In this document: positions 1 to 64,000 of the stretch, piece after piece | Layout: every line of letters starts with the position of its first letter | How positions within the stretch are numbered: position 1 is the first letter of the stretch | Assembly: GCF_020360975.1 (NCBI RefSeq) | Contig: NW_025408668.1 | Coordinates: 3,534,001 to 3,598,000, forward strand | Source: Hirsutella rhossiliensis | Lineage: Eukaryota; Ascomycota; Sordariomycetes; Hypocreales; Ophiocordycipitaceae | DNA: 64,000 bases | Direction: 5' to 3' | Position numbers and translations under genes: made by a program | Notes under the pieces: generated by a model | Told to the model about the DNA's origin: nothing | Databases searched by the model: none | What the model saw: the letters and a program-made list of their open reading frames with translations, nothing else

Positions 1-3000
1 TAGAGGTTAATTTATTAAAATAGACGTTATATCGCTATTACCTCTTTAGCTATATTAGTAAAAGTAAGAAGCTCTACTTCGGTTAATAAGGTAGTAACTA
101 TAGTCTATTTACCTACTTTCTATATAACTAGTCTTCTAAATAGGATAATAATATATCCTTAGGATAACTTTCTAGTTTCTAGATCGTCTATAAATATAGC
201 GTTTAATATAATATATAGGTCTTATAGAACACTACTATAATTAATCTTAATTAAGTTTATAGCGCTGCTTACTTTATTAAATTAGATAGCTATAAATCGG
301 CTTAACTAGAGATACTCTATTAGGCGATCTATTAAATAGTCGTGCCTATCTAATAGGTTTAGTAGGAGTTCTACTAGCTTAGCTATTACCTTAGCGATAT
401 TAGGTCGTATAATAATAGCGACGTAGTTAATAGAGCCGACCTTTTACTAGTATCGGTAAACCTAGTTAGACTTAGCTTAGTTATTTCGGGGCTATAGGTT
501 ATTAGTAGGGAATAGGTTTCCCTTAAATTAATCGCGTTAGGTAATTCCGTATTAATTCGCGATTTTCTCGATATATAAATCTTAGTAGAGCTATAGCTTA
601 CGTGCTATTCTATCCTATAAGATTCGGATGCCTAGGAACTATTTAAGTTCTCCTAGGTTATTTATTTTATATTAAGCTTTAAGTTTAACGATAAATTCGT
701 TTACTACTTCCTAATATTTAGCGCGATATAGTAGGATAATATCGTCTATAAAGAAGAAAATAGTAAGCTAGTTATTTATAAAGAGGCATAGTTCCTCCTA
801 GCTTTACTTAAGACCGAGCTTCTTAAAAGCTACGGTTAAGTCTTTTTACTATAGTAAAGGTAACCTTCTAAGTCCGTATAATACTTATAGTAGTTTTAGG
901 ACCTATCCTTTATAGCGATAGCCGTCTAGGAATTAGACGTAAATATCTTTATTAAGGAGACTATATATAAACGTATTAACTACGTCGAGCTATTATATCT
1001 TAAGGTCGAATTTAGTAGCGATAGCTATTAATATCTAAAAGGAGCGCCCTATAAGAGTAGCTATATAGGTGTCCCTAAATTCTAGCTACTAAAGGTCGCC
1101 TCGAACGTAGATCTATGCTTTAAACTTCTAAAGGTATCTATATTTATTAAACTTATACTTAAACACCTAAGTTAGTAGTAGGATCTAGACAGTTATATAA
1201 TCCCTTAAGATTAGCTAGACCGTTCCTTATTTATTTACGCTTATCTATTTAGTTTCTATAGCTTTTCTAAACTCTAGCTCGAATTAATAGCCGTTAAGCT
1301 TATAGTAGTTCCTTAGTTTTAAGGGAAGGCTTCTATAGTATATAATTAGTTCGCGACCGGTAAAGAAGCTACTTTAGTAAATCGTATAAGAGCTACTTAC
1401 TACTTCTCGAGCTTTTATACTTAGCTTTCTTTTACGTGCCGATTTCCGTTTAGGTTAGTCGAGTTTATAGTCTAACTATTTTATATTCTTTTTCGGTTTC
1501 TACTCTATAGTCTAATCCTTTGCTTCTACTTAAAGCTAGTTATTAATATTACGCTATATAGTGCTAGCGGGAGGAGCATCTTCCCGTTCGTTATTATAGT
1601 TATCTTTCTAACTTAATTAAATATCGCTATCTTAATAATCTAAGTTTTACTTATCTTAATCGTTAAGCTACTAATCTATATTATCGTTATTAAGTTAATC
1701 TTAACTAATAACCTATATAGTTAACTAGGCCTTATCTTTACTCTCTATCTCTTATATAGATTATAATTCTAGCTCGAGATATACTTCTAACCTAATTCTT
1801 TTATATTCCTTAAGCTCTAAGTTACTATCGATATAGGTAGGGAGTTCGACTTATAGTTCTATTATTTCGATATAAAGCTTTTACTAGTAATCCTTTAGAT
1901 CGTAGAAGCGGGTTTCGTTAAATATTATATCTCGCACTTAACGAACCTTATATTTCTCTAAAATCTAGATTCTAAAGATATTAGTTAAGTCGTACCTAAT
2001 AAGGTATCTAACTTCTACGTATAGCTAGGTCTTTAGATCTTTCTTTTGCTTCCCGTTAAGCGCTGCCGGCGTTATTAGATATATATAATATCTATAGGTC
2101 TTAAGGTAAGTAATATCTAGCTACGTATATAGATATCCGTTATTATATTTACTATCTTATAGCTATTAGTATAGCCGTTAAAAGGGCGTTTTCTAGTTCT
2201 TAACCTACTAGGGCGATCTATTATATAAGTAAACCGTAGTCTTCTAGATTTCGGGCTATAGTTCCTCGGGGAAGTTAGCGCCGATTCTTATCGTATAAGA
2301 CTAGGTAGATATTACCCCCCTAGATCGCTTAGTAGGTCTATTTTATACCGGCGTATAAGGCGTAGTTAGTTTGTCCTTTATTCCTTTAGACTTAATCTAG
2401 GCTAAGTATTCGGTTTAAAGTACGCGGTTATTATCTCTATAGATAACGTAGATTAAGAGATTAAACTACTATTAAGCGTAGACTTTAAAAGATATTAATA
2501 CGCCGAGAACGCTTTCTTTAGTCTAATTATCTAAGAGATAGATATAAACTATATTAGTATAGTCGTCCTTAATTAGTATTATAGATCGCTTACTATTATA
2601 ACCGACTTTTAAGGCGAATATATTAATATAGATACGCTAGAATAGTCGAGATGCCTTCCTTTATAGGATTCGCCGCGAGATAGTACTTCTAGCCTTTATA
2701 ATAGCGTAGTCTTTATATTCGACCGTAATCGGGCCTTTAATCTTAGCTCCGATTATTTATTAAACTAGGTGCACGAGGGCTTACGACCTAAGATAACCTA
2801 GGCGTTAGTACTACTATATAGATTCTATAGCGGACTTAGGTCTCGGCTACGCGGATAAAGTAAAGGCAGTTGCCGACTAGGTATACGATTTATAATCTAC
2901 TTAGTTATATTTAATAATAGGCTAGCGAAATCGCCTCTAAGTACGAAAGATCGTCTTTCTATCTTTTAAGATAGCGCTTATTATAGGGTTCTAATTATAT

Positions 3001-4740
3001 CCTCTCTTAAGAAAGAGATTAAGAGATATAATATTTATATAGAAATTTAGGATATAGGCGACGTTCTATAATCTAAACTTATCTAAGCTTTTAATATAGA
3101 TAAGAACGTCTCTATATCTATAGATCTTAAGTAGTATATCTACTAAGAAGGCTACTTTAGGCTTATCTTAGGACTTATATATGCCTTCTATAAAGCGTAC
3201 TAAATTATTATAAATATAAAAGTCCGATCTAGAATCTATAATAAACGAGTTATAGAGTAAATAGACTAGTAATATTAAGAAAGCTAACTTAATTTATAGA
3301 TCGGATAACTACTCTTACTCCTAGTACTTCTTACCTTAGTTCTCTTTATCCTTAGCTCTAAGTCTAGCGAAGGCAGTACCTTAGAATTCCGGTAATTCTT
3401 ATCGAGACTCTTCCTTCCTCTTATAACTCTTAATAGACCGTTCGATTTTACCCTTAGTAATAGGGTCTTTAAGCTTTTAATTAATTTCTTCCTAGACTTT
3501 ACTATCTAGAGACTATCCTTTAAGTCGTACCGAGTTAAAGAGATATAGACATTCTAAGTAGAAATGCCTATAACTATAGAGGCATAGTAGTTTTCCTCCT
3601 TAGTTCCTATTAGGTTTTAATATTCGGGTTATACTAGAAGTATCGGGCTCTCCTTTACCTTAGAAGGTAGAAAATATACCTTTAGTATCTAAGTTACTAG
3701 TAGATAATTAATATAATCGCTCGAAGATCCTACTAATCTTAATTCCGTTAGGGAAAGTCTTTTACTACTCGTCGTCTAGATTAAATAGGGCATTTACTTC
3801 TATCTAATTAATCTAGACTTTAAAGAAGGTCGAGTCGATTACGTTTATAGCTTTAAGGAAATAGCGAGTTAGTCGTAGGTCTCTTATATTAGGTAGGTCG
3901 AGATTCTTAGCTTTATTTAAGACGACTTACTACTTTAAGATCTATTCTTTAACTTTAGACCGGCTAACTACCTTAAGCGTTATATAGTATCGATCTATAA
4001 CTTTACTCTCCTAAGCTTAGTTAGTTAGTTTAACTCGGTTTTTTAAGATTATAAGTTCCTTAGCTATATTATCTTCCTTAGCGATAATATTATAGTATTT
4101 ACTAACGGTCTTTACGATATATTCTTATAATTTTACGAGTGCCTTAGTTTTATCCTTATAAGTCTAGAGCTAGCTTCGATACCATGCCTTAAAGATCTAA
4201 AACTTAGTAAGGCTATCCCCTTATAGTTAGTATATACCGGTAGTATTTTCCTAGACTTCTCCTAGCGTTAGTTCGACTAGCGGTATTAGAGCCGGCTTAC
4301 GCGTAATAGTAAGGTTAATAAAATCCTAGATTTATTAATTCTTTATAAATTTACGAATAATACTAATCTATAGATCCTAATTACTAGGGCCTTTAAGGGT
4401 AACCTAGAAAGAGACTTTAAGGTCGTTAGCGGCTATTTTAGCGTGCTTATTATTAGTAAGGTAAACGTAGTAGAAGTAATATATATAGTAGAAACCTAGC
4501 TTAGTAGACCGGGCTTATAACTATTATATAATAAGATACACGGATAGTATAGGTAACTAAGCAACGATCTAAAAGGAGATCCCTTATAAATCGGGCAACG
4601 AAAGACTCTTAATTCTCTATCTAAGTAATAGTAAAAAGTTAGCTTCTTATACTTATAATTTTAGGCTAAGTAGCGATATTACTACCTAGGTAGTATAGAT
4701 AACGACGTTACCTAAAAGGTTCGAATTTATTACTAATATA
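1..4740 (-). mobile_element. RIP-destroyed Ty1/copia retrotransposon relic
   Basis: This TA-rich block has almost no CpA or TpG but keeps CpG, which is the signature of saturating RIP. On the minus strand the reverse-transcriptase active-site box is still readable: the codons for I-D-D lie at 741-749, inside a hydrophobic FF-IDDI-LL context, and are preceded by the GL..E.CLF stretch typical of copia RT (about 760-830). Further right, near 2430-2650, a minus-strand frame reads like the copia integrase core, with K-DDYT at about 2558-2571. The order integrase then RT matches copia, not gypsy. The frames are closed by many TAG codons. The left end lies outside the window and the right end is not resolved; 2.7-4.7 kb is probably the gag and leader part but shows no motif I can name. 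Confidence 0.75.
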
Positions 4741-4799
4741 GCATTACGAACTGCTTGCTGCCTATTAAGTAGCATAGTAAATAAGCGTTCCGATCTTAA

Positions 4800-6068
4800 T
4801 ACTATCTATATATCCTAGTCCCGGTTAATAGTGATTTCTAGGCAGATAAATACGGAAACACACCGTTTTATTATATAGCTTTTATATTTATCTAATATAA
4901 TTAGTCTAGCATCTAACTTATTAGTAGGCCGCATCTTAGGAAATAGACTCTCTTAAGCCACTTAATAGCGATAGGTTGTCCGTCTATCCGTTAGGCGAGG
5001 TAATATAATACTAGTCGGCTATTTTGCCGAATTCTATTACGAACTACTATTTCTAGAGTTCTTTGCCCTCGAAAGGAATGCTAGGAGTAAGGGCACGGCC
5101 GTCCGCGGTAATAGCTTCGAAAGGAGGTCTAGTTATAAGGCTATAGTCCTTTTAAAAGGGCCTTCCCTTTTAGGTCTATAATCCTAACCTTAAGACTATC
5201 TAAACCTAATAAAAAGAGGTTAGGTAGTTAGAATATTAAGCGGTAAGTTAAACGCTTACTAAAGCTAGATATAATACCGCCCTCGTCGGTATTTACGGTA
5301 TTCTCTAGTTTAATCCGCCTATACCCCTTATCCCTAATATCGAAGTACTAGTAAACCGCCCGAGGCGTGAAAGTGTTAAACCTATTAGCTTCCTAACGTC
5401 TTTTATGCTTATTCTTAATCTCCGGATAGCGATTAATGAATTTAGTAGACCGGTTGCGGCCTACTATCCGCTTATTATTTAGTTGCTTTATAGAGTCTCT
5501 ACGTAGGCGCGGATCGCTCTATAGGAAGGAGCAGAGCTAAGAGACTCTTAACGGATAACCTAAGATATAAAATAAGCCTTCTAATTCTTTCTTAAGTGTT
5601 TATAAACCTAGATTTAATTAGCTAGGGCTACTTAGTCTTTTATTAATCGGAAATAGACTATTAAGGTATATCGTACTTTTAAGTAGCGCGATACTACGAA
5701 AAAGCGTTATTTATAATTTAAGATATAATAATTATATTCTACTCCCTAAAATAGATATATTAAGGCCGTTTTAAGGTTATTTTAGATATATAGTAGAGGA
5801 ATAATAAGAATAATTATCGTAGGGAGGGAAAGAAAGATTACGCGGCTAAATAGTAATTTCGCGCGTAACGTTAATATAGACTATAGCGCCCTATATAAAC
5901 ATTTAATCTCTTAAAAGTAGAATTCGGTTAATTCTCTATCTATTCTAAGCAACTACTTACGAAAATCTTTAAAGTTGGCTGTAATCGGTGTAAGTAAAAT
6001 GGTAGACTTTTAGTGGAGTTTTTTTCAATTGCGCTACCGAAAGGGGGGTGTTACCGAAAGGGGGGTGG
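4800..6068 (-). mobile_element. Truncated Fot1/pogo-type DNA transposon, RIPed
   Basis: The minus strand carries remnants of a DDE transposase of the pogo/Fot1 family. A CENP-B-like helix-turn-helix region lies at about 5350-5560, the N-x-DE-x-G box holding the first catalytic aspartate at about 5276-5295, and the region corresponding to the LDGH box at about 4885-4920. The frame is interrupted by RIP-type stops. The right terminus is a double inverted-repeat unit, TACCGAAAGGGGGGTG twice, ending at 6068. From about 4800 rightward the sequence is collinear with the complete relative at 43786-45967; left of that homology is lost, so the left third is missing, probably through juxtaposition with the copia relic. 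Confidence 0.75.
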
Positions 6069-6089
6069 AGTATGGTATCTGATCGTACA

Positions 6090-6720
6090 ATAATTAAGCA
6101 AAGCTGTAAATTTGAGCTACGTAGTGACGAAGTACACGCAGTGCGCAGATTCAGCTGTGCTTCTTTACTGAGGAAAAAGTGCAGACCACTTTTTCCTTAC
6201 CCAGCGTTTTGATTGGCCTACTCATTATTTGCAGAACCATCATTGGTCAGATTTACCCAGAGTTCACCCGGAGGCAGCGTTGTGATTGGCCAGAGCCGAT
6301 GTATACTGTACGCCGTAGAATTATTCGTACCGTACAAAACGCTTCTGATTGGCCAACATGGTTTACCCGCTACTTTGCCATACGGAAGTTTACCCCCACC
6401 TTTGCCGCCACAGACCTGACAGCGCGCGCCTTACATCAATGCTTTGTTGCATCTTCGTAGCACAGTAATTTACAGCTTTGCTTACTCCTGTGACGGCGTA
6501 TTCGGCGGCAACCCAGGTATCTTAATAATAATACTCGACCTTCAAAAAGTCCCTTTATCCACGTTTATGCCCACTTTTGCCCTCTCCTTCGCGAGAATTC
6601 GGAGCCCTTCCCTCGTCAGCGGGTTCCAGGCACAGCAGTGAAGCCGTAATTGTAGTCAGTCTTTGGCCGAGGCCGGGTGACTGAGAAAGCCCACGAAGTC
6701 ATGGGCCGGCCGCAAGCACC
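6090..6720. other. Non-RIPed spacer with repeated CCAAT-type boxes
   Basis: Composition returns abruptly to about 50% GC after 6068. GATTGGCC, an inverted CCAAT box, occurs at 6211-6218, 6284-6291 and 6347-6354, with CATTGG at 6241, each near a TTACCC motif, suggesting degenerate units of about 65-73 bp. The only open frames (93 aa at 6179-6460 and shorter overlapping ones) have no recognisable domain. I regard the stretch as non-coding or as decayed repeat sequence. Confidence 0.4.
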
Positions 6721-6725
6721 CTCAA

Positions 6726-6745
6726 GTGTTACCGAAACGGGGTGG
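6726..6745 (-). repeat. Isolated pogo-type terminal-repeat fragment
   Basis: GTGTTACCGAAACGGGGTGG matches the outer part of the terminal repeats at 6068 and 45967 but has no transposase sequence beside it. It is probably the footprint or extreme end of a further lost copy. Confidence 0.5.
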
Positions 6746-7149
6746 GGTATAATAACAGTCTTTTCATTCCACGAGCCACGCTGATCGCAGTACGACTTAC
6801 CTGACCACGCATCCGGGCCCGGCCGTACTAGTGGCGGTGCAAGGCTGTCCGGACCCCTGATCTGCTTCCTCTTCTAGACATATTCTGCATACCTAGTTCA
6901 GCACCACTAGGATAGTGTCGTTATTCGCTTGGATAAATTGGGGAGGGGGGACATGCTAAGTTGATACTTGATTCGTATTAGCGGCAATGGAAAATGAAGG
7001 ACCCCGGCTGCGCCCACTGTTGAACCAGACATCAAAAGTGGAGGGACCGTAGAGAGGACCGGTAGATGTGGCCTATGTGGCGGCTGCCTCAATACCCACC
7101 CACACACGTGGGGAGGCGCAGGACCCCGGCTTGTAGTTATTTTTACCGG

Positions 7150-7400
7150 CGACTGTGAGAGACGAGGAAGTCCTCTTTCTCAATGTGGTTGACCCCTGCG
7201 AGCATCTTCTCTTGAACGTTCCGCCCATATATCGTTTTCAAGGGTGGAGTACCGCAATGGCATTATCCGTACAGTACTTGCCAAATTCCGGCGTAACATG
7301 GCTGCCGTGCCCGTCGAGAATGAGAAGTCGACGTGTTCCAACCGTACGGCGCCGTGTGTATGGGTCGAAAAGTGCCTTTAAGGGATTTCCCGGTGATCTG
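7150..7400 (-). pseudogene. Pogo/Fot1-family transposase fragment
   Basis: A minus-strand frame contains the catalytic signature LLILDGHGSHVTPEF (about 7275-7335). It is preceded by an FDPYT-like stretch and followed, after a frameshift near 7238, by YGRNVQEKMLAG and HIEKEDFL, which match the segment downstream of the second aspartate in pogo/Fot1 transposases. Only this central DDE portion survives; the helix-turn-helix domain and termini are not visible. Unlike neighbouring relics it is not RIPed and has decayed by indels. The surrounding longer frames (7155-7556 plus, 7263-7484 minus) are shadows. Confidence 0.75.
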
Positions 7401-7885
7401 CCGGATCGGGTGATTCGCCGGATTGGTTCGCAGAGGGGTCGGTTCGAAGCCGGCTGGAGGCACCCCTGGGCGAACAGGGTACACCCGGGTTCCCGCCCGT
7501 CAACAGGGAACAGCGTCATGAGAGAACACAATCGGCGTACCAACCACCATCAATGACTAACACAACCACGCTTCAACTTCGACACATCGCGCTTCAGTTG
7601 CTGGGAATAGGATGCTGAACACTTGGAGAAATTAACCTTCAAGCAGGTCTGTCATGGAGCGAACAGTGGAATAGTTGGCGCAGCGTAAGATGATTTGTGG
7701 GGCTTGGGGTGTCATGCATCAGTGTATCGAACCGTCAATAGCCAGAGCGTCTAGGCCCTATTAATATAGGGACCTACCCGTTGGCGGGGAAGGAAGCCAC
7801 AGGGCTCCACTAGTACCTTACCTACCTTGGCCAATTACCCCCGGGGACCTCGTATCGCCATAATTCTTGCCCAGTTCTCGCTTGT

Positions 7886-8096
7886 CACGACCCTGCGCGT
7901 CAGCGTAGAGACACCAGCGCAGAACCTCACCAGTGTCACGTGCCCAAGCAGCATCACGTGCCCACATGCGACCTCGTGCTTACCTGAGCGCTGCTGAGGT
8001 AACCTCGTGCATATGCACATAAGGGCCAGCTCGGTCGTGTAGTCTAGTCTTTCTTTCTTGCTCCTTAGCTTTGAGTCTTCGTTCATAGTGCCAATA
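7886..8096 (+). repeat. Probable solo LTR fragment of a third chromovirus-like family
   Basis: The stretch starts TGTCACGACCC and has a CT-rich segment followed by CTCCTTAGCTTTGAGTC. This parallels the layout of the 189-bp LTR at 8537-8725, where CTCCTTAGCTTTAGG occurs at the same relative place. A RIPed partial copy of its first 75 bases lies at 51545-51632. No internal element or target duplication is visible, and the right boundary (..CAATACA) is a guess. Confidence 0.45.
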
Positions 8097-8477
8097 CATC
8101 TTTATAGCCGTCAAGGCTCGTATGTGCCTGGCCGAAACATCGCTTATGCGTTACCAAGCCCCGTTTCTTGGGGCTGGTATGCAGTTGACCCCTCAAGTCG
8201 CCTTATGTTAGATGCTTGTAAGCAAGGGTCAAAGGCAACAGCTCTACCGGGCCCGCAATAGTGCGGGAAAGTCCCTGTTTAGTCTCGTATAAGTATAACT
8301 CGCACGCAGCAAGATTAACTAGGAGGCCCATGCGAGTGTAGATGTTCCAAACGGGCGCTATACCTAGATCCTAGGATAGTGGAGACTTTGAAATACGTTA
8401 TAAAGAGGGATTTTTTTAAACCTTCAACAAGGCTTTCAAAACTGGATCAGAAAGGTACTTCATTTTGTATTATTTAG

Positions 8478-8486
8478 GTATAAAGT
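8478..8486 (+). promoter_or_regulatory. Possible original TATA box of the CinA-domain gene
   Basis: GGTATAAAG lies about 50 bp left of the retrotransposon target site. If the chromovirus (8537-14244) and one target copy are removed, this box falls about 145 bp upstream of the proposed ATG at 14335. The insertion would therefore have separated gene and promoter by 5.7 kb. This is an inference from position only. Confidence 0.35.
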
Positions 8487-8536
8487 CTAGGCCTCTCCCA
8501 GCTCCCCTAGAATCAGTCACAGGACACAACTTCCAC

Positions 8537-8725
8537 TGTAACGGGCTGAGCCCGTGAGGGTCTCGGCTCCGCTCTCGACAAGACCCACCGGAGCTCCGCT
8601 TATAAGCTCGTGCCATCTTCGAGAGCTTTCCTTTCTTTTCTTTTCTTCTTCTTTTCTCCTTAGCTTTAGGATACTCGTCGCAGTCGCTCAGCTAGTTGTC
8701 AACACACTCAGTTGAGACCGTTACA
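8537..8725 (+). repeat. 5' LTR of chromovirus 1
   Basis: It begins TGTAACGGGC and ends CCGTTACA, so the termini are inverted. It contains a short AT motif (CTTATAAGC, about 8599-8607), a long pyrimidine tract (about 8628-8660) and TTAGCTTTAGGATA just after it, the likely transcript start. By eye it is identical to the 3' LTR. Confidence 0.95.
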
Positions 8726-8726
8726 T

Positions 8727-8738
8727 TATCCTAAAGCT
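8727..8738 (+). other. Primer-binding site complementary to the element's own LTR
   Basis: TATCCTAAAGCT lies one base inside the 5' LTR and is the exact reverse complement of AGCTTTAGGATA at 8662-8673 within the LTR, just downstream of the pyrimidine tract where transcription should start. Twelve matching bases are what is expected for the self-priming mechanism established for Tf1 and related chromoviruses, in which the 5' end of the RNA folds back as primer. Confidence 0.8.
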
Positions 8739-9171
8739 CCGCTTTCATCGTTAAAGCCTTTGATCACAATCAATTGGCAGCGCTGTTCAGTTCCCTTTGT
8801 GGGTACGCGGAGTGGCAGTAGCTTGGGCAATCCTGTGTGGAACGCCCGCGACGAAAGTGCGTGTGTGTACGGCGCCAAAGCCAGCTTGGCTCGCGTCGCG
8901 TAGCTCTCATCTCCCGAGCAAAGGACGTGGAGCGTCAATCTGCTCTCCGTACGGCGTGCGGTTGAGCGAGAAGTACGTGATTGCTGCTTGGCTCCCAGTG
9001 TGGACGGCAGCAGCTGGACTAGAAGCCCTGTGCAGAACGTCCAGCCGTGTAGGAAGGAGCCTTCGAGGCGTTGATAGCGTTCGACCGTTGTCGAGATATC
9101 CCTTCCGTATCAGACTTGCTGTGTGATCAAGTCGCCCTCAGTCCTGAGAGACGAGGAGAAAATCTTCAGTC

Positions 9172-10346
9172 ATGGAGGCAATCGATTCCCAGCAAGGTTC
9201 TTTTGAGCCTCAATCGATGATGCAAGCCCTGGCTGCAGTGATGGACAAACTAGAAAGTGTGTGCAAGCCAAGAGGCCGAACGCGAAGAGATGCGATCGCA
9301 GATCCGAATCCTCCAAACAGCCGTCTCAACTCCGACTCCGGCAAATGAACCAGTCGCTCCTATCGAACCGATGTCCGACAACACGCCTCAATCGATCGAG
9401 ACATCCGAAAGAATCCCATCAAAGAGGGTAAAACCAACCTTGCCTGATCCGCCGAAATTGATGGAACCAGGAAAACTTCCGTCCCTGGTTCTTAGAGATG
9501 AAAGCGAAATTGGCTGTGGACCGACAGGCATTCGACAATAAAGAAGCACTCTTCGCCTATGTGTACCCCGGTTGGCGGAACAGCCCAGAACATGGCCGCT
9601 GCTTATTACGAACAGGGCGGTATCGATGGTGCTCGCCCCAGATCTGTTTCTCGACTACTTGAACCGTCGGTACGGGGACCCGAACGCAAAGGCACGAGCA
9701 CTGGATCGACTTCGATCGTTGAAGCAGAAGCCTGATGAGAGTTTCGCCAGTTTCTTCCCAAAGTTCGAGAAAGAGCTTGCCGATAGTGGCGGTGAGTGGG
9801 CCGACGTGGTGCAAATCAATTACTTGGAAGGAGCAATTAATAATAGGCTCAAGTCGAGTCTCGTCAGTGCCGTCAGTCTCCGAAGGATTTCAACAGCTAC
9901 GCCGAGCTACTCTGACGATTGGCTCGCGCCTAGATAGCCTCAATTTCACCAACGACAACAAGGCCGCGAGCAGAGGTCAAGAAAGGAGTATGGTCGTTTA
10001 TCCGAACCGCTCGAGTCCCGACAAAGCCCCGTCACCCGGATCGCCAACCACGTCGTCCCCCGTCCGATGATCAGATGGATTGGGAACCCGTGAAAGCAAA
10101 TCGGTTGATAAACGGCAGGAGGGCCCGGAGGAAAAGCAATTTGTTCCGTTGGAGGAGCGCAAATGTTACGAGTGCGGGAAGCTTGGCCATCTTGCGGCCA
10201 AGTGTCCCGGGAAGGAGCGGCGGCAGCAGAGAGTCAAGGTCCGTGTCGAAGAGAAGACAAGAAGCTCGAGAGCAAAGCACCAAGAGCCCGCGGAGAGTTC
10301 TAGCGGGGATACCTCCGATGACCATTCGAAAACGAGTAGCTCCTGA
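9172..10346 (+). pseudogene. Chromovirus 1 gag, frameshifted
   Basis: The likely start is ATG 9172 (MEAIDSQQGSFEPQ..). The capsid-like part is spread over three frames: 9172-9265, 9257-9541 and 9541-9650, where a third frame reads WFLEMKAKLAVDRQAFDNK, with further shifts near 9570 and 9900. A CCHC zinc knuckle, CYECGKLGHLAAKC, lies at 10164-10205. Gag would form the particle and bind the element RNA. At least four indels are needed to restore one frame and no RIP-type stops are seen, so the breaks are indels, either real or from assembly. Confidence 0.8.
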
Positions 10347-10379
10347 CGAAAATCGCCGTCAGGAGCGCGCAAAGGCTGA

Positions 10380-10776
10380 GGCGGAATGGGCAACTCAGAA
10401 GGACGAGATGGACTGTGAAGGCCTCTACGTAAATTTCGGTATCAATCGAGAGTATTTCACCACGGCCTTCGTTGACTGTGGTTGCCTGTGTTATGGGACC
10501 ATCAGTGAGCGCCTTGCCCGCAAGCTTCACCTGCCGCGTATTCCGATTAAACCTCGAGCGTTGGAGCAGGTCAACACATTCTCACCCGAGGCCATCTGTG
10601 CCGTGACCTACTTCGACTTCGATATCGACGGGTACCAGAAGAAAAGAGCTTTTTTCTACGTTGTGCGAGACCAGACCGATCCTGTGATTCTGGGCAAGAA
10701 GTGGTTGAACCAGGAGGATGTCACCTGCGATTATCGCAGAACCTCTTGCATATCGGGACGCACGACCATTGGGTGA
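10380..10776 (+). pseudogene. Chromovirus 1 aspartic protease region
   Basis: Within the open frame 10075-10776 the second half (from about residue 112) is a retropepsin-type domain: AFVDCGCLCYGTISERLARK places the catalytic Asp at 10474-10476, followed by the hydrophobic strands and VILGKKWL near the end. The active-site triad is D-C-G rather than the usual D-S/T-G. The frame stops at 10776 and the link to RT continues in other frames. The first half of this frame is a shadow of gag. Confidence 0.7.
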
Positions 10777-11075
10777 AAGGCCGAGACCCGAAGGAGGAGG
10801 AACGGTGCAACATACGAGGACAGGCGGCGTTCGTGTTCGCCGGAATGGTTCGCCGAGCAAGAAAGTTCAAGCATCGAGACGATGGAGTGCGGATCTTCGC
10901 CGCAAGCCTGAAAGACATTGAGAAGGCATTGACTCCGAGGAAGAAGTCAGACCCGAGAGAGAAGCTGCCCGTCACTACCACGAGTACCTATCCGTCTTCG
11001 ACCGCGACCAAGCGGACCAACTCCCACCGCGTCGTCCGGGGTGTGATCACAAGATTCAGTTAGAGAGAGGTCCTG

Positions 11076-12715
11076 ATGACAAGGAGAAAGAACCGCCGTG
11101 GGGACCATTGTACGGCATGTCACGAGAAGAGCTCATTGTTCTGCGAAAGACTCACTGAGCTACTCGACAAGGGTTTCATTCGAGCAAGTAGTTCTCCAGC
11201 GTCAGCACCAGTTTTGTTCGTGAGGAAGCCCGGTGGTGGTCTGCGCTTTTGCGTGGACTATCGAGGATTGAATGCGATCACCAAGAAAGACCGATATCCC
11301 TTGCCGTTGATCGAGGAAACTTTGCGGTCGCTGTCCAAGGCCAAGTGGCTCACCAAACTTGACGTTATCGCAGCATTTCACAAGATTCGCGTCGAGGAGG
11401 GAGACGAGTGGAAGACAGCATTCAGAACACGTTACGGACTCTACGAATGGCTTGTCACGCCATTCGGGTTGACGGGTGCTCCCGCAACGTTTCAGCGTTA
11501 CATAAACCACACGTTGCGAGATTTCCTCGACGAGTTCTGTTCCGCTTACATTGACGACATCTTGATCTACTCGAGCGGTTCGCTCGCAGATCATCGCAAC
11601 AAAGTCAGGCAGGTCCTTGCTCGACTGCGAGATGCAGGCCTGCAGATTGATATCGACAAGTGTGACTTTGAGGCAAAGAGTGTCAAGTACCTGGGCTTCA
11701 TCGTCGAAGCCGGGAAAGGTATCCGCGTGGACCCGGAGAAGGTGCAGGCAATTCAGCAGTGGCAGCGACCCCGTTCTGTCAAAGGCGTCAGAAGCTTTCT
11801 GGGGTTTGCCAACTATTACCGGCAATTCATTCCCAGATTCTCCAACATCGCCGCGCCTCTAACGGCGTTAACAAAGAAGGATGCGGTGTTTGCGTGGTCG
11901 AAGGAGTGCGACAAGGCCTTCGAGGAGTTGAAGGCTCTTCTGACCAGTGCGCCGGTCCTTGCGCAATGGGATCCGGATAGAGAGACGATTGTGGAGACGG
12001 ATTCATCCGGTTATGTCACAGGAGGGGCGCTCTCGCAAAAGGGCGATGACGGCATCATGCGGCCTGTGGCCTTCTTCTCAAAGAAAAACGCACCGGCGGA
12101 GTGCAACTACCCAATCCACGATAAAGAGCTGCTGGCGATCATTCGCCGACTTGAGCATTGGGACGCCGAATTGAGGAGTGTGAAGTCCTTTACCGTTTTG
12201 ACGGATCATCTCAACCTCCGTTACTTCACCAAGAAGCAGCAACTGAGTGAACGTCAGGCGCGATGGGCTGAGACGCTATCGCGGTACAGCTTCACCATCA
12301 AGCATCGACCGGGCAAAGAAGCCGTCGTACCGGACACGCTGTCTCGACGAGAACAGGACATGCCGCACAGCGCCGAAGATGATCGGTTGCAAGGACGACG
12401 TGTTCAGCTGCTGCAACGTAACAAGGGTGGCCTGGTGACAAAAGTCAAGAGCGGTTATGTCACCAAGGGCGACACGGATCAACCTGATGACGCAACAACT
12501 GACCAAGACGACTCAATCGAAAACCCTTTCTCGGACCCGGAACTGCAGAAGTTATGGGACGAAGGTGTCAAGAAGCACAATCGTTATTGGCTCATCCGAA
12601 AGGCCGTACAGCAAGGCGAGAGGCGTCTGCCGTCGCATTGGGGACTGCCCGTGATGCTCTCGGAATGCTCGATTGACGATGGACAGCGGCTCTGCTGGCG
12701 AGAGCGAATTTGGGT
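11076..12715 (+). CDS. Chromovirus 1 reverse transcriptase and RNase H
   Basis: This open frame of 574 codons (its last 30 or so are out of frame) encodes the RT palm with catalytic aspartates at D96 (KLDVIAAF) and the YIDD box at residues 158-161, flanked by [14 protein letters not shown] and [13 protein letters not shown] connection domain follows, then RNase H with D309, E351, D377 and D420 ([14 protein letters not shown]). Every catalytic residue I can place is present. The frame shifts just after about 12710, where integrase begins in another frame. Product role: copying element RNA into DNA. The ATG at 11076 is not a natural start; the protein is normally cut from a polyprotein. Confidence 0.9.
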
Positions 12716-13880
12716 GCCGAACCACGAACCCTGCGCACGCGGCTTATGCAGGAGACGCATGACTCAACGCTTGCAGGACACCCCGGACGGGACATGCTGA
12801 AGTCCTTGTTGAGCCGCAAGTTTTATTGGCCAGGCCTCGATTCAGACGTGCGTCAATTTGTGAGAAATTGTGATGTGTGTGGCCGAAGCAACATTTGGCG
12901 AGAGAAGCGTCGCGGTTTATTGAAGCCGCTACCTATTCCAGACAGGATCTGGTCGGAGCTGTCAATTGACTTTGTGACAGACCTGCCACCAACCAAGTCG
13001 AACGGTTCGACCAACCTTATGGTCGTGACGGACAGACTGTCCAAAAGTGTCGTTCTTGAGTCATTGAAGGACATCACGGCCGAGACGACGGCCAGAGCAT
13101 TGCTACGGAACGTGGTGCAACACCATGGCGTGCCGCGCGCGATCGTCACTGACCGTGGCACGCAATTCACCAGTAGACTATGGCAGAGGCTCTGCGAGCT
13201 GCTACGCGTGAAGCAAAGATTGTCTACGGCGTGGCATCCCGAGACTGACGGTGCAACAGAAAGGGCGAATCAGGAAGTCGAGAGATATCTGAGGATCTTT
13301 GCTGCTTATGCTCAGGATAACTGGGAAGAGCTGTTGCCAGCGGCCATGATGGCCATCAACAATCACAACTCGACGTCGACAGGCCTGAGCCCGTTCTTTA
13401 TCACGCATGGGTATCATGTTGACCTGATACAAGTCAAGGAGAAGTTACGGACGGACGGAAGGTCCCCAGTGACCAGGGCTGAAAGCATTGTGCAACGATT
13501 TCGAGAGGCAACGGAATGGGCCCAGGCGGCAATTGCGTCAGCGCAAGAGCAGCAAGAGAAGAACGCCAATTCGCGAAGACAGCCGTCAGACCAGTTCAAG
13601 CCTGGAGACAAGGTATGGCTGCGACTTCGCAACATCCGATCCAATCGGCCATCCAAGAAGCTCGATTGGCTGTCGGCCAAGTACACCGTCCTGAGACCAT
13701 TGGGTCACACGCGCAGGCTGGACACGCCTCCGGGAATACACAACGTGTTCCACGTGTCGCTCTTACGCTTAGCAGCGGACGATCCGCTACCGTCACAGAC
13801 GTCGGATGACTACCGCCCACCGGCCATTTTGACGGACGATGGCGAGCTGTGGAAGTGGAAGAGATTCTGGACAGGAAGAA
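12716..13880 (+). CDS. Chromovirus 1 integrase
   Basis: The frame opened at 12710 continues pol after a frameshift. The N-terminal HHCC zinc site is visible (H17, H24, C54, C57 of this frame: GHPGRD...NCDVCGRS). The DDE core follows: D87 (SIDFVTDLPP), D148 (IVTDRGTQF) and E184 (GATERANQEVERYL). The GPY/F-like C-terminal module (KPGDKVWLRLRN..., residues about 300-360) is intact. The frame runs to 13978, but its end is out of phase with the chromodomain. Function: strand transfer of cDNA into the target, here TCCAC. Confidence 0.9.
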
Positions 13881-14000
13881 AGTCGGAGAGAGTGGAAAGT
13901 GTTGGTGAAATGGGTCGGATGGATAGGTCCGACGTGGGAGCCAGTCAAGTACGTCGCAGACACAATAGCACTGGCTAGGTATGAAGAAGTTCATGGGAAA
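13880..14000 (+). CDS. Chromovirus 1 integrase C-terminal chromodomain
   Basis: In the frame of 13839-14060, VLVKWVGWIGPTWEPVKY and ALARYEE (13899-13989) form the second half of a chromodomain. The first half, VEEILDRKK-like, lies just upstream in a different frame, so one further indel separates them. Chromodomains on integrase direct insertion to modified-histone chromatin; this one marks the element as a chromovirus. Confidence 0.8.
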
Positions 14001-14032
14001 GTTGGATCGAAACCACCCCAATCGAAACGATC

Positions 14033-14055
14033 GAAACGGGGAGGGGAGGGGTTAT
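14033..14055 (+). other. Polypurine tract of chromovirus 1
   Basis: A purine-rich run (AAACGGGGAGGGGAGGGG) ends a few bases before the 3' LTR at 14056, the standard position for plus-strand priming. Confidence 0.8.
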
Positions 14056-14244
14056 TGTAACGGGCTGAGCCCGTGAGGGTCTCGGCTCCGCTCTCGACAA
14101 GACCCACCGGAGCTCCGCTTATAAGCTCGTGCCATCTTCGAGAGCTTTCCTTTCTTTTCTTTTCTTCTTCTTTTCTCCTTAGCTTTAGGATACTCGTCGC
14201 AGTCGCTCAGCTAGTTGTCAACACACTCAGTTGAGACCGTTACA
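14056..14244 (+). repeat. 3' LTR of chromovirus 1
   Basis: This 189-bp copy appears identical to 8537-8725, starts TGTAACGG, ends CCGTTACA and is followed by the TCCAC target duplicate. It now lies 90 bp upstream of the CinA-gene ATG and could act as its promoter. Confidence 0.95.
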
Positions 14245-14334
14245 TCCACTCTCATCTTTTGCCTCTGAAATTCTATAAACTTCTATTGCTGTTTTAATGA
14301 ACACCAAAGGTTTTCTTACCCTCGTTCCAGCAAC

Positions 14335-15130
14335 ATGAAAGCCACTCTTGTTATCTTAGCCTCCTTAGCCGGGTTCACTCTTGCGGAGGAATCAACTCCC
14401 AATAAGGTAACATTACGACCTTCCTGCCAATGCTACACCACAGCCACCAAGTCTATACTGTCCGTCCGGCTGACTTTTTTTATATATTAAAAATCAGGCA
14501 GTAACCTGTGGCCAGCCTGTCCGACATGATTCAAACCCGATCATGAAATTAGAACCCAGTTATACCAAGCCGAAGTCGGAGCTGCGCGAAATTGTTGGCG
14601 AAGTTATCCAACTGCTGAAGGAAGCCAATGAGACGGTCGCAGTGGCAGAATCACTCACTGCCGGAGGCGTCATGGCCGCTCTCGGCTCGGTAGCGGGCGC
14701 GAGCTCTGTTTTTCGTGGCGGAGTCGTCGCGTATGCGACGGAAGTTAAAAAAAACGTCCTCAAGGTAGACACCAAGCTGATTGAGGATAAGGGCGTGTTC
14801 GACCCCGACGTCGCTTGGCAGATGGCTGCGGGCGCCCGCGCCGTCACCGCTATAGAGGACAAGGCCACAACATGGGGGATCGGCACCACCGGCGTTGCCG
14901 GCCCGGGTCCTTCTGATGATCACAAACCTCAAGGTACAGTTTATATTGGCATCTCATTAGCGGCCGAAAAGAGGGTCCCACCGGAGACAATGGACCAGGC
15001 ATGGGCATGGGGCTCCTTCGACTTCCAAGGCGATCGTGACACAATCCGGGGCGATACTGTCATAGTAGCATTGGTCAAACTACGTGAGCTTCTTCAACAG
15101 AGGAAGAGTGCAAGGTTGGCTAAGCACTAA
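14335..15130 (+). CDS. CinA C-terminal-domain protein (nicotinamide-nucleotide amidase-like) with possible secretion signal; two exons
   Basis: The C-terminal 195 residues (from ATG 14543) are a complete CinA-C/PncC domain: VAVAESLTAGG (putative nucleophile Ser in AES), SSVFRGGVVAYATEVKK, TGVAGPG and KPQGTVYIG. Bacterial members deamidate NMN to NaMN. Upstream, ATG 14335 opens MKATLVILASLAGFTLAEE, a good signal peptide. A 91-bp intron at 14407-14497 (GTAACA...CTGAC...TCAG) then joins it exactly in frame to AVTCGQPVRHDSNP and the domain, giving 234 aa (exons 14335-14406, 14498-15130). The alternative is a 195-aa cytosolic protein starting at 14543. The domain call is firm; the first exon is inferred. 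Fungal CinA-C genes resemble bacterial ones and may be transferred. The chromovirus sits in its promoter. Confidence 0.8.
14407..14497 (+). other. Predicted intron of the CinA-domain gene
   Basis: Donor GTAACA, branch-like GGCTGAC followed by a T-rich tract, and acceptor ATCAG give a 91-bp intron, a typical size for filamentous ascomycetes. Removing it keeps frame between the signal-peptide exon and the CinA domain. Confidence 0.65.
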
Positions 15131-15530
15131 GGAGGAAGACGCATAGCGCTCATCATAGATTAACTCAATCAATCAATCATCCCAATCAAATCAATCAAAC
15201 CAGTCCAGTCCTAGATTCAATTAAATCAATTCCCGCGATTTGGAATTTAACATGATTTGGTTAAGTTGATATGTATGCATCTGAAGTGTGATGGGTTCTA
15301 ATAGTGTAAATTACAGCTATGTAGTCCTCGTGCGTTTTGCATTCGAGCTGAGGAAAGAAGAAGGAAAGGAAAATAGAAGGACAGAAATCCTCTAACAAAA
15401 TAGACTAAGCCGTTACTAGAGCAATAGTGCTTAGACCGACAAGGCACTGCCTTGTCCAGCAGGGCCTAGCCAGTTGTTGCTAATTTAGCCCGAAGGGCGT
15501 TCTATGCCTTAAGGAACGAAAGGACTTTCT
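15131..15530. other. 3' flank of the CinA-domain gene with AATC-type simple repeat
   Basis: After the stop codon there is an imperfect (TCAA)n/(AATC)n simple repeat at about 15160-15235, then ordinary non-RIPed sequence with no convincing gene. It presumably holds the transcript end. Confidence 0.5.
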
Positions 15531-17085
15531 ACGTGCCTCTGGTCCCTCAGCTCCTCCCCCCACCTTTTATAAGGCCCCTTGTTATTAGTCGCTGCTGCCC
15601 CCCTCTTGCCCGTGACCTCGACTCCCCCGCATCGCTATCGAGCCAGCGCAACGTCTCCTCGACAGTCCTCTTACTTAATACCTCGAGCCTGGCCTACGCG
15701 GCAGTTATCTCCTCGGGGACCCGGTTGCCTACTAAGTCTCTCTCCCGCACCTTAGACACGAGCATAATGCTATCTAGCGTTCGGTAGCGCGATAGCTATA
15801 TATATAAGCTATACGGATTATATTGCGCGGGCACGACCCTTCTATCGACCTTTATCGTCTATATCCCTCGTAGCTTAAGGGCTATATAATTTAGTATTCT
15901 ACCCTATACCTTATAATCTATATACGCGAAAGCTACTATATATAGTAAACCCTTCTAGCTAACGTCGTTCTACTACTATAGTTGCTTTCGTTAGTAATAT
16001 ATCCTAACGCTTATTAGCGTTAATAGGATCGTGCCTAGCGATATCCCTACTAAGCGGAGGTCTTTTATCGTTGCTAATATTAGAATTATCCCCGCTAGCG
16101 GCCTAAAGTAAATTATTATATTAGCTAAGATCTAATACCTTAGGCACGCCTTATCGACGATAACCTCTACTACTAAGTAGCTAGCGCTATTTACTAGCTT
16201 TAGCCCTTAATAGGTATTATAGTTTATAATAGCCGGTATCTTAGGTATAAATATAAAGATAGCCGGTACTAAGATCGCGCTATCATCGACTTAGTTAAGT
16301 ATTATAATCGCTTTTTCCTTAGTCGGTAAGCTATCCTTTTACTTATACTTAGAGATAAAGATATATATTATTAACCGCTACTAGATCCGAAACGCTAAGC
16401 TTACCTCTATATTTAGGTTCTACCGGTTCCTATTTAGCGGCGTTACTATAGTAATACCTATCTCTTAAGGGATCCGCCTACCCTCCTAGTAATACCTTAA
16501 GTTAAGGAGGTCTAGATCTATATAGTCTTATACTAAACGGATCCGCCTTAGTAGCCCTTATAATTCTAGATTACCGGCGGCGCGTATTTACTTATTTAAT
16601 ATAACGACTATCGTAAATCTCTTTTATAGCGCGTGCGCTTTATTATACTAGTACCGCTACTTAGCCTTAAATAAGTTATCTACGTCCTATAAGGTAGCCG
16701 TACTTAGTAGGAGGATCGACCTCTCTTAGACTAGCCGGAACTACTAAAAGTCCCTATAAAAGAGGATAATAAGGATCCCTTTAAAGTCTTACTATAATCC
16801 GCGAAGTTAGTAGAGCTACTCGTTTATAGCGTATAGCGTCCGCGCTTTAAGTATACTTACTATTACGACCACGGCTACTAGGCCGCTAACGGTCGACCGC
16901 GTTAAGCATATAATACGGTCTAATAGATAAATAGTCGGTACGACTATCTAATAAATATAAGATCGAGGGGATCGTAAAGATCTAAGTAATCTAGGATTAA
17001 TAAGATTACTACGCTTTATACGATCTAATATTAGGAATTATAGCTAGGCCTATAATCTAAGGATAGTCTTTATAAGTATATATAG
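15530..17085 (-). pseudogene. RIP-damaged gene of unknown type
   Basis: The sequence changes from normal (15530-15790) to strongly RIPed at about 15790. On the minus strand one frame can be followed across the boundary, from about 16000 down to 15530. It is broken only by TAG codons (CAG or TGG changed by RIP) and contains KLRGI-TIKVDRR, AQYNPYSLYI and TVEETLRWLDSDAGES. The run of charged and hydrophobic residues looks like real protein, but I do not recognise a family. The plus-strand 84-aa frame at 15533-15787 is a shadow. It may be a transposon ORF or an ex-cellular gene whose 3' end escaped RIP. Confidence 0.4.
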
Positions 17086-17687
17086 CTACCTACTTTTACT
17101 CCTTTAAATAGATAGCTCGATAGCTTTTAATATAGATCTTTATTATAATTCTATCTTTAATTTTAATTACCTAGTTATAGTTTATAGTCTATAACCTCTA
17201 ACTTATTACTAATATAATATACTTATTATTACTTAGACCACGCCCTATTATATCTACTAATATAAACCCCTTAATAGGTTTATCCCTTAAGAATAATACT
17301 AGTCGTTATATATTAAAAGCTCTTATTTAGTATAATATTATATTACTCTAAGCAATATCGTAACTATTAATATACTTATATAGTAAGCTAGATTAACTAA
17401 TTTTAGAGCTACTATATTACCTTCGGATATAATACGCGAGATTATTACCCTTTAATATAAGGTATAGTTACTTAGGAACGGAGGAGGTAATAGATAAGTT
17501 AGGGACCTTAGAGAAGTAGTTAAACTAAAATAGCTAGGACTATTCGACGGTACTTATAGCACGCTTTAAGACTTTCTTACTTAACTTAAGGCCTATTACT
17601 AGTTTTACCTTATAAAACTCTTAGACCTAGTTAAAAAGGTACTTTATATAGGAAATTATTTATCTAGAATAGTACTTACTTAGTTTA
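17086..17687 (+). mobile_element. Partial second copy of the 501-bp-LTR gypsy family (LTR end plus leader/gag start)
   Basis: 17086-17310 is the reverse complement of about 17694-17930 (part of the 501-bp LTR). 17311-17687 is the reverse complement of about 41000-41376, the leader and gag start of the large element. So this is a plus-oriented LTR 3' part followed by the first 380 bp of interior, RIPed and cut off at 17687 by the LTR of the large minus-strand element. The two form a head-to-head inverted arrangement with arms of about 230 bp. Confidence 0.75.
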
Positions 17688-18188
17688 TATAACGACCGGT
17701 ATTATTCCTAAGGGATAAACCTATCGAGGGGTTTATATTAATAGATATAATAGGGCGTAGTCTAAGTAATAATAAGTATATTATATTAGTAATAAGTCGG
17801 AGGTCGTAAACTATAGACTATAACTAGGTAATTAAAATTAAAGATAGAATCGTAATAAAGATCTATATTAAAAGCTAAAGAGCTATCTATCTAAAGGAGT
17901 AAAAGTAGGTAGCTATATATACCTATAGCCCCCTTACTATAACGATATTACCTATTATATTTAGCCCGTTTAGTCTACTTAGTACTAATCTAGCTAATCT
18001 AACTAATTAAACTAATCGGTGCTTAGTTTACTTAGTATCGATCGTCCGATCTAACTAATCTAACTAATCCGTTACGTAACCTTTATATTAATAGTTCTTC
18101 CGTAGTCCGTAGCGCCTAGTACCCTATACTTCGACTATACGGCCTATATTCTAACCGTCTTCCCCTTATAGTTAGCTAGTTCGTAATA
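17688..18188 (-). repeat. 3' LTR (501 bp) of the large gypsy element, heavily RIPed
   Basis: It aligns end to end with 41377-41877. Termini are TATAACGACC..TTCGTAATA on the plus strand, that is TG..CA ends changed by RIP. A purine-rich tract (minus strand GGGAGGAGAGAATAA) abuts its right edge at about 18190-18205, fixing the orientation as minus. Confidence 0.8.
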
Positions 18189-18189
18189 T

Positions 18190-21100
18190 TATTCTCTCCT
18201 CCCTTATAATCCTTATCCTAAGGATTATAAGTAGTATAGTACGTCGTCCTTAAGTATTAGTTCGTTCTTTCCTTCTTTATATTTTTTCTATTATAGCTAA
18301 CTATATCTAGTTCTTATATCTCTAAATTATTCCGTTCTTTTACTTAACGCCGTAGGGACGTAGTATCTTAAATCGAAAAAATCGGTATTTAGTTATTCGA
18401 AATAGGTTAGTGTTCGCCTTACTAAGAGAGTAGCTTATTATATTTCGTCCTAAAAGGATATTCGAAATGCTCGTCTTATACGAAAAAAGGCATTTATTAT
18501 TATAATAGAAATTTTTCAATAGTAGAGTTCGATAGCCTTAAGGTTTAGAAGAATCGTCTTCGGGTTAATGCCTAATCTAAGCGCTAAGAGGTCGGTCGGC
18601 TCGCGGCTATAGCGGCCGCTATATATACCGCTCTTACGAGGGCGTAGTAGGAAGAAATCGATATCTCTTCTTAAATCGATCGATACTTTAAGGCGTAGTT
18701 ACGTATATTACGCTAAGAGCTTTATACGTTAGACGAGTTAGACTTATCGTCGACCCCTAAAATAGCGGTTCCGGATAACGCTTTTCTATAGTCGGAACTA
18801 GACTCGTAGCTATAGTCTAACGGCGTTACTACTAGCGTTGCTAATAGAACTATTAGAGTAGAGAACCGTAGTAGGTTAAGTACTTAAGTAGTTCCTAGGT
18901 ATTCTCTTTTAGTTTATATCCCTTCTATTTAATAAAGTATTCTTATTACTAACCTTATTTTCTTATATTTAGTATTTATTCGGCTTTATATTCTTAATTA
19001 TCGTTAACTTTGATTTTATCCTATAGTTTAGCGTCTTATAGTGCTAGTTCTAATAATAAGATATAAAATATCGGGTATATCCGTATTATTATTAGTAGCG
19101 AAAGTTCGTAGTTAACTTTTAAAATAACCTTCCTAACTTTAAATAGTTTAAGTTTCTTAAAATCTAATTTATTACTTAGTCGTTTTATTTTAATATTTCG
19201 TCGTATAAGGTAGACTATATCTCCCTCTCGAAAGATTAGTCTCTATAATCTTTTTTTATTATAGTAAGTAAATGTTCGTTTTTTAATAAATTAAAGTTCT
19301 TATTATATTTCTTTATATAATTTTTATAGCTAATCTACTTATAGTATTGCTTATTCCGCTTATAGTCCTTATTAAGTAACCTTAAATACTTCTAGGTTAT
19401 ATCCGTAATTAGCGTATACTAGTAAGAGCTTAGTTATTTCCGTAACTAAGCTATTATAAGCTAGTTACGCTATTAGTAGCTATTTAACTTAATCGTTTTA
19501 TTCGTAGCTAATATAGTATCGTAAATATTATTTAAGCGTTTAGTTAAGTCGTTTTATTTATCTATCTATTTATAGGTAATAAGCTATACTAAGCTTATAT
19601 TTTATCCCTAATTATACTATAAGAGCTTACTAAAATTTAGCTATAAATATACTCCCCTTATTAAAGATAATCTTATTTAGTAGTCTATAATTACTAATAA
19701 TTATTCGTAGGAATATATATACTAGCTCTTCTATATTACTTACTTCTTTATACGGTAAAAAGTATTTATATTTCGTTAATCTATCGGTAATAACGAATAT
19801 ACTATTATACTTAACGTTAGTTATAGGTTCTTTTAACGGTAATAGCTTTATAATATAGTCGAAAGCTATTAAATCCTATAGTCTCTCTAGTACTAGTAGC
19901 GGTTATAATTCTCTATATAGTTTATATTATTTAGCTTTACTTTATATATAAAGTTTATATTCTTTAATAACTTATTATATTACTTTCTTAAGCTATAGGA
20001 AGTTATATTATTGTTTAATCCGTTCTATTATTCTTTAGATTCCTTAGTATCTATATATTAGATATTCGTATATATCTTATATAACTTTATCTCGTAATTC
20101 TAGTAGTATCTAGATTTTATTCTTATATATTAGAACTTCCGAATATTCTATATTATATCCCTTTAGTACTTTATATTCTTTTATCTATTTTAGGATCTTT
20201 TAGTATATTAAGTCGTTAGGTTATACTTTAAATATTATATTTAGCTATTGTTACTAGTAGTTCCTATTTTCGTTAATTTCTAGGAGCTATCCTTTCGCTA
20301 TAAGTGCTCTTATATTATAGTTACTTTATCGACTAAGGGTATTAGCTCGACCGTTTTCTATTCCTTTTCTATAGATTATTTTATAGTTAAATTCTAATAA
20401 GTATTCGGCCTATTAGATCTATCGTCCGTTTAACTATTATATCGTTATAAAATATAAGATATTCTTATAGTCTATATAGACCTTAACTTTATATTTACTT
20501 CTAAGAAGGTAGTATTAAAATTCCTTAAAAGCTTAAATAATTATAAGGAATTCTTTATTATAGATAGGGTAATTAAGTTCTACGCTATATAGCTTTTTTA
20601 AGTAAAATATAATTAGTTATAGTCTTCCTTTATTATCCTTCTATCCGATTTATACTCCTAGAGTAAAGTCTAATATATCGGTTTTAAGTTTAATTTATTA
20701 TTCTAGATTAAAGGTAGTTAAGACTAGTTCTTATATAATCGTAGTCTGAATATATTTAAAAGCTTCGTTAGCTTTATCGTCCTATATAAATTCTTTTTCC
20801 TTCTTCGTTAAGTTATATAGTAGTACTATAATCTTTCTAAAATCTTTAATAAATTATTAGTAGTAATTTATAAATCCTAGGAAACTTTATACGTCCTTAA
20901 CGTTCTTTAGCGTTAGCTATTCTTTAACTAAGTTAATCTTATCTTATTATATTTATATCTCTCTTAGTAAGATTATATATCTAAGGAAGTCTACTTCCTA
21001 TATATAGAACTTACTTTTCTTTAGTTTAACTAGTAACTTTATATTTTAAAGTACGCGGAGTACCTTATAAACGTATTCCTTATATTCTTTTAAGGTGTCC

Positions 21101-21430
21101 GAGAAGATTAGGATATTATCTAGGTATACTACTATAAAGATATCTAAGTATTCGCATAGGATATTATTAATTATCTATTAAAAGGTAGCTAGTATATTTA
21201 TAAGTCTAAATAGTATTACTAGATATTTAAATAGTCTAAATTTTATTTTAAAAGCTATTATCTATTTATATCCCTTTTTTATATATATTAAGTTATAAGC
21301 GCCTTTAAGGTTAAGGGCTATAAACTATTTTTTACTATATAGTCGATCTCGTAGTTTTAATATAAGCGGTAATAGTATTCGGTCCTTTATTATAATATAT
21401 ATATATATTAATAATAGTTATAAGCTATAT
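18190..21430 (-). pseudogene. Pol 3' half of the large gypsy element (RT end, RNase H, integrase)
   Basis: On the minus strand the RT palm box reads VVYLDNILIFS at about 21110-21135, the final Asp changed to Asn as expected from RIP. Upstream (21200-21420), AYNLI and the LFKYLV-LFRLINILATF stretch match the gypsy sequence around the second RT motif. The lower part to about 18.3 kb is in the place of RNase H and integrase but is too altered for secure catalytic residues. All frames carry many stops. Confidence 0.7.
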
Positions 21431-24085
21431 ATCTAGGTTTTATAAGAGGCCGAATTTACTAATTCCTTTAAGGTATCCTTCTTTACTAAAACGTTCTTAA
21501 CCTTATTCTTATTTAGTATTAAGGGACTAAGGCTAGTTAAAGAGACTATAGTTAACGTAGGGACGGCTATAGCTAACTTATAAGGTAGGGCTATTAAGGT
21601 AGAGGCGGCCGCGGGAGATCTTATATCCTCTTAAAGCTTAAACCTTTAGATATAGGCTAATATCGTACTCTAGCGCTATAGTAGTCGATTCGCGCTATAT
21701 TATATCTTTATATTTCTTATCTTTAATATAAAGGTATAGTTAAGGAACCGCTAGGTTAGTATATTAAGTATAGTAAGGAAGAACTTTTATAAGGTAGAGC
21801 GTATAGTACGTTTAATAACTATAGAAAGGTTAGGGGTAGCGAGGGTTAAGTTAAAGAGCTTAGGTAAGATAATAGATAGTAGTATAAAAGAGCTTCTTAA
21901 GAGCCTCTTACTTTATAGCTATTAATAGCCTATATTAAGAGAGGTCCGCCTTAATATATAGCGGAAAATCTAGTCGCTTATCGTTAGCTATAGTATACTA
22001 GCTATTTAGTTTACTATTAACCTAAATAATATTATAAACCTAGTAAAGCTACGACTAGCGGTATACTATATACGCGATCTTAATATAGCTAAGGAGTTCT
22101 TAAAAGGCCTTAGAAATATATATAAATAGGCATAGCTAGCTATATTAGACCCTATAAGCTCCGCTATATTTTTTTACTAAGAGATAAAGCTATTCTTTAA
22201 TTATTATATAAAAGTTAGTAAAGAGTTAGTATTTAAGTATATTAGTAAGTACTATAGCGCTATAAAGACTAATAAATAAAAGGCGCTTTATATTTATAGC
22301 TTACTTTAGTTATAAAGAATTATATATTTTAGCTTAATACTTACTAATATTTATAGGGAGGATTAAGCGGTATATTATAAACGAATTATTTAATACGTCG
22401 ATAGTATCTTCTTTAAGGTAAGAATACCTAAGGTATATTACTAGCGGCTTAAAGTGCTCTTTTAATAGATAAATAGGGTTAAGCTAATATATAAAATAGG
22501 ATTTAGACTAAGAAGGGTTCCGCGCTATATAAGTAGAGGGATCTATAATATCTAATATTAGTTCCTTACTAAATAATACTAAGTAGTTCTTAGACGCGTT
22601 TAACGAGGAGGCTAACTTTTATACTAGCGCGATATAAATATATATATATAGCCCGAGCTATATAAAGTATTCCTTAGGTAAAAGGAAAAGGGATCTTTAT
22701 TAGTTTAAAGCGCTATAGAGGTTAGTCGATAAGACCGCCCTTATAGTAAACGGGGTACTATAGATCTAGAAGATATATAGTATAGTTAATTAATAGAACG
22801 AGGCTATCGCTATTAAGCTTTAGTATAACTATAATATTTTCTTTATTATAATATAGCGTAGACTATAGCTTATCTATATTATAAACTACGCGACTAAGGT
22901 AGAGGACCTAGTATAGAAGTATATAACGGCCGCGGCCGAGCTACTAGCTACTTTAATAGGTAACGGCACGGCTAATAAAGGGTAGGATAGCGGTAAAGAC
23001 ACTACTACCGATAACCTTATTAAGGGGAATAAGACGTAATAGTTCTTAATAAGAGTAGTAAACTAAGTATTTATAGAGCGTCTACTATTATAGGTTAAGG
23101 TTATCGCTTATCTTTTTAGATATCTAGCTAAGTTTACTAATAGTAGCGCCTAAGTATACCTAAATATATCTTTACTATACTAAGAAGTCTTTAGCGATAG
23201 TAGTATCTCTAAGAAGTAGCGCTATAGCTATAAATAATACCTTAGATAAGTTAGTCGTCGTTAAAGAAGTAAACCTAAGAATCTCCTATATTAAGGCGTG
23301 CTAGTACTAAGGAGAGCTACTAAAAGGCCTATACCTATACGATTATATATCGATTATTAGACTAAAATATATCGGTAATAATAAGAGCTAGGCGGCTTAA
23401 AAGAAGGTATCTTTAAAGATAGATAAGCGCTAGGAAGACGCTAGGTTTAGGTGCTTAGGCGCCTAGGTAAGCACGCTACTATTTACTTTAATAGCTACTA
23501 AAGTAAGGACTTTACCTAATAATAATAAGTCGTGCTACTAAAAGTATATAGTAATTACTTTACTAGTAAGTATTATTAAAGAGGCTAACTTAACCCTTTA
23601 AAGGGTAGCTATATAGTATCTTATACTATTTATACTATAGGAGTCCTTCCTAGGTAAAGGAATAAGCGAGATTAATAGTATCTAAGTATAAGCGCGGGAC
23701 GCGCTAGCCCTAAGGATATTATATCTCGTTAATAATATATAGCTACTTCGACGATTAGCTAAAGATATAAAACGTAACGCTAAGTAATAAGTAGCCTTAT
23801 TTAGTAATAGCGACCCTATAGCTATATATATTAAGGAGGGCGGGATAAGCGAGGCGGGTATAAGATCTATAGTAATATATTAGTTTAATAGTATTAGCGA
23901 TATAACGCGCTAATCGATATTATTTAAGGTATAATAGGTATAAAATAAGTAATAGCTAAGTCGCTAGAGCTTATAGTAATAATATAATAGCTTTATTAGT
24001 TTTAGTAATCGGCGCAATGCTTAATAGCCTAGCTTAAAGCTACCGCGACGACTAAATAAAGGGAGAGGTAAATATAGTCGATAAC
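21430..24085. mobile_element. Unidentified RIPed insertion splitting the gypsy RT gene
   Basis: The RT text KKNGKL-LVIDY ends at about 24090 (minus strand), and the following conserved stretch (IIKDR-LLPLI) resumes only at about 21425, so about 2.65 kb has been inserted. Both edges show ATAGT on the plus strand, a possible 5-bp duplication. A plus-strand frame at about 22050-22600 can be read through RIP-type stops (KVSKELVFKYISKYY, REDQAVYYKRII) and looks protein-like, but I recognise no family. No terminal repeats are visible. Confidence 0.5.
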
Positions 24086-25814
24086 TAGTTATAGCTTACC
24101 GTTTTTCTTTAAAATAAATATAACTAGATAGCTTACTTTAGATATTAATATTTATATATATCCTTTTTATAGATTCTTATTAAGGTAGTCGCGTAGCGTT
24201 TATAGTTGCTTTTCGTTTAAGTTATAGATTTTATAGAACGTTAGCGTTATTCTATCTTTAAGATAAATTTTATAGTCTTATTAGCTATATTTAGGTAACC
24301 CTATCTTAAGTTCTTCCTTAAAGAGTTTATTATATTTTTAGTATTCCTAAGGGATATTCTTTATTTTATCTTATAGGCTTTATTCTTTCTTTTAAGAGCT
24401 AGTTTCTCTTAACTTAAGCTCTTTATTAATTTATTTAAGGTCTTTCCTTAGAGTAGTAATAACTTTTTAGATCTTTATATTATATCCTTTATTTTATTTA
24501 TATCGGATACTAGGTTATATAGCCGTATTAGTTAGTATATAGGTCTTATTAGTCGATTTTATTATATCTATTAGTTTAGTTACTATTTTCGTTTATATTA
24601 CTAAAGCCTATAATAATTTACTTAAACGGTTATCCCTTTTATCTTATTTAGTAGCTAAATTATCGTAAAATCTTACTTTCTTTTAAATCTACTAGTCCTA
24701 GAAACTTATATCTTCGTTCTAATATAGCTAGCTAGTTTTCTAGTTAATTAGTAGGTTACTCTCTTATAGCTATAAAAGTCTTAATATAAGGTTATATTCT
24801 TTAATATCTATAATATTAAAGTTAACTTATTCGTCGTAGCCCTAGATATTAATATTAAGGTAATTAATCTCTATATTAATAATTCTATTATTATAGTTAA
24901 AGGCCTCTCCTTTAATATTTATAAGTTTATATAGATCTTTCTTATATCTCTATATAAGTTAGTAATAATTAACGACTTTAAGTAAAACGTAATTACCTAT
25001 TACGCTATAGTTTAAGAGTATACGCGTATAATATCCTATAATTTAGATATTTAATACTATTTAGTTACTATAGCTTACCGTTACTATATATAGGGTCCTT
25101 AGATCTTATTATATCGTGCTAGTCTATAGCCCTTTTATAGATAGCGTACCTCGTTTTTTACTTAGTCCTTATTTATTTTATTTAGGTATTCTTCTTTAAT
25201 TTATTATTAATATTATTTCTTTATATTTTCGTCGCGTAGTATTATATTAGGGCTTAAGAGACTAATTTCTTATAGCTAATCGAAGATTTCTTATTTCTTA
25301 ACGCTATATTATTTATATTATACTACTTTATAGTTAATTACGTACTATACTTTATAATTTTATTTGTTTTTATACTAAAGGTTAAGTTTTTATTCTATAT
25401 CTTTTTATTTTTTATATAGTATTTCTATATCGATTTTTCCTTAGTTAAATATAGCTTATAGCCTTCGTACGTATTACTAATAATCTTTTAGTATACTATT
25501 ATATCGTTTATACTATACTTATGCTTTTTTATATTTATAAACTCTATAGTTTAGGTATATATATTTATTATAATCTTCTTTATCGTATTTAACTTATTAC
25601 GTAAGTCTTTAAAAGATTAAGGGTTCGGATACCTTAAAGTAAGTAGCATTATACTATTCCTTTATTTTAGCGTATTTATAGATTTTATATATCTCTAAAA
25701 GATATCTCGTTAATAAACTATAATTATCGCGGTATTTAAGTAGCGTGCTATAATTAGGTTCTAATAATATAACTTAGTCGTTTAAGTAGCGTTAATCGAT
25801 TTTCTAGTAATCTA
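24085..25814 (-). pseudogene. Middle part of the large gypsy element (protease to RT start)
   Basis: At 24085-24160 the minus strand reads KGYI-ISKVSYLVIFILKKNGKL, the RIP-altered form of the gypsy RT entry motif (K-GYI..S.SP...V.FV.KK.GKLR). From 24.2 to 25.8 kb the sequence should cover the protease and the gag-pol junction, but no catalytic triplet can be read with confidence. Confidence 0.6.
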
Positions 25815-26000
25815 TATAAGAGTCTTTAACTATTGTGGGTTATGGGCTTAGGCTACGGCCCAAGCCGTGTAGTCACGTGCGGAGGGCCGGATCCCGCACG
25901 CATGTGTGCGGGCCAGCCGCGCATAGGAGAGCTCTGCATAGCTTATTAACATCATCCTACGGACGGCACCTGCGCGTACGCCTCTGCCTACTCCGTGATA
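25815..26000 (+). repeat. 5' LTR of chromovirus 2
   Basis: It starts TATAAGAGTC and ends CCGTGATA. It differs from the 3' LTR by transitions of RIP type (for example TTATTAAC against TTGTTAAC, GATA against GACA). It includes a palindrome-rich GC segment and ATAGCTTAT at 25938-25946. Confidence 0.88.
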
Positions 26001-26002
26001 GT

Positions 26003-26011
26003 ATAAGCTAT
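26003..26011 (+). other. Self-complementary primer-binding site of chromovirus 2
   Basis: ATAAGCTAT, two bases inside the 5' LTR, is the reverse complement of ATAGCTTAT at 25938-25946 in the LTR. The less-RIPed 3' LTR reads ATAGCTTGTTAAC, implying an ancestral CAAGCTAT primer site. This is again the self-priming layout. Confidence 0.6.
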
Positions 26012-26017
26012 CAATTA

Positions 26018-27262
26018 ATGGATCTAATGGATGTCTCTCCGGAGAGGGCGCCTCCCCCTCGAGGAAGCACTCCGCCCCTCCCCGGACGGACAGGAAGTAT
26101 CGCAGCCATCCTGGAAGCGATTAGAAGCGCGACGGCTAGCGAGAAGGACGAGGTTCTCGCTGCACTAGGGGAGCCGTCGGCGAGACCGGCTTTGACCCCT
26201 ACGACCTCCGCAACGCCGGTTACGGCGGCGACACCACCGACGAGGAAGCCGCTCCCTTGGCCGACTTGGGACGGCAAGCCGGAGTCCTTTTACTTCTTCC
26301 TTAGCCGGCTATAGACGAAGTTTATGACCGACGAGAAATGGGGCCTAAATGGCTGTCGCGACATAGCGTGGTATTCGCTCCTCCACACGCTGCCGGAGCC
26401 CTAGATGCGGCGGATCTCCGGATTCTGGGATAAGGGCGGCCCCGGGGGCAGACGCGACCTATAAGACTTCTTCTAATACCTTATATATGCGTTCGGCAAC
26501 GTGCAGGAGCGGGAGAAGGCGTAAGATAGGCTGCGGACCCTTAAGCAGAGAGACGGATAAACCTTTAGCGAATTCCTTCCTAATTTCGAAGAGACGCTCT
26601 TACGGGCAGCGGGGACTACGGTGTAGGAAGACAGCGCGAAGCTTATATAGCTACGGAATTCGATCACGCCGGCCCTACGGGAGCTACTTATCCCCGTGAT
26701 TATGCCTACTAACTACGGCGAGTACGTGAGCCGGTTAATAAAGGTGGCTTAGGGCTACGAGCAGATGCCGCGTTTCTAGAAGCTCCGTAAGCGCACGCCG
26801 TATAGCGGCGACGGGATTACCGCCCCTCCGTAAGATAAATAACCGGCTATCGACACGGACGGGGATACCCTAATGTCGGCTACCCGCACGGACCGGGCTA
26901 GACGCGGTAAGAAGACGCCGTCGACTACCCCCTACACCGCCCCGCACTCTAAGTAGCGGGCGAAGTAAGTAACGAGCGAGGAAATCGGGAAGAGGAAAGC
27001 TAACGGCCGCTGCCTACGTTACGGAGCATCTACGTACTTTATATTAAAATGCCCCTTCCTTTTAGCTAAGCGGCCCGTGGCGGTTCGAGTAGCGAAGATA
27101 GAACCGCTCCTCGCCTTAGACGATGAGGAGGACTCCGCCCCCCTAGGCCCGGAGGAAAAGAGTAGCCTGAGTAAAGACGGGCCTCGAGCCCTAATTGCTA
27201 GCACCAGCAAAGGAGAAGGAAGAATTGTCCGCCCGTATGTAAGAGGAGCCACTTTAATATAG
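26018..27262 (+). pseudogene. Chromovirus 2 gag, RIP-interrupted
   Basis: ATG 26018 opens 99 clean codons (MDLMDVSPERAPPPRG...; PLPWPTWDGKPESFYFFLSR) ending at TAG 26312. The same frame continues through further TAG codons with KWGLNGCRDIAWYSLLHTLP, FGNVQEREKA and NYGEYVSRLIKVA, the capsid domain of gypsy gags. A zinc-knuckle-like RCLRYG..TYFILKCP near 27010-27060 has lost cysteines. The start lies only 7 bp after the primer site. RIP-type stops increase away from the 5' end. Confidence 0.75.
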
Positions 27263-27269
27263 GTTGTGA

Positions 27270-30200
27270 TTAATAACTCTGCCCGTCGCCGCCCTTATGA
27301 CGAGGGCTGCTAGTGCTACGCCGTAGTTAACGAGGCGCTTGCGCGAGAGATATAAGTGCCGGTAGAAAAGATCGCCCTGGCGAGTAAAGCGCGCCTTAGG
27401 CGCGATAGAGGTGCGGTAATTAGGGCATTACGTAGCTAGCTATGAGGTCGACGGTTGCTATGTTTATCGCCTATGTGATCCCCTAACTAGAGTTTCCCTT
27501 AATCCTCGGGAAACCCTGGTTATTATATATAGAGTTATACTCGGTTCCGTACTAGAGGAAGCTATGGTTTAGGCCTACGTAACGGTGGGTCCGCCACGAC
27601 GACGGTTCCGTAGGCGTGGGACTAGGCGTGCGAGCTTTATGCTCGGCATAAGAAGTCCTTGCCTCTATCTTTATAGGAACCGTGCGATGGGTAGAGCGGG
27701 GGCAGGGCCGGGCAGCGGCTGACGCAGCGGTCTGCGTAGTCAGCCTAGCGGACATCGATAAGGCCCTCCGGACGAAGAAGCCGAAGTCGCCCTCTAAGCT
27801 ACGGCAATAGATACCGGAGCGCTTTCACGACCTCCTGCCGCTATTCGAGTCCTAGGAAGCGGATAAGCTTAACCCGTATAAGCCGGGGGTAGACCATAGG
27901 ATCGTACTCCGCACCGATAAGAAGGGGCAGGAACTGCCCGCACCGTTCGGACCGCTATATAGTATATTACACGCGGAGCTGCTGGTGCTAAAGAAGACGC
28001 CAGGGACTCCTAGATAAGGGTTTTATTTAAGCAAGCAGCTCCGGCAGGAGCGCCGGTCCTATTCGTGCGTAAACTAGGGGCGGGATACGGTTCTATCAGC
28101 TCGGATACGCTCCGTAACCTTTCGAAGGCGAAGTGGTTTACGAAGCTTAATATAAAATAGGCGTTCTATAAGGTACGGATCTCGGAGGGTGACGAGTGGA
28201 AGACGGCGTTCCGTATACGCTACGGCTTATTCGAGTGGCTTATAACGCCCTTCGGCCTCTTAGGAGCGCCCGCCACCTTCCAGCGTTATATTAACAACGT
28301 ACTTCGGGACTTCCTTAATAAGTTCGCCTCCGTATACGTAGATAATATCCTTATCTATACGAGCGGCTCCTACGAGGACTATATACGGAAAGTGCAGAGG
28401 GTCCTAGAGCGCCTCTAACTTTATAGGCTCTACCTCGACCCGGATAAGTGCGAATTCGGTTAAGAGGTTATACTTAGCTTTATTATCTACGTAGGCGCAT
28501 ATAAAGCGGACCCTGTAAAGATCTAGGCGATTCGGGACTAAGCTGCCCTAACTACGTAGATAGGCGCGGAGCTTCCTTAGGTTCGCGAACTATTATAGGA
28601 TGTTTATGCTTCTCCCGTATTATAATGCCCTTAAACGAGATTACCGGGAAGCGGACCGCCTTTCGCTAGGGGCCCGTATAGGAAGGAGCGTTCTATACGC
28701 TTAAGGACCTATTCTCTTAAGCCCCGGTGCTACTCTAGTAGGACTTCGACCGGTCTACGTTAGTTAAAGCGGACTATAGCGGCTAGGCACTCGGAGGAAC
28801 GCTCTCCTAGGAGGTAGACGGGCGGAAGCAACCGGTGGCGTTCCACTCCCGCAAGCTAACCCCAGCGGAGCGGAATTACGCTATTTACGATAGGGAGATG
28901 CTAGCGATTATTAGCTGCCTCGAGCAATGGTAAGCGGAGCTCCGGAGCTATAAGAGCTTCGAGGTTCTTATAGACTATAGGAACCTCGAGTACTTTATAA
29001 CTCGCTAGCACCTCTCGGAGCGGCAAGCCCGCTAGGCGGAGTATCTCTTACGCTTTAACTTCTCGATTAAGTACCGCCCCGGGCGGGACTCCGCGGTCCT
29101 AGACGCGCTTTCCCGGAGGGATCAGGACCGGCCGATAGGAGCGGACATCGAGGCCCGGGATCTATAGCTTATCCCGCAGGAAGCACTACGGACTTATATA
29201 GGAGCTTCCCTAGTAGAGGAAGACGCGGTGCTAGCGAATAAGCTTCCCCCCGCGCCCTTGCCTCGGTCCGGCGAGGAGGGATAGACCGGCCCGGGGGCGC
29301 GCGCGGCGAGAGTGTTCTAAGATGAGGCCCTTTAACGCTTATGGGATAGGATGGCGGCCCTAGACCGCACCTACGAGGGCGTGCGCCGCGCCGTTGAGTC
29401 CGGCGCTCGACGCCTAGATCCGAAGCTAAAGCTAAAAGTATAGGTGGCCGACTGCTATATCGACCTACGGGGGCATCTACGCTAGCGGGGGAGACTATAG
29501 GTACCGGGCGCACCGTATACCACGGAAGCTAAGGAGAAGGAGGGACCGCCGGAGCTAGACGAACGGAACGAGCTCCGAGGGAGGCTAGTCTAACTTATCT
29601 ATGACTCTAGCGTCGTAGGTCACCTAGGCAGATAGGGCACAGCAGCAGGCCTTGCGAGGGACTTTTACTAGCCCCTCCTATAGCACCACGTTCGTCGCTT
29701 CCTCCGTAACTACGATATCTACGGCCGCACGAAGATCTAGAGGGCGTAGCTTAAGGGGCTGCTTAAGCAGCTTCCGGTGCCCGACCGGTTCTATACGTAT
29801 ATATAGATAGACTTTATAACGGACCTCCTACTTATAGAGGGCGGCAACCGCTATATATAGGTAATTAAGGACCGACTTAGTAAGTCTATAGTATTAGAGC
29901 CGATGCCGTCTATAGTGGCCTATAACTAAGTAGACTAGGACCGGTAGCTCCCCGCGGCCTAACTTACGTTAAATAGTAGACTATATACCTTTATTAGGAT
30001 GGCCCCTTTCTTTGCAACGCATAGCTTCGAACCACCCTTACTAGCTCCCTTTACCGTAGACGTGGCAGCGGAGCAGTATAGTAATTCGTTACCGGAGGGC
30101 CGCGCCTCCGCGTTCGTACGAAAGCTATAGGAGACCATAGATTATTGCTAATCCGCGATGGCCGCCGCGGCGTAAGATTAGGAGCGGCACGCTAATAAGA

Positions 30201-30720
30201 CTAAGGCCCTAGCAAATAGGTTCGCGGCAGGAGATAAGGTATAGCTAGACCTCCGTAACTATAGGTCGGCACGACTAAAGAAGAAGCTTAACTAGCTATA
30301 CGCGAAGTTCACGGTGCGGAGGGTTATTAGCCCGTAGGTTATAGAGCTCGATAGTCTCCTAACGGGGGTCTATAATAAGATCAACGTAGACCTCCTTCGT
30401 AGAGCCTCCTCTAACCCGCTGCCCGGATAAGAAGCAGCGGACGCCTAACCGCCCGCAATCGAGGTAGAGGGAGAGGACGAGTTCGAGGTCGAAGAGATAC
30501 GGGCCGCGCGATAGAAAAAGGTCGGTAGGGGGAAACGCCGGGAGGTCCTCGTTAAGTGGCGCGGGTATCTCGACCCTACGTAGGAACCCGTACGTGAGTT
30601 TGCGGGAACCGCAGCCCTCGATAAGTTCAAAGCCTTATTCGGAACGGTAGACGAGAACGACGGACTAGCGGACCACCGATAGTAGCCCGGGCTAGGACCA
30701 CGAAGTAGGCAAAGCGGAGT
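27270..30720 (+). pseudogene. Chromovirus 2 pol (protease, RT, RNase H, integrase, chromodomain), RIP-interrupted
   Basis: Readable landmarks on the plus strand: [20 protein letters not shown] at about 28195-28255; RT box YVDN at 28335-28346 (Asp to Asn by RIP); RNase H near 28740-29100; the integrase zinc region near 29620-29730 and core near 29800-30000; and a chromodomain with EVLVKWRGYLDPT at about 30540-30580. A short deletion removes the FCVDYRGLN block near 28080, where LFVRKLGAG runs straight into SSDTLRNL. Tens of TAG codons replace Gln and Trp. The element is dead in cis. Confidence 0.85.
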
Positions 30721-30772
30721 AGGTAGTCACGATAACGCGAGCGCAATTATATAAGCGGAGATAAAAACAGCG

Positions 30773-30778
30773 TTTATT
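30773..30778 (-). terminator. AATAAA polyadenylation-type signal for the antisense frame
   Basis: On the minus strand AAAATAAACG occurs 30 bp after the stop codon at 30808, a suitable place for a fungal 3'-end signal. Confidence 0.4.
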
Positions 30779-30807
30779 TTAGGGCGGAGCCCCTAGACTA
30801 CCTAGAC

Positions 30808-31716
30808 CTACTCCTCGTCCTTATCGTCGTCCTTATCCTTATCCTCGTCGTCCTCCTCCACCTTATTAGCGGCGGCGGCGCTCTCTAGGGCGCTTAGGCG
30901 GCCCTCTAGGCCCGCGAGCCAGTCGGCGGCAGCGGCGGCTCCGGGGGCTCCGGGGCGGGGCCCGCCAGCAGCAGCGGCGGGGGCGGCGGGCACGGCTATA
31001 GGGACCGCCGATAGGGCGACGGAGGCAGTGTCCCTAGTGCCGGGAGAGTCAGTAGCGGAAGCAGAAGAGCTAGATAAGAGGAACTTACTTAGGGACGAGG
31101 CCCTAGCGCTCGAGGGCGCGGAGATTGCGGTAGGCGGCGGCGGCGGCGGTGAGGCGCTTCTTGGCAGCCCCCCGTGCCTGCCCGTGCGCGCCGGCCTTCT
31201 AAGCCGACGCCGCAGCGAGCAGGACGGGAGGCGCCGCCTCATAGGCGCGGCCGGCACGCGCGCACTAGTAACAACTGCCGCCACGGCGGCGCCCGACTTG
31301 GTCGGCGTAGGGGAGCTCCTACGACGCGCACCGCACATAGGGGGCCGCGCGGGCGGCTCCGGCCTGCACTTGGCGTTTGTGCTTTGAGAAGTTAGCGGAA
31401 AATGGCCACCACGCTCGCTAGGCAGCGGACTTACGGGGGTGGCAGTGGCGGAGGCGGGGGCGGAAGGGCCGGGCGTCACGGCCGGCGGCGGGGACGGCGT
31501 CGTTACCCGGAAGGGCGACGTGAGGGCGGCCAGCGCAGCGGAGGCAGAGGCGGCGGCGGTGGGCGCGGTCGCGGGGGCGCGGGCAGGAGCAGCGGCAGCG
31601 GCGGAGCCGTCGTCGGCCGTGCCCAGCACGGCGTCGACGAACGACTCCGCACGCTCCGAGAAGGAGGAAGCGGGGGAGGGGGAGGCAGATATGTCTATCG
31701 CGGAAGTCAGCATCAC
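30808..31716 (-). CDS. Antisense ORF inside chromovirus 2: Ala/Pro/Ser-rich protein with coiled coil and acidic tail
   Basis: A 302-codon frame runs opposite to gag-pol between pol and the 3' LTR. The N-terminus (MMLTSAIDISASPSPASSFS, ERAESFVDAVLG) is followed by Ala/Pro/Ser-rich sequence, an Arg-rich centre, a short predicted coiled coil (WLAGLEGRLSALESAAAANK) and an acidic tail of D/E/K (last 17 residues). It has no Trp in its central part and few Gln codons, so RIP would rarely create stops; an intact frame is therefore weak evidence of selection. Around 31080-31260 another minus frame with TAG codons also looks protein-like, so the ancestral frame may differ there. Upstream promoter signals and a downstream AATAAA support a transcription unit. 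Function unknown; no similarity to retroviral proteins recognised. Confidence 0.5.
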   Translation of the reverse strand: MMLTSAIDISASPSPASSFSERAESFVDAVLGTADDGSAAAAAPARAPATAPTAAASASAALAALTSPFRVTTPSPPPAVTPGPSAPASATATPVSPLPSERGGHFPLTSQSTNAKCRPEPPARPPMCGARRRSSPTPTKSGAAVAAVVTSARVPAAPMRRRLPSCSLRRRLRRPARTGRHGGLPRSASPPPPPPTAISAPSSARASSLSKFLLSSSSASATDSPGTRDTASVALSAVPIAVPAAPAAAAGGPRPGAPGAAAAADWLAGLEGRLSALESAAAANKVEEDDEDKDKDDDKDEE

Positions 31717-31898
31717 GGATTGCGGCCTCCCGCTCTATAGGGCGGAGAACTTACTAGTTAAAGTTGTTGTTGTTGGGGCTATTGTTGCTGCTGCGGCTGT
31801 TACTGCGAGCACACGTTAATAAAGCGGCCCGCATAGCTAGGAACGAACTAACGCCCTAGGTAGAGCGGAACTTACCTATTGCTACTACTGCTGCGGTT

Positions 31899-31954
31899 AA
31901 AGAAGAAGGAGAAGGAAAGGAAGGAGGAAGGGGGGGATGCCGCCTTATATACCC
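31899..31954 (-). promoter_or_regulatory. Antisense promoter in chromovirus 2: TATA box and pyrimidine tract
   Basis: On the minus strand GGGTATATAAGG (31954-31943) is followed by about 38 bases of nearly pure C and T (31936-31899), the usual layout of fungal start regions. The antisense ATG lies about 180 bp further on. A GTAAGT donor at 31875-31870 with several CAG acceptors before 31790 allows a 5'-UTR intron. Confidence 0.5.
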
Positions 31955-32248
31955 CTAGGTAGAGGAGGCTGCCTAAGGCCGAGGGGACGGGCAACCTAAG
32001 GCTTACGTAGGTCCGGGCCGGCCGCCGGCTACCTAGGGGCGCATATAATAGGTTGCGCCCCTATTTAAACGGCCAGCCGGCCGATAAGTATGGAGCCCGG
32101 TTCCGGCTGCCCGCTAATAGGCGGGGACACAGGCTAGTAGGGCCAGCACGATTAACGGAAAAGGGCAGGGTGGAGCTAGCGGCACGGGCCCTATAGTGCG
32201 GAAGCCGTTAATAGGGCAACGCCGCGCCGCGCTCGAGGGAGGGCATTG

Positions 32249-32434
32249 TATAAGAGTCTTTAACTATTGTGGGTTGTGGGCTTAGGCTACGGCCTAAGCC
32301 GTGTAGTCACGTGCGGAGGGCCGGATCCCGCACGCATGTGTGCGGGCCAGCCGCGCATAGGAGAGCTCTGCATAGCTTGTTAACATCATCCTACGGACGG
32401 CACCTACGCGCACGCCTCTGCCTACTCCGTGACA
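32249..32434 (+). repeat. 3' LTR of chromovirus 2
   Basis: 186 bp, nearly identical to 25815-26000, ending CCGTGACA and followed by ATCTA. A short purine tract (GAGGGAGGG, about 32235-32243) precedes it. Confidence 0.88.
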
Positions 32435-32439
32435 ATCTA

Positions 32440-33697
32440 GTTCTATACTTACGTAGGGTTTTAAAAGTACTTATCCTTTAAACCTAACTAAGAAGGCGTC
32501 GTATTATACCTTTATTCAGAAGTATATTATATAATCTAGGTAGATATATAATATCTATAAAATATACTTATAGTGCTTATAAGTAAGTAGTATTTATAGA
32601 TCGTCTTTAAATTCTCCTTATAGTTACTATTCTCGTTATAGAGCTATAAAGGTATCGACTATAGCAATAGCTATAGTATAGTCTCCTCTATATAGTACCG
32701 GTTAATACTAAATTAATATAGCTTATTAGTTTTCTATAAGAATTTAAGGTATTTATTAAGTTTTAATTTTAAGTATTTCTTTAAATTCTTCGAAGTATAG
32801 AGCGTATTCTTTAATCGTAGTATTTTCCCTTAGTAGCGAGGGTAATAGTATAAGTTCGTTCTTATCTTCTATTTCTCTAGGTATTTCTTATTTTTTAGAG
32901 CTTATATTATCGATACTTTATTATTCCTTTTTAGGTTATTATCTAAGTTTCGTAAGTATAAGGGCTACGTCTATATCTTCTTTATTATATTATTTATAGA
33001 CTGCCCGTTATTATTATCGATTTTTATTTTATATATCTTCCTAGAATTATTTACCGTTCTTCTTAATCTAGTCTTAGGAGACTCCTTTAAGATAGGGGTA
33101 TTTTAGTTCTATAAATTTAACTTATTTCTATATTTTAGGATCCTTTTATTATATTATTATAAGGGTTTTCTTTAGTTACTTTAGGAACTATTTAATACCG
33201 TTTTTATCGCTTAAGTATACTATATATTTATCGTCGTAGTATATAGTCTAACTAAGGAGTTTATACTTTAGTTCCTATCTATTAGTAGCGTTTAAGTATT
33301 TCTTACTTTCTAGGGCTAGTACTTAGTAGGTTTTCTTCTCCTTATAAGGTTATCTATATTCTTTAAAGTAATATCTATATTTCCTATAGTTAAAATACTT
33401 TCCTTTACTTTTCTATATTACGTTTAGATTTATCCTACCTAGGTTAGTTATATAGGCATAGGTAATAGGAGTTTCGCGCTTCTTTTTATAGTTAGCGCGT
33501 CGGTTAAAGTTATTCCTATAAGAAAGGTTTTAGTTTCCTCTTCCTTATTTCTTTTCTTAGTATCGCGTATACTATCTATCGTCGATTCGTACTACTATAG
33601 TAATATAGTCCGAGAGGTTATTAGGTCGATTTTCCTTATAGAGTTCGTCCTTAACTTCTTCTTTAAGCCTATTATAGAATTATAATATAAGAGGTTC
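32440..33697 (-). pseudogene. Gag region of the large gypsy element
   Basis: The minus strand resumes the host element after chromovirus 2. At about 33350-33400 it reads YFNYRKYRYYFKEYR, the shape of a CCHC zinc knuckle whose cysteines have become tyrosine (TGT/TGC to TAT/TAC), a direct RIP product. The rest is stop-ridden and TA-rich. Confidence 0.6.
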
Positions 33698-33702
33698 GTT
33701 AT

Positions 33703-33904
33703 TGTAGGAATGTATCTATCTAGTGGTGTGACCAACCATGGTTGGCACGTGACCCGTACGGTCACGTGTGCGGCTGAGGGCAGCGTGCCCCCTTTCTCCA
33801 CGCTGGCCTCTGCCTCCTTAGATAGAGAATCAAGACGAATACAACATCACAGGCTAACCCTAGTACCGTCTCATTGCAGCAGCTGCCGCAGGTGCCTACC
33901 CACA
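33703..33904 (+). repeat. 5' LTR of the nested copia element
   Basis: It runs TGTAGGAATG...CTACCCACA and contains two copies of a CACGTG-type core within ACCATGGTTGGCACGTGACC and GGTCACGTGTG, a possible bHLH/bZIP-type binding palindrome. Confidence 0.95.
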
Positions 33905-34348
33905 CTGATCAGTGACCGGCCCACGCCCGTCACAGACAGCTAAGTAGAAGAGACAAATTCTCAACCTTCGAAGGTGCTATAGTCCGCGTCACTTTACTGT
34001 GGCCCTGAGTAGCGCTCAGAAGAAGGTTATTTGTGCTAAGAACAAGGAATCTCCCGCTGGTTTGCCCAGCCGCGCGAGAGTCCTTCCAACTGTTGATTAC
34101 GATCGCCCGCTAGTTTGCCTAGCCGTGAGCACCGGAATCGACAGGCGACCACATCGCAAACAACTAGTAAGAACGTTCGACCCTTGACGTTAAGTAGCAA
34201 GATCCCCGTCAGTTCAGTCTGGCCGCGAACGACCTACTTAGTACGCGACGCTCGACCTCCTATTAGCGACAACTCGTATACGAAGAGACCAATACGAACC
34301 CCACATCGTCTCATTCATTTGATCACGATAGCCCTGACCGCCCGAGCT

Positions 34349-35248
34349 ATGTCCCCAGAAGCCCAGCTCGAAGAAATATGCGACCAGATGCAGGCACTAG
34401 ACATCCAAGCATCCGCATTCCGACAAATTAATATCGACCTTTGGGACAACGATATCACACACGACGAAAAGGACAAGATCGCAGTAACGACATATGTGGC
34501 AAAGTTCATATTCATCGTTCAATCTGGCAGTGATCAAGGATACGACCTCCTTGGTTACTTCCAACAGCATTTTGAAGAATGGACCGAAGACACATGGGAC
34601 CGCGCCCCGAATGAATACAAGAGAGCCCTCAGGAAACTACTAAGGAAAGAGGTATCTACACAGGTTCACAAAGGGGAAATTGCAACACAATTTCTCATAT
34701 TACAAACTATCGAGAACCCACAAACCTGGCCAGAGCAGGAGTTTACGGAGATGGTGTTTGATGAGAGGACTGCTGCCTTCAGGAGGCAGACAGCATTACT
34801 AGGATCAAATGCTTCCACTAATCCCCATCCGTCTCAACCTCCTTCACCATCAGTTACGCCCTTAGCAGCACCTCATCAAGGTCTTAACGAACCACAACCT
34901 ATTAAGACCCTAACGAGCCCTCCTAACGCACCTACTCCTGCTCCGACTATCCAAGATAAACCTGCTCCGACCTCTCTTACTATTCATCCGACTTCCTACC
35001 GCTTCCAGAACCCCGATCTCGTCCAACCCGTCACCAACCCCATCCCCGAACACTTATCCGGCCCTGCAACCTTTGGAGAATACATGAAACTCCCCCCGGA
35101 TAACATCCCGAACGCTATCGTCGATAGCGACATCCAGCAGAAGTTTATGAAGACCTGGAACAAAGATCGGAACTACACAGGAGAGCCGTACGATCTCCTT
35201 GATGATAAGCTCCGCCTCTTCTTAGCAACTGCTCTCATATCCAAGTGA
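34349..35248 (+). CDS. Copia gag-like protein, 5' part
   Basis: From ATG 34349 (MSPEAQLEEICDQMQALDIQ) 299 codons are open to TGA 35246-35248. The N-terminal part is acidic and helical, with a Pro/Ser/Thr-rich linker (residues about 150-215). The C-terminal part (FGEYMKLPPDNIPNAIVDSD...DKLRLFLATAL) resembles the capsid start of fungal copia gags. The protein continues in other frames after 35248, where FDKLQLCQRALGR and a zinc knuckle are found. The frame is open upstream to 34115, but the first ATG with coding-like sequence is 34349. Confidence 0.7.
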   Translation: MSPEAQLEEICDQMQALDIQASAFRQINIDLWDNDITHDEKDKIAVTTYVAKFIFIVQSGSDQGYDLLGYFQQHFEEWTEDTWDRAPNEYKRALRKLLRKEVSTQVHKGEIATQFLILQTIENPQTWPEQEFTEMVFDERTAAFRRQTALLGSNASTNPHPSQPPSPSVTPLAAPHQGLNEPQPIKTLTSPPNAPTPAPTIQDKPAPTSLTIHPTSYRFQNPDLVQPVTNPIPEHLSGPATFGEYMKLPPDNIPNAIVDSDIQQKFMKTWNKDRNYTGEPYDLLDDKLRLFLATALISK

Positions 35249-35249
35249 A

Positions 35250-36050
35250 ACCGTCACAATTTCACGCACTCTTTCCCGGATCCTGATGGAAGAGCCCAAA
35301 GATTCTATCTTGATAAGATCACATGGGCTACGACGTTCCGACAAGCGTATGATATCTTCAAACAACACTTTGACACGGAAGTCAACCATGTCCACTACCA
35401 TACTGACTGGACAACAATAACCTTTAACTCCATCCGTGCCCAAGATGCTTCGAAGACCCCCCACGAAGTGCTTCAAACCCTCTTTGATAAGCTTCAGCTC
35501 TGCCAACGAGCCCTTGGCAGGAGTACGGAGGAGACCTTCTACTGCGTACAACGCTTATGAAAGCATGCCGTGGAGTACCCGAACTCCAATACGCTCTTTT
35601 CAAACCCGCCGATAACGTCGAGCACCTTCTGCAGATCTTCGTGCATCCGTTGAAACCCATCTTGCCCTCATAACAACTTCTCAATTTCCCTTGACTTTGC
35701 TGGATCATTTGATCATAACGATCCACACCATCAGTACTACCTCGACCGTCGATACAATAACAACCGCTCGAGGTAGATACGGATATTCAGGTCAACGACC
35801 CAGCCGCGGATACAGACAAAGCTACAACCGTGGAAACTACCGGCCTCAAAGCCGTAGTAACTACAATCATAGCTACAGTAACCGAAACTGGACGAAGAAG
35901 TGTTTTGTTTGTGGACAAGAAGGCTGTTGGTCAACTAAACACTCTACGGATGAACGGCAAAGGCCAAGGACCAACATATCACTCAATGTCACTTCATAGG
36001 TGTACAACTCACGGACATCGGAGGCTATATTCTAGACTACGAAGGTCATG
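35250..36050 (+). pseudogene. Copia gag C-terminus with zinc knuckle, frameshifted
   Basis: Pieces of capsid lie in two frames at 35260-35560. At about 35893-35980 the frame starting 35691 gives a Gly/Arg/Tyr/Asn-rich RNA-binding-like stretch and then KKCFVCGQEGCWSTKHSTDE, the zinc-knuckle variant seen in fungal copia elements. Several indels break continuity. Confidence 0.65.
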
Positions 36051-36052
36051 AG

Positions 36053-36433
36053 ATGAGCAGCTTTGATGACACTGAAGATACATGGGAAGAACATGACAAT
36101 AGCACCAACGATCACCCGGAACAATGGCAAGCAAGCCAAATGCTCTGTCAACAGGCATTCAATCATTTGATCACAGGAGAAGACGTCTATCAGACGGATC
36201 AAACCGTTGTTCCAGCCTCGCAATTTATTATTGAAGATCGCTATTCAAGGGATAGATTCCAAGGTATCATGATCGACACAGGTGCAGCAACATTTTCCAC
36301 AGCAGGATACTCTCAGTACATCGCCCTACAACGAGAAGACCCTTCTGTAGCTCTCGACAGCTCCACATCCGGCCAGGCCTCCATCAAATTCGGCAACAGC
36401 GACGCCATCCACCCTCGGCACAGTCGCCCTTAA
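36053..36433 (+). pseudogene. Copia aspartic protease region
   Basis: The frame contains RFQGIMIDTGAATFSTAGYS: the catalytic D-T-G lies at residues about 75-77, followed by the copia-type STAG..Q segment. The frame is lost at 36433, shortly before the C-terminal strand of the protease; the next frame begins with a LADMDRLGIYFNN segment. Confidence 0.7.
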
Positions 36434-36483
36434 CACACCCTCGGAAGGATCACGTTCCACGTCCTTCAAACCCCAACTCCCTT

Positions 36484-37386
36484 TTGCTCTGCCTTGCTGA
36501 TATGGACCGGCTTGGTATCTATTTCAACAACATCACAGATACCATCAATTGTACTAATCATTGTACTAATCGCCCTACAAGCATTCCAGTCGTACGCAAA
36601 TGGGGACATCCCTGGTTCTTCCTTACGAAAGATGAAGAGTCCATCTCGTTTCTTACGGAAACAGAGATTCGTACACTTCACCGACGCTTTGGACACCCAG
36701 CAGTCCCTAGGCTCCATCACCTCTTGAAGCAAGCCGGGCACAGTGACGTCTCGATAGACACATTAGAGACTATCTCTAAGTTCTGTCACCACTGTCAAAT
36801 GCACTCACAAGCCCCACGCCGCTTCAAGTTCACCCTTAACGATGATCAAGAGTTCAACTACGAAATCATCGTTGATGTGATGCACCTAGGAACACCACAA
36901 CGCCCTGTTCTACACGTTGTGGACTCAGCTACTGCTTTCCAAGGAGCCAGATTTTTACCGTCAATGTCAGCTAAAGATACATGGGAGACCCTCCGGACCC
37001 TCTGGATCGACACGTATCTTGGACCTCCTGATACCCTCCGTCATGATGCAGGAACTAACTTTGCTTCTCTCGAATTCCGGAACGAAGCAAAGATTATGGG
37101 AATCAAATGCTCTCAAGTACCTGTTGAGACGCATTGGTCCATTGGAAAGATTGAACGCTATCACGCACCCCTCCGACGCGCCTTTAACATCCTCCATGCT
37201 GAGATTGGCCACACCACTTCCGCCGAAACAGTCCTTCAAATGGCTGTTAAAGCAATCAATGATACGGCAGGACCTGACGGTCTTGTGCCTACGTTGCTTG
37301 TTTTCGGCGCATACCCTCGCGTATCTACAGACTTGCCCCTTCCGCTTCTACCCTCAAAAGATCGGAAGCTATGCAGAAAGCGATGA
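36484..37386 (+). CDS. Copia integrase
   Basis: 300 codons containing the pre-integrase zinc site (H66, H71, C101, C104: LHRRFGH...CHHC) and the DDE core with D131 (IIVDVMHL), D188 (LRHDAGTNF) and E224 (IGKIERYHAP). Length and motif spacing are normal. The C-terminal part continues in another frame at 37400-37640. Role: insertion of copia cDNA. Confidence 0.85.
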   Translation: MLCLADMDRLGIYFNNITDTINCTNHCTNRPTSIPVVRKWGHPWFFLTKDEESISFLTETEIRTLHRRFGHPAVPRLHHLLKQAGHSDVSIDTLETISKFCHHCQMHSQAPRRFKFTLNDDQEFNYEIIVDVMHLGTPQRPVLHVVDSATAFQGARFLPSMSAKDTWETLRTLWIDTYLGPPDTLRHDAGTNFASLEFRNEAKIMGIKCSQVPVETHWSIGKIERYHAPLRRAFNILHAEIGHTTSAETVLQMAVKAINDTAGPDGLVPTLLVFGAYPRVSTDLPLPLLPSKDRKLCRKR

Positions 37387-37779
37387 AAATGCTCCGCCAA
37401 CTCTCGGCAGAAAGACGAGTTAAGGATGCCCTCCATGCACGCAACGGCCCGAGCACGACAGAAGTGCTATCCCTCCCGCTGCAAAGTGAAGTTCGCGTTT
37501 GAGAGAGAAAGACGGTTGGCAAGGACCCTTCAAGATTGCATCGATTGATACCCATAACATCACCATTGACACAGTCAACGGCCCCAAGTCTTTCGATCGA
37601 CCCTTGTACAACCGTATCTGCGTGATGATACCACTCTTTCCGACCCTACACACGACACAGACCCTCAGGCATTCGTTCAGATCTTAATGAACAACCGGCT
37701 CAAGACCCCGTTAAGACCCTAACGGACCTGCCTGCCCGACCCGAACCCCGCCCCCGCAAGAGAGGACGCCCACCAGGAT

Positions 37780-38630
37780 CAAAGAACAAGCCAAAGGATT
37801 TGATCATGATGGCCCAAGCCGTAGACCGAGCTTGACCCAAAAGGAGGAAGATGCACAAGCTCTTTCCTCAAGCTACGGTCTGATGGCATAATCACCTCTC
37901 CTGGTGACCCTTCGAAGAATCCGATAACAAAGAGATTACTGACCTCGTTGGCCGCGGTGTATTCCAATTTGAACGATACGATCAAATGAGTCATGGAAAC
38001 TATAGAATCTTTCGCTCTCGAATGGTTCGTGAAGTCAAAGGAATCAACACTAAGCCCTACGAAAAGTCTCGACTTGTTATTCAAGGACATAACGACTTTG
38101 AGAAGACCACCCTCCTGACGCAATCTCCGACAATTCAACGCGTTAGCCAGAGACTCATCCTCGCTATTGCCCCCGGACTTCTTCAAAACTACGGCATAAC
38201 CCTCTCCTCCGTGATATCACTCAGGCATACCCGCAATCCCAGACCAAGCTTTCCGGACCATTCTTACGTATTTGCCCACGGAACTACAAGGCAAATACCC
38301 TAACGGAACAATTATTCGTGTTATTAAGCCCCTGTACGGTATCGCAGAAGCCGGAGTCCATTGGTTCCGCACATATCAGCAGCATCACCTCGAAAAGCTG
38401 GATATGTCTACCTCCACCTATGACTCCTGCCTACTGATTTCGAATACTGGCCCTGACACGCTCGGTATTGTTGAATGCAAACTGATGACACCCTCATCCT
38501 TGGAACGAACAACTTTTCTACCCGTGAAGAAGAAGAGCTACAAAGGCAGAATTTCGTTCCAAGCCCAAGACTGACATCACATACGGAACAACGGTTGACT
38601 TTAATGGTGCAAGACTGACGTTGCTGAATA
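37780..38630 (+). pseudogene. Copia reverse transcriptase, frameshifted
   Basis: Fragments in different frames: the segment from 37986 (FRSRMVREVKGINTKPYEKS, RLVIQGHND), then ANGTIIRVIKPLYGIAEAG-like sequence at about 38290-38400 and an active-site box at 38484-38489. The box reads Q-T-D-D in the correct frame rather than the usual Y/F-V-D-D; the two aspartates are kept. At least three frameshifts. Confidence 0.75.
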
Positions 38631-39458
38631 ATAACCCCTTAAGAAAGGATCCCTTTACTTCAACAGAAGGGACAAGCAGCAAAATGACCACCATTGACCC
38701 TAAAGCAATTGATCGTCACCAGCGCTACGTTGAGGAACGAGCGCGAGCCTCATACATTGCTTCAATTGCTCAACCGGAAGCTTCTTTCGATGTTTCAGTC
38801 GCCGCCCAAGTACAGACCCCTGAGGATAAAGATTACGCAATTTTGAACAAGCGACTGCAATGGCAAATGGATCACCAACTACGTGGCCTCACGTACAAAC
38901 CAATTGATCTAGCTACTGCAAAGCTGATGGTTTTCACCGATGGTTCTTTCGCAAACAACAAGGACTTATCCTCCCAACTAGGATTCGTCATTGCCCTCGT
39001 TAACGAGACAAACCACAAAGAAAAACAGTTCGAGATTAGTGGTAACATCGTACACTGGAGTTCAACAAAGTGCAAACGTGTTACCCGTAGCGTCCTAGCA
39101 TCAGAGATCTACGGTATGGCCAACGGATTCGACATAGGCATCTCCCTTGCGATGACTATGAAGATAATTACGGAACGACTCAACCTTCCTCCTATCCCTC
39201 TCATCGTCTGTACGGATTCGTACTCTCTACGAATGCCTAGTCAAGCTCGGTACGACGAAGGGAAAACGATTGATGATTGATATCATGGCCCTTCGCCAGT
39301 CATACGAGAAGAGAGAGATAACAGATATTCGTTGGATCAACGGCGCAGACAACCCAGCAGATGCAATGACGAAAGCATCACCAAACCGAGCCCTGGAACG
39401 CTTCATCGATACCAATAGTCTGACAATTCGAGTCGAAGGATACGTACAACGTTCCTAA
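38621..39458 (+). pseudogene. Copia RNase H, two overlapping frames
   Basis: 38621-39280 contains KLMVFTDGSFANN (first catalytic Asp, residue 107), LASEIYGMANG (Glu) and IVCTDSYSLR (Asp). A frameshift near 39265-39280 moves into 39270-39458, which carries ITDIRWINGADNPADAMTK, the fourth acidic site of copia RNase H. One indel separates the two. Confidence 0.8.
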
Positions 39459-39495
39459 CCGCTCCTTATACCTATGATCAAATGATTGCTCCTAT

Positions 39496-40461
39496 CAGGA
39501 AGACAGACTTGCAAATAGATAAATCAAATCAAATCCGGGGTCCAATTTGATTTGATTTGGATAGCAAAATCATGGATCTGATTTGATTTGATTTGATTTG
39601 AATCGATTTGGATCTCATTTGGATATCTGGATAGCCCCACTTTTTTCCCACGACAAAATACATTGAGCCGCTCCTATACCTTAAGGTCCGCTTTGATAAG
39701 GTCCGCTTTGAGGCGGCCTCTCTGAGCTGCGGCCATCTGTCCGGCAAGGCTAAATATTCTCTCCGGCTCTGAAGACATCGCCGGAATGGAAAAGAGGTCG
39801 ATTGCCATTCGCGACAGGCGTGGATATTGGCGTCTGCGGAGAAGCCAGTACTGGATGGGATTGTCCACAAGACAATCGCCCGGATCGGTACTGCCCACCC
39901 ATTCTGCGTACTCGTCACGCATGGAGGACGGTGAGGGCGCAGGTTGGGCGCCAAGTTTCCTAATTGAGGTCATGAAGTCATCTAGGTCCGTTGTCTTCCT
40001 TGCAGCTGTGGGCTCCTCGGGTATCGTATCTTGCTCGACCGCGAGGGTTCGGTACTCCTCCCATATGCGCCATTGCAGCAGTCAAGTGCAGAGCTGTCCC
40101 ATTTTGGCCATCGGCTACAAATATCTCCCCCCGTAATATGGCAGATGCACCCAAAGATATATTTCACGATCAAACGTGTCAGGTAAAACACAAAAGAAAG
40201 CTTGGTGACACGGCCTGGAAAGCAACTGCCCGTAATTAGCGACCACTCTAGGCCAGGCAGGGCTGGCTCCCAAAACTATTGGCCCAGGTCGCCATTGTGG
40301 GGCGTATCCAAATAATCAGATATCCAAATAAATTTGGGTGTTGCGATTTGATTTGATTTGATTCAGCGCAGGGGCAATTTGATTTGATTTGATTTGGATT
40401 AATTTGATTTAATTTGATTTGATTTGATTATGATTTATCTATTTGCAAGTCTGCAGGAAGA
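39496..40461. mobile_element. Non-autonomous hAT transposon (950 bp) with 8-bp target duplication
   Basis: The element runs 39504-40453 with terminal repeats CAGACTTGCAAATAGATAAA at both ends, bounded by the 8-bp duplication CAGGAAGA (39496-39503, 40454-40461), which is diagnostic for hAT. Next to each end are arrays of AATCAAATC-type subterminal repeats, the kind of sites bound by hAT transposases. It interrupts the copia element downstream of RNase H, so it is the youngest insertion in the nest. Confidence 0.93.
39674..40090 (-). pseudogene. hAT transposase C-terminal remnant inside the 950-bp element
   Basis: The minus strand reads WRIWEEYRTLAVEQ, then DLDDFMTSIRKL, then the hAT dimerisation signature NPIQYWLLRRRQYPRLSRMA and IPAMSSEPERIFSLAGQ. 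Only the C-terminal 130 or so residues remain; the BED finger and catalytic core are absent. The element therefore needs transposase in trans, and the remnant shows it derives from an autonomous parent by internal deletion. Confidence 0.88.
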
Positions 40462-40567
40462 CCCCTTCACTTCTTCCCAGATATCTACAGCTAAGAACAA
40501 GACGTCGGACCCACTTTTTGGCAATAATGACACACGCCCCTCACGGCACATAAAGAAGAGTTGCCTG

Positions 40568-40769
40568 TGTAGGAATGTATCTATCTAGTGGTGTGACCAA
40601 CCATGGTTGGCACGTGACCCGTACGGTCACGTGTGCGGCTGAGGGCAGCGTGCCCCCTTTCTCCACGCTGGCCTCTGCCTCCTTAGATAGAGAATCAAGA
40701 CGAATACAACATCACAGGCTAACCCTAGTACCGTCTCATTGCAGCAGCTGCCGCAGGTGCCTACCCACA
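40568..40769 (+). repeat. 3' LTR of the nested copia element
   Basis: 202 bp, identical by eye to 33703-33904, preceded by a short purine tract (AAAGAAGAG) and followed by GTTAT. Confidence 0.95.
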
Positions 40770-40774
40770 GTTAT

Positions 40775-41376
40775 CTTAATTAAGCTTTAAGGTAACTTAT
40801 CGGAACTTCGTAGTATAATCCGATACTAAGATCCTTTATTAAAGTTCTCGAAGTTTTTATTTAGCTTCTTATTCCTTATTAGTTATTCTAAATACCTTCG
40901 TAATAGCTTCTTTAAATCCTTAGAAACTAGTAAAGACTTTATCTATCTTATTATCTTATCGCGCTAATTAGTTATTAAGAAAGTCCCTTATAATAGGTCT
41001 AAACTAAGTAAGTACTATTCTAGATAAATAATTCCCTATATAGAGTACCTTTTTAACTAGGTCTAAGAGTTTAATAGGGTAAAACTAGTAATAGGCCTTA
41101 AGTTAGGTAAGAAAGTCTTAAAGCGTGCTATAAGTACCGTCGAATAGTCCTAGCTATTTTAGTTTAACTACTTCTCTAAGGTCCCTAACTTATCTATTAC
41201 CTCCTTTATTCCTAAGTAACTATACCTTATATTAAAGGGTAATAATCTCGCGTATTATATCCTAAGGCGATATAATAGCTCTAAAGTTAGTTAATCTAGT
41301 TTACTATATAGGTATATTAATAGTTATAATATTGCTTAGAGTAACGCGGTATTATACTAAATAAGAGCTTTTAACG
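40775..41376 (-). pseudogene. Leader and gag start of the large gypsy element
   Basis: This RIPed sequence continues the host element after the copia insertion and matches the plus-strand copy at 17311-17687 in reverse complement. The primer-binding site lies at 41366-41374: AGCTTTTAA (plus) pairs with TTAAAAGCT at 41557-41565 in the adjacent LTR, so this family too could self-prime. Confidence 0.6.
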
Positions 41377-41877
41377 TATAACGACCGGTATTATTCCTAA
41401 GGGATAAACCTATTAAGGGGTTTATATTAATAGATATAATAGGGCGTAGTCTAAGCAATAATAAGTATATTACGTTAGTAATAAGTCGGAGGTTATAGAC
41501 CGTAGACTATAACTAGGTAATTAGAATTAAAGATAGAATTATAATAAAGATCTATATTAAAAGCTAAAGAGCTATCTATTTAAAGGAGTAAAAGTAGGTA
41601 GCTATATATACCCGTAGCCCCCTTACTATAACGATATTACCTATCGTGTTTAGCCCGTTTAGTCTACTTAGTACTAATCTAGCTAATCTAACTAATTAGA
41701 CTAATCGGTGCTCGGTTTACTTAGTATCGATCGTCCGATCTAACTAATCTAACTAATCCGTTACGTGACCTTCGTGTCAACGGTTCTTCCGTGGTCCGTA
41801 GCGCCTAGCACCCTATGCTTCGACCATGCGGCCTGTATTCTGACCGTCTTCCCCTCACGGTTGGCTGGTTCGTAATA
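41377..41877 (-). repeat. 5' LTR (501 bp) of the large gypsy element
   Basis: Collinear with 17688-18188. The first 385 bp are RIPed, but the last 115 bp (from about 41765, CCTTCGTGTCAACGG...) keep CpA and TpG, so the RIP edge falls inside the LTR. Confidence 0.8.
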
Positions 41878-42530
41878 CTAGAGTAGGAAAAGCGGAGCGG
41901 GGCGACGTTCGAGGGCGATAAAATAACTATTATTTACTTTATACGAATAGCTAAGCGCTCTAGCTTAAGTCTATTTATTATTAAAGGAAGAACGATCTAG
42001 CTATAGGAAAACGCTAAGGTACTAGGAGTAGTTATAGATATAAAACTACGATATAAGGAGTATATAGCACGAGCGGCATCGAAGGGACTAGAAACCGCTA
42101 TATAGCTAAAAAGACTACGTAGATTATCGCCCCGGGTAGCTAGGCAGTTATTTACGGCTGCGGTTGCGCCTACTATAGACTATACCTCTACTATCTAGGC
42201 TTATATATACGGAGTGAGGGAGGGCTACTATTTAAATCGAGCATAGATAGTAGGGGCGTAGGCGGTAACCGGAGCGTTCCGTACCGTGTCGACGGCAGTC
42301 GCGGAAGCAGAGGCAAGCATTCGGCCGGTGGTAAATCGGCACACTCAAGCAGCGGCGAGGTTTTAGATCAGCGTTCGTACTCTCCCGAGGGCGCATTCTC
42401 TCGCCCGGCTAGGCATCAGAGTATGCCGAAGATTCACGTCCCCACTGCAAACGATAGCTCAAGAGCATAGAGAGTCAGTAGGTCAAAGATTGGAAGTCAT
42501 TAGAGAATATGCGCCGAGAACTCTTCGACT
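41878..42530 (+). pseudogene. 3' end of a Tad1-like LINE ORF2
   Basis: The plus frame reads ENAKVLGVVIDIKLRYKEYI, ARAASKGLETAI, RLSPRVARQLFTAAVAPTID and VTGAFRTVSTAVAEAEASIR with a few TAG codons. This is the region between RT and RNase H of fungal Tad1-type non-LTR elements, and the same segment is found in the longer LINE at 58640-58960. RIP is mild and fades rightward. The 5' part is missing; the copy abuts the gypsy LTR. Confidence 0.8.
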
Positions 42531-43003
42531 TCGTAGAGCGACCGTTGGCTGATATTGACATTAGCACGAGTTTGGAGCCGGAGACAAAGAACTGGTGCCG
42601 CCAAGTACTCCTTGAAATGGGCTACGATCACGTAGTCCTTGGAACTCACCAGGAGCCGGACAAGTTGCGACCTTTCAAGCGTTTTTACCTTAGTCTTCGA
42701 GATAAGATAATTCAACATATCGAAAGTGGCCGACAGCCTACGCTCGCATGCCGTAAAGCGCCAACTAGAGGCGTTGCTAAATATATAAGACATACTATTT
42801 ATATGTGAGTTGACCAATCTAAGCGCGTATAGCAAGCATTACTTGAGCAAGCAAATCAAGCCCGAGAAGGTGAATTTGGAGATGGGGAACTAGCAGAGCA
42901 ACCGCTTATTGAGCTTGGGTTTGAGGACGATTAGGGAAGCGATATAGAGAAAATAAGTGATGACGGGGAGGATAGCGATGGTTCGAATGGGGAGCCTGAG
43001 TAG
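42509..43003 (+). pseudogene. Fragment of an unrecognised gene or transposon ORF
   Basis: 100 codons are open from 42509 (MRRELFDFVERPLADIDIST...DKLRPFKRFYLSLRDKII). After TGA at 42806 the same frame continues with VDQSKRV, QALLEQANQAREGEFGDGEL and an acidic D/E/S tail to about 43003, interrupted only by TGA and TAG of the RIP type. It looks like the C-terminal part of a real protein with a charged end. I cannot name the family; large cut-and-paste transposons or a host gene are both possible. Confidence 0.4.
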
Positions 43004-43497
43004 TTAATCCTTCCTTTTCCTATATCGAATAGCAAACGTTATAGGGGTCTTTGCACCCTTCAAGCGTGTAGAGTGAGCTGGAGGAAGCGCTTTAGCAGCG
43101 TTAGTGTCGGACAGTCGAGTTTGAGTTTCCCTGAAGGCTTGGGAAATTGACTCTGGGTTTACCTGTTGAAGTTAGCGCTCGGCTCGGTAATGAATTGGTT
43201 CGGTTTCTTACGAACTCCGGAACAAAACTTGTCTCCTCTCTATCTTCTTCGTCCACTTCGACTCCTTCGGCCACCACGCCTTTATACACCTTTCCACTAG
43301 GGCCTGCCAAACACTAAATCGCATAGTGGATCTTCCAGCTCACCAAGGACTACCGCATCCCCATGTCCAACAATTTCTTTGGCAGTATATCCAAGCTCGT
43401 CGCGTGTCGGGCTCTGGCAGGATGAAGTTGAAACGGGCTCTTCGTGCTTAATCTTAACGCGTATTTATCGCATGAATCTGTCAGATAGAACTACTTG

Positions 43498-43557
43498 TGC
43501 CCACCCCCACTGTATTGGGATTCGCTTGGGCTCACCCACTATTTGTGGGGGCGGGCA
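43498..43557. repeat. Palindromic repeat, copy 1
   Basis: Arms TGCCCACCCCCAC and GTGGGGGCGGGCA pair at 12 of 13 positions around a loop that contains TATTGGGATTCGCTT and GGCTCACCCACTA. The same loop and arms recur in reverse orientation at 49375-49437. Confidence 0.6.
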
Positions 43558-43616
43558 TGAGTAGCGGCACGAGTATGATGGTCGCCGTGCTTGATTCATT
43601 ATTCTGCCCCGCGTTT

Positions 43617-43745
43617 TTAATTACGGATCGGATGCGGGGACCTGAACCCCACTGTACTATTAAATCAAGCCATCGGTCTATTTCCACCGTTTCAAGTGAC
43701 AATGATCTTATCGCGAAGACCATTGCGCCACGCGGGCAAAAGTGG
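43617..43745 (-). ncRNA. tRNA-like unit with A and B boxes (SINE-like or degenerate tRNA)
   Basis: On the minus strand TGGCGCAATGG (43730-43720) fits a Pol III A box and GGTTCAGGTCC (43648-43638) a B box. A possible T arm, GGGGTTCAGGTCCCC, is well formed. The 72-nt gap is long and I could not fold a full cloverleaf with a pairing acceptor stem, so it is more like a tRNA-derived SINE or decayed tRNA than a working gene. The A-box part, with 28 flanking bases, recurs at 49290-49325. Confidence 0.45.
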
Positions 43746-43785
43746 AATGCACTCCAGCAAGAGCGCTGCAACTGACACATACCAT

Positions 43786-45967
43786 CCCCCACCCCTCTTT
43801 CGGTAACACTCCTCTTTCGGTAGCGTAATTAAAAAAATCTCTACTAAAAGTCTGCTATTTAAACTATATAAAATATAAGCAGAACTTAATAATATAAATA
43901 TAAAAATTATATTATTCTATAGAGAAATAAATACTTATATCCGTATATACGCTTTTATACTACTCTCCTATATCTAGTAGTAATAAGAAGGGCCTTAGAG
44001 GCCGCCGTGACTTCGGTTACTAAGCTATCTCTACCTCTAAGACCTTCTCCTCCTCGGTCGTAGAATTTAGTATAACGGGCATTTCTTAACTTCTACTTTA
44101 GGGAATAGCTTCCTAAGCCGCTAAAGCTTTACTAAGAGTTATAAACTATATAATCGGGTTCTAAATTGCTCTTATCTTCTTACTTCTCTATAGCCGGGCT
44201 ACTTCTACCTCTAGCTTCGTAATTCTATTACTATACTTAGAAACCATTTATTCTTAGGCTTTAAAGCCTCTAGCTATTACGGCATAACGCCTCTAAGTGC
44301 TAGGAAACTTATTCTTTCCGAAACCGCGAGTCTAGCGGCTAGTTCTTAAGTATATTACTAGGAGCTAAAAGTAGCGTAGAATTTATAGATGTCTCTACCG
44401 TATCTACGTAAATTTCTATATACCGTAATGCCTTAGATCGTGAGATTAGCTAATTTCTACTAACCCTCTAGCTAGATAATATATTCTTTGCTATTATTCC
44501 GACCTTACGTGCTTTAGTATATACCTATATAAAATTTACCTTATTAAGGGGCGTAGGATCCGTCGGATAGGTTAATTTCTAAAGTTCTTCCCGATACGAC
44601 GCCTTAATAGCATTAAAAACACCTTTATCTAATAGCTAGAGGCTATAAGAGTAGTAGGAAGGAAGGTAATAGTAGTAGACGTTGTTTAAAATGCACGTAG
44701 CTATCTATATATCCTAGTCCTAGTAAAAAGTAGTATCGAGGCAGATAAATATAGAAACATATAGTTTTATAGCTTTTACGTCTATCTAATATAATTAGTC
44801 TAGCATCTAACTTATTAGTAAGACGCGTCTAATATAAATAGACTCTCTTAAGCTACTTAATTGCGATACGTTATTAGTCTATCCGTTAAGCGAGGTAATA
44901 TAATACTAGTTAGTTATTTCGCTAAATTCCGTTACGAACTACTATTTCTAGAGTTCTTTGCCCTTAAAAATAATATTAGGAGTAAGGGCACGGCCGTCTA
45001 TAGTAATAGCTTCGATAAATAAGGTCGGGTTACGGGACCATAGTCCTTTTAAAAGGGCCTTCCGTTTTAGGTCTATACTCCTAACTATAAGACTATCTAA
45101 TCCTAGTAAAAAGAGGCTAGTTAGTTAGAATAATAAATAATAAGTTAGAAGCTTACTAAAGTTAGATATAATAGTGCCCTCGTCGATATTTATAGTATTC
45201 TCCGGTTTAATCCGCCTATACTCCTTATCCCTAATATTAAAGTGCTAGTAAACCGCCTAAGGCCTAAAAGCATTAAACCTATTAGCTTCCTAACGTCTTT
45301 TACGCCTGCTCTTAATCTCCGGATAGCGATTAATAAATTTAGTAGACCGGTTACGGCCTACTATCTACTTAATATTTAGTTGCTTTATAGAGTCTCTACG
45401 TAGGCGCGGATAGGTCTATAGGAGGGAGCAGAGCTAAGAGACTCTTAAAGGTAGATCTAGGAGATAGACCAAGCCTTCTAATTCTTTCTTAAGTATTTAT
45501 AGGCCTTAATCTAATTAACCGGGGCTGCTTAGTCTATTTATTAGTCGAAATAGACTACTAAGGTATATCGCACTTTTAAGCGGCGCGATACTATAAAAAG
45601 ACGTTTTTTATAATTCGTAATATAATAATTACCCTTTTCTCCTCTATATAGATATATCTAGGCTATTTTAAGGTTATTTTAGATATATAGTAGAGGAATA
45701 ATAAGGCTAATTATTAGAGGGAGGGAGATAAAGATTACGTAGCTAAATAGTAATTTCGCGTATAACGTTTATATAGATAATAGTGCCCTATAAAACAATT
45801 TAACCCTTAAAAAGTAGAACTTAGTTAACTTTCTATCTACTCTAAGTAATCGCTTGCGAATATCTTTAAATTTAGCTAGAATCGGTGTAAGTAAAATAGT
45901 AGACTTTTGGTGAGGTTTTTTCAATTACGCTACCGAAAGAGGGGTGTTACCGAAAGAGGGGTGGGGG
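43786..45967 (-). mobile_element. Fot1/pogo-type DNA transposon with long terminal inverted repeats, RIPed
   Basis: Ends CCCCCACCCCTCTTTCGGTAACAC and their inverse at 45944-45967 bound a 2.2-kb element. Each terminus holds the motif CTCTTTCGGTA twice, and the similarity continues inward to about 65 bp (AAAAGTCT). The interior is TA-rich and collinear from 44700 rightward with the transposase relic at 4800-6068, so the transposase is on the minus strand and inactivated. No clear target duplication is seen; the element is flanked instead by a 45-bp imperfect direct repeat. Confidence 0.8.
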
Positions 45968-46055
45968 TGTTGCACCAAAAGTAGAACGCGCGCTCCAGCA
46001 AGTGGTGCGCAATTGACAGTTATGGCATGTGGTCTGTGTGTGACAGGGGGGTGGT

Positions 46056-46110
46056 AAGGTACTCGTTGCAGTCGCTTAGCTAGCAATACATTTTTAGTTG
46101 AGACCGCTAC
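46056..46110 (+). repeat. LTR end fragment related to chromovirus 1
   Basis: TACTCGTTGCAGTCGCTTAG ... TTGAGACCGCTAC matches the last 55 bp of the 189-bp LTR (TACTCGTCGCAGTCGCTCAG ... TTGAGACCGTTAC) with several differences. It is an old solo or truncated LTR. Confidence 0.65.
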
Positions 46111-46377
46111 TCTCACGAAGAAAGCAGGGCAAAGGGCATAATTTTTGGGGTGCTTTTTGTCTTGATTCTTCCCTTCTGTCATAGGCCCTTTATTTATCCC
46201 CTTGCCCTGCTTCTTCCTCCGTCTTCCATCTTCTTCCTTGCGGACTTACTAATCCATAGGCACCCATCTCTCCGCGTCAGCGTGCCACGTCCTCCCGGTT
46301 TCATCCTGTCTCGTCCCTACACCTTCAGCTAGCTATCAGGCTTCAGGACCAAGTCTTAGACCCTTCTTCTCGACAGG

Positions 46378-46806
46378 ATGGCCGAATGGGACCAGGTTCT
46401 TAAAGAGGAGCAGCCCTGCGAGATGGAGGAGACGGATGGCCCGGGCATGTACACATGCATTTTGGCGGCCCTGGAAACGGAGAGTTTGGTGATTGTGGAC
46501 TTTCTGGACCACCCGGCGGGTTCGAGATACCTGTACCTAAAGGCTGATTTGGGATGCCGGAGCTCCCGGGATATGGTGGACCTGGGAGTTTTGGTTTATA
46601 GCCTGGTCGCAAGGGCCCTGGCGGAAGTGAAGGCGGAGAGTTGTTTGAGTCTGATTTCGGGGAGCCTCTTGTTCGGTTGCCCTTGTCGCCTCCAGTTGGA
46701 GCACCCACGCCAGAGTTGTTTGAGTCTGATTTCGGGGAGCCTCCTGTTCGGTTGCCCCTGTCGTCTCCAGTTGGAGCACCCGCGCCATCTGCGGCCTGGC
46801 GCATGA
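46378..46806 (+). pseudogene. Decayed Gly/Pro-rich gene with a 75-bp tandem duplication
   Basis: Two 75-bp units (about 46637-46711 and 46712-46786) are nearly identical; in the frame of 46641-46883 each encodes 25 residues starting ELFESDFGEP. The same frame upstream gives Gly/Pro-rich sequence (MHFGGPGNGEFGDCGLSG, GYGGPGSFGL) broken by TGA and TAG. The longest uninterrupted frame, 142 codons from 46378, is in another phase, and the minus strand is also open for 140 codons, so coding strand and frame are uncertain. No domain recognised. Confidence 0.35.
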
Positions 46807-46879
46807 GCGCGACCTGGCGCACCTCGGCTTTCCGGCTTAATTTAAACTTATATGTAGGATGCTCACTAGTATCCTTAGG

Positions 46880-47634
46880 TTAGAAGAGAATACTAACGTG
46901 TAAAATATTAGCAGAGGCAAATACGTATATATACTTAGTACTAGCGGCTATAATATTTACTACGTTCGAACGAGGACTGGTTTCCGAGTGCTTAAGTCTA
47001 AACCAGTGACCATACTCGTGAACTATTATTGTCTTATTGACCTCGGAAAAGGTGCCTTTAGGATTCAGGAGGACCATATTGATGTGCGGTCTATCATATT
47101 GTGGATTCACCGGGTTAGCAAAGTCCGGAGGAGGATTAATAGTCTATCCCGTCATGGTTTTATTTCCGAAAACTGGCAAGAAGAGATAATTAAGGATGCT
47201 CTGGCCACCTTCGCGTACTAACGCTATAATTTTATGTGTGATTTGATCGCCGAGTGACTGAATTGTCAAACACCTAGGATCGCTGAATTAGTTCAATCTT
47301 TTCAGGTCGAAGCTGATTTAGAACTATGCAAACTTTTCATCCAGCTTACCTACCATCTATTTTACTCCGTCTTCCTACGTACCTAGTTAGTCCTTAGCCT
47401 TAAAGGTAAATATGCAGTATAGGGTCTTATATTTCCGCAAGGAACTCTAGGAGGATAGCATAGGTAAGCGACTACATCGAAGTTGATATTTTGGCCGGTG
47501 TTAGCCGGGGGGGCAAGAATCCCGAGGGGGGGCTTCCTAGGGGCGATGCTAGGGCTCTCTTCTCTATCTCCTATTAAGTAAGGCGTCGCAACTATAGCGA
47601 AAAGGCCGATAACGACGGACAATAGCACTGCCAT
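46880..47634 (-). pseudogene. Relic of a secreted metzincin-type zinc protease
   Basis: A minus frame (46880-47110, continuing upstream through one TAG to about 47270) holds NKTIIVHEYGHWFRLKHSE: the HExxHxxxxxH zinc motif of metzincins, with Arg where Gly is usual, as in the M43-like proteases of fungi. Further upstream ATG 47634 opens MAVLLSVVIGLFAIVA, a signal-peptide-like start of an 83-codon frame. A possible intron between about 47370 and 47295 (acceptor ATTCAG) could join the parts. A TATA box lies 120 bp before the ATG. The missing Gly and the stop argue for a pseudogene. Confidence 0.5.
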
Positions 47635-47749
47635 TATTTTTATCAGGTTTATTGCGGTTAGATAGGGACGGGAAGCACGGGGTTTCTTTAAGGCGGAATA
47701 GAAAATATCTATTATTGAGATGGTAAGGTTAACTCGAAGTTTAACCTTT

Positions 47750-47760
47750 CTTTTATATAG
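47750..47760 (-). promoter_or_regulatory. TATA box upstream of the protease relic
   Basis: CTATATAAAAG on the minus strand lies 116-126 bp before ATG 47634. Confidence 0.45.
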
Positions 47761-47769
47761 ATACCTCTA

Positions 47770-49060
47770 CTCTCGGCGTCTTAAGTCAGGTAACATAATC
47801 TGGTAGTTACCTAGACTCAAACTTTTCATGCAGGGTGCATATCAATGCGTCCCTTCTTGAGCACTTATCCTGACCCCACTTTATGCAAAGCCTTCACTTA
47901 TGGGACCGACCTCAGCGTTCTTAGCTGAAAAGTCGGCCAAAAGAGACGCCCGCAACACGGGAACGGCCACGGGACAGGAAAATGACTTCGTATAGACAAG
48001 GTTTGGATACTAGCAGGCCGAATGACTCCAAGTAAGCTCGCTCGGGGCGCCACGAGTTGAAATATTCGTTCCATCTCGGTAGCCGGATCGCATGGCTAAC
48101 CAGAGTGAACGGCAGATGAAGAGGCTTTCGGCGCTGCGGTTGCGTCAGCAATGCAGATGAATACGTCCGCAGGCGATCTACTATTGTGTCTAGGAACGAC
48201 AGGGACGTCGCCGACCCAGTTGGGTTACTGGATTCTCAAGAGGGCTGAGTACCCGAGGCCGTCTGGGATCATCGGATGGCTCTTGACGTCCTGACGATGC
48301 CAGCGATATTTGCGGGCAACGTACGGCCTCCACACGATTCGTTTCAGATACCATCTTCGTCTCCCATTATGATTCAATGCGTTCTGGAGTTGCAGCCCGA
48401 CAGGTGCCGAGGACCGGTGGGGGGGTTCGGGGGGCGGAACCGGGTCCAGCACATAAGTAAATTAAGCAGGGGGCCACGGAAATAAAAGGAGGACTGGCCG
48501 GTTCCCCCGGGGAAGGAGAGTAGATGTCGCAGAGATGATGGATGCCCTAGCTGTCAAGGGCATATAAGGCTACACGATTTGTTTGTCAACACATGAGAGA
48601 TCCTCTTGCAATTCACTTACATATAAGTCGGACATTTCATTCAGTGATAAATATGCGAGGCGATAGGTTGCTCCTTGCAGAGACTTGACTAAAAAGTCAT
48701 GTCCTCTCAGCCTAAACATGCGCGGGGTGCATCGCGACAGCAAGGAAGAAAATCAGACGATTTGTCAATCAGTGGAGGAGTCATGAGTGTGCCGCCGATT
48801 GGGCGGGGATAGAGACAAGACGTCGCAGCTAAGTGGGTTCCGCGATCCTTTGTAGGCTCAACCGATGGCGGGACGGTTTTATACACCTTAATAATCACGG
48901 GGTTAATGCACAAACCATTTGATTTAGTATCCCAATACAAGGACGATAGATGGGGCCTCAACTCCGGCGCGTAAGCTTATCGGGCATTAACGACAAGGTC
49001 CAGGATGTCAAAAGGAAATGAGAGATGCCATGCATATGACGGTTATAGAGAGTCTATTGG
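47770..49060. other. Low-information spacer
   Basis: Normal base composition, no RIP. Small frames (47921-48151, 48225-48452 and 48707-48961, all minus) show no domain, signal or codon pattern that I can support. I see nothing else in it. Confidence 0.4.
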
Positions 49061-49289
49061 CCTTAACCACTGCCTAAGTCAAGGGGTCGAAGGTCCCAGT
49101 TATATACACAAGAACGGTGCCCATGTGGGTCGGGACACCTCCTCGACTGGGCGGAATGTCGTTTGACACTCCCACTCGTCCCAGTCCGAGGGCAATTACT
49201 TCCGACCTCATGGTTACACTCTGACGGTGACTGGCTAGGACGTCTCCCCTGCGGACGCCAAGTGGTGAGGCCAGTTACGTACTCCTCCT

Positions 49290-49325
49290 GTCGCGAAGAC
49301 CATTGCGCCACGCAGGCAAAAGTGG
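49290..49325 (-). repeat. Second copy of the tRNA-like A-box segment
   Basis: TCGCGAAGACCATTGCGCCA and the following GGCAAAAGTGG match 43712-43745 almost exactly. The B-box half is absent here. Confidence 0.5.
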
Positions 49326-49374
49326 TTCGCGACACCTCCCACTCGTTTCGATCCACAGGGCCTACCGGTATCCT

Positions 49375-49437
49375 TACTCGTGCCCGCTAGTGGGTGAGCC
49401 AAAGCGAATCCCAATAAAGTGGGGGCGGGCACGAGTA
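49375..49437. repeat. Palindromic repeat, copy 2
   Basis: Perfect 13-bp arms TACTCGTGCCCGC and GCGGGCACGAGTA enclose a 37-nt loop shared, in reverse orientation, with 43498-43557. A strong hairpin or minimal MITE. Confidence 0.65.
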
Positions 49438-49462
49438 GCGGCCGCAGAGAAGTGGGGTTGTG

Positions 49463-49506
49463 ACGGAGGCGGGGGCGGGGGCGGGAGCGGGGGCGAGGGC
49501 GGTGGC
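49463..49506 (+). repeat. G-rich minisatellite
   Basis: About seven degenerate copies of GGGGGC/GGGAGC follow each other (GGCGGGGGCGGGGGCGGGAG...). Such runs can form G-quadruplexes. Confidence 0.7.
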
Positions 49507-49799
49507 GTTCATGGCGACCCGAGAACCCTCAAGGCTGCGCTACTAGGCGCTGCTTGCAAAGGTCTTGCCAACAAGACGATACGAGATAAAAAATGCTTAG
49601 GGTCTCCAGGGCGTGCAACAGCGAGACCTCTTCTCCTAAGCTCCTCGGCGCGGCTTCGAGCGCTGGGAGGAGAGGACTAGAGATAAGGTGGCTGCCGAGG
49701 AGCAAACGCGAGAAAAATAACGAGCAGGCGAAAGTGGAGCAAGATCAAGCTAGGAAAAGAAAAGACCAGCCTAGCCTATCGAGGTTTTCCTCTTAGTGC

Positions 49800-51540
49800 C
49801 CTTTTATTTTGTTCCCTGCTTAGTTTATCGGCTTGCTCTCCTTAGGAACGAAACCTCCGTCTCACCGCCCCGTTTAAAGGCGAATTCTTACCTCCCCCCC
49901 CCTCTATCTTCCTTCCCCCTTTTTCCCGGTACCACCAGAATGCTATTATTAGTAATCACCGTGCCGTTGTAATATAGGGGTATCGTTACTACTAGCTCGC
50001 CTCGCTTCCCGCTAGGTCCTCCTCCTCCTTTTATATATTCTTTTAAGGGATATAATAAATACGAAGAAATATACCAAGAAAAAATAACTAACGGCGTACT
50101 TCTCTTCTCTCTTACCCTTCTAATATATTATAGACCTATCTTCCTCCTCCCCGTAAATTCCTTATTTAACCCCCGTGGCAATAGAGAGATAGATAGGCGT
50201 ATACACTATAATCGCGCTAAAACTAAAGGCCAACTAGTCACGGCTAATAGATGCTATGGCGATTATGCGAGCCGTTTTGGCCTCTGCCGCTACCCTCTAT
50301 TAGCCCCTACCGGCGGCTCTTTGGCCCCCCTATCTCTTTTTTTCCTAGGTCTCTTCCTATCTTTGCCTCTCGGATGCGACCCGTGATGCCGTCCTCTTGT
50401 TCTCGCTCGATATAATTCGACCTGTCTGTTCTTCGGAGCTGTGCTCTTGAAGCTGCATTATCGTCGTGGCTTTGGCTGGCCGCCTATGGCGTTGACCCGG
50501 CTTCGTTTCTTCCGTCTTGTCTCTCGTCTTAGAGATCACCATTGCATGGTTGCGCCCCTTCTATTATTCCCCTAGCTTCGCTTATTCGTGGCGTGGCGCG
50601 GCGCTCCTCTTTCCACGGCTCTATTGTCGAATGGGCGTTCTAGCTGCAACTAACGAGAAGCCTCGCTCGGACTACGAGATAAGAAAAGCCCCCTCCCCCC
50701 TTATAGGGATATGCAACACCCCCCGTTATAAGACAGACAAAAACGTAGGGGTAGGCAGGAGGAGGCGGGGATACTACTAGACGGTACGCTATCCTTTTAA
50801 GGGTTAAGATAAGAGCCCGTTTCCTAGTCTATCTTTACGTTCCTATAAAGGGAAAATGCCTCGTCACGCTATAGCCAGCTTATTGCACTTGGGTGTCACG
50901 CGCTATTTTTAGGGCCAGCGCCTTAAATAGATACGGCTTAAGGCCTTGTCTAGCTATATCCCTTCCGCCTTATTTATGTAAGTAAGAGATCGATAACTAT
51001 AGTATTATATCTATTATAAGAAGAGCGACTTTTATATATATAGTATACTCGCCTCGCCGGGGAATTTCCCTAGGTTTTACTTATTAGTCGCTAATAGAAT
51101 AAATATATAATGCCTAATATAGCCCTATTAATTCTAGGATACGAGCCTAAGTTAGGTAAGTAGTAAGCGGCTAACCTAAACTATATATAATAACTTATAC
51201 CCTATAATAGGTCGCCGTCTAGCTAGCTACCGTAAGCTACTACTACCTCGGTTAAGCTCGTAGGTATAAATACGTAGGAGGAAAGGTAGTGAGGGGGACT
51301 AGAAAGCGGCTTTGGTCGATCGGTATAATAGTATTATTATTAACCTTTCGATCGTATAACTTAGGCCGCCTCTAGCAATGTTTATTTCGCACTTTACTTT
51401 ATAAATTTACTTTAAATACTAGTTATTAAATTTTTAATGTTTAAAAAATTTTAAGCTCTTTAAGGCACTTAGCTATAGCAATAAGCCCTTATTATACACC
51501 TTAAACAATAGCTTAGAACATTGCTTATTTCTCTTATTCC
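49800..51540. other. Spacer with patchy RIP
   Basis: GC-rich, pyrimidine-rich patches (49900-50760) give way after about 50770 to TA-rich, CpA-poor sequence. No transposon motif or gene could be recognised; short frames such as 50517-50780 are not convincing. Confidence 0.35.
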
Positions 51541-51544
51541 TTGT

Positions 51545-51632
51545 TACGACCCTACGCGCTAGCATAGAGACACTAGCGTAGAACCTTACTAGTGTCGCGT
51601 GCCTAAGCAGTATCACGTGCCTATAGTATGGT
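51545..51632 (+). repeat. RIPed copy of the LTR-like fragment at 7886
   Basis: TGTTACGACCCTACGCG...ATCACGTGCC aligns with 7886-7960; the differences are almost all C-to-T or G-to-A. The match stops at about 51620. Confidence 0.6.
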
Positions 51633-51639
51633 TTTCGAT

Positions 51640-52550
51640 CTAGTTAATCCTAATTAATTGATATTAACGGATTAATTAAATTAACTAGTAAGATTATTAA
51701 TCTTATTAATCTATATAGTGCTATAACTACTATAGAGGCGCTACTAATTTAATAAGCTATTTTAGCGGGATAACTAGGTAAAGGAGCGCTATAGCGTAGT
51801 ATTTAAAGTCTAATATAAGGACTTCGATACTAACTCTTTATATATTCTAGCATTTTAATAGTTTCTACTCATAACTACGCTCTATCCTATAAGATTATAC
51901 GACGCGCTCCTAAAAAAACTCGCTCTACCTCGTTACTTATTACTAGAATTAAAAGGATATTAATTGCTATAATCGAAAGCTATAGAAAGTATATTCGTTA
52001 TTAGTCTTATAGCTACTACTTAATAGTAGTTATCTATAAGGAACGGTGTTCCTACTATAAATAAAGCAGCTATAATATACTCTCCCGATTATATAAGCTA
52101 ATAAGTAGTATATTAATTATAGATAAAATCTCATCCTATAGAGCAAGAATCGCTCGTTATTTTGCATGTCATTATGCATTAAACGGGTTGCCGGTTATCG
52201 TATAATCGGGAATCGAAGGAATAGAGCTAGCTTAGAATGCTAGCTAAGACCTCTTAAGAACACCGGCACGACCAACCTCCTCTAAACACGAATATCAGTA
52301 GAACCAAGACACTTCCAGATTTACTCGAGATATCACGGAATTCCCTAGTCTTAGGGCTATACGGCAGCCTAAATCTGGTCCCGAAAGGTTCTTCCGTTTA
52401 GCTATAATTGTCTATATAAGACAGCATGTCCGCTGGTAGATAGATAGAGAATCATTAACTTTAACACCTCTTCTATACACCAATATACTACTAATAAATT
52501 CCGTTGAAAATCCTACCTTATACTCCTTCTTCCCCTCTATTACGTAGTCT
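51640..52550. other. RIPed block followed by a less altered AT-rich stretch
   Basis: 51640-52130 is RIPed without recognisable motifs. 52140-52550 keeps CpA and TpG, contains the inverted repeat AGCTAGCTTAGAATGCTAGCT and a TATA-like GTCTATATAAGAC at about 52411, and resembles an LTR or transposon end, but no partner copy is present in the window. Confidence 0.35.
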
Positions 52551-52559
52551 TACGTGATT

Positions 52560-54500
52560 CCTTGATTTCCTAAAATTCCGCTTTTGCTTATATACCTTAA
52601 GATTATCTTACCGAGCCTATACGGTTCTTAGTCGTAATAATTATCGAACTTATCCTAGCTTTATAGCTAATAGTAATCCTTTAGGCCTCGCGCGATCCTA
52701 TTAAATACGGATACTAGCTCTCCGGTCTCTAGACTAGCTTCGGCTTTATACGATAGTATAGCACTAAGATTGCTATCTTAATAGCTCTACTAAAGCTCCT
52801 TAACGTTGCTAATCGCTTTCTTTTACTAGGATGCTTTCTAGTTACTTTAGATATACTTTATACGAAAATCTAGATTAAGTATAATACTAGTAGTATAGAG
52901 AGGAGAGTTGTCTATCTTACTATAATACTTATTAAGGGTCTCCTAGCTACTCTAAATCTATAAATAAAGCTCCTTATTAGCCTTAAATTTAAATAGAGCT
53001 CCTTTAAGGTGCTTAATTAGTATATCTATAGTAACGAGTATAAAGTCGATTATCGTATTATATCCTTAGTAATATAGAGTTGCCTCCTAGAATAGTACTA
53101 AAAACGTCTAGACCGTTTAAATCTTCTACTAGTTTAAAGGGGAGAGGAAGTTGTGTTTAAGGTTATACTAGTAGGCTTTATAGAATCCGTTAATCTTTCC
53201 TTTATACTAAAGTATAACCTCGTATATATTAGTCTAGCTATTCTATCTTATATAATTATCTAGCGGAACTAGTCGCCCTACTAGCTTAATAAAAGCTTAG
53301 GTACGGCCGCTTAATGCTCGAACAAAGATAATAATATTATAAAGCTTACTAAGTAGACCTATTTTCTAGAATAACTATTATAAGGATTTATTAGTAGATC
53401 TAGCTATACTATCCTAAGCTATAATCTCCTACTCTTTATATAAGTCTAACTCCTCTATCTATATAGAGTTATAAAAGAGGAAGGCCTAAACGGCTAAGTT
53501 AATAATATAGCTAATATAACGTATATAGTAAATAACTAGATCCTAATTAATGCCCTATTATTTAAGGTATTCGCCTATCGTATAGTAAAGTAGATCGTTA
53601 GAGCTTACGTTATCGCTAACGATAGATCTAACCTTTTAAAAGATACTATAGTCCTCGAGGACCGGTAGTATAGCATAGAATTACTTTAATCTAGAGTAGC
53701 TAGGAATCCTATAAAGACCGATAAGAAGCTTAGATAATTTATCCTAGTCTTATATAATAAAGTAGGCATAGATTCTAAGAAGAAGAAGCCTATTTAGAGA
53801 AGTCTATATATTAACTGCTAGATAAATGCTTAAACTTAATAATTAAAGCGCCTTTTATATAAGATCCTTTTAAGACTTATATATAATATAGATCGCTTTC
53901 TTAATCTTAGAGTATACGGTTATAATATATCTATCTACTTCTAGATTAAGTACTTTATAGAGGGCGTAAAACTTAGGCTATTTAACGATATAAAAGGATA
54001 GATTTCGCGCGACGATTAATATAGTAAGTGCCTCTATAATAATTTCCTTATTAAGTACCTTACGAAGGATATAGTTATTAATTACTTCCGTCTACCCCGT
54101 TAATATAGCCTTAAGGTAAAGCTATTTAAGCTGCTCGAATACCGTATTTAAAATATAAGGTGCTTCTACTATAATAATCCTATAAATCTTTATAAGGTAT
54201 ACTTAAAAGGTATTACTCGCTTAGTATTAATAGCTATCTATATAATACTTATAATAAAAGAGTCGGTTTTTACTAGCTCTATTAGGTTTATATAGTCCTA
54301 GTAAACGATAATATTCCCTAGTCGTAATTACTAAAGTACCTCTTATATTTCTAGACATAGTATTTATATTAGTTCTATTTAAATTATTAATAGAAAGTAT
54401 TATAAAGGATAAATTAAGTTTAGTTTCTATAATAAATATTAAAGAGAGCGTAGTATTTAACTTATAGAACGGATAGTATATAAAGTACGAAGTTAACGGA
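52560..54500 (-). mobile_element. RIPed hAT transposase relic
   Basis: A minus frame can be followed over about 700 bp, interrupted only by RIP-type TAG codons. Landmarks: the stretch LYNIIIFVRAS (about 53340), EATLYYQGYN and the helix DFILVTIDILIKHLKGALF (about 53000-53080), then NKYYSKIDNSPLYTTSIILN (about 52890) and the Trp-rich KYI-SN-KAS stretch. This order (RW-box, insertion domain, YY.K.D.SP.Y..A..L.P) is the hAT transposase core. The C-terminal dimerisation motif and the BED finger are not visible. Ends not determined. Confidence 0.75.
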
Positions 54501-54537
54501 TTACCTATATAAATCTGCCGTTTACCTAAAAGATTAA

Positions 54538-54548
54538 GGGGGGGGGGG
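54538..54548 (+). repeat. Eleven-base G homopolymer
   Basis: A run of 11 G in otherwise TA-rich RIPed DNA, between the hAT and pogo relics. It may mark an element end or an assembly problem. Confidence 0.6.
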
Positions 54549-54899
54549 TTCCGGCTAGTAGTATAACTACTTTAGGTAATTAAAATAAGATAATTTCCGG
54601 ACGAGCGCGTAATTATCGATCTTTATTTACTAATAATAGGGATTACCGGCGCTCGGATTAAATAAAGTTTAATCTATTAATCCTTACGGCACTATAATCC
54701 GCCGTTTAAGGCGCCGCCCCTTAATTTAATTTATTAGCTAGATAACGGGGCTAGTAACTAGTAGAAGCTAATAAGAGATAGTAGAGGAACGCTACGCGGA
54801 TTAACTAAGATTAATAATCCGGTGGTTAATTTAATTTAATTTAATCCGCGATATTAATTAATTAGATTAATAAGGGTCTAGATTAAAAACTATACTAGG

Positions 54900-55990
54900 C
54901 TAATATCGAGTAGTTAAAGCCGATGAGTTAAGTGCGATAGCAATATAGCAATAAGAATTCGATTCCGATCGGCATAGTCAATGAATTTCAGGTTAATATA
55001 ACTATTATAACCGTTTAAAATTAAGAGACGGTAGGCACGACTAGCCTTTTACTTCGTATAGCAGTTAAATATACGCTAAAGCTAGTATAAACCTAGTGCG
55101 TTATAGCTCTAGCCGTTTTCCGTACTAGCGAAGAAGGCTACTTCGCTAGAATAGTTAAAATCCTTAAGCTAAGTATCTTAGAAGTCTTTTAACTCCCCTT
55201 TATAAATAAGGGCCGGTGGCAGGTACGAATAATCTGTATATATAGCAGCGATTAGCGTGATAAACACCCGGTTCCCGTCTTAGCTTGCCCCGACCAGTTT
55301 TCCGCGCCTAAGGGCTTCTCGGGGGATAACTCGCTTAGTAGAGCGAGAGAGACTAATTTAGAATCCCTTCTCGTTAAAATTATAAACATTTAAGGGACTG
55401 ATGTTATACTTTTCGATCTTTTCGCGGAGCTAGTTAGATTCGGTTAGAAATAGCGACTTTACGGCATTTAACTAAGTATTATCGGCAGTATACCCCTTAA
55501 AATAACGATAAAAAGCAGTCTTACTAGATTAAAGAAGTTTTAGAAATGCCTAGAATTATTAGCAGCCTTCCGCTAATGATCTATAGTGCGTAAATATAAG
55601 CTCGAAAGACGGTTATAGTGTTGCTTGCGGAAGCGGCTTACCTAGTTAATACTAAGCTCTGTCCCTGCGATTTCCTCGGCGATATTCTTTAATATCTAAG
55701 GGGTAGGCGGGATACCACGGTCGGTTAGCTTATTAACGTGCCTAATAAGAATCTCCTCCTGCGCGCTGGTGAGTTTCTATCGCGAGTAAGAGTTCGCGTC
55801 GTGATTTGAGGCTGTTTTGCCTTTAAAGCGGCGCCACAGCGTAGATTTATCGATATTGTATTTCCTCGCGGTCTCTGCATATTTAGGGCGATCTTGGGAT
55901 TGCAGTTCTATAATTGCCTCTGCAATACGAGTGTTGTGGTCTATATCACGTCAATTTAAAGAAGACGCGTCAGGTGTTGAAAATTGTTAT
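54900..55990 (-). mobile_element. Pogo/Fot1-type transposase relic, partly RIPed
   Basis: From about 55945 downward the minus strand reads RPKYAETARKYNIDKSTLWR (first helix-turn-helix), LTSAQEEILIRHVNKLTDRG (second, CENP-B type), then the INF/YNFNEKGF region (first catalytic acid), ASQDGNRVFITLIAAIYTDY, and RLLILNGYNSYIN near 54990, where the catalytic DGH has become NGY by RIP. The N-terminal part (55740-55990) is nearly free of RIP while the C-terminal part is saturated. A different subfamily from the 43.8-kb element. Confidence 0.82.
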
Positions 55991-56039
55991 ATGACCTAGT
56001 GCGTTGCATAACGCAGTGGGGTACGTTAATGTCTTAATC

Positions 56040-59000
56040 GGTAAGATTACCTAGCTAAGCAATAAAGAAATAAGCAAAGTATACGGGTCTATAGTAGTCT
56101 ACGTGACGAAAAAGAACGATGTAAAGAAGCTTTTAGATAGTAAGTACTTCGATCTAGCCGGAGAGTCGGCGTGCACTAATCCCTTCGAACCCCGCAAGGG
56201 ACCGATATAGTGCTTTAACTATTAAGACATAGGCCATAAAGCCTTTAGGTGCAGTAAGCCTTAGGTATACGGAAGGTGTGCCGGTGCGGGTTATCACTAT
56301 AGGGAGTGCTATGCAATAGAGCCTAGATACGTCTTATGCGGCGGACCGCACGAGTCGTTTAGCCGGAACTGCCGCGTGCGAAATATCTACTCTAATATAT
56401 AAGATACTAAGTATTCTATAGCTTAATATACGAAAACGGGAACTAGTATAGTAGAGTTTAATAAACGACGAGGACCTTAAGGATTACGGAGTGCTACCGG
56501 TCTCTAAACCGTACGCTAGGATAATCGATAGCAAGGTAGTAACGAGCCCTATAAAGTATAGTAACTAGATAAAAATATTGCTAACGTATATAAGCGACGG
56601 CTTCTAGCCGATCTATAGTATACTTTAGGTGCGACACGACGTAGAAGCGGTGTAGATTCCGATACTATCGGCCGATCTTACGGTAGCGGTGCTCCGACTA
56701 CTAAAAAGAAGCGTTTTAGTAGTTTCGGTCTACGTAGAAGGAAAAGGCATAGAAATACTAAAAAGCACTACTAAACTATTATATAACTTAATCTAAAGAT
56801 TCCGTTAAGGCTCTAGTATATATAGATATAGTATTAGCTAGAGACTTTAACTCTTATAACCTACTCTAGGGTAGAGACGATATTTCGGTTTAGAGATAAG
56901 GAGAAGCGGGGCCGATTATTAATCTAATAAACGATTATAGCCTCGGGAGCCTGCTCTTAAGGGGCACGAAAACGTAGTAAGGGAAGGATTAAGAGAGCAC
57001 TATCGATCTAGTACTAATAACGTTAGAGTTAGCCGACGAAGTAATACTATACGCTATCTATCTAACCGATTATAGATTAGACTATAGAGCTATTTAGACG
57101 ACTTTTAATATTATAATACTAGAGAGAAGTACGACGCCTAGATTTTTATTTAAGAACGCCCCTTAGAATCTTATATAAAGCCGGGTAAAAGACAATCTAT
57201 AACTCCTACCTTAGGCTATCGACGTTTAAACCTAGATAGATTAGCTAATATAGGTCATTCTAAGGGCTATCTATAAACTAACGCCTTAGGCACGGCTATT
57301 ACCGTATATAAACCGTTAGTAGACCTAAGATCTTATATAACTTCGGCGGGTATATACGTTCTAGCGAAACTAAGCACGGATATAACGGCGAGTAGGCTAG
57401 GCGCGACTAGACCTCGAATAGCGGGCTAAAGAAGCAGCGAAGGAGTTCTACGATGCTATTCGATACTAGAGGAAAGCGTATTAAGATAACTTCCTCTCTG
57501 ACGATACTAATATCTAGAAGGCGACTAAATATCTTAAAGCCGGTAAGAGTATAATAGGCGATAAGGTGCCGCCTTTAAGGAAAGGGGATAGATCGACGAC
57601 TAAGGATAAAGTAGACTAAGTAGACGACCTACTTAGAGCCTTTTTTCTACCTTTGCCCGCGAGAATCGAGGATAAGGGGATACGACTATAGCGAAAAGCG
57701 GTGCTAATACCTAAACTTACTTTAGGAGAGATCGAGGAAAAGGTTATAATAGCGAGACCGTAGAAAGCACCTAGAGGAGATAAACTTCCGATAGCGGTAT
57801 AGAGATAACTCTAGCCGGTAAGAAGGGATCGGATATTTACTCTCTTCGATATATCCCTCCGAGATAGCGTAGTACCTCGTTAATAGAAAAACGCGAAAAT
57901 CGTCCTACTAAAGAAGCTAAATAAAGACGACTATATAGTAGCTAAGGCATAGCGACTAATCTCGCTATTATCGACGCTTAGTAAGATACTTAAAGCGGTC
58001 GTAGCTGAGCGTATCTTATATATAGTAGAGACCTACGGTCTTCTACCCGCGAATTACTTCGGAGTAAGAAAACGACGATCTACCGAGTAGGCGCTGCTAC
58101 TACTATAGGAATAGGTTTATAAGGCTTAGCGTAACTATAAGGTGCTTAGCTTAATTAGTTTTAACGTTAAGGGCGCCTATAATAGAGTTTATAAGGAAAG
58201 ACTGCTCGAGAGGATAAAGGCGAGAGGGATACTAGCCGAACTAATAAGATAGATAGATACGTTTTATTCTAAGCGAATAGCCTTATTAGTAGTTAATAGG
58301 TTTACGTCGGAACAACGGGAGCTGCCTTAGGCAGGCCTTCCTTAAGGGTCACCGCTCTCACCGATCTTATTCCTCTTCTTTAACGCGGACCTAGTCTAGA
58401 GAAAGATTAAGGCGGAAAGCGGGTCGATTATATTCGTAGACGATTACTCGGCCTAGGTAACTAGGCCTACCGCGGAAGCGAACTAAGAAGGGATTTAAGC
58501 GATTATCGACGATGCACTTAAGTGGGAGGCGCGTAGCGGTGTAACTTTTAAAATAGAGAAGACGACCATCGTCTACTTTACGCGAGCCACGGTACGTAAC
58601 AGCGATAGGCCGTTTCTAATTAAAGGCTAAGAGGTCTAACCTAGGGAAAGCGTAAAGATTCTAGGAGTGATTATGGATAACGAGCTGCAATTCTAGCAGC
58701 ATATGGTGAAAGCGGCCGCTAAAGGACTTAGCGCCGCTATGGGCCTAAGAAGGCTAAAGATGCTGTCGCTAAGAGTGTCGAGATAACTTTTTAAGGCAAT
58801 AGTCGCGCCAGCCATAGACTATGCCTCTAATGTCTAGACATATGCCCTCCGTGCGAAACACGTGGGTTAGATAAACAAAGCATAGATAATCGGGGCGCAA
58901 GCTATTATAGGCGCGTTTCGTACGGTCGCAACGACCGTGGCCATGGCCGAGGCCAACATTCAAACGGTAGAGGAACGACATAGACAGGCTACGACAAGAC

Positions 59001-59270
59001 TTTGCATCAACTCCAAACCCTGCCGGTGGTGACACATCCGCTGGCAGCCTTGAGAAATTGTGCGACCAGGAGGTTCGTGTCGCCGATGCAGAAGATTGTC
59101 ACAGCGGTGCAAACGGTGCAGATGGACCGAATAGAAGACATACACGAGTATGCGTTGCCACCATGGACACCACGTGTCCAAGCGGTGTTAGAGAGCGACA
59201 CAGCGAAAGCCATCAAGGCAGCAAATGATGCCAAGGGGATTACTCTCTGTAAGTAGCAGATCCCTAGGAT
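56040..59270 (+). mobile_element. Tad1-like LINE, 5' part RIPed, 3' end intact
   Basis: Plus strand. A cysteine-rich block at 56211-56380 (C..Y..GHKAF.C, then C.GA..H...C, C..CGGPHESFSRNC) is the CCHC array of ORF1. The APE-type endonuclease region follows (about 56820-57180). RT has the FVDD box at 58433-58444 and PLSPILFLFFNADLV before it; the stretch ILGVIMDNELQF onward precedes the RNase H region. CAG and TGG are replaced by TAG up to about 58970, where RIP stops and the sequence becomes normal (HQLQTLPVVTHPLAALRNC...). Dead in cis. Confidence 0.85.
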
Positions 59271-59640
59271 CACGACGTCACTACGCCGCCCTGAGCGGTC
59301 ATCGCATGTACAAGGGATGTGTCCGATGAACATTCCTCTCGAACCACAGTCAAAAATGGCATGGATAGTGGCACCGCCGAGCTGTTAAACTGGGACTACC
59401 GCGAATGTGTAGTGCCATCAACGGTTCAAGACTGGCCGTCAAATTACTACCATGAATTATCGGCGGATGGGATCCACACGAGAACCTGTCACCTGATGAT
59501 GTACAGGTTGGCCGGTCATTGACCGAGGGCAGAGTCAAACCGAACGACGGAAGCGTTCACAACTTCACACAGCGGAATTCCGTATCCAAACATCTCCAGG
59601 AACTAATTGGTTAGGAATAACGACCTAGTGGTAAGGCCAT
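58990..59640 (+). pseudogene. Non-RIPed 3' end of the LINE and its downstream flank
   Basis: 59002-59256 is open for 84 codons (ALPPWTPRVQAVLESDTAKA, IKAANDAKGITLCK), the segment leading into the RNase H domain of Tad1-type elements. The frame then stops, and 59319-59522 contains another short frame (GTAELLNWDYRECVVPSTVQ) without recognised domain. No poly-A tail is visible. Confidence 0.5.
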
Positions 59641-60049
59641 GGAGCCGCACGGAGCAGGGCCTCAGACCTGTATGCGATCTTGGCTAGATTTATTCCCGAA
59701 GCACTATTGATGGTGTACTGTACTGTAACCTTGCGGGATTAAGTCGTCAGATACATTTCCACTACTAACTCCATGCTCAGCAGCTCAATAAGCCGGACGA
59801 GGAGGGGGTGAACAATTGAGCGTTGATGTTGCCCAATTCGACCGCCACGGTGGCGGCAAATGTGATAGAAATGCGCTCTGCTGGTCCGCTGCGTCCCCGC
59901 CGCTGTATTTGCACCTTCCGCCACGTGACAAAATTCCAAGAGATAAACGCTGAGGTACATGGAGCAATGTACTGCGGGGCGGGATATCCATCCCGCTAAC
60001 CTATTTCGACACTTGGGTGACGGATTTTGGGGTTTTGCAACAGTCACCC
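59640..60049. other. 3' flank of the rhamnosidase gene
   Basis: Ordinary sequence, no RIP. It should contain the transcript end of the minus-strand gene; I see no canonical AATAAA close to the stop. The frames here are not convincing. Confidence 0.4.
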
Positions 60050-62668
60050 CTATAGCCTGCCGTAGTAATGTCCAGCCTCTTGAAACTCGTAGAACCCAGA
60101 TCCCACCTCCTTGACCTTTCCGCTCTTGGGCATCTTGACCCTTGCGCGCGCATTCGGCGGCACCCAGACCTGCAGCTTGAACTTGCCACCGTCGACCTGC
60201 CACTTTGCGCGTACCTCGCCGTACCCGCTGATATACTTTGTGTCAGCGCGCGTGATGCCGCCCCCGGGGACGGGCTCCACGGAGACGATTCGCCAGCCTG
60301 GCTCCGCGGGTGCGAGACCCCCGATGGTGCGGTGAATCCAATCGGCGACGGCGCCAAAGGCGTAGTGGTTGAAGCTCGTCATGGAATCCGTGTTGACGTG
60401 CCCGTCGGGTAGGAGGCTGTCCCAGCGCTCCCATGTAGTAGTCCCGTTCTGGACGACTTGGTACAGCCAGGACGGGGCCTTGGTCTGGAGGAGCATCTTG
60501 TAAAAGTCGTCGGCGGCGCCAATGTCGCGCAATGCTGGGCCGAGGGCGGGTGTTCCAGCCAAGCCTGTGCCGACGAGATAGTCGTTCTTGGAGACGATAT
60601 CGCGGAGAGTGTCTGCTGCGGCGCACCTCTGCTTGTCGTCGGTGTAGAGGCCAAACTCGAGGGCGAGAGCATAAGCCGTCTGCGTACGATTGGTCATCTG
60701 ACCGTCCTTGATCCACGCCTGCTGGAACTTGGTCCGGAGGTCGGCGTGCTGCTTGCGGTATTCGGCTGCGCCGGCCTTATCGCCAAGGACAGTGGACATG
60801 CTGGCGAGCAACTCCGTCATGCGTACCAAGTACGCATCAGCAACGAGATACTTGGCTGTCGTTGCGGCGCCGGGGTCTTCAGGGGGTGCCTTGGGGTCGA
60901 GCCAGTCTGCGAACTGATGACCGCTGCGGTCCCAGAGACGGTCTGCTTGGCGGGGGATGCCCTTGTCGATCCAGCCCTTTGACTGAGGGTATTGCTCCTT
61001 GAGCATGCCGACGTCTCCAAAGGCCTGGAAAAGGTTCCAGGGGCCGCCGACCGAAACATCGCCCCAGACGGCGCCAGGCGGGTTGTTGCTGTCCGGCGGT
61101 ACGGTGGGAACAAACCAAGGAACCCTCATAGAACCCTGCCGCTGCATTTCAGAGTACATGTCCTTGTGCCAGCCCCGCCAGAAGCCAGCCGTGTTGTAGA
61201 GGAAGTTGGCAGTCGGTCCAAAAACATGGGCATCGCCGGTCCAGCCAAGGCGCTCAGCGCGCTGCGGACAGTCCGTCGAGATGCTCAGAAAGTTGCCTTT
61301 CATGGACCACCGCACGTTGGAGTGTAGCTGGTTTAGGAGCTGGTGCGAACACTCGAACCAGCCCGTCTGCTCGAGGTCGCTGTGGACAACGATGCCCGTA
61401 ATGGAATCCTGAGACAGGGGCTGGTCCTTTGGCCATCCATCAATCTGCGCAAACCGGAAGCCGTGAAATGTAAAGTGCGGCTCCCACGTCTGCTTGCCGT
61501 TTCCATTCAGGATAAAGGTGTCCGTTGCTTTGGCAGATCGCAATGCCTTTAGCGCTAGCTCTTCGTTTTCTAGGACCTCGGCGTGGCGAAGGGTAATGGT
61601 GGTGCCACTGGGGCCTTCAACGTTATTGAGTCGAAGCCATCCGACCATATTCTGGCCCAAGTCTATGAGGGTCTTTCCAGACGCAGACTTGAAGATGCGC
61701 TCGGGCTTTCTCTCTTCAAGTTTTCGAACCGGTGGTCCGTCTGCAGGCACGAGCTTGCCCTTGAGCGGTGAGAGTTTCTTGACGGCAAGCCAACTAGTGG
61801 CGTTGAATAATGCGCTTGACCAGCCTTTCATGCTAGCTTCCAGCCGAGAATCATAAGACTCTCCGTTGTATATCTCCGACTGCACGATGGGACCCGTGTT
61901 TGCTTTCCAGGACTCATCTGTGGGGACTTTGATGGTGCTCCCATTCTTGAGCGTCACTATGAGCAGCGACTGGACGCCGAGTGTGTCTCCCCAGAGGTTG
62001 CGTTTCTCTAAGAATGAGATCCTGCCTGCGAACCAGCCCTCGCCGATGCTGACGCCAATTGCATTGTCTCCATCTTTGATCAGGGCCGTGACGTCGTACG
62101 TATCATACACGTGACGGTAGTTGAACGACTGCCACCCCGGCGAAAGAACTGCATCGCCGACTCTCTTGCCGTTAATCTCGGCCTCATATAAGCCCAACGC
62201 CGTGATGTATAGCCGCGCAGACTCGATGTCATGGCCAGCGAGGAACGACTTGCGAAAGTAAATGGGTTTCTTTGGGCCATCGACCTCGGTCTCGCGGTCC
62301 GCGGCGACAGGTACGGCACCGGCCCAGTCCTCGATCGTCAAGAGTCCCGCCTCGACAGTAACCCAGTCAGACCAGGGAGTCGGCGACTGGCCATTGTTGC
62401 CATATGCCCTGGCGCGGACCTTCGCACGCTCTGTGGCCTTGAGCGGCTCACTGGGCCATGGGACGTACATAGACTGGGAAGAGGCGGTCGAGTAGCACGA
62501 TGCCGAGGCATGGGCATGTCCATCGCGGCTGATCTGGATGTCGTAAGAGGATTGTACCCAGTTTCGAGCGTGGCCGCTGAAGCGCCATGAAATGCGAGGC
62601 TTGGTCTCCGCAATTCCAAGGGCAACGCGGTGATGCTCAAAGGCCAGTTGAGAGATGGACACGGCCAT
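60050..62668 (-). CDS. GH78 alpha-L-rhamnosidase, probably intracellular
   Basis: An intact intronless 872-residue frame. Family GH78 enzymes release terminal L-rhamnose from glycosides such as plant flavonoids or polysaccharides by an inverting mechanism. The N-terminal beta-sandwich domains span about residues 15-420 (SWRFSGHARNWVQSSYDIQI; FRKSFLAGHDIESARLYITA; GWQSFNYRHVYDTYDVT). The (alpha/alpha)6 catalytic domain (about 430-785) has DCPQRAERLGWTGDA: D466, general acid E472 and D479, with Ala where RDER is usual. E747 in TTTWERWD fits the general base; SFNHYAFGAVADWIH follows. A C-terminal beta domain ends at 872. No signal peptide, so cytosolic or unconventionally exported. ATG 62668 matches the usual family start. 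It stands alone beside transposons. Confidence 0.96.
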   Translation of the reverse strand: MAVSISQLAFEHHRVALGIAETKPRISWRFSGHARNWVQSSYDIQISRDGHAHASASCYSTASSQSMYVPWPSEPLKATERAKVRARAYGNNGQSPTPWSDWVTVEAGLLTIEDWAGAVPVAADRETEVDGPKKPIYFRKSFLAGHDIESARLYITALGLYEAEINGKRVGDAVLSPGWQSFNYRHVYDTYDVTALIKDGDNAIGVSIGEGWFAGRISFLEKRNLWGDTLGVQSLLIVTLKNGSTIKVPTDESWKANTGPIVQSEIYNGESYDSRLEASMKGWSSALFNATSWLAVKKLSPLKGKLVPADGPPVRKLEERKPERIFKSASGKTLIDLGQNMVGWLRLNNVEGPSGTTITLRHAEVLENEELALKALRSAKATDTFILNGNGKQTWEPHFTFHGFRFAQIDGWPKDQPLSQDSITGIVVHSDLEQTGWFECSHQLLNQLHSNVRWSMKGNFLSISTDCPQRAERLGWTGDAHVFGPTANFLYNTAGFWRGWHKDMYSEMQRQGSMRVPWFVPTVPPDSNNPPGAVWGDVSVGGPWNLFQAFGDVGMLKEQYPQSKGWIDKGIPRQADRLWDRSGHQFADWLDPKAPPEDPGAATTAKYLVADAYLVRMTELLASMSTVLGDKAGAAEYRKQHADLRTKFQQAWIKDGQMTNRTQTAYALALEFGLYTDDKQRCAAADTLRDIVSKNDYLVGTGLAGTPALGPALRDIGAADDFYKMLLQTKAPSWLYQVVQNGTTTWERWDSLLPDGHVNTDSMTSFNHYAFGAVADWIHRTIGGLAPAEPGWRIVSVEPVPGGGITRADTKYISGYGEVRAKWQVDGGKFKLQVWVPPNARARVKMPKSGKVKEVGSGFYEFQEAGHYYGRL

Positions 62669-62720
62669 GGTGAAGTCCAGTTTGGCGCAATGTCTCAGAG
62701 CTTTTGACTCAGCCGTTTTG

Positions 62721-62726
62721 CTGGGG
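62721..62726 (+). promoter_or_regulatory. Possible CreA-type site upstream of the rhamnosidase
   Basis: CTGGGG, matching the SYGGRG consensus of the carbon-catabolite repressor CreA/Cre1, lies 53 bp before the rhamnosidase ATG. A TTGATAAAGG on the minus strand (about 62737-62746) could serve as TATA-like or GATA site. Single short matches; suggestive only. Confidence 0.3.
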
Positions 62727-62729
62727 TGT

Positions 62730-63300
62730 GAAGCGAACCTTTATCAAGTTGACGACAGTCACCCCGGTAAGCCCATGCAAGTCGCAACATGGTCGGCGCT
62801 CGGCCGCCTTAGGGTCAATGACGGACGTCGATCTCTTCGTCGTGAGATTATGCCGAGCCAACAGGGATCCTGTGGAGGAGCGCCTCGGCTCAAGGCCCGA
62901 AGCCGACACGGAGCCATGGTGTAAGGGGCTAGGCCGGAGCGAACTTGGTTGCATCGCCGTGCATGCACTGAGGAGTTTGGGAAAGGCCCGATTACTAGAC
63001 GGGTGCTCCTTACACGGGCTGTATGGACGGCCCCGTCAGCCCACCAATGCATGCACTGTCGCATTCGCTCACATGTTGTCGCACTCCAGAAGCACAAGCA
63101 TATGCAAGGCTTTTGGCACGGCTTTCTGTTGGCGTCGCAGACCGCGTGTTTTTTGCTTGTGCAATCGACACGCGTCTCATCTAAAACGAGGGTCTAAGGC
63201 GTCCATCCCGTCGCCCCTTTCCCTGGCAGACGTTAGTTCGCGACCCTTCGGTCCGCCATGGCAGCGCAGCAGCTGTCTCTGACATCGCTTTTGGGGACTA
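62730..63300. other. Spacer between the rhamnosidase and the hAT gene
   Basis: GC-rich, not RIPed. Several overlapping frames of 60-190 codons exist on both strands (for example 62704-63282 plus, 62759-63097 minus), but none shows a domain, and they are probably chance frames of GC-rich DNA. It should hold the rhamnosidase promoter and perhaps the hAT left end. Confidence 0.4.
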
Positions 63301-63389
63301 GCGGCCACCGCAAATCGCTCTAACAGCAGCTCGACGCTGCCTCCGTTCATGCGAATCCGGGAGAACGACGCTTGCCGAGCTCCCTGCGG

Positions 63390-64000
63390 TTCGCATCGGC
63401 TGCAAGAAATATATACCAGAAGAGTATATCGCAAACAAGAACCGCAAAGGCCGGCGAAGCTGGATTCAAGCGCTCGGGTTCTTCCTCACAGAAATTAGTC
63501 CTGGTTTACAAGAGCTCGTTATTTGTCGCATCCAACACCACGTCGCCGATCGAGCATCTTTGAAGGTATATGGCTTCCTTATGAGTCGGCCGTTCAACTT
63601 ATCAGTGTCTGACTTTATAAGGTCCCATATAATCACACAAATGGACCAGTCGTTGGGCGATGCTGCAAAAGATTCCTCCCGCACTGAAATCCTTCATCCC
63701 TCGAAACGACTCCGCTTGGAGCTTCCTGCTGCAAGATCCAATGTCAATAAAGCTAAGGAGCTGACAGTCGGCTGGATCGTCACTGTCAACCTTCCTTTTA
63801 CGGCTCCGTCGAATCCCTACTTGCGAAGAATCCTTGAGCTACACCATGCGTCATTAGCGAAGGAGGTGCCCTGGAGCCGGCAGTCAGTGCGTGAGACTAT
63901 GCGTAAAGTATTCGAGGTGAAAAAGAGCAATATCCAATCAACTGGAGATGGCAGTGACGAGAATCAGCTTTAGCTTTGACATGTGGACTTCCCCAAATCG
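63390..64000 (+). pseudogene. hAT-family transposase, N-terminal half, runs off the window
   Basis: The frame is open from about 63300 to 63973: CKKYIPEEYIANKNRKGRRS, WIQALGFFLTEISPGLQEL, then GWIVTVNLPFTAPSNPYLRR and LAKEVPWSRQSVRETMRKVF. This matches the BED-finger region and the following helical domain of fungal hAT transposases. The zinc-finger TSPIEHL segment is in a different frame (63372-63563), so an indel breaks the finger. After TAG at 63971-63973, the neighbouring frame reads ISFSFDMWTSPNR, the start of the catalytic domain with its first acidic residue, so a second frameshift lies just before 63945. There is no ATG at 63560. No RIP. Likely a relic, unless indels are assembly errors. 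Confidence 0.75.

What the first reader, a model, noticed from the sequence alone, without database searches (positions are those of the whole stretch)
30768..31954. Antisense gene with its own promoter inside a chromovirus
Between pol and the 3' LTR, chromovirus 2 carries about 1.5 kb that gypsy elements normally lack. On the strand opposite to gag-pol there is a TATA box (31943-31954), a 38-base pyrimidine tract, a 302-codon frame (30808-31716) ending in a coiled coil and an acidic tail, and AATAAA 30 bp after the stop. The block is hardly RIPed while pol next to it is full of RIP stops. An accessory protein encoded antisense could regulate the element, for example by binding Gag or by making antisense RNA over pol. 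Caution: the DNA is very GC-rich, several frames are open by composition, and few Gln/Trp codons make the frame insensitive to RIP.
Basis: partly seen in the sequence, partly recalled or inferred. Interest (0 to 1): 0.8.

Follow-up and report, generated by a model that had tools for sequence, protein, structure and literature searches.

The report
Spliced antisense gene in fungal retrotransposon
A fungal jumping gene carries an extra gene written on its opposite strand, apparently cut into pieces by introns and kept under selection for its protein; similar antisense extras are known in a few other retrotransposons, but what this one does is unknown.

Summary
The window is from the nematode-parasitic fungus Hirsutella rhossiliensis. 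The block is RIP-mutated in most copies examined; the spliced frame has four TAG stops in the window copy. Gag-pol is nearly identical in the two subfamilies where compared, while the stretch from just after pol to the middle of the LTR differs: gene and U3 were probably exchanged as one cassette. Antisense accessory genes are known (Boty brtn, Grande gene23, Retand). New here, as far as I could search, are the introns, an orphan protein and the linked cassette. Expression was not tested. Most likely role, inferred: a regulator of the element.

The parts
25813..26000 (+). 5' LTR (188 nt; ends RIP-mutated)
   Evidence: the five differences from the 3' LTR in the 184-nt alignment are all CA/TG against TA, i.e. 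RIP type
26018..30682 (+). gag-pol remnant with many stops; RNase H, integrase zinc-binding and chromodomain pieces recognisable; lacks about 220 nt (near 29,910) that other copies have
30712..32341 (.). 3' cassette that differs between subfamilies A and B: antisense gene, its upstream region, PPT-like tract, U3 part of the LTR
   Evidence: 69 fixed transversions inside (eight A, two B copies), none in the aligned pol tail (about 29,500-30,711) and none in the LTR after 32,341
31945..31951 (-). antisense TATA box (TATATAA)
   Evidence: kept in 40 of 40 copies aligned
31899..31937 (-). 39-nt pyrimidine tract after the TATA box
31803..31875 (-). intron 1 (73 nt, GTAAGT...TTAAC...CAG), probably in the 5' UTR
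   Evidence: donor GTAAGT in 64 of 68 copies
31755..31802 (-). exon 2; the protein start may lie here or just after intron 2; no ATG at the assumed start in any of 68 copies
31435..31694 (-). exon 3, Ala/Pro/Ser-rich
31382..31434 (-). intron 3 (53 nt, GTAAGT...CTAAC...AAG)
   Evidence: donor GTAAGT in 51 of 68 copies
31089..31381 (-). exon 4 in the spliced frame; four TAG stops in this copy; omega 0.21 between subfamilies
31262..31330 (-). Cys motif CX6CX11CX2C (the second Cys is Tyr in the window copy)
   Evidence: all four Cys read in e.g. L002 and L046
31034..31088 (-). intron 4 (55 nt, GTAAGT...CTGAC...TAG)
   Evidence: donor GTAAGT in 63 of 68 copies; junction consistent with annotated protein P0001
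30808..31033 (-). exon 5: Ala-rich stretch, short coiled coil (about 30,924-30,883), acidic tail (30,861-30,811), stop
30773..30778 (-). AATAAA polyadenylation-like signal
32235..32243 (+). polypurine tract just before the 3' LTR (by eye)
32247..32434 (+). 3' LTR (188 nt)

Best explanation
The block is an antisense accessory gene of a Ty3/gypsy chromovirus, with its own TATA promoter next to the 3' LTR, four spliceosomal introns, and a polyadenylation signal just short of the end of pol. It encodes a protein of roughly 260-280 residues: a low-complexity Ala/Pro/Ser-rich N-terminal part, a CX6CX11CX2C motif that may bind zinc, a short coiled coil and an acidic tail. Because the introns lie on the strand opposite to the genomic RNA, they are not removed during retrotransposition, so the gene can keep them. 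The protein was under purifying selection while the element spread; afterwards RIP broke the copies examined. Most likely role (inferred, not shown): a nucleic-acid or Gag-binding regulator of the element itself, perhaps of the U3 promoter with which it is inherited. Shown by computation: intron motifs, frame constraint, intron/exon rate contrast for introns 3 and 4, presence near pol in 39 of 40 scored copies, linkage of gene and U3. Inferred: transcription, splicing, zinc binding, nuclear or regulatory role.
For: Four GTAAGT donors on the antisense strand, none on the sense strand; shuffles give a mean of 0.18, with 0 of 2000 reaching 4. Three full introns (donor, branch, acceptor) against a shuffle mean of 0.012 and a maximum of 1 in 2000. 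Removing introns 2-4 joins frames in phase up to the same C-terminus. Introns 3+4 have 22 of 108 sites fixed different, exons 60 of 807, P = 8.6e-5. Exon indels: 8 of 11 shared ones are multiples of 3 against 11 of 47 private ones (Fisher P = 0.003); the 5 found in at least 4 copies all are. Annotated protein P0001 of the same genome reads across the intron 4 junction predicted here.
Against: No transcript evidence. No ATG at the assumed start in any of 68 copies; an in-frame ATG just after intron 2 is seen in L002, L003 and L039, so the start is unsettled. The transversion-only test was not decisive (12 synonymous, 25 nonsynonymous; 0.32 against 0.255 expected). Only exon 4 has the usual GC order at codon positions (exon 3 0.69/0.81/0.85, exon 5 0.83/0.56/0.76). 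Exon 5 alone is weakly constrained (omega about 0.6). Three shared exon indels are not multiples of 3 (2-3 damaged copies each). Introns 1 and 2 are not faster than exons (2 of 73 and 3 of 60). P0001 skips part of exon 4 and has another N-terminus; whether RNA supported it is unknown. No homologue outside this genome (the first two scored only about 8000 candidates each), no Pfam, NCBIfam or PDB match (exon 4 piece only). Exons are triplet-repetitive, which favours multiples of 3 by slippage.
Confidence: 0.78

Rival explanations
1. One reading: an unspliced 302-codon antisense frame is the gene.
For: The frame exists and is longer than composition alone usually gives (1 of 1000 Markov sequences); it has few stop positions in exon 4 (3).
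Against: Stop-free and in phase in 2 of 68 copies; its middle part has omega 1.18 and a GC pattern unlike coding DNA; its ATG sits beside the branch motif of intron 2 and is present in 6 of 68 copies, absent for example in L035, L039, L050 and L064, where CTGAC remains.
Confidence: 0.06
2. A non-coding antisense RNA unit: a promoter that makes a spliced RNA controlling the element through double-stranded RNA; the open frames are a by-product of GC-rich composition.
For: TATA and introns are present; antisense transcripts are proposed to work this way in other elements (PMC7264820, passages).
Against: Protein-level selection in one specific frame, frame-keeping shared indels, higher divergence of introns 3 and 4. 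A transcript ending at AATAAA would stop before pol and overlap only the 3' part of the genomic RNA.
Confidence: 0.1
3. A host gene or another transposon inserted once and carried along without function.
For: Pieces were annotated as a protein of this genome (P0001) and fused to another gene (P0002) in the public annotation.
Against: An exon match lies near the pol tail in 39 of 40 scored copies, in two divergent subfamilies; selection on the frame. The P0002 fusion joins a separate gene family about 2.6 kb away.
Confidence: 0.06

Closest known systems
Boty / Boty-like retrotransposons of Botrytis cinerea with antisense gene brtn
   Same: Fungal gypsy element with a chromodomain and an antisense gene; PMC7264820 (section 5) places it between pol and the 3' LTR, and a passage of PMC4227169 lists CHROMO among Boty-like domains; passage of PMC8365987.
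   Different: The original paper (Zhao 2011) is not held and no brtn sequence could be compared, so homology and intron content are open. A passage of PMC4227169 names one version brtn-106.
Grande gene23, RIRE2, Retand antisense ORFs (plants)
   Same: Antisense gene between pol and 3' LTR; Grande gene23 has its own promoter and a nuclear protein (passages).
   Different: Plant elements, Retand stated to be non-chromovirus; most Retand clusters carry a TRP28 domain, none found here. The word intron does not occur in the two papers searched.
HTLV-1 HBZ / HTLV-2 APH-2 (retroviral antisense genes)
   Same: Antisense gene of a retroelement with a nuclear protein (passage of PMC11963269).
   Different: Different element class and protein; the HTLV antisense promoter lies in the 3' LTR (passage), the TATA here lies outside the LTR.
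crapaud of Podospora (U3 subfamilies)
   Same: Subfamilies differing mostly in U3; its authors discuss recombination during reverse transcription as one possible cause (PMC10787394 passages).
   Different: There the variation is described as mostly limited to U3; here the exchanged piece also holds an antisense gene. The term antisense does not occur in that paper's main text.

Membership tests
Chromovirus (Ty3/gypsy with chromodomain) | LTRs, RNase H, integrase, C-terminal chromodomain | tested here: met
   LTR pair; RT_RNaseH 3e-22; Integrase_H2C2 3.2e-4 and Chromo 1.2e-4, both below Pfam's curated cut-offs (21.2 against 25.5 and 22.4 against 25.1 bits) in damaged pieces. The gag piece had no Pfam match.
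LTR retrotransposons with antisense accessory gene (aORF-3R) | Coding region between pol and 3' LTR, opposite strand, in most copies of the family | tested here: met
   exon match near pol in 39 of 40 scored pol-tail copies.
LTR retrotransposons with antisense accessory gene (aORF-3R) | Own antisense promoter and transcript | not testable with these tools
   TATA box kept in 40 of 40 aligned copies; no RNA data.
Boty brtn | Protein homology to BRTN | not testable with these tools
   Paper not held, no sequence at hand; protein searches found only H. rhossiliensis proteins.
Retand TRP28 antisense proteins | Pfam PF04195 (TRP28) domain | tested here: not met
   No Pfam family up to E = 10.
Spliceosomal introns (fungal type) | GTAAGT donor, CTRAY branch, YAG-like acceptor, 50-75 nt (consensus recalled) | tested here: met
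   three meet the strict pattern, intron 1 has a TTAAC branch; intron 3 ends in AAG in the window copy.
Spliceosomal introns (fungal type) | Removal from a transcript | not testable with these tools
   No RNA data.

The most novel reading that the evidence does not exclude
The antisense gene and the U3 promoter form one exchangeable identity cassette, comparable in logic to a phage repressor with its operator: the protein recognises its own linked U3 (or its own RNA end) and so limits or assists only elements of its own type. Exchange of the whole cassette, with gag-pol left the same, would found a new subfamily that ignores the old one's regulator.
Probability: 0.15. Interest if true: 0.8.

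Novelty: new variant of a known kind. Interest (0 to 1): 0.52.

Why it matters
In the review passages seen the function of antisense accessory genes of LTR retrotransposons is called unknown. This one offers a family with at least 150 scored exon 4 matches in one genome (capped), a measurable selection signal despite RIP, introns that the antisense position protects from loss, and a recombination boundary that ties the gene to the U3 promoter. That makes a specific, testable suggestion about what such genes act on. It also shows how a frame-only reading of a RIP-mutated element can pick the wrong protein.

Tried and rejected
Transversion-only dN/dS over all exons gave a weak result; it was replaced by transversions plus non-RIP transitions, and both are reported. 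Four copies (L015, L056, L063, L066) were left out of the A/B counts as damaged or poorly aligned. The complementary sense frame also showed omega 0.51-0.57, but it has 6-8 stops in exon 4 in the four copies checked. Faster mutation of the block was considered as the cause of the A/B difference and rejected because pol has no fixed transversion over about 1.2 kb (single pairs differ by 3-4 in 843-1038 nt). Three protein searches found two annotated proteins of the same genome and nothing else. The query spans the pol end and so favours copies that keep it; I therefore count from the pol-only query. A structure prediction was not run: the input would have been a joined or re-coded frame of a broken copy.

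Papers: passages of PMC7264820 and PMC11963269 and section 5 of the former; passages of PMC8365987, PMC4227169, PMC5987419, PMC3248453, PMC10787394; other papers as search listings only.

Full report
What it lies in. The window belongs to Hirsutella rhossiliensis, an inference from two protein hits named for that species whose contig lengths (8,340,697 and 6,844,515) equal contigs C3 and C4 of the window's own assembly (taxonomy). The element runs from a 188-nt LTR at 25,813 to one ending at 32,434. Its sense strand holds RNase H, integrase and chromodomain pieces, with several stops per 300 nt in most bins of all three frames. The window copy lacks about 220 nt near 29,910 that other copies have.

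The observation. The claim that the block is hardly RIPed holds only in the sense that this is one of the least mutated copies: in 40 copies the block averages 0.85 on a RIP index where the pol tail averages 0.94; block below pol in 38 of 40.

Introns. On the antisense strand there are four GTAAGT donors, each starting a 53-73 nt stretch that ends in AG with a branch-like motif before it: 31,875-31,803, 31,754-31,695, 31,434-31,382 and 31,088-31,034. The sense strand of the same block has none; 2000 dinucleotide shuffles give a mean of 0.18 donors, at most 3, and at most one complete intron against three observed. Conservation among copies is partly shared ancestry and does not by itself show function.

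The spliced frame. In the window copy it is open in exons 3 and 5 and carries four TAG stops in exon 4. Across 68 copies, exon 4 has 11 stop positions in this frame: at 9 a codon that RIP can turn into a stop is seen in another copy, one is a stop in a single copy, and at 31,201 all 67 readable copies have a stop. Low-RIP copies show a CX6CX11CX2C motif (L002, L046). The start codon is unsettled: no copy has ATG at the assumed start, and L002, L003 and L039 have an in-frame ATG just after intron 2.

Selection. The 68 copies fall into subfamilies A (41 copies, the window's) and B (25), plus two outliers. Since RIP gives transitions at CpA and TpG and, by the look of these copies, CpG (rule recalled), I counted transversions and transitions outside those contexts. 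In the spliced frame there are 28 synonymous and 32 nonsynonymous differences (omega 0.41, P = 0.00055, L001 against L046; three other pairs 0.41-0.43). Four of the other five frames give 0.86-1.71; the complementary sense frame gives 0.51-0.57 but has 6-8 stops in exon 4. Transversions alone were indecisive. Introns 3 and 4 have 22 of 108 sites fixed different against 60 of 807 in exons (P = 8.6e-5); introns 1 and 2 are slow (2 of 73 and 3 of 60). Exon indels in more than one copy are multiples of three in 8 of 11 cases against 11 of 47 private ones; the five present in at least four copies all are. All of this rests on essentially one A/B split, so the pairs are not independent.

A cassette. 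Fixed transversions between eight A and two B copies number 69 in 30,712-32,341 and none in the aligned pol tail (about 29,500-30,711) or in the LTR after 32,341. In one B copy, the stretch from the LTR end into gag differs from the window by 1 transversion in 1,077 nt and middle pol by 1 in 726, while the U3 of its 5' LTR differs by 5. Of 68 copies, 39 carry A markers and 24 B markers in gene, spacer and U3 alike; three are typed at two of the three places and agree; the two outliers could not be assigned; none is mixed. The simplest reading, inferred, is one recombination, for example a template switch near the end of pol plus strand transfer at R, bringing gene and U3 together from a diverged relative.

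Prevalence. Of the 40 pol-tail matches of a pol-only query, 39 have a listed antisense exon match within about 1.3 kb (compared by eye); for the fortieth, on C20, the match runs past the pol end to the equivalent of 30,800. In one search, 40 of 40 matches reach 30,792 or beyond, but that query spans the boundary and so selects for it.

What it does. The protein has no relatives that I could find. A regulatory role is inferred from known antisense genes of retroelements and from the linkage to U3. It could act on transcription, on RNA packaging with Gag, or on silencing. The evidence does not choose between these.

Novelty. The arrangement is known: Boty brtn in a fungal chromovirus and several plant families. 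In the listings I saw no report of a multi-intron antisense gene in a fungal LTR element or of its exchange together with U3; the key Boty paper is not held, so this is a limited statement.

Noticed in passing
window 8537-14245: A gypsy element with LTRs identical over 190 nt and open RT/RNase H and integrase frames; 77 nt separate its integrase ORF from the 3' LTR, so no antisense block.
   Followed up: partly
window 33703-40769: A 7-kb element with LTRs identical over 202 nt and a frame with weak gag_pre-integrase/rve matches, below Pfam cut-offs; its last ORF of 200 aa or more ends about 1.3 kb before the 3' LTR.
   Followed up: no
window 60050-62668: 872-codon open frame on the minus strand with alpha-L-rhamnosidase domains.
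   Followed up: no
G000:C4:3257805-3261558: Public protein P0002 looks like a false fusion of a GCR1_C/NDC10_II gene (Crypton-like by recall) with exon 3 of the antisense gene about 2.6 kb away; that other gene has dozens of matches in this genome.
   Followed up: partly
window 41000-41877 and 17076-18188: Repeat pair at 92-93% identity, partly inverted and partly direct.
   Followed up: no
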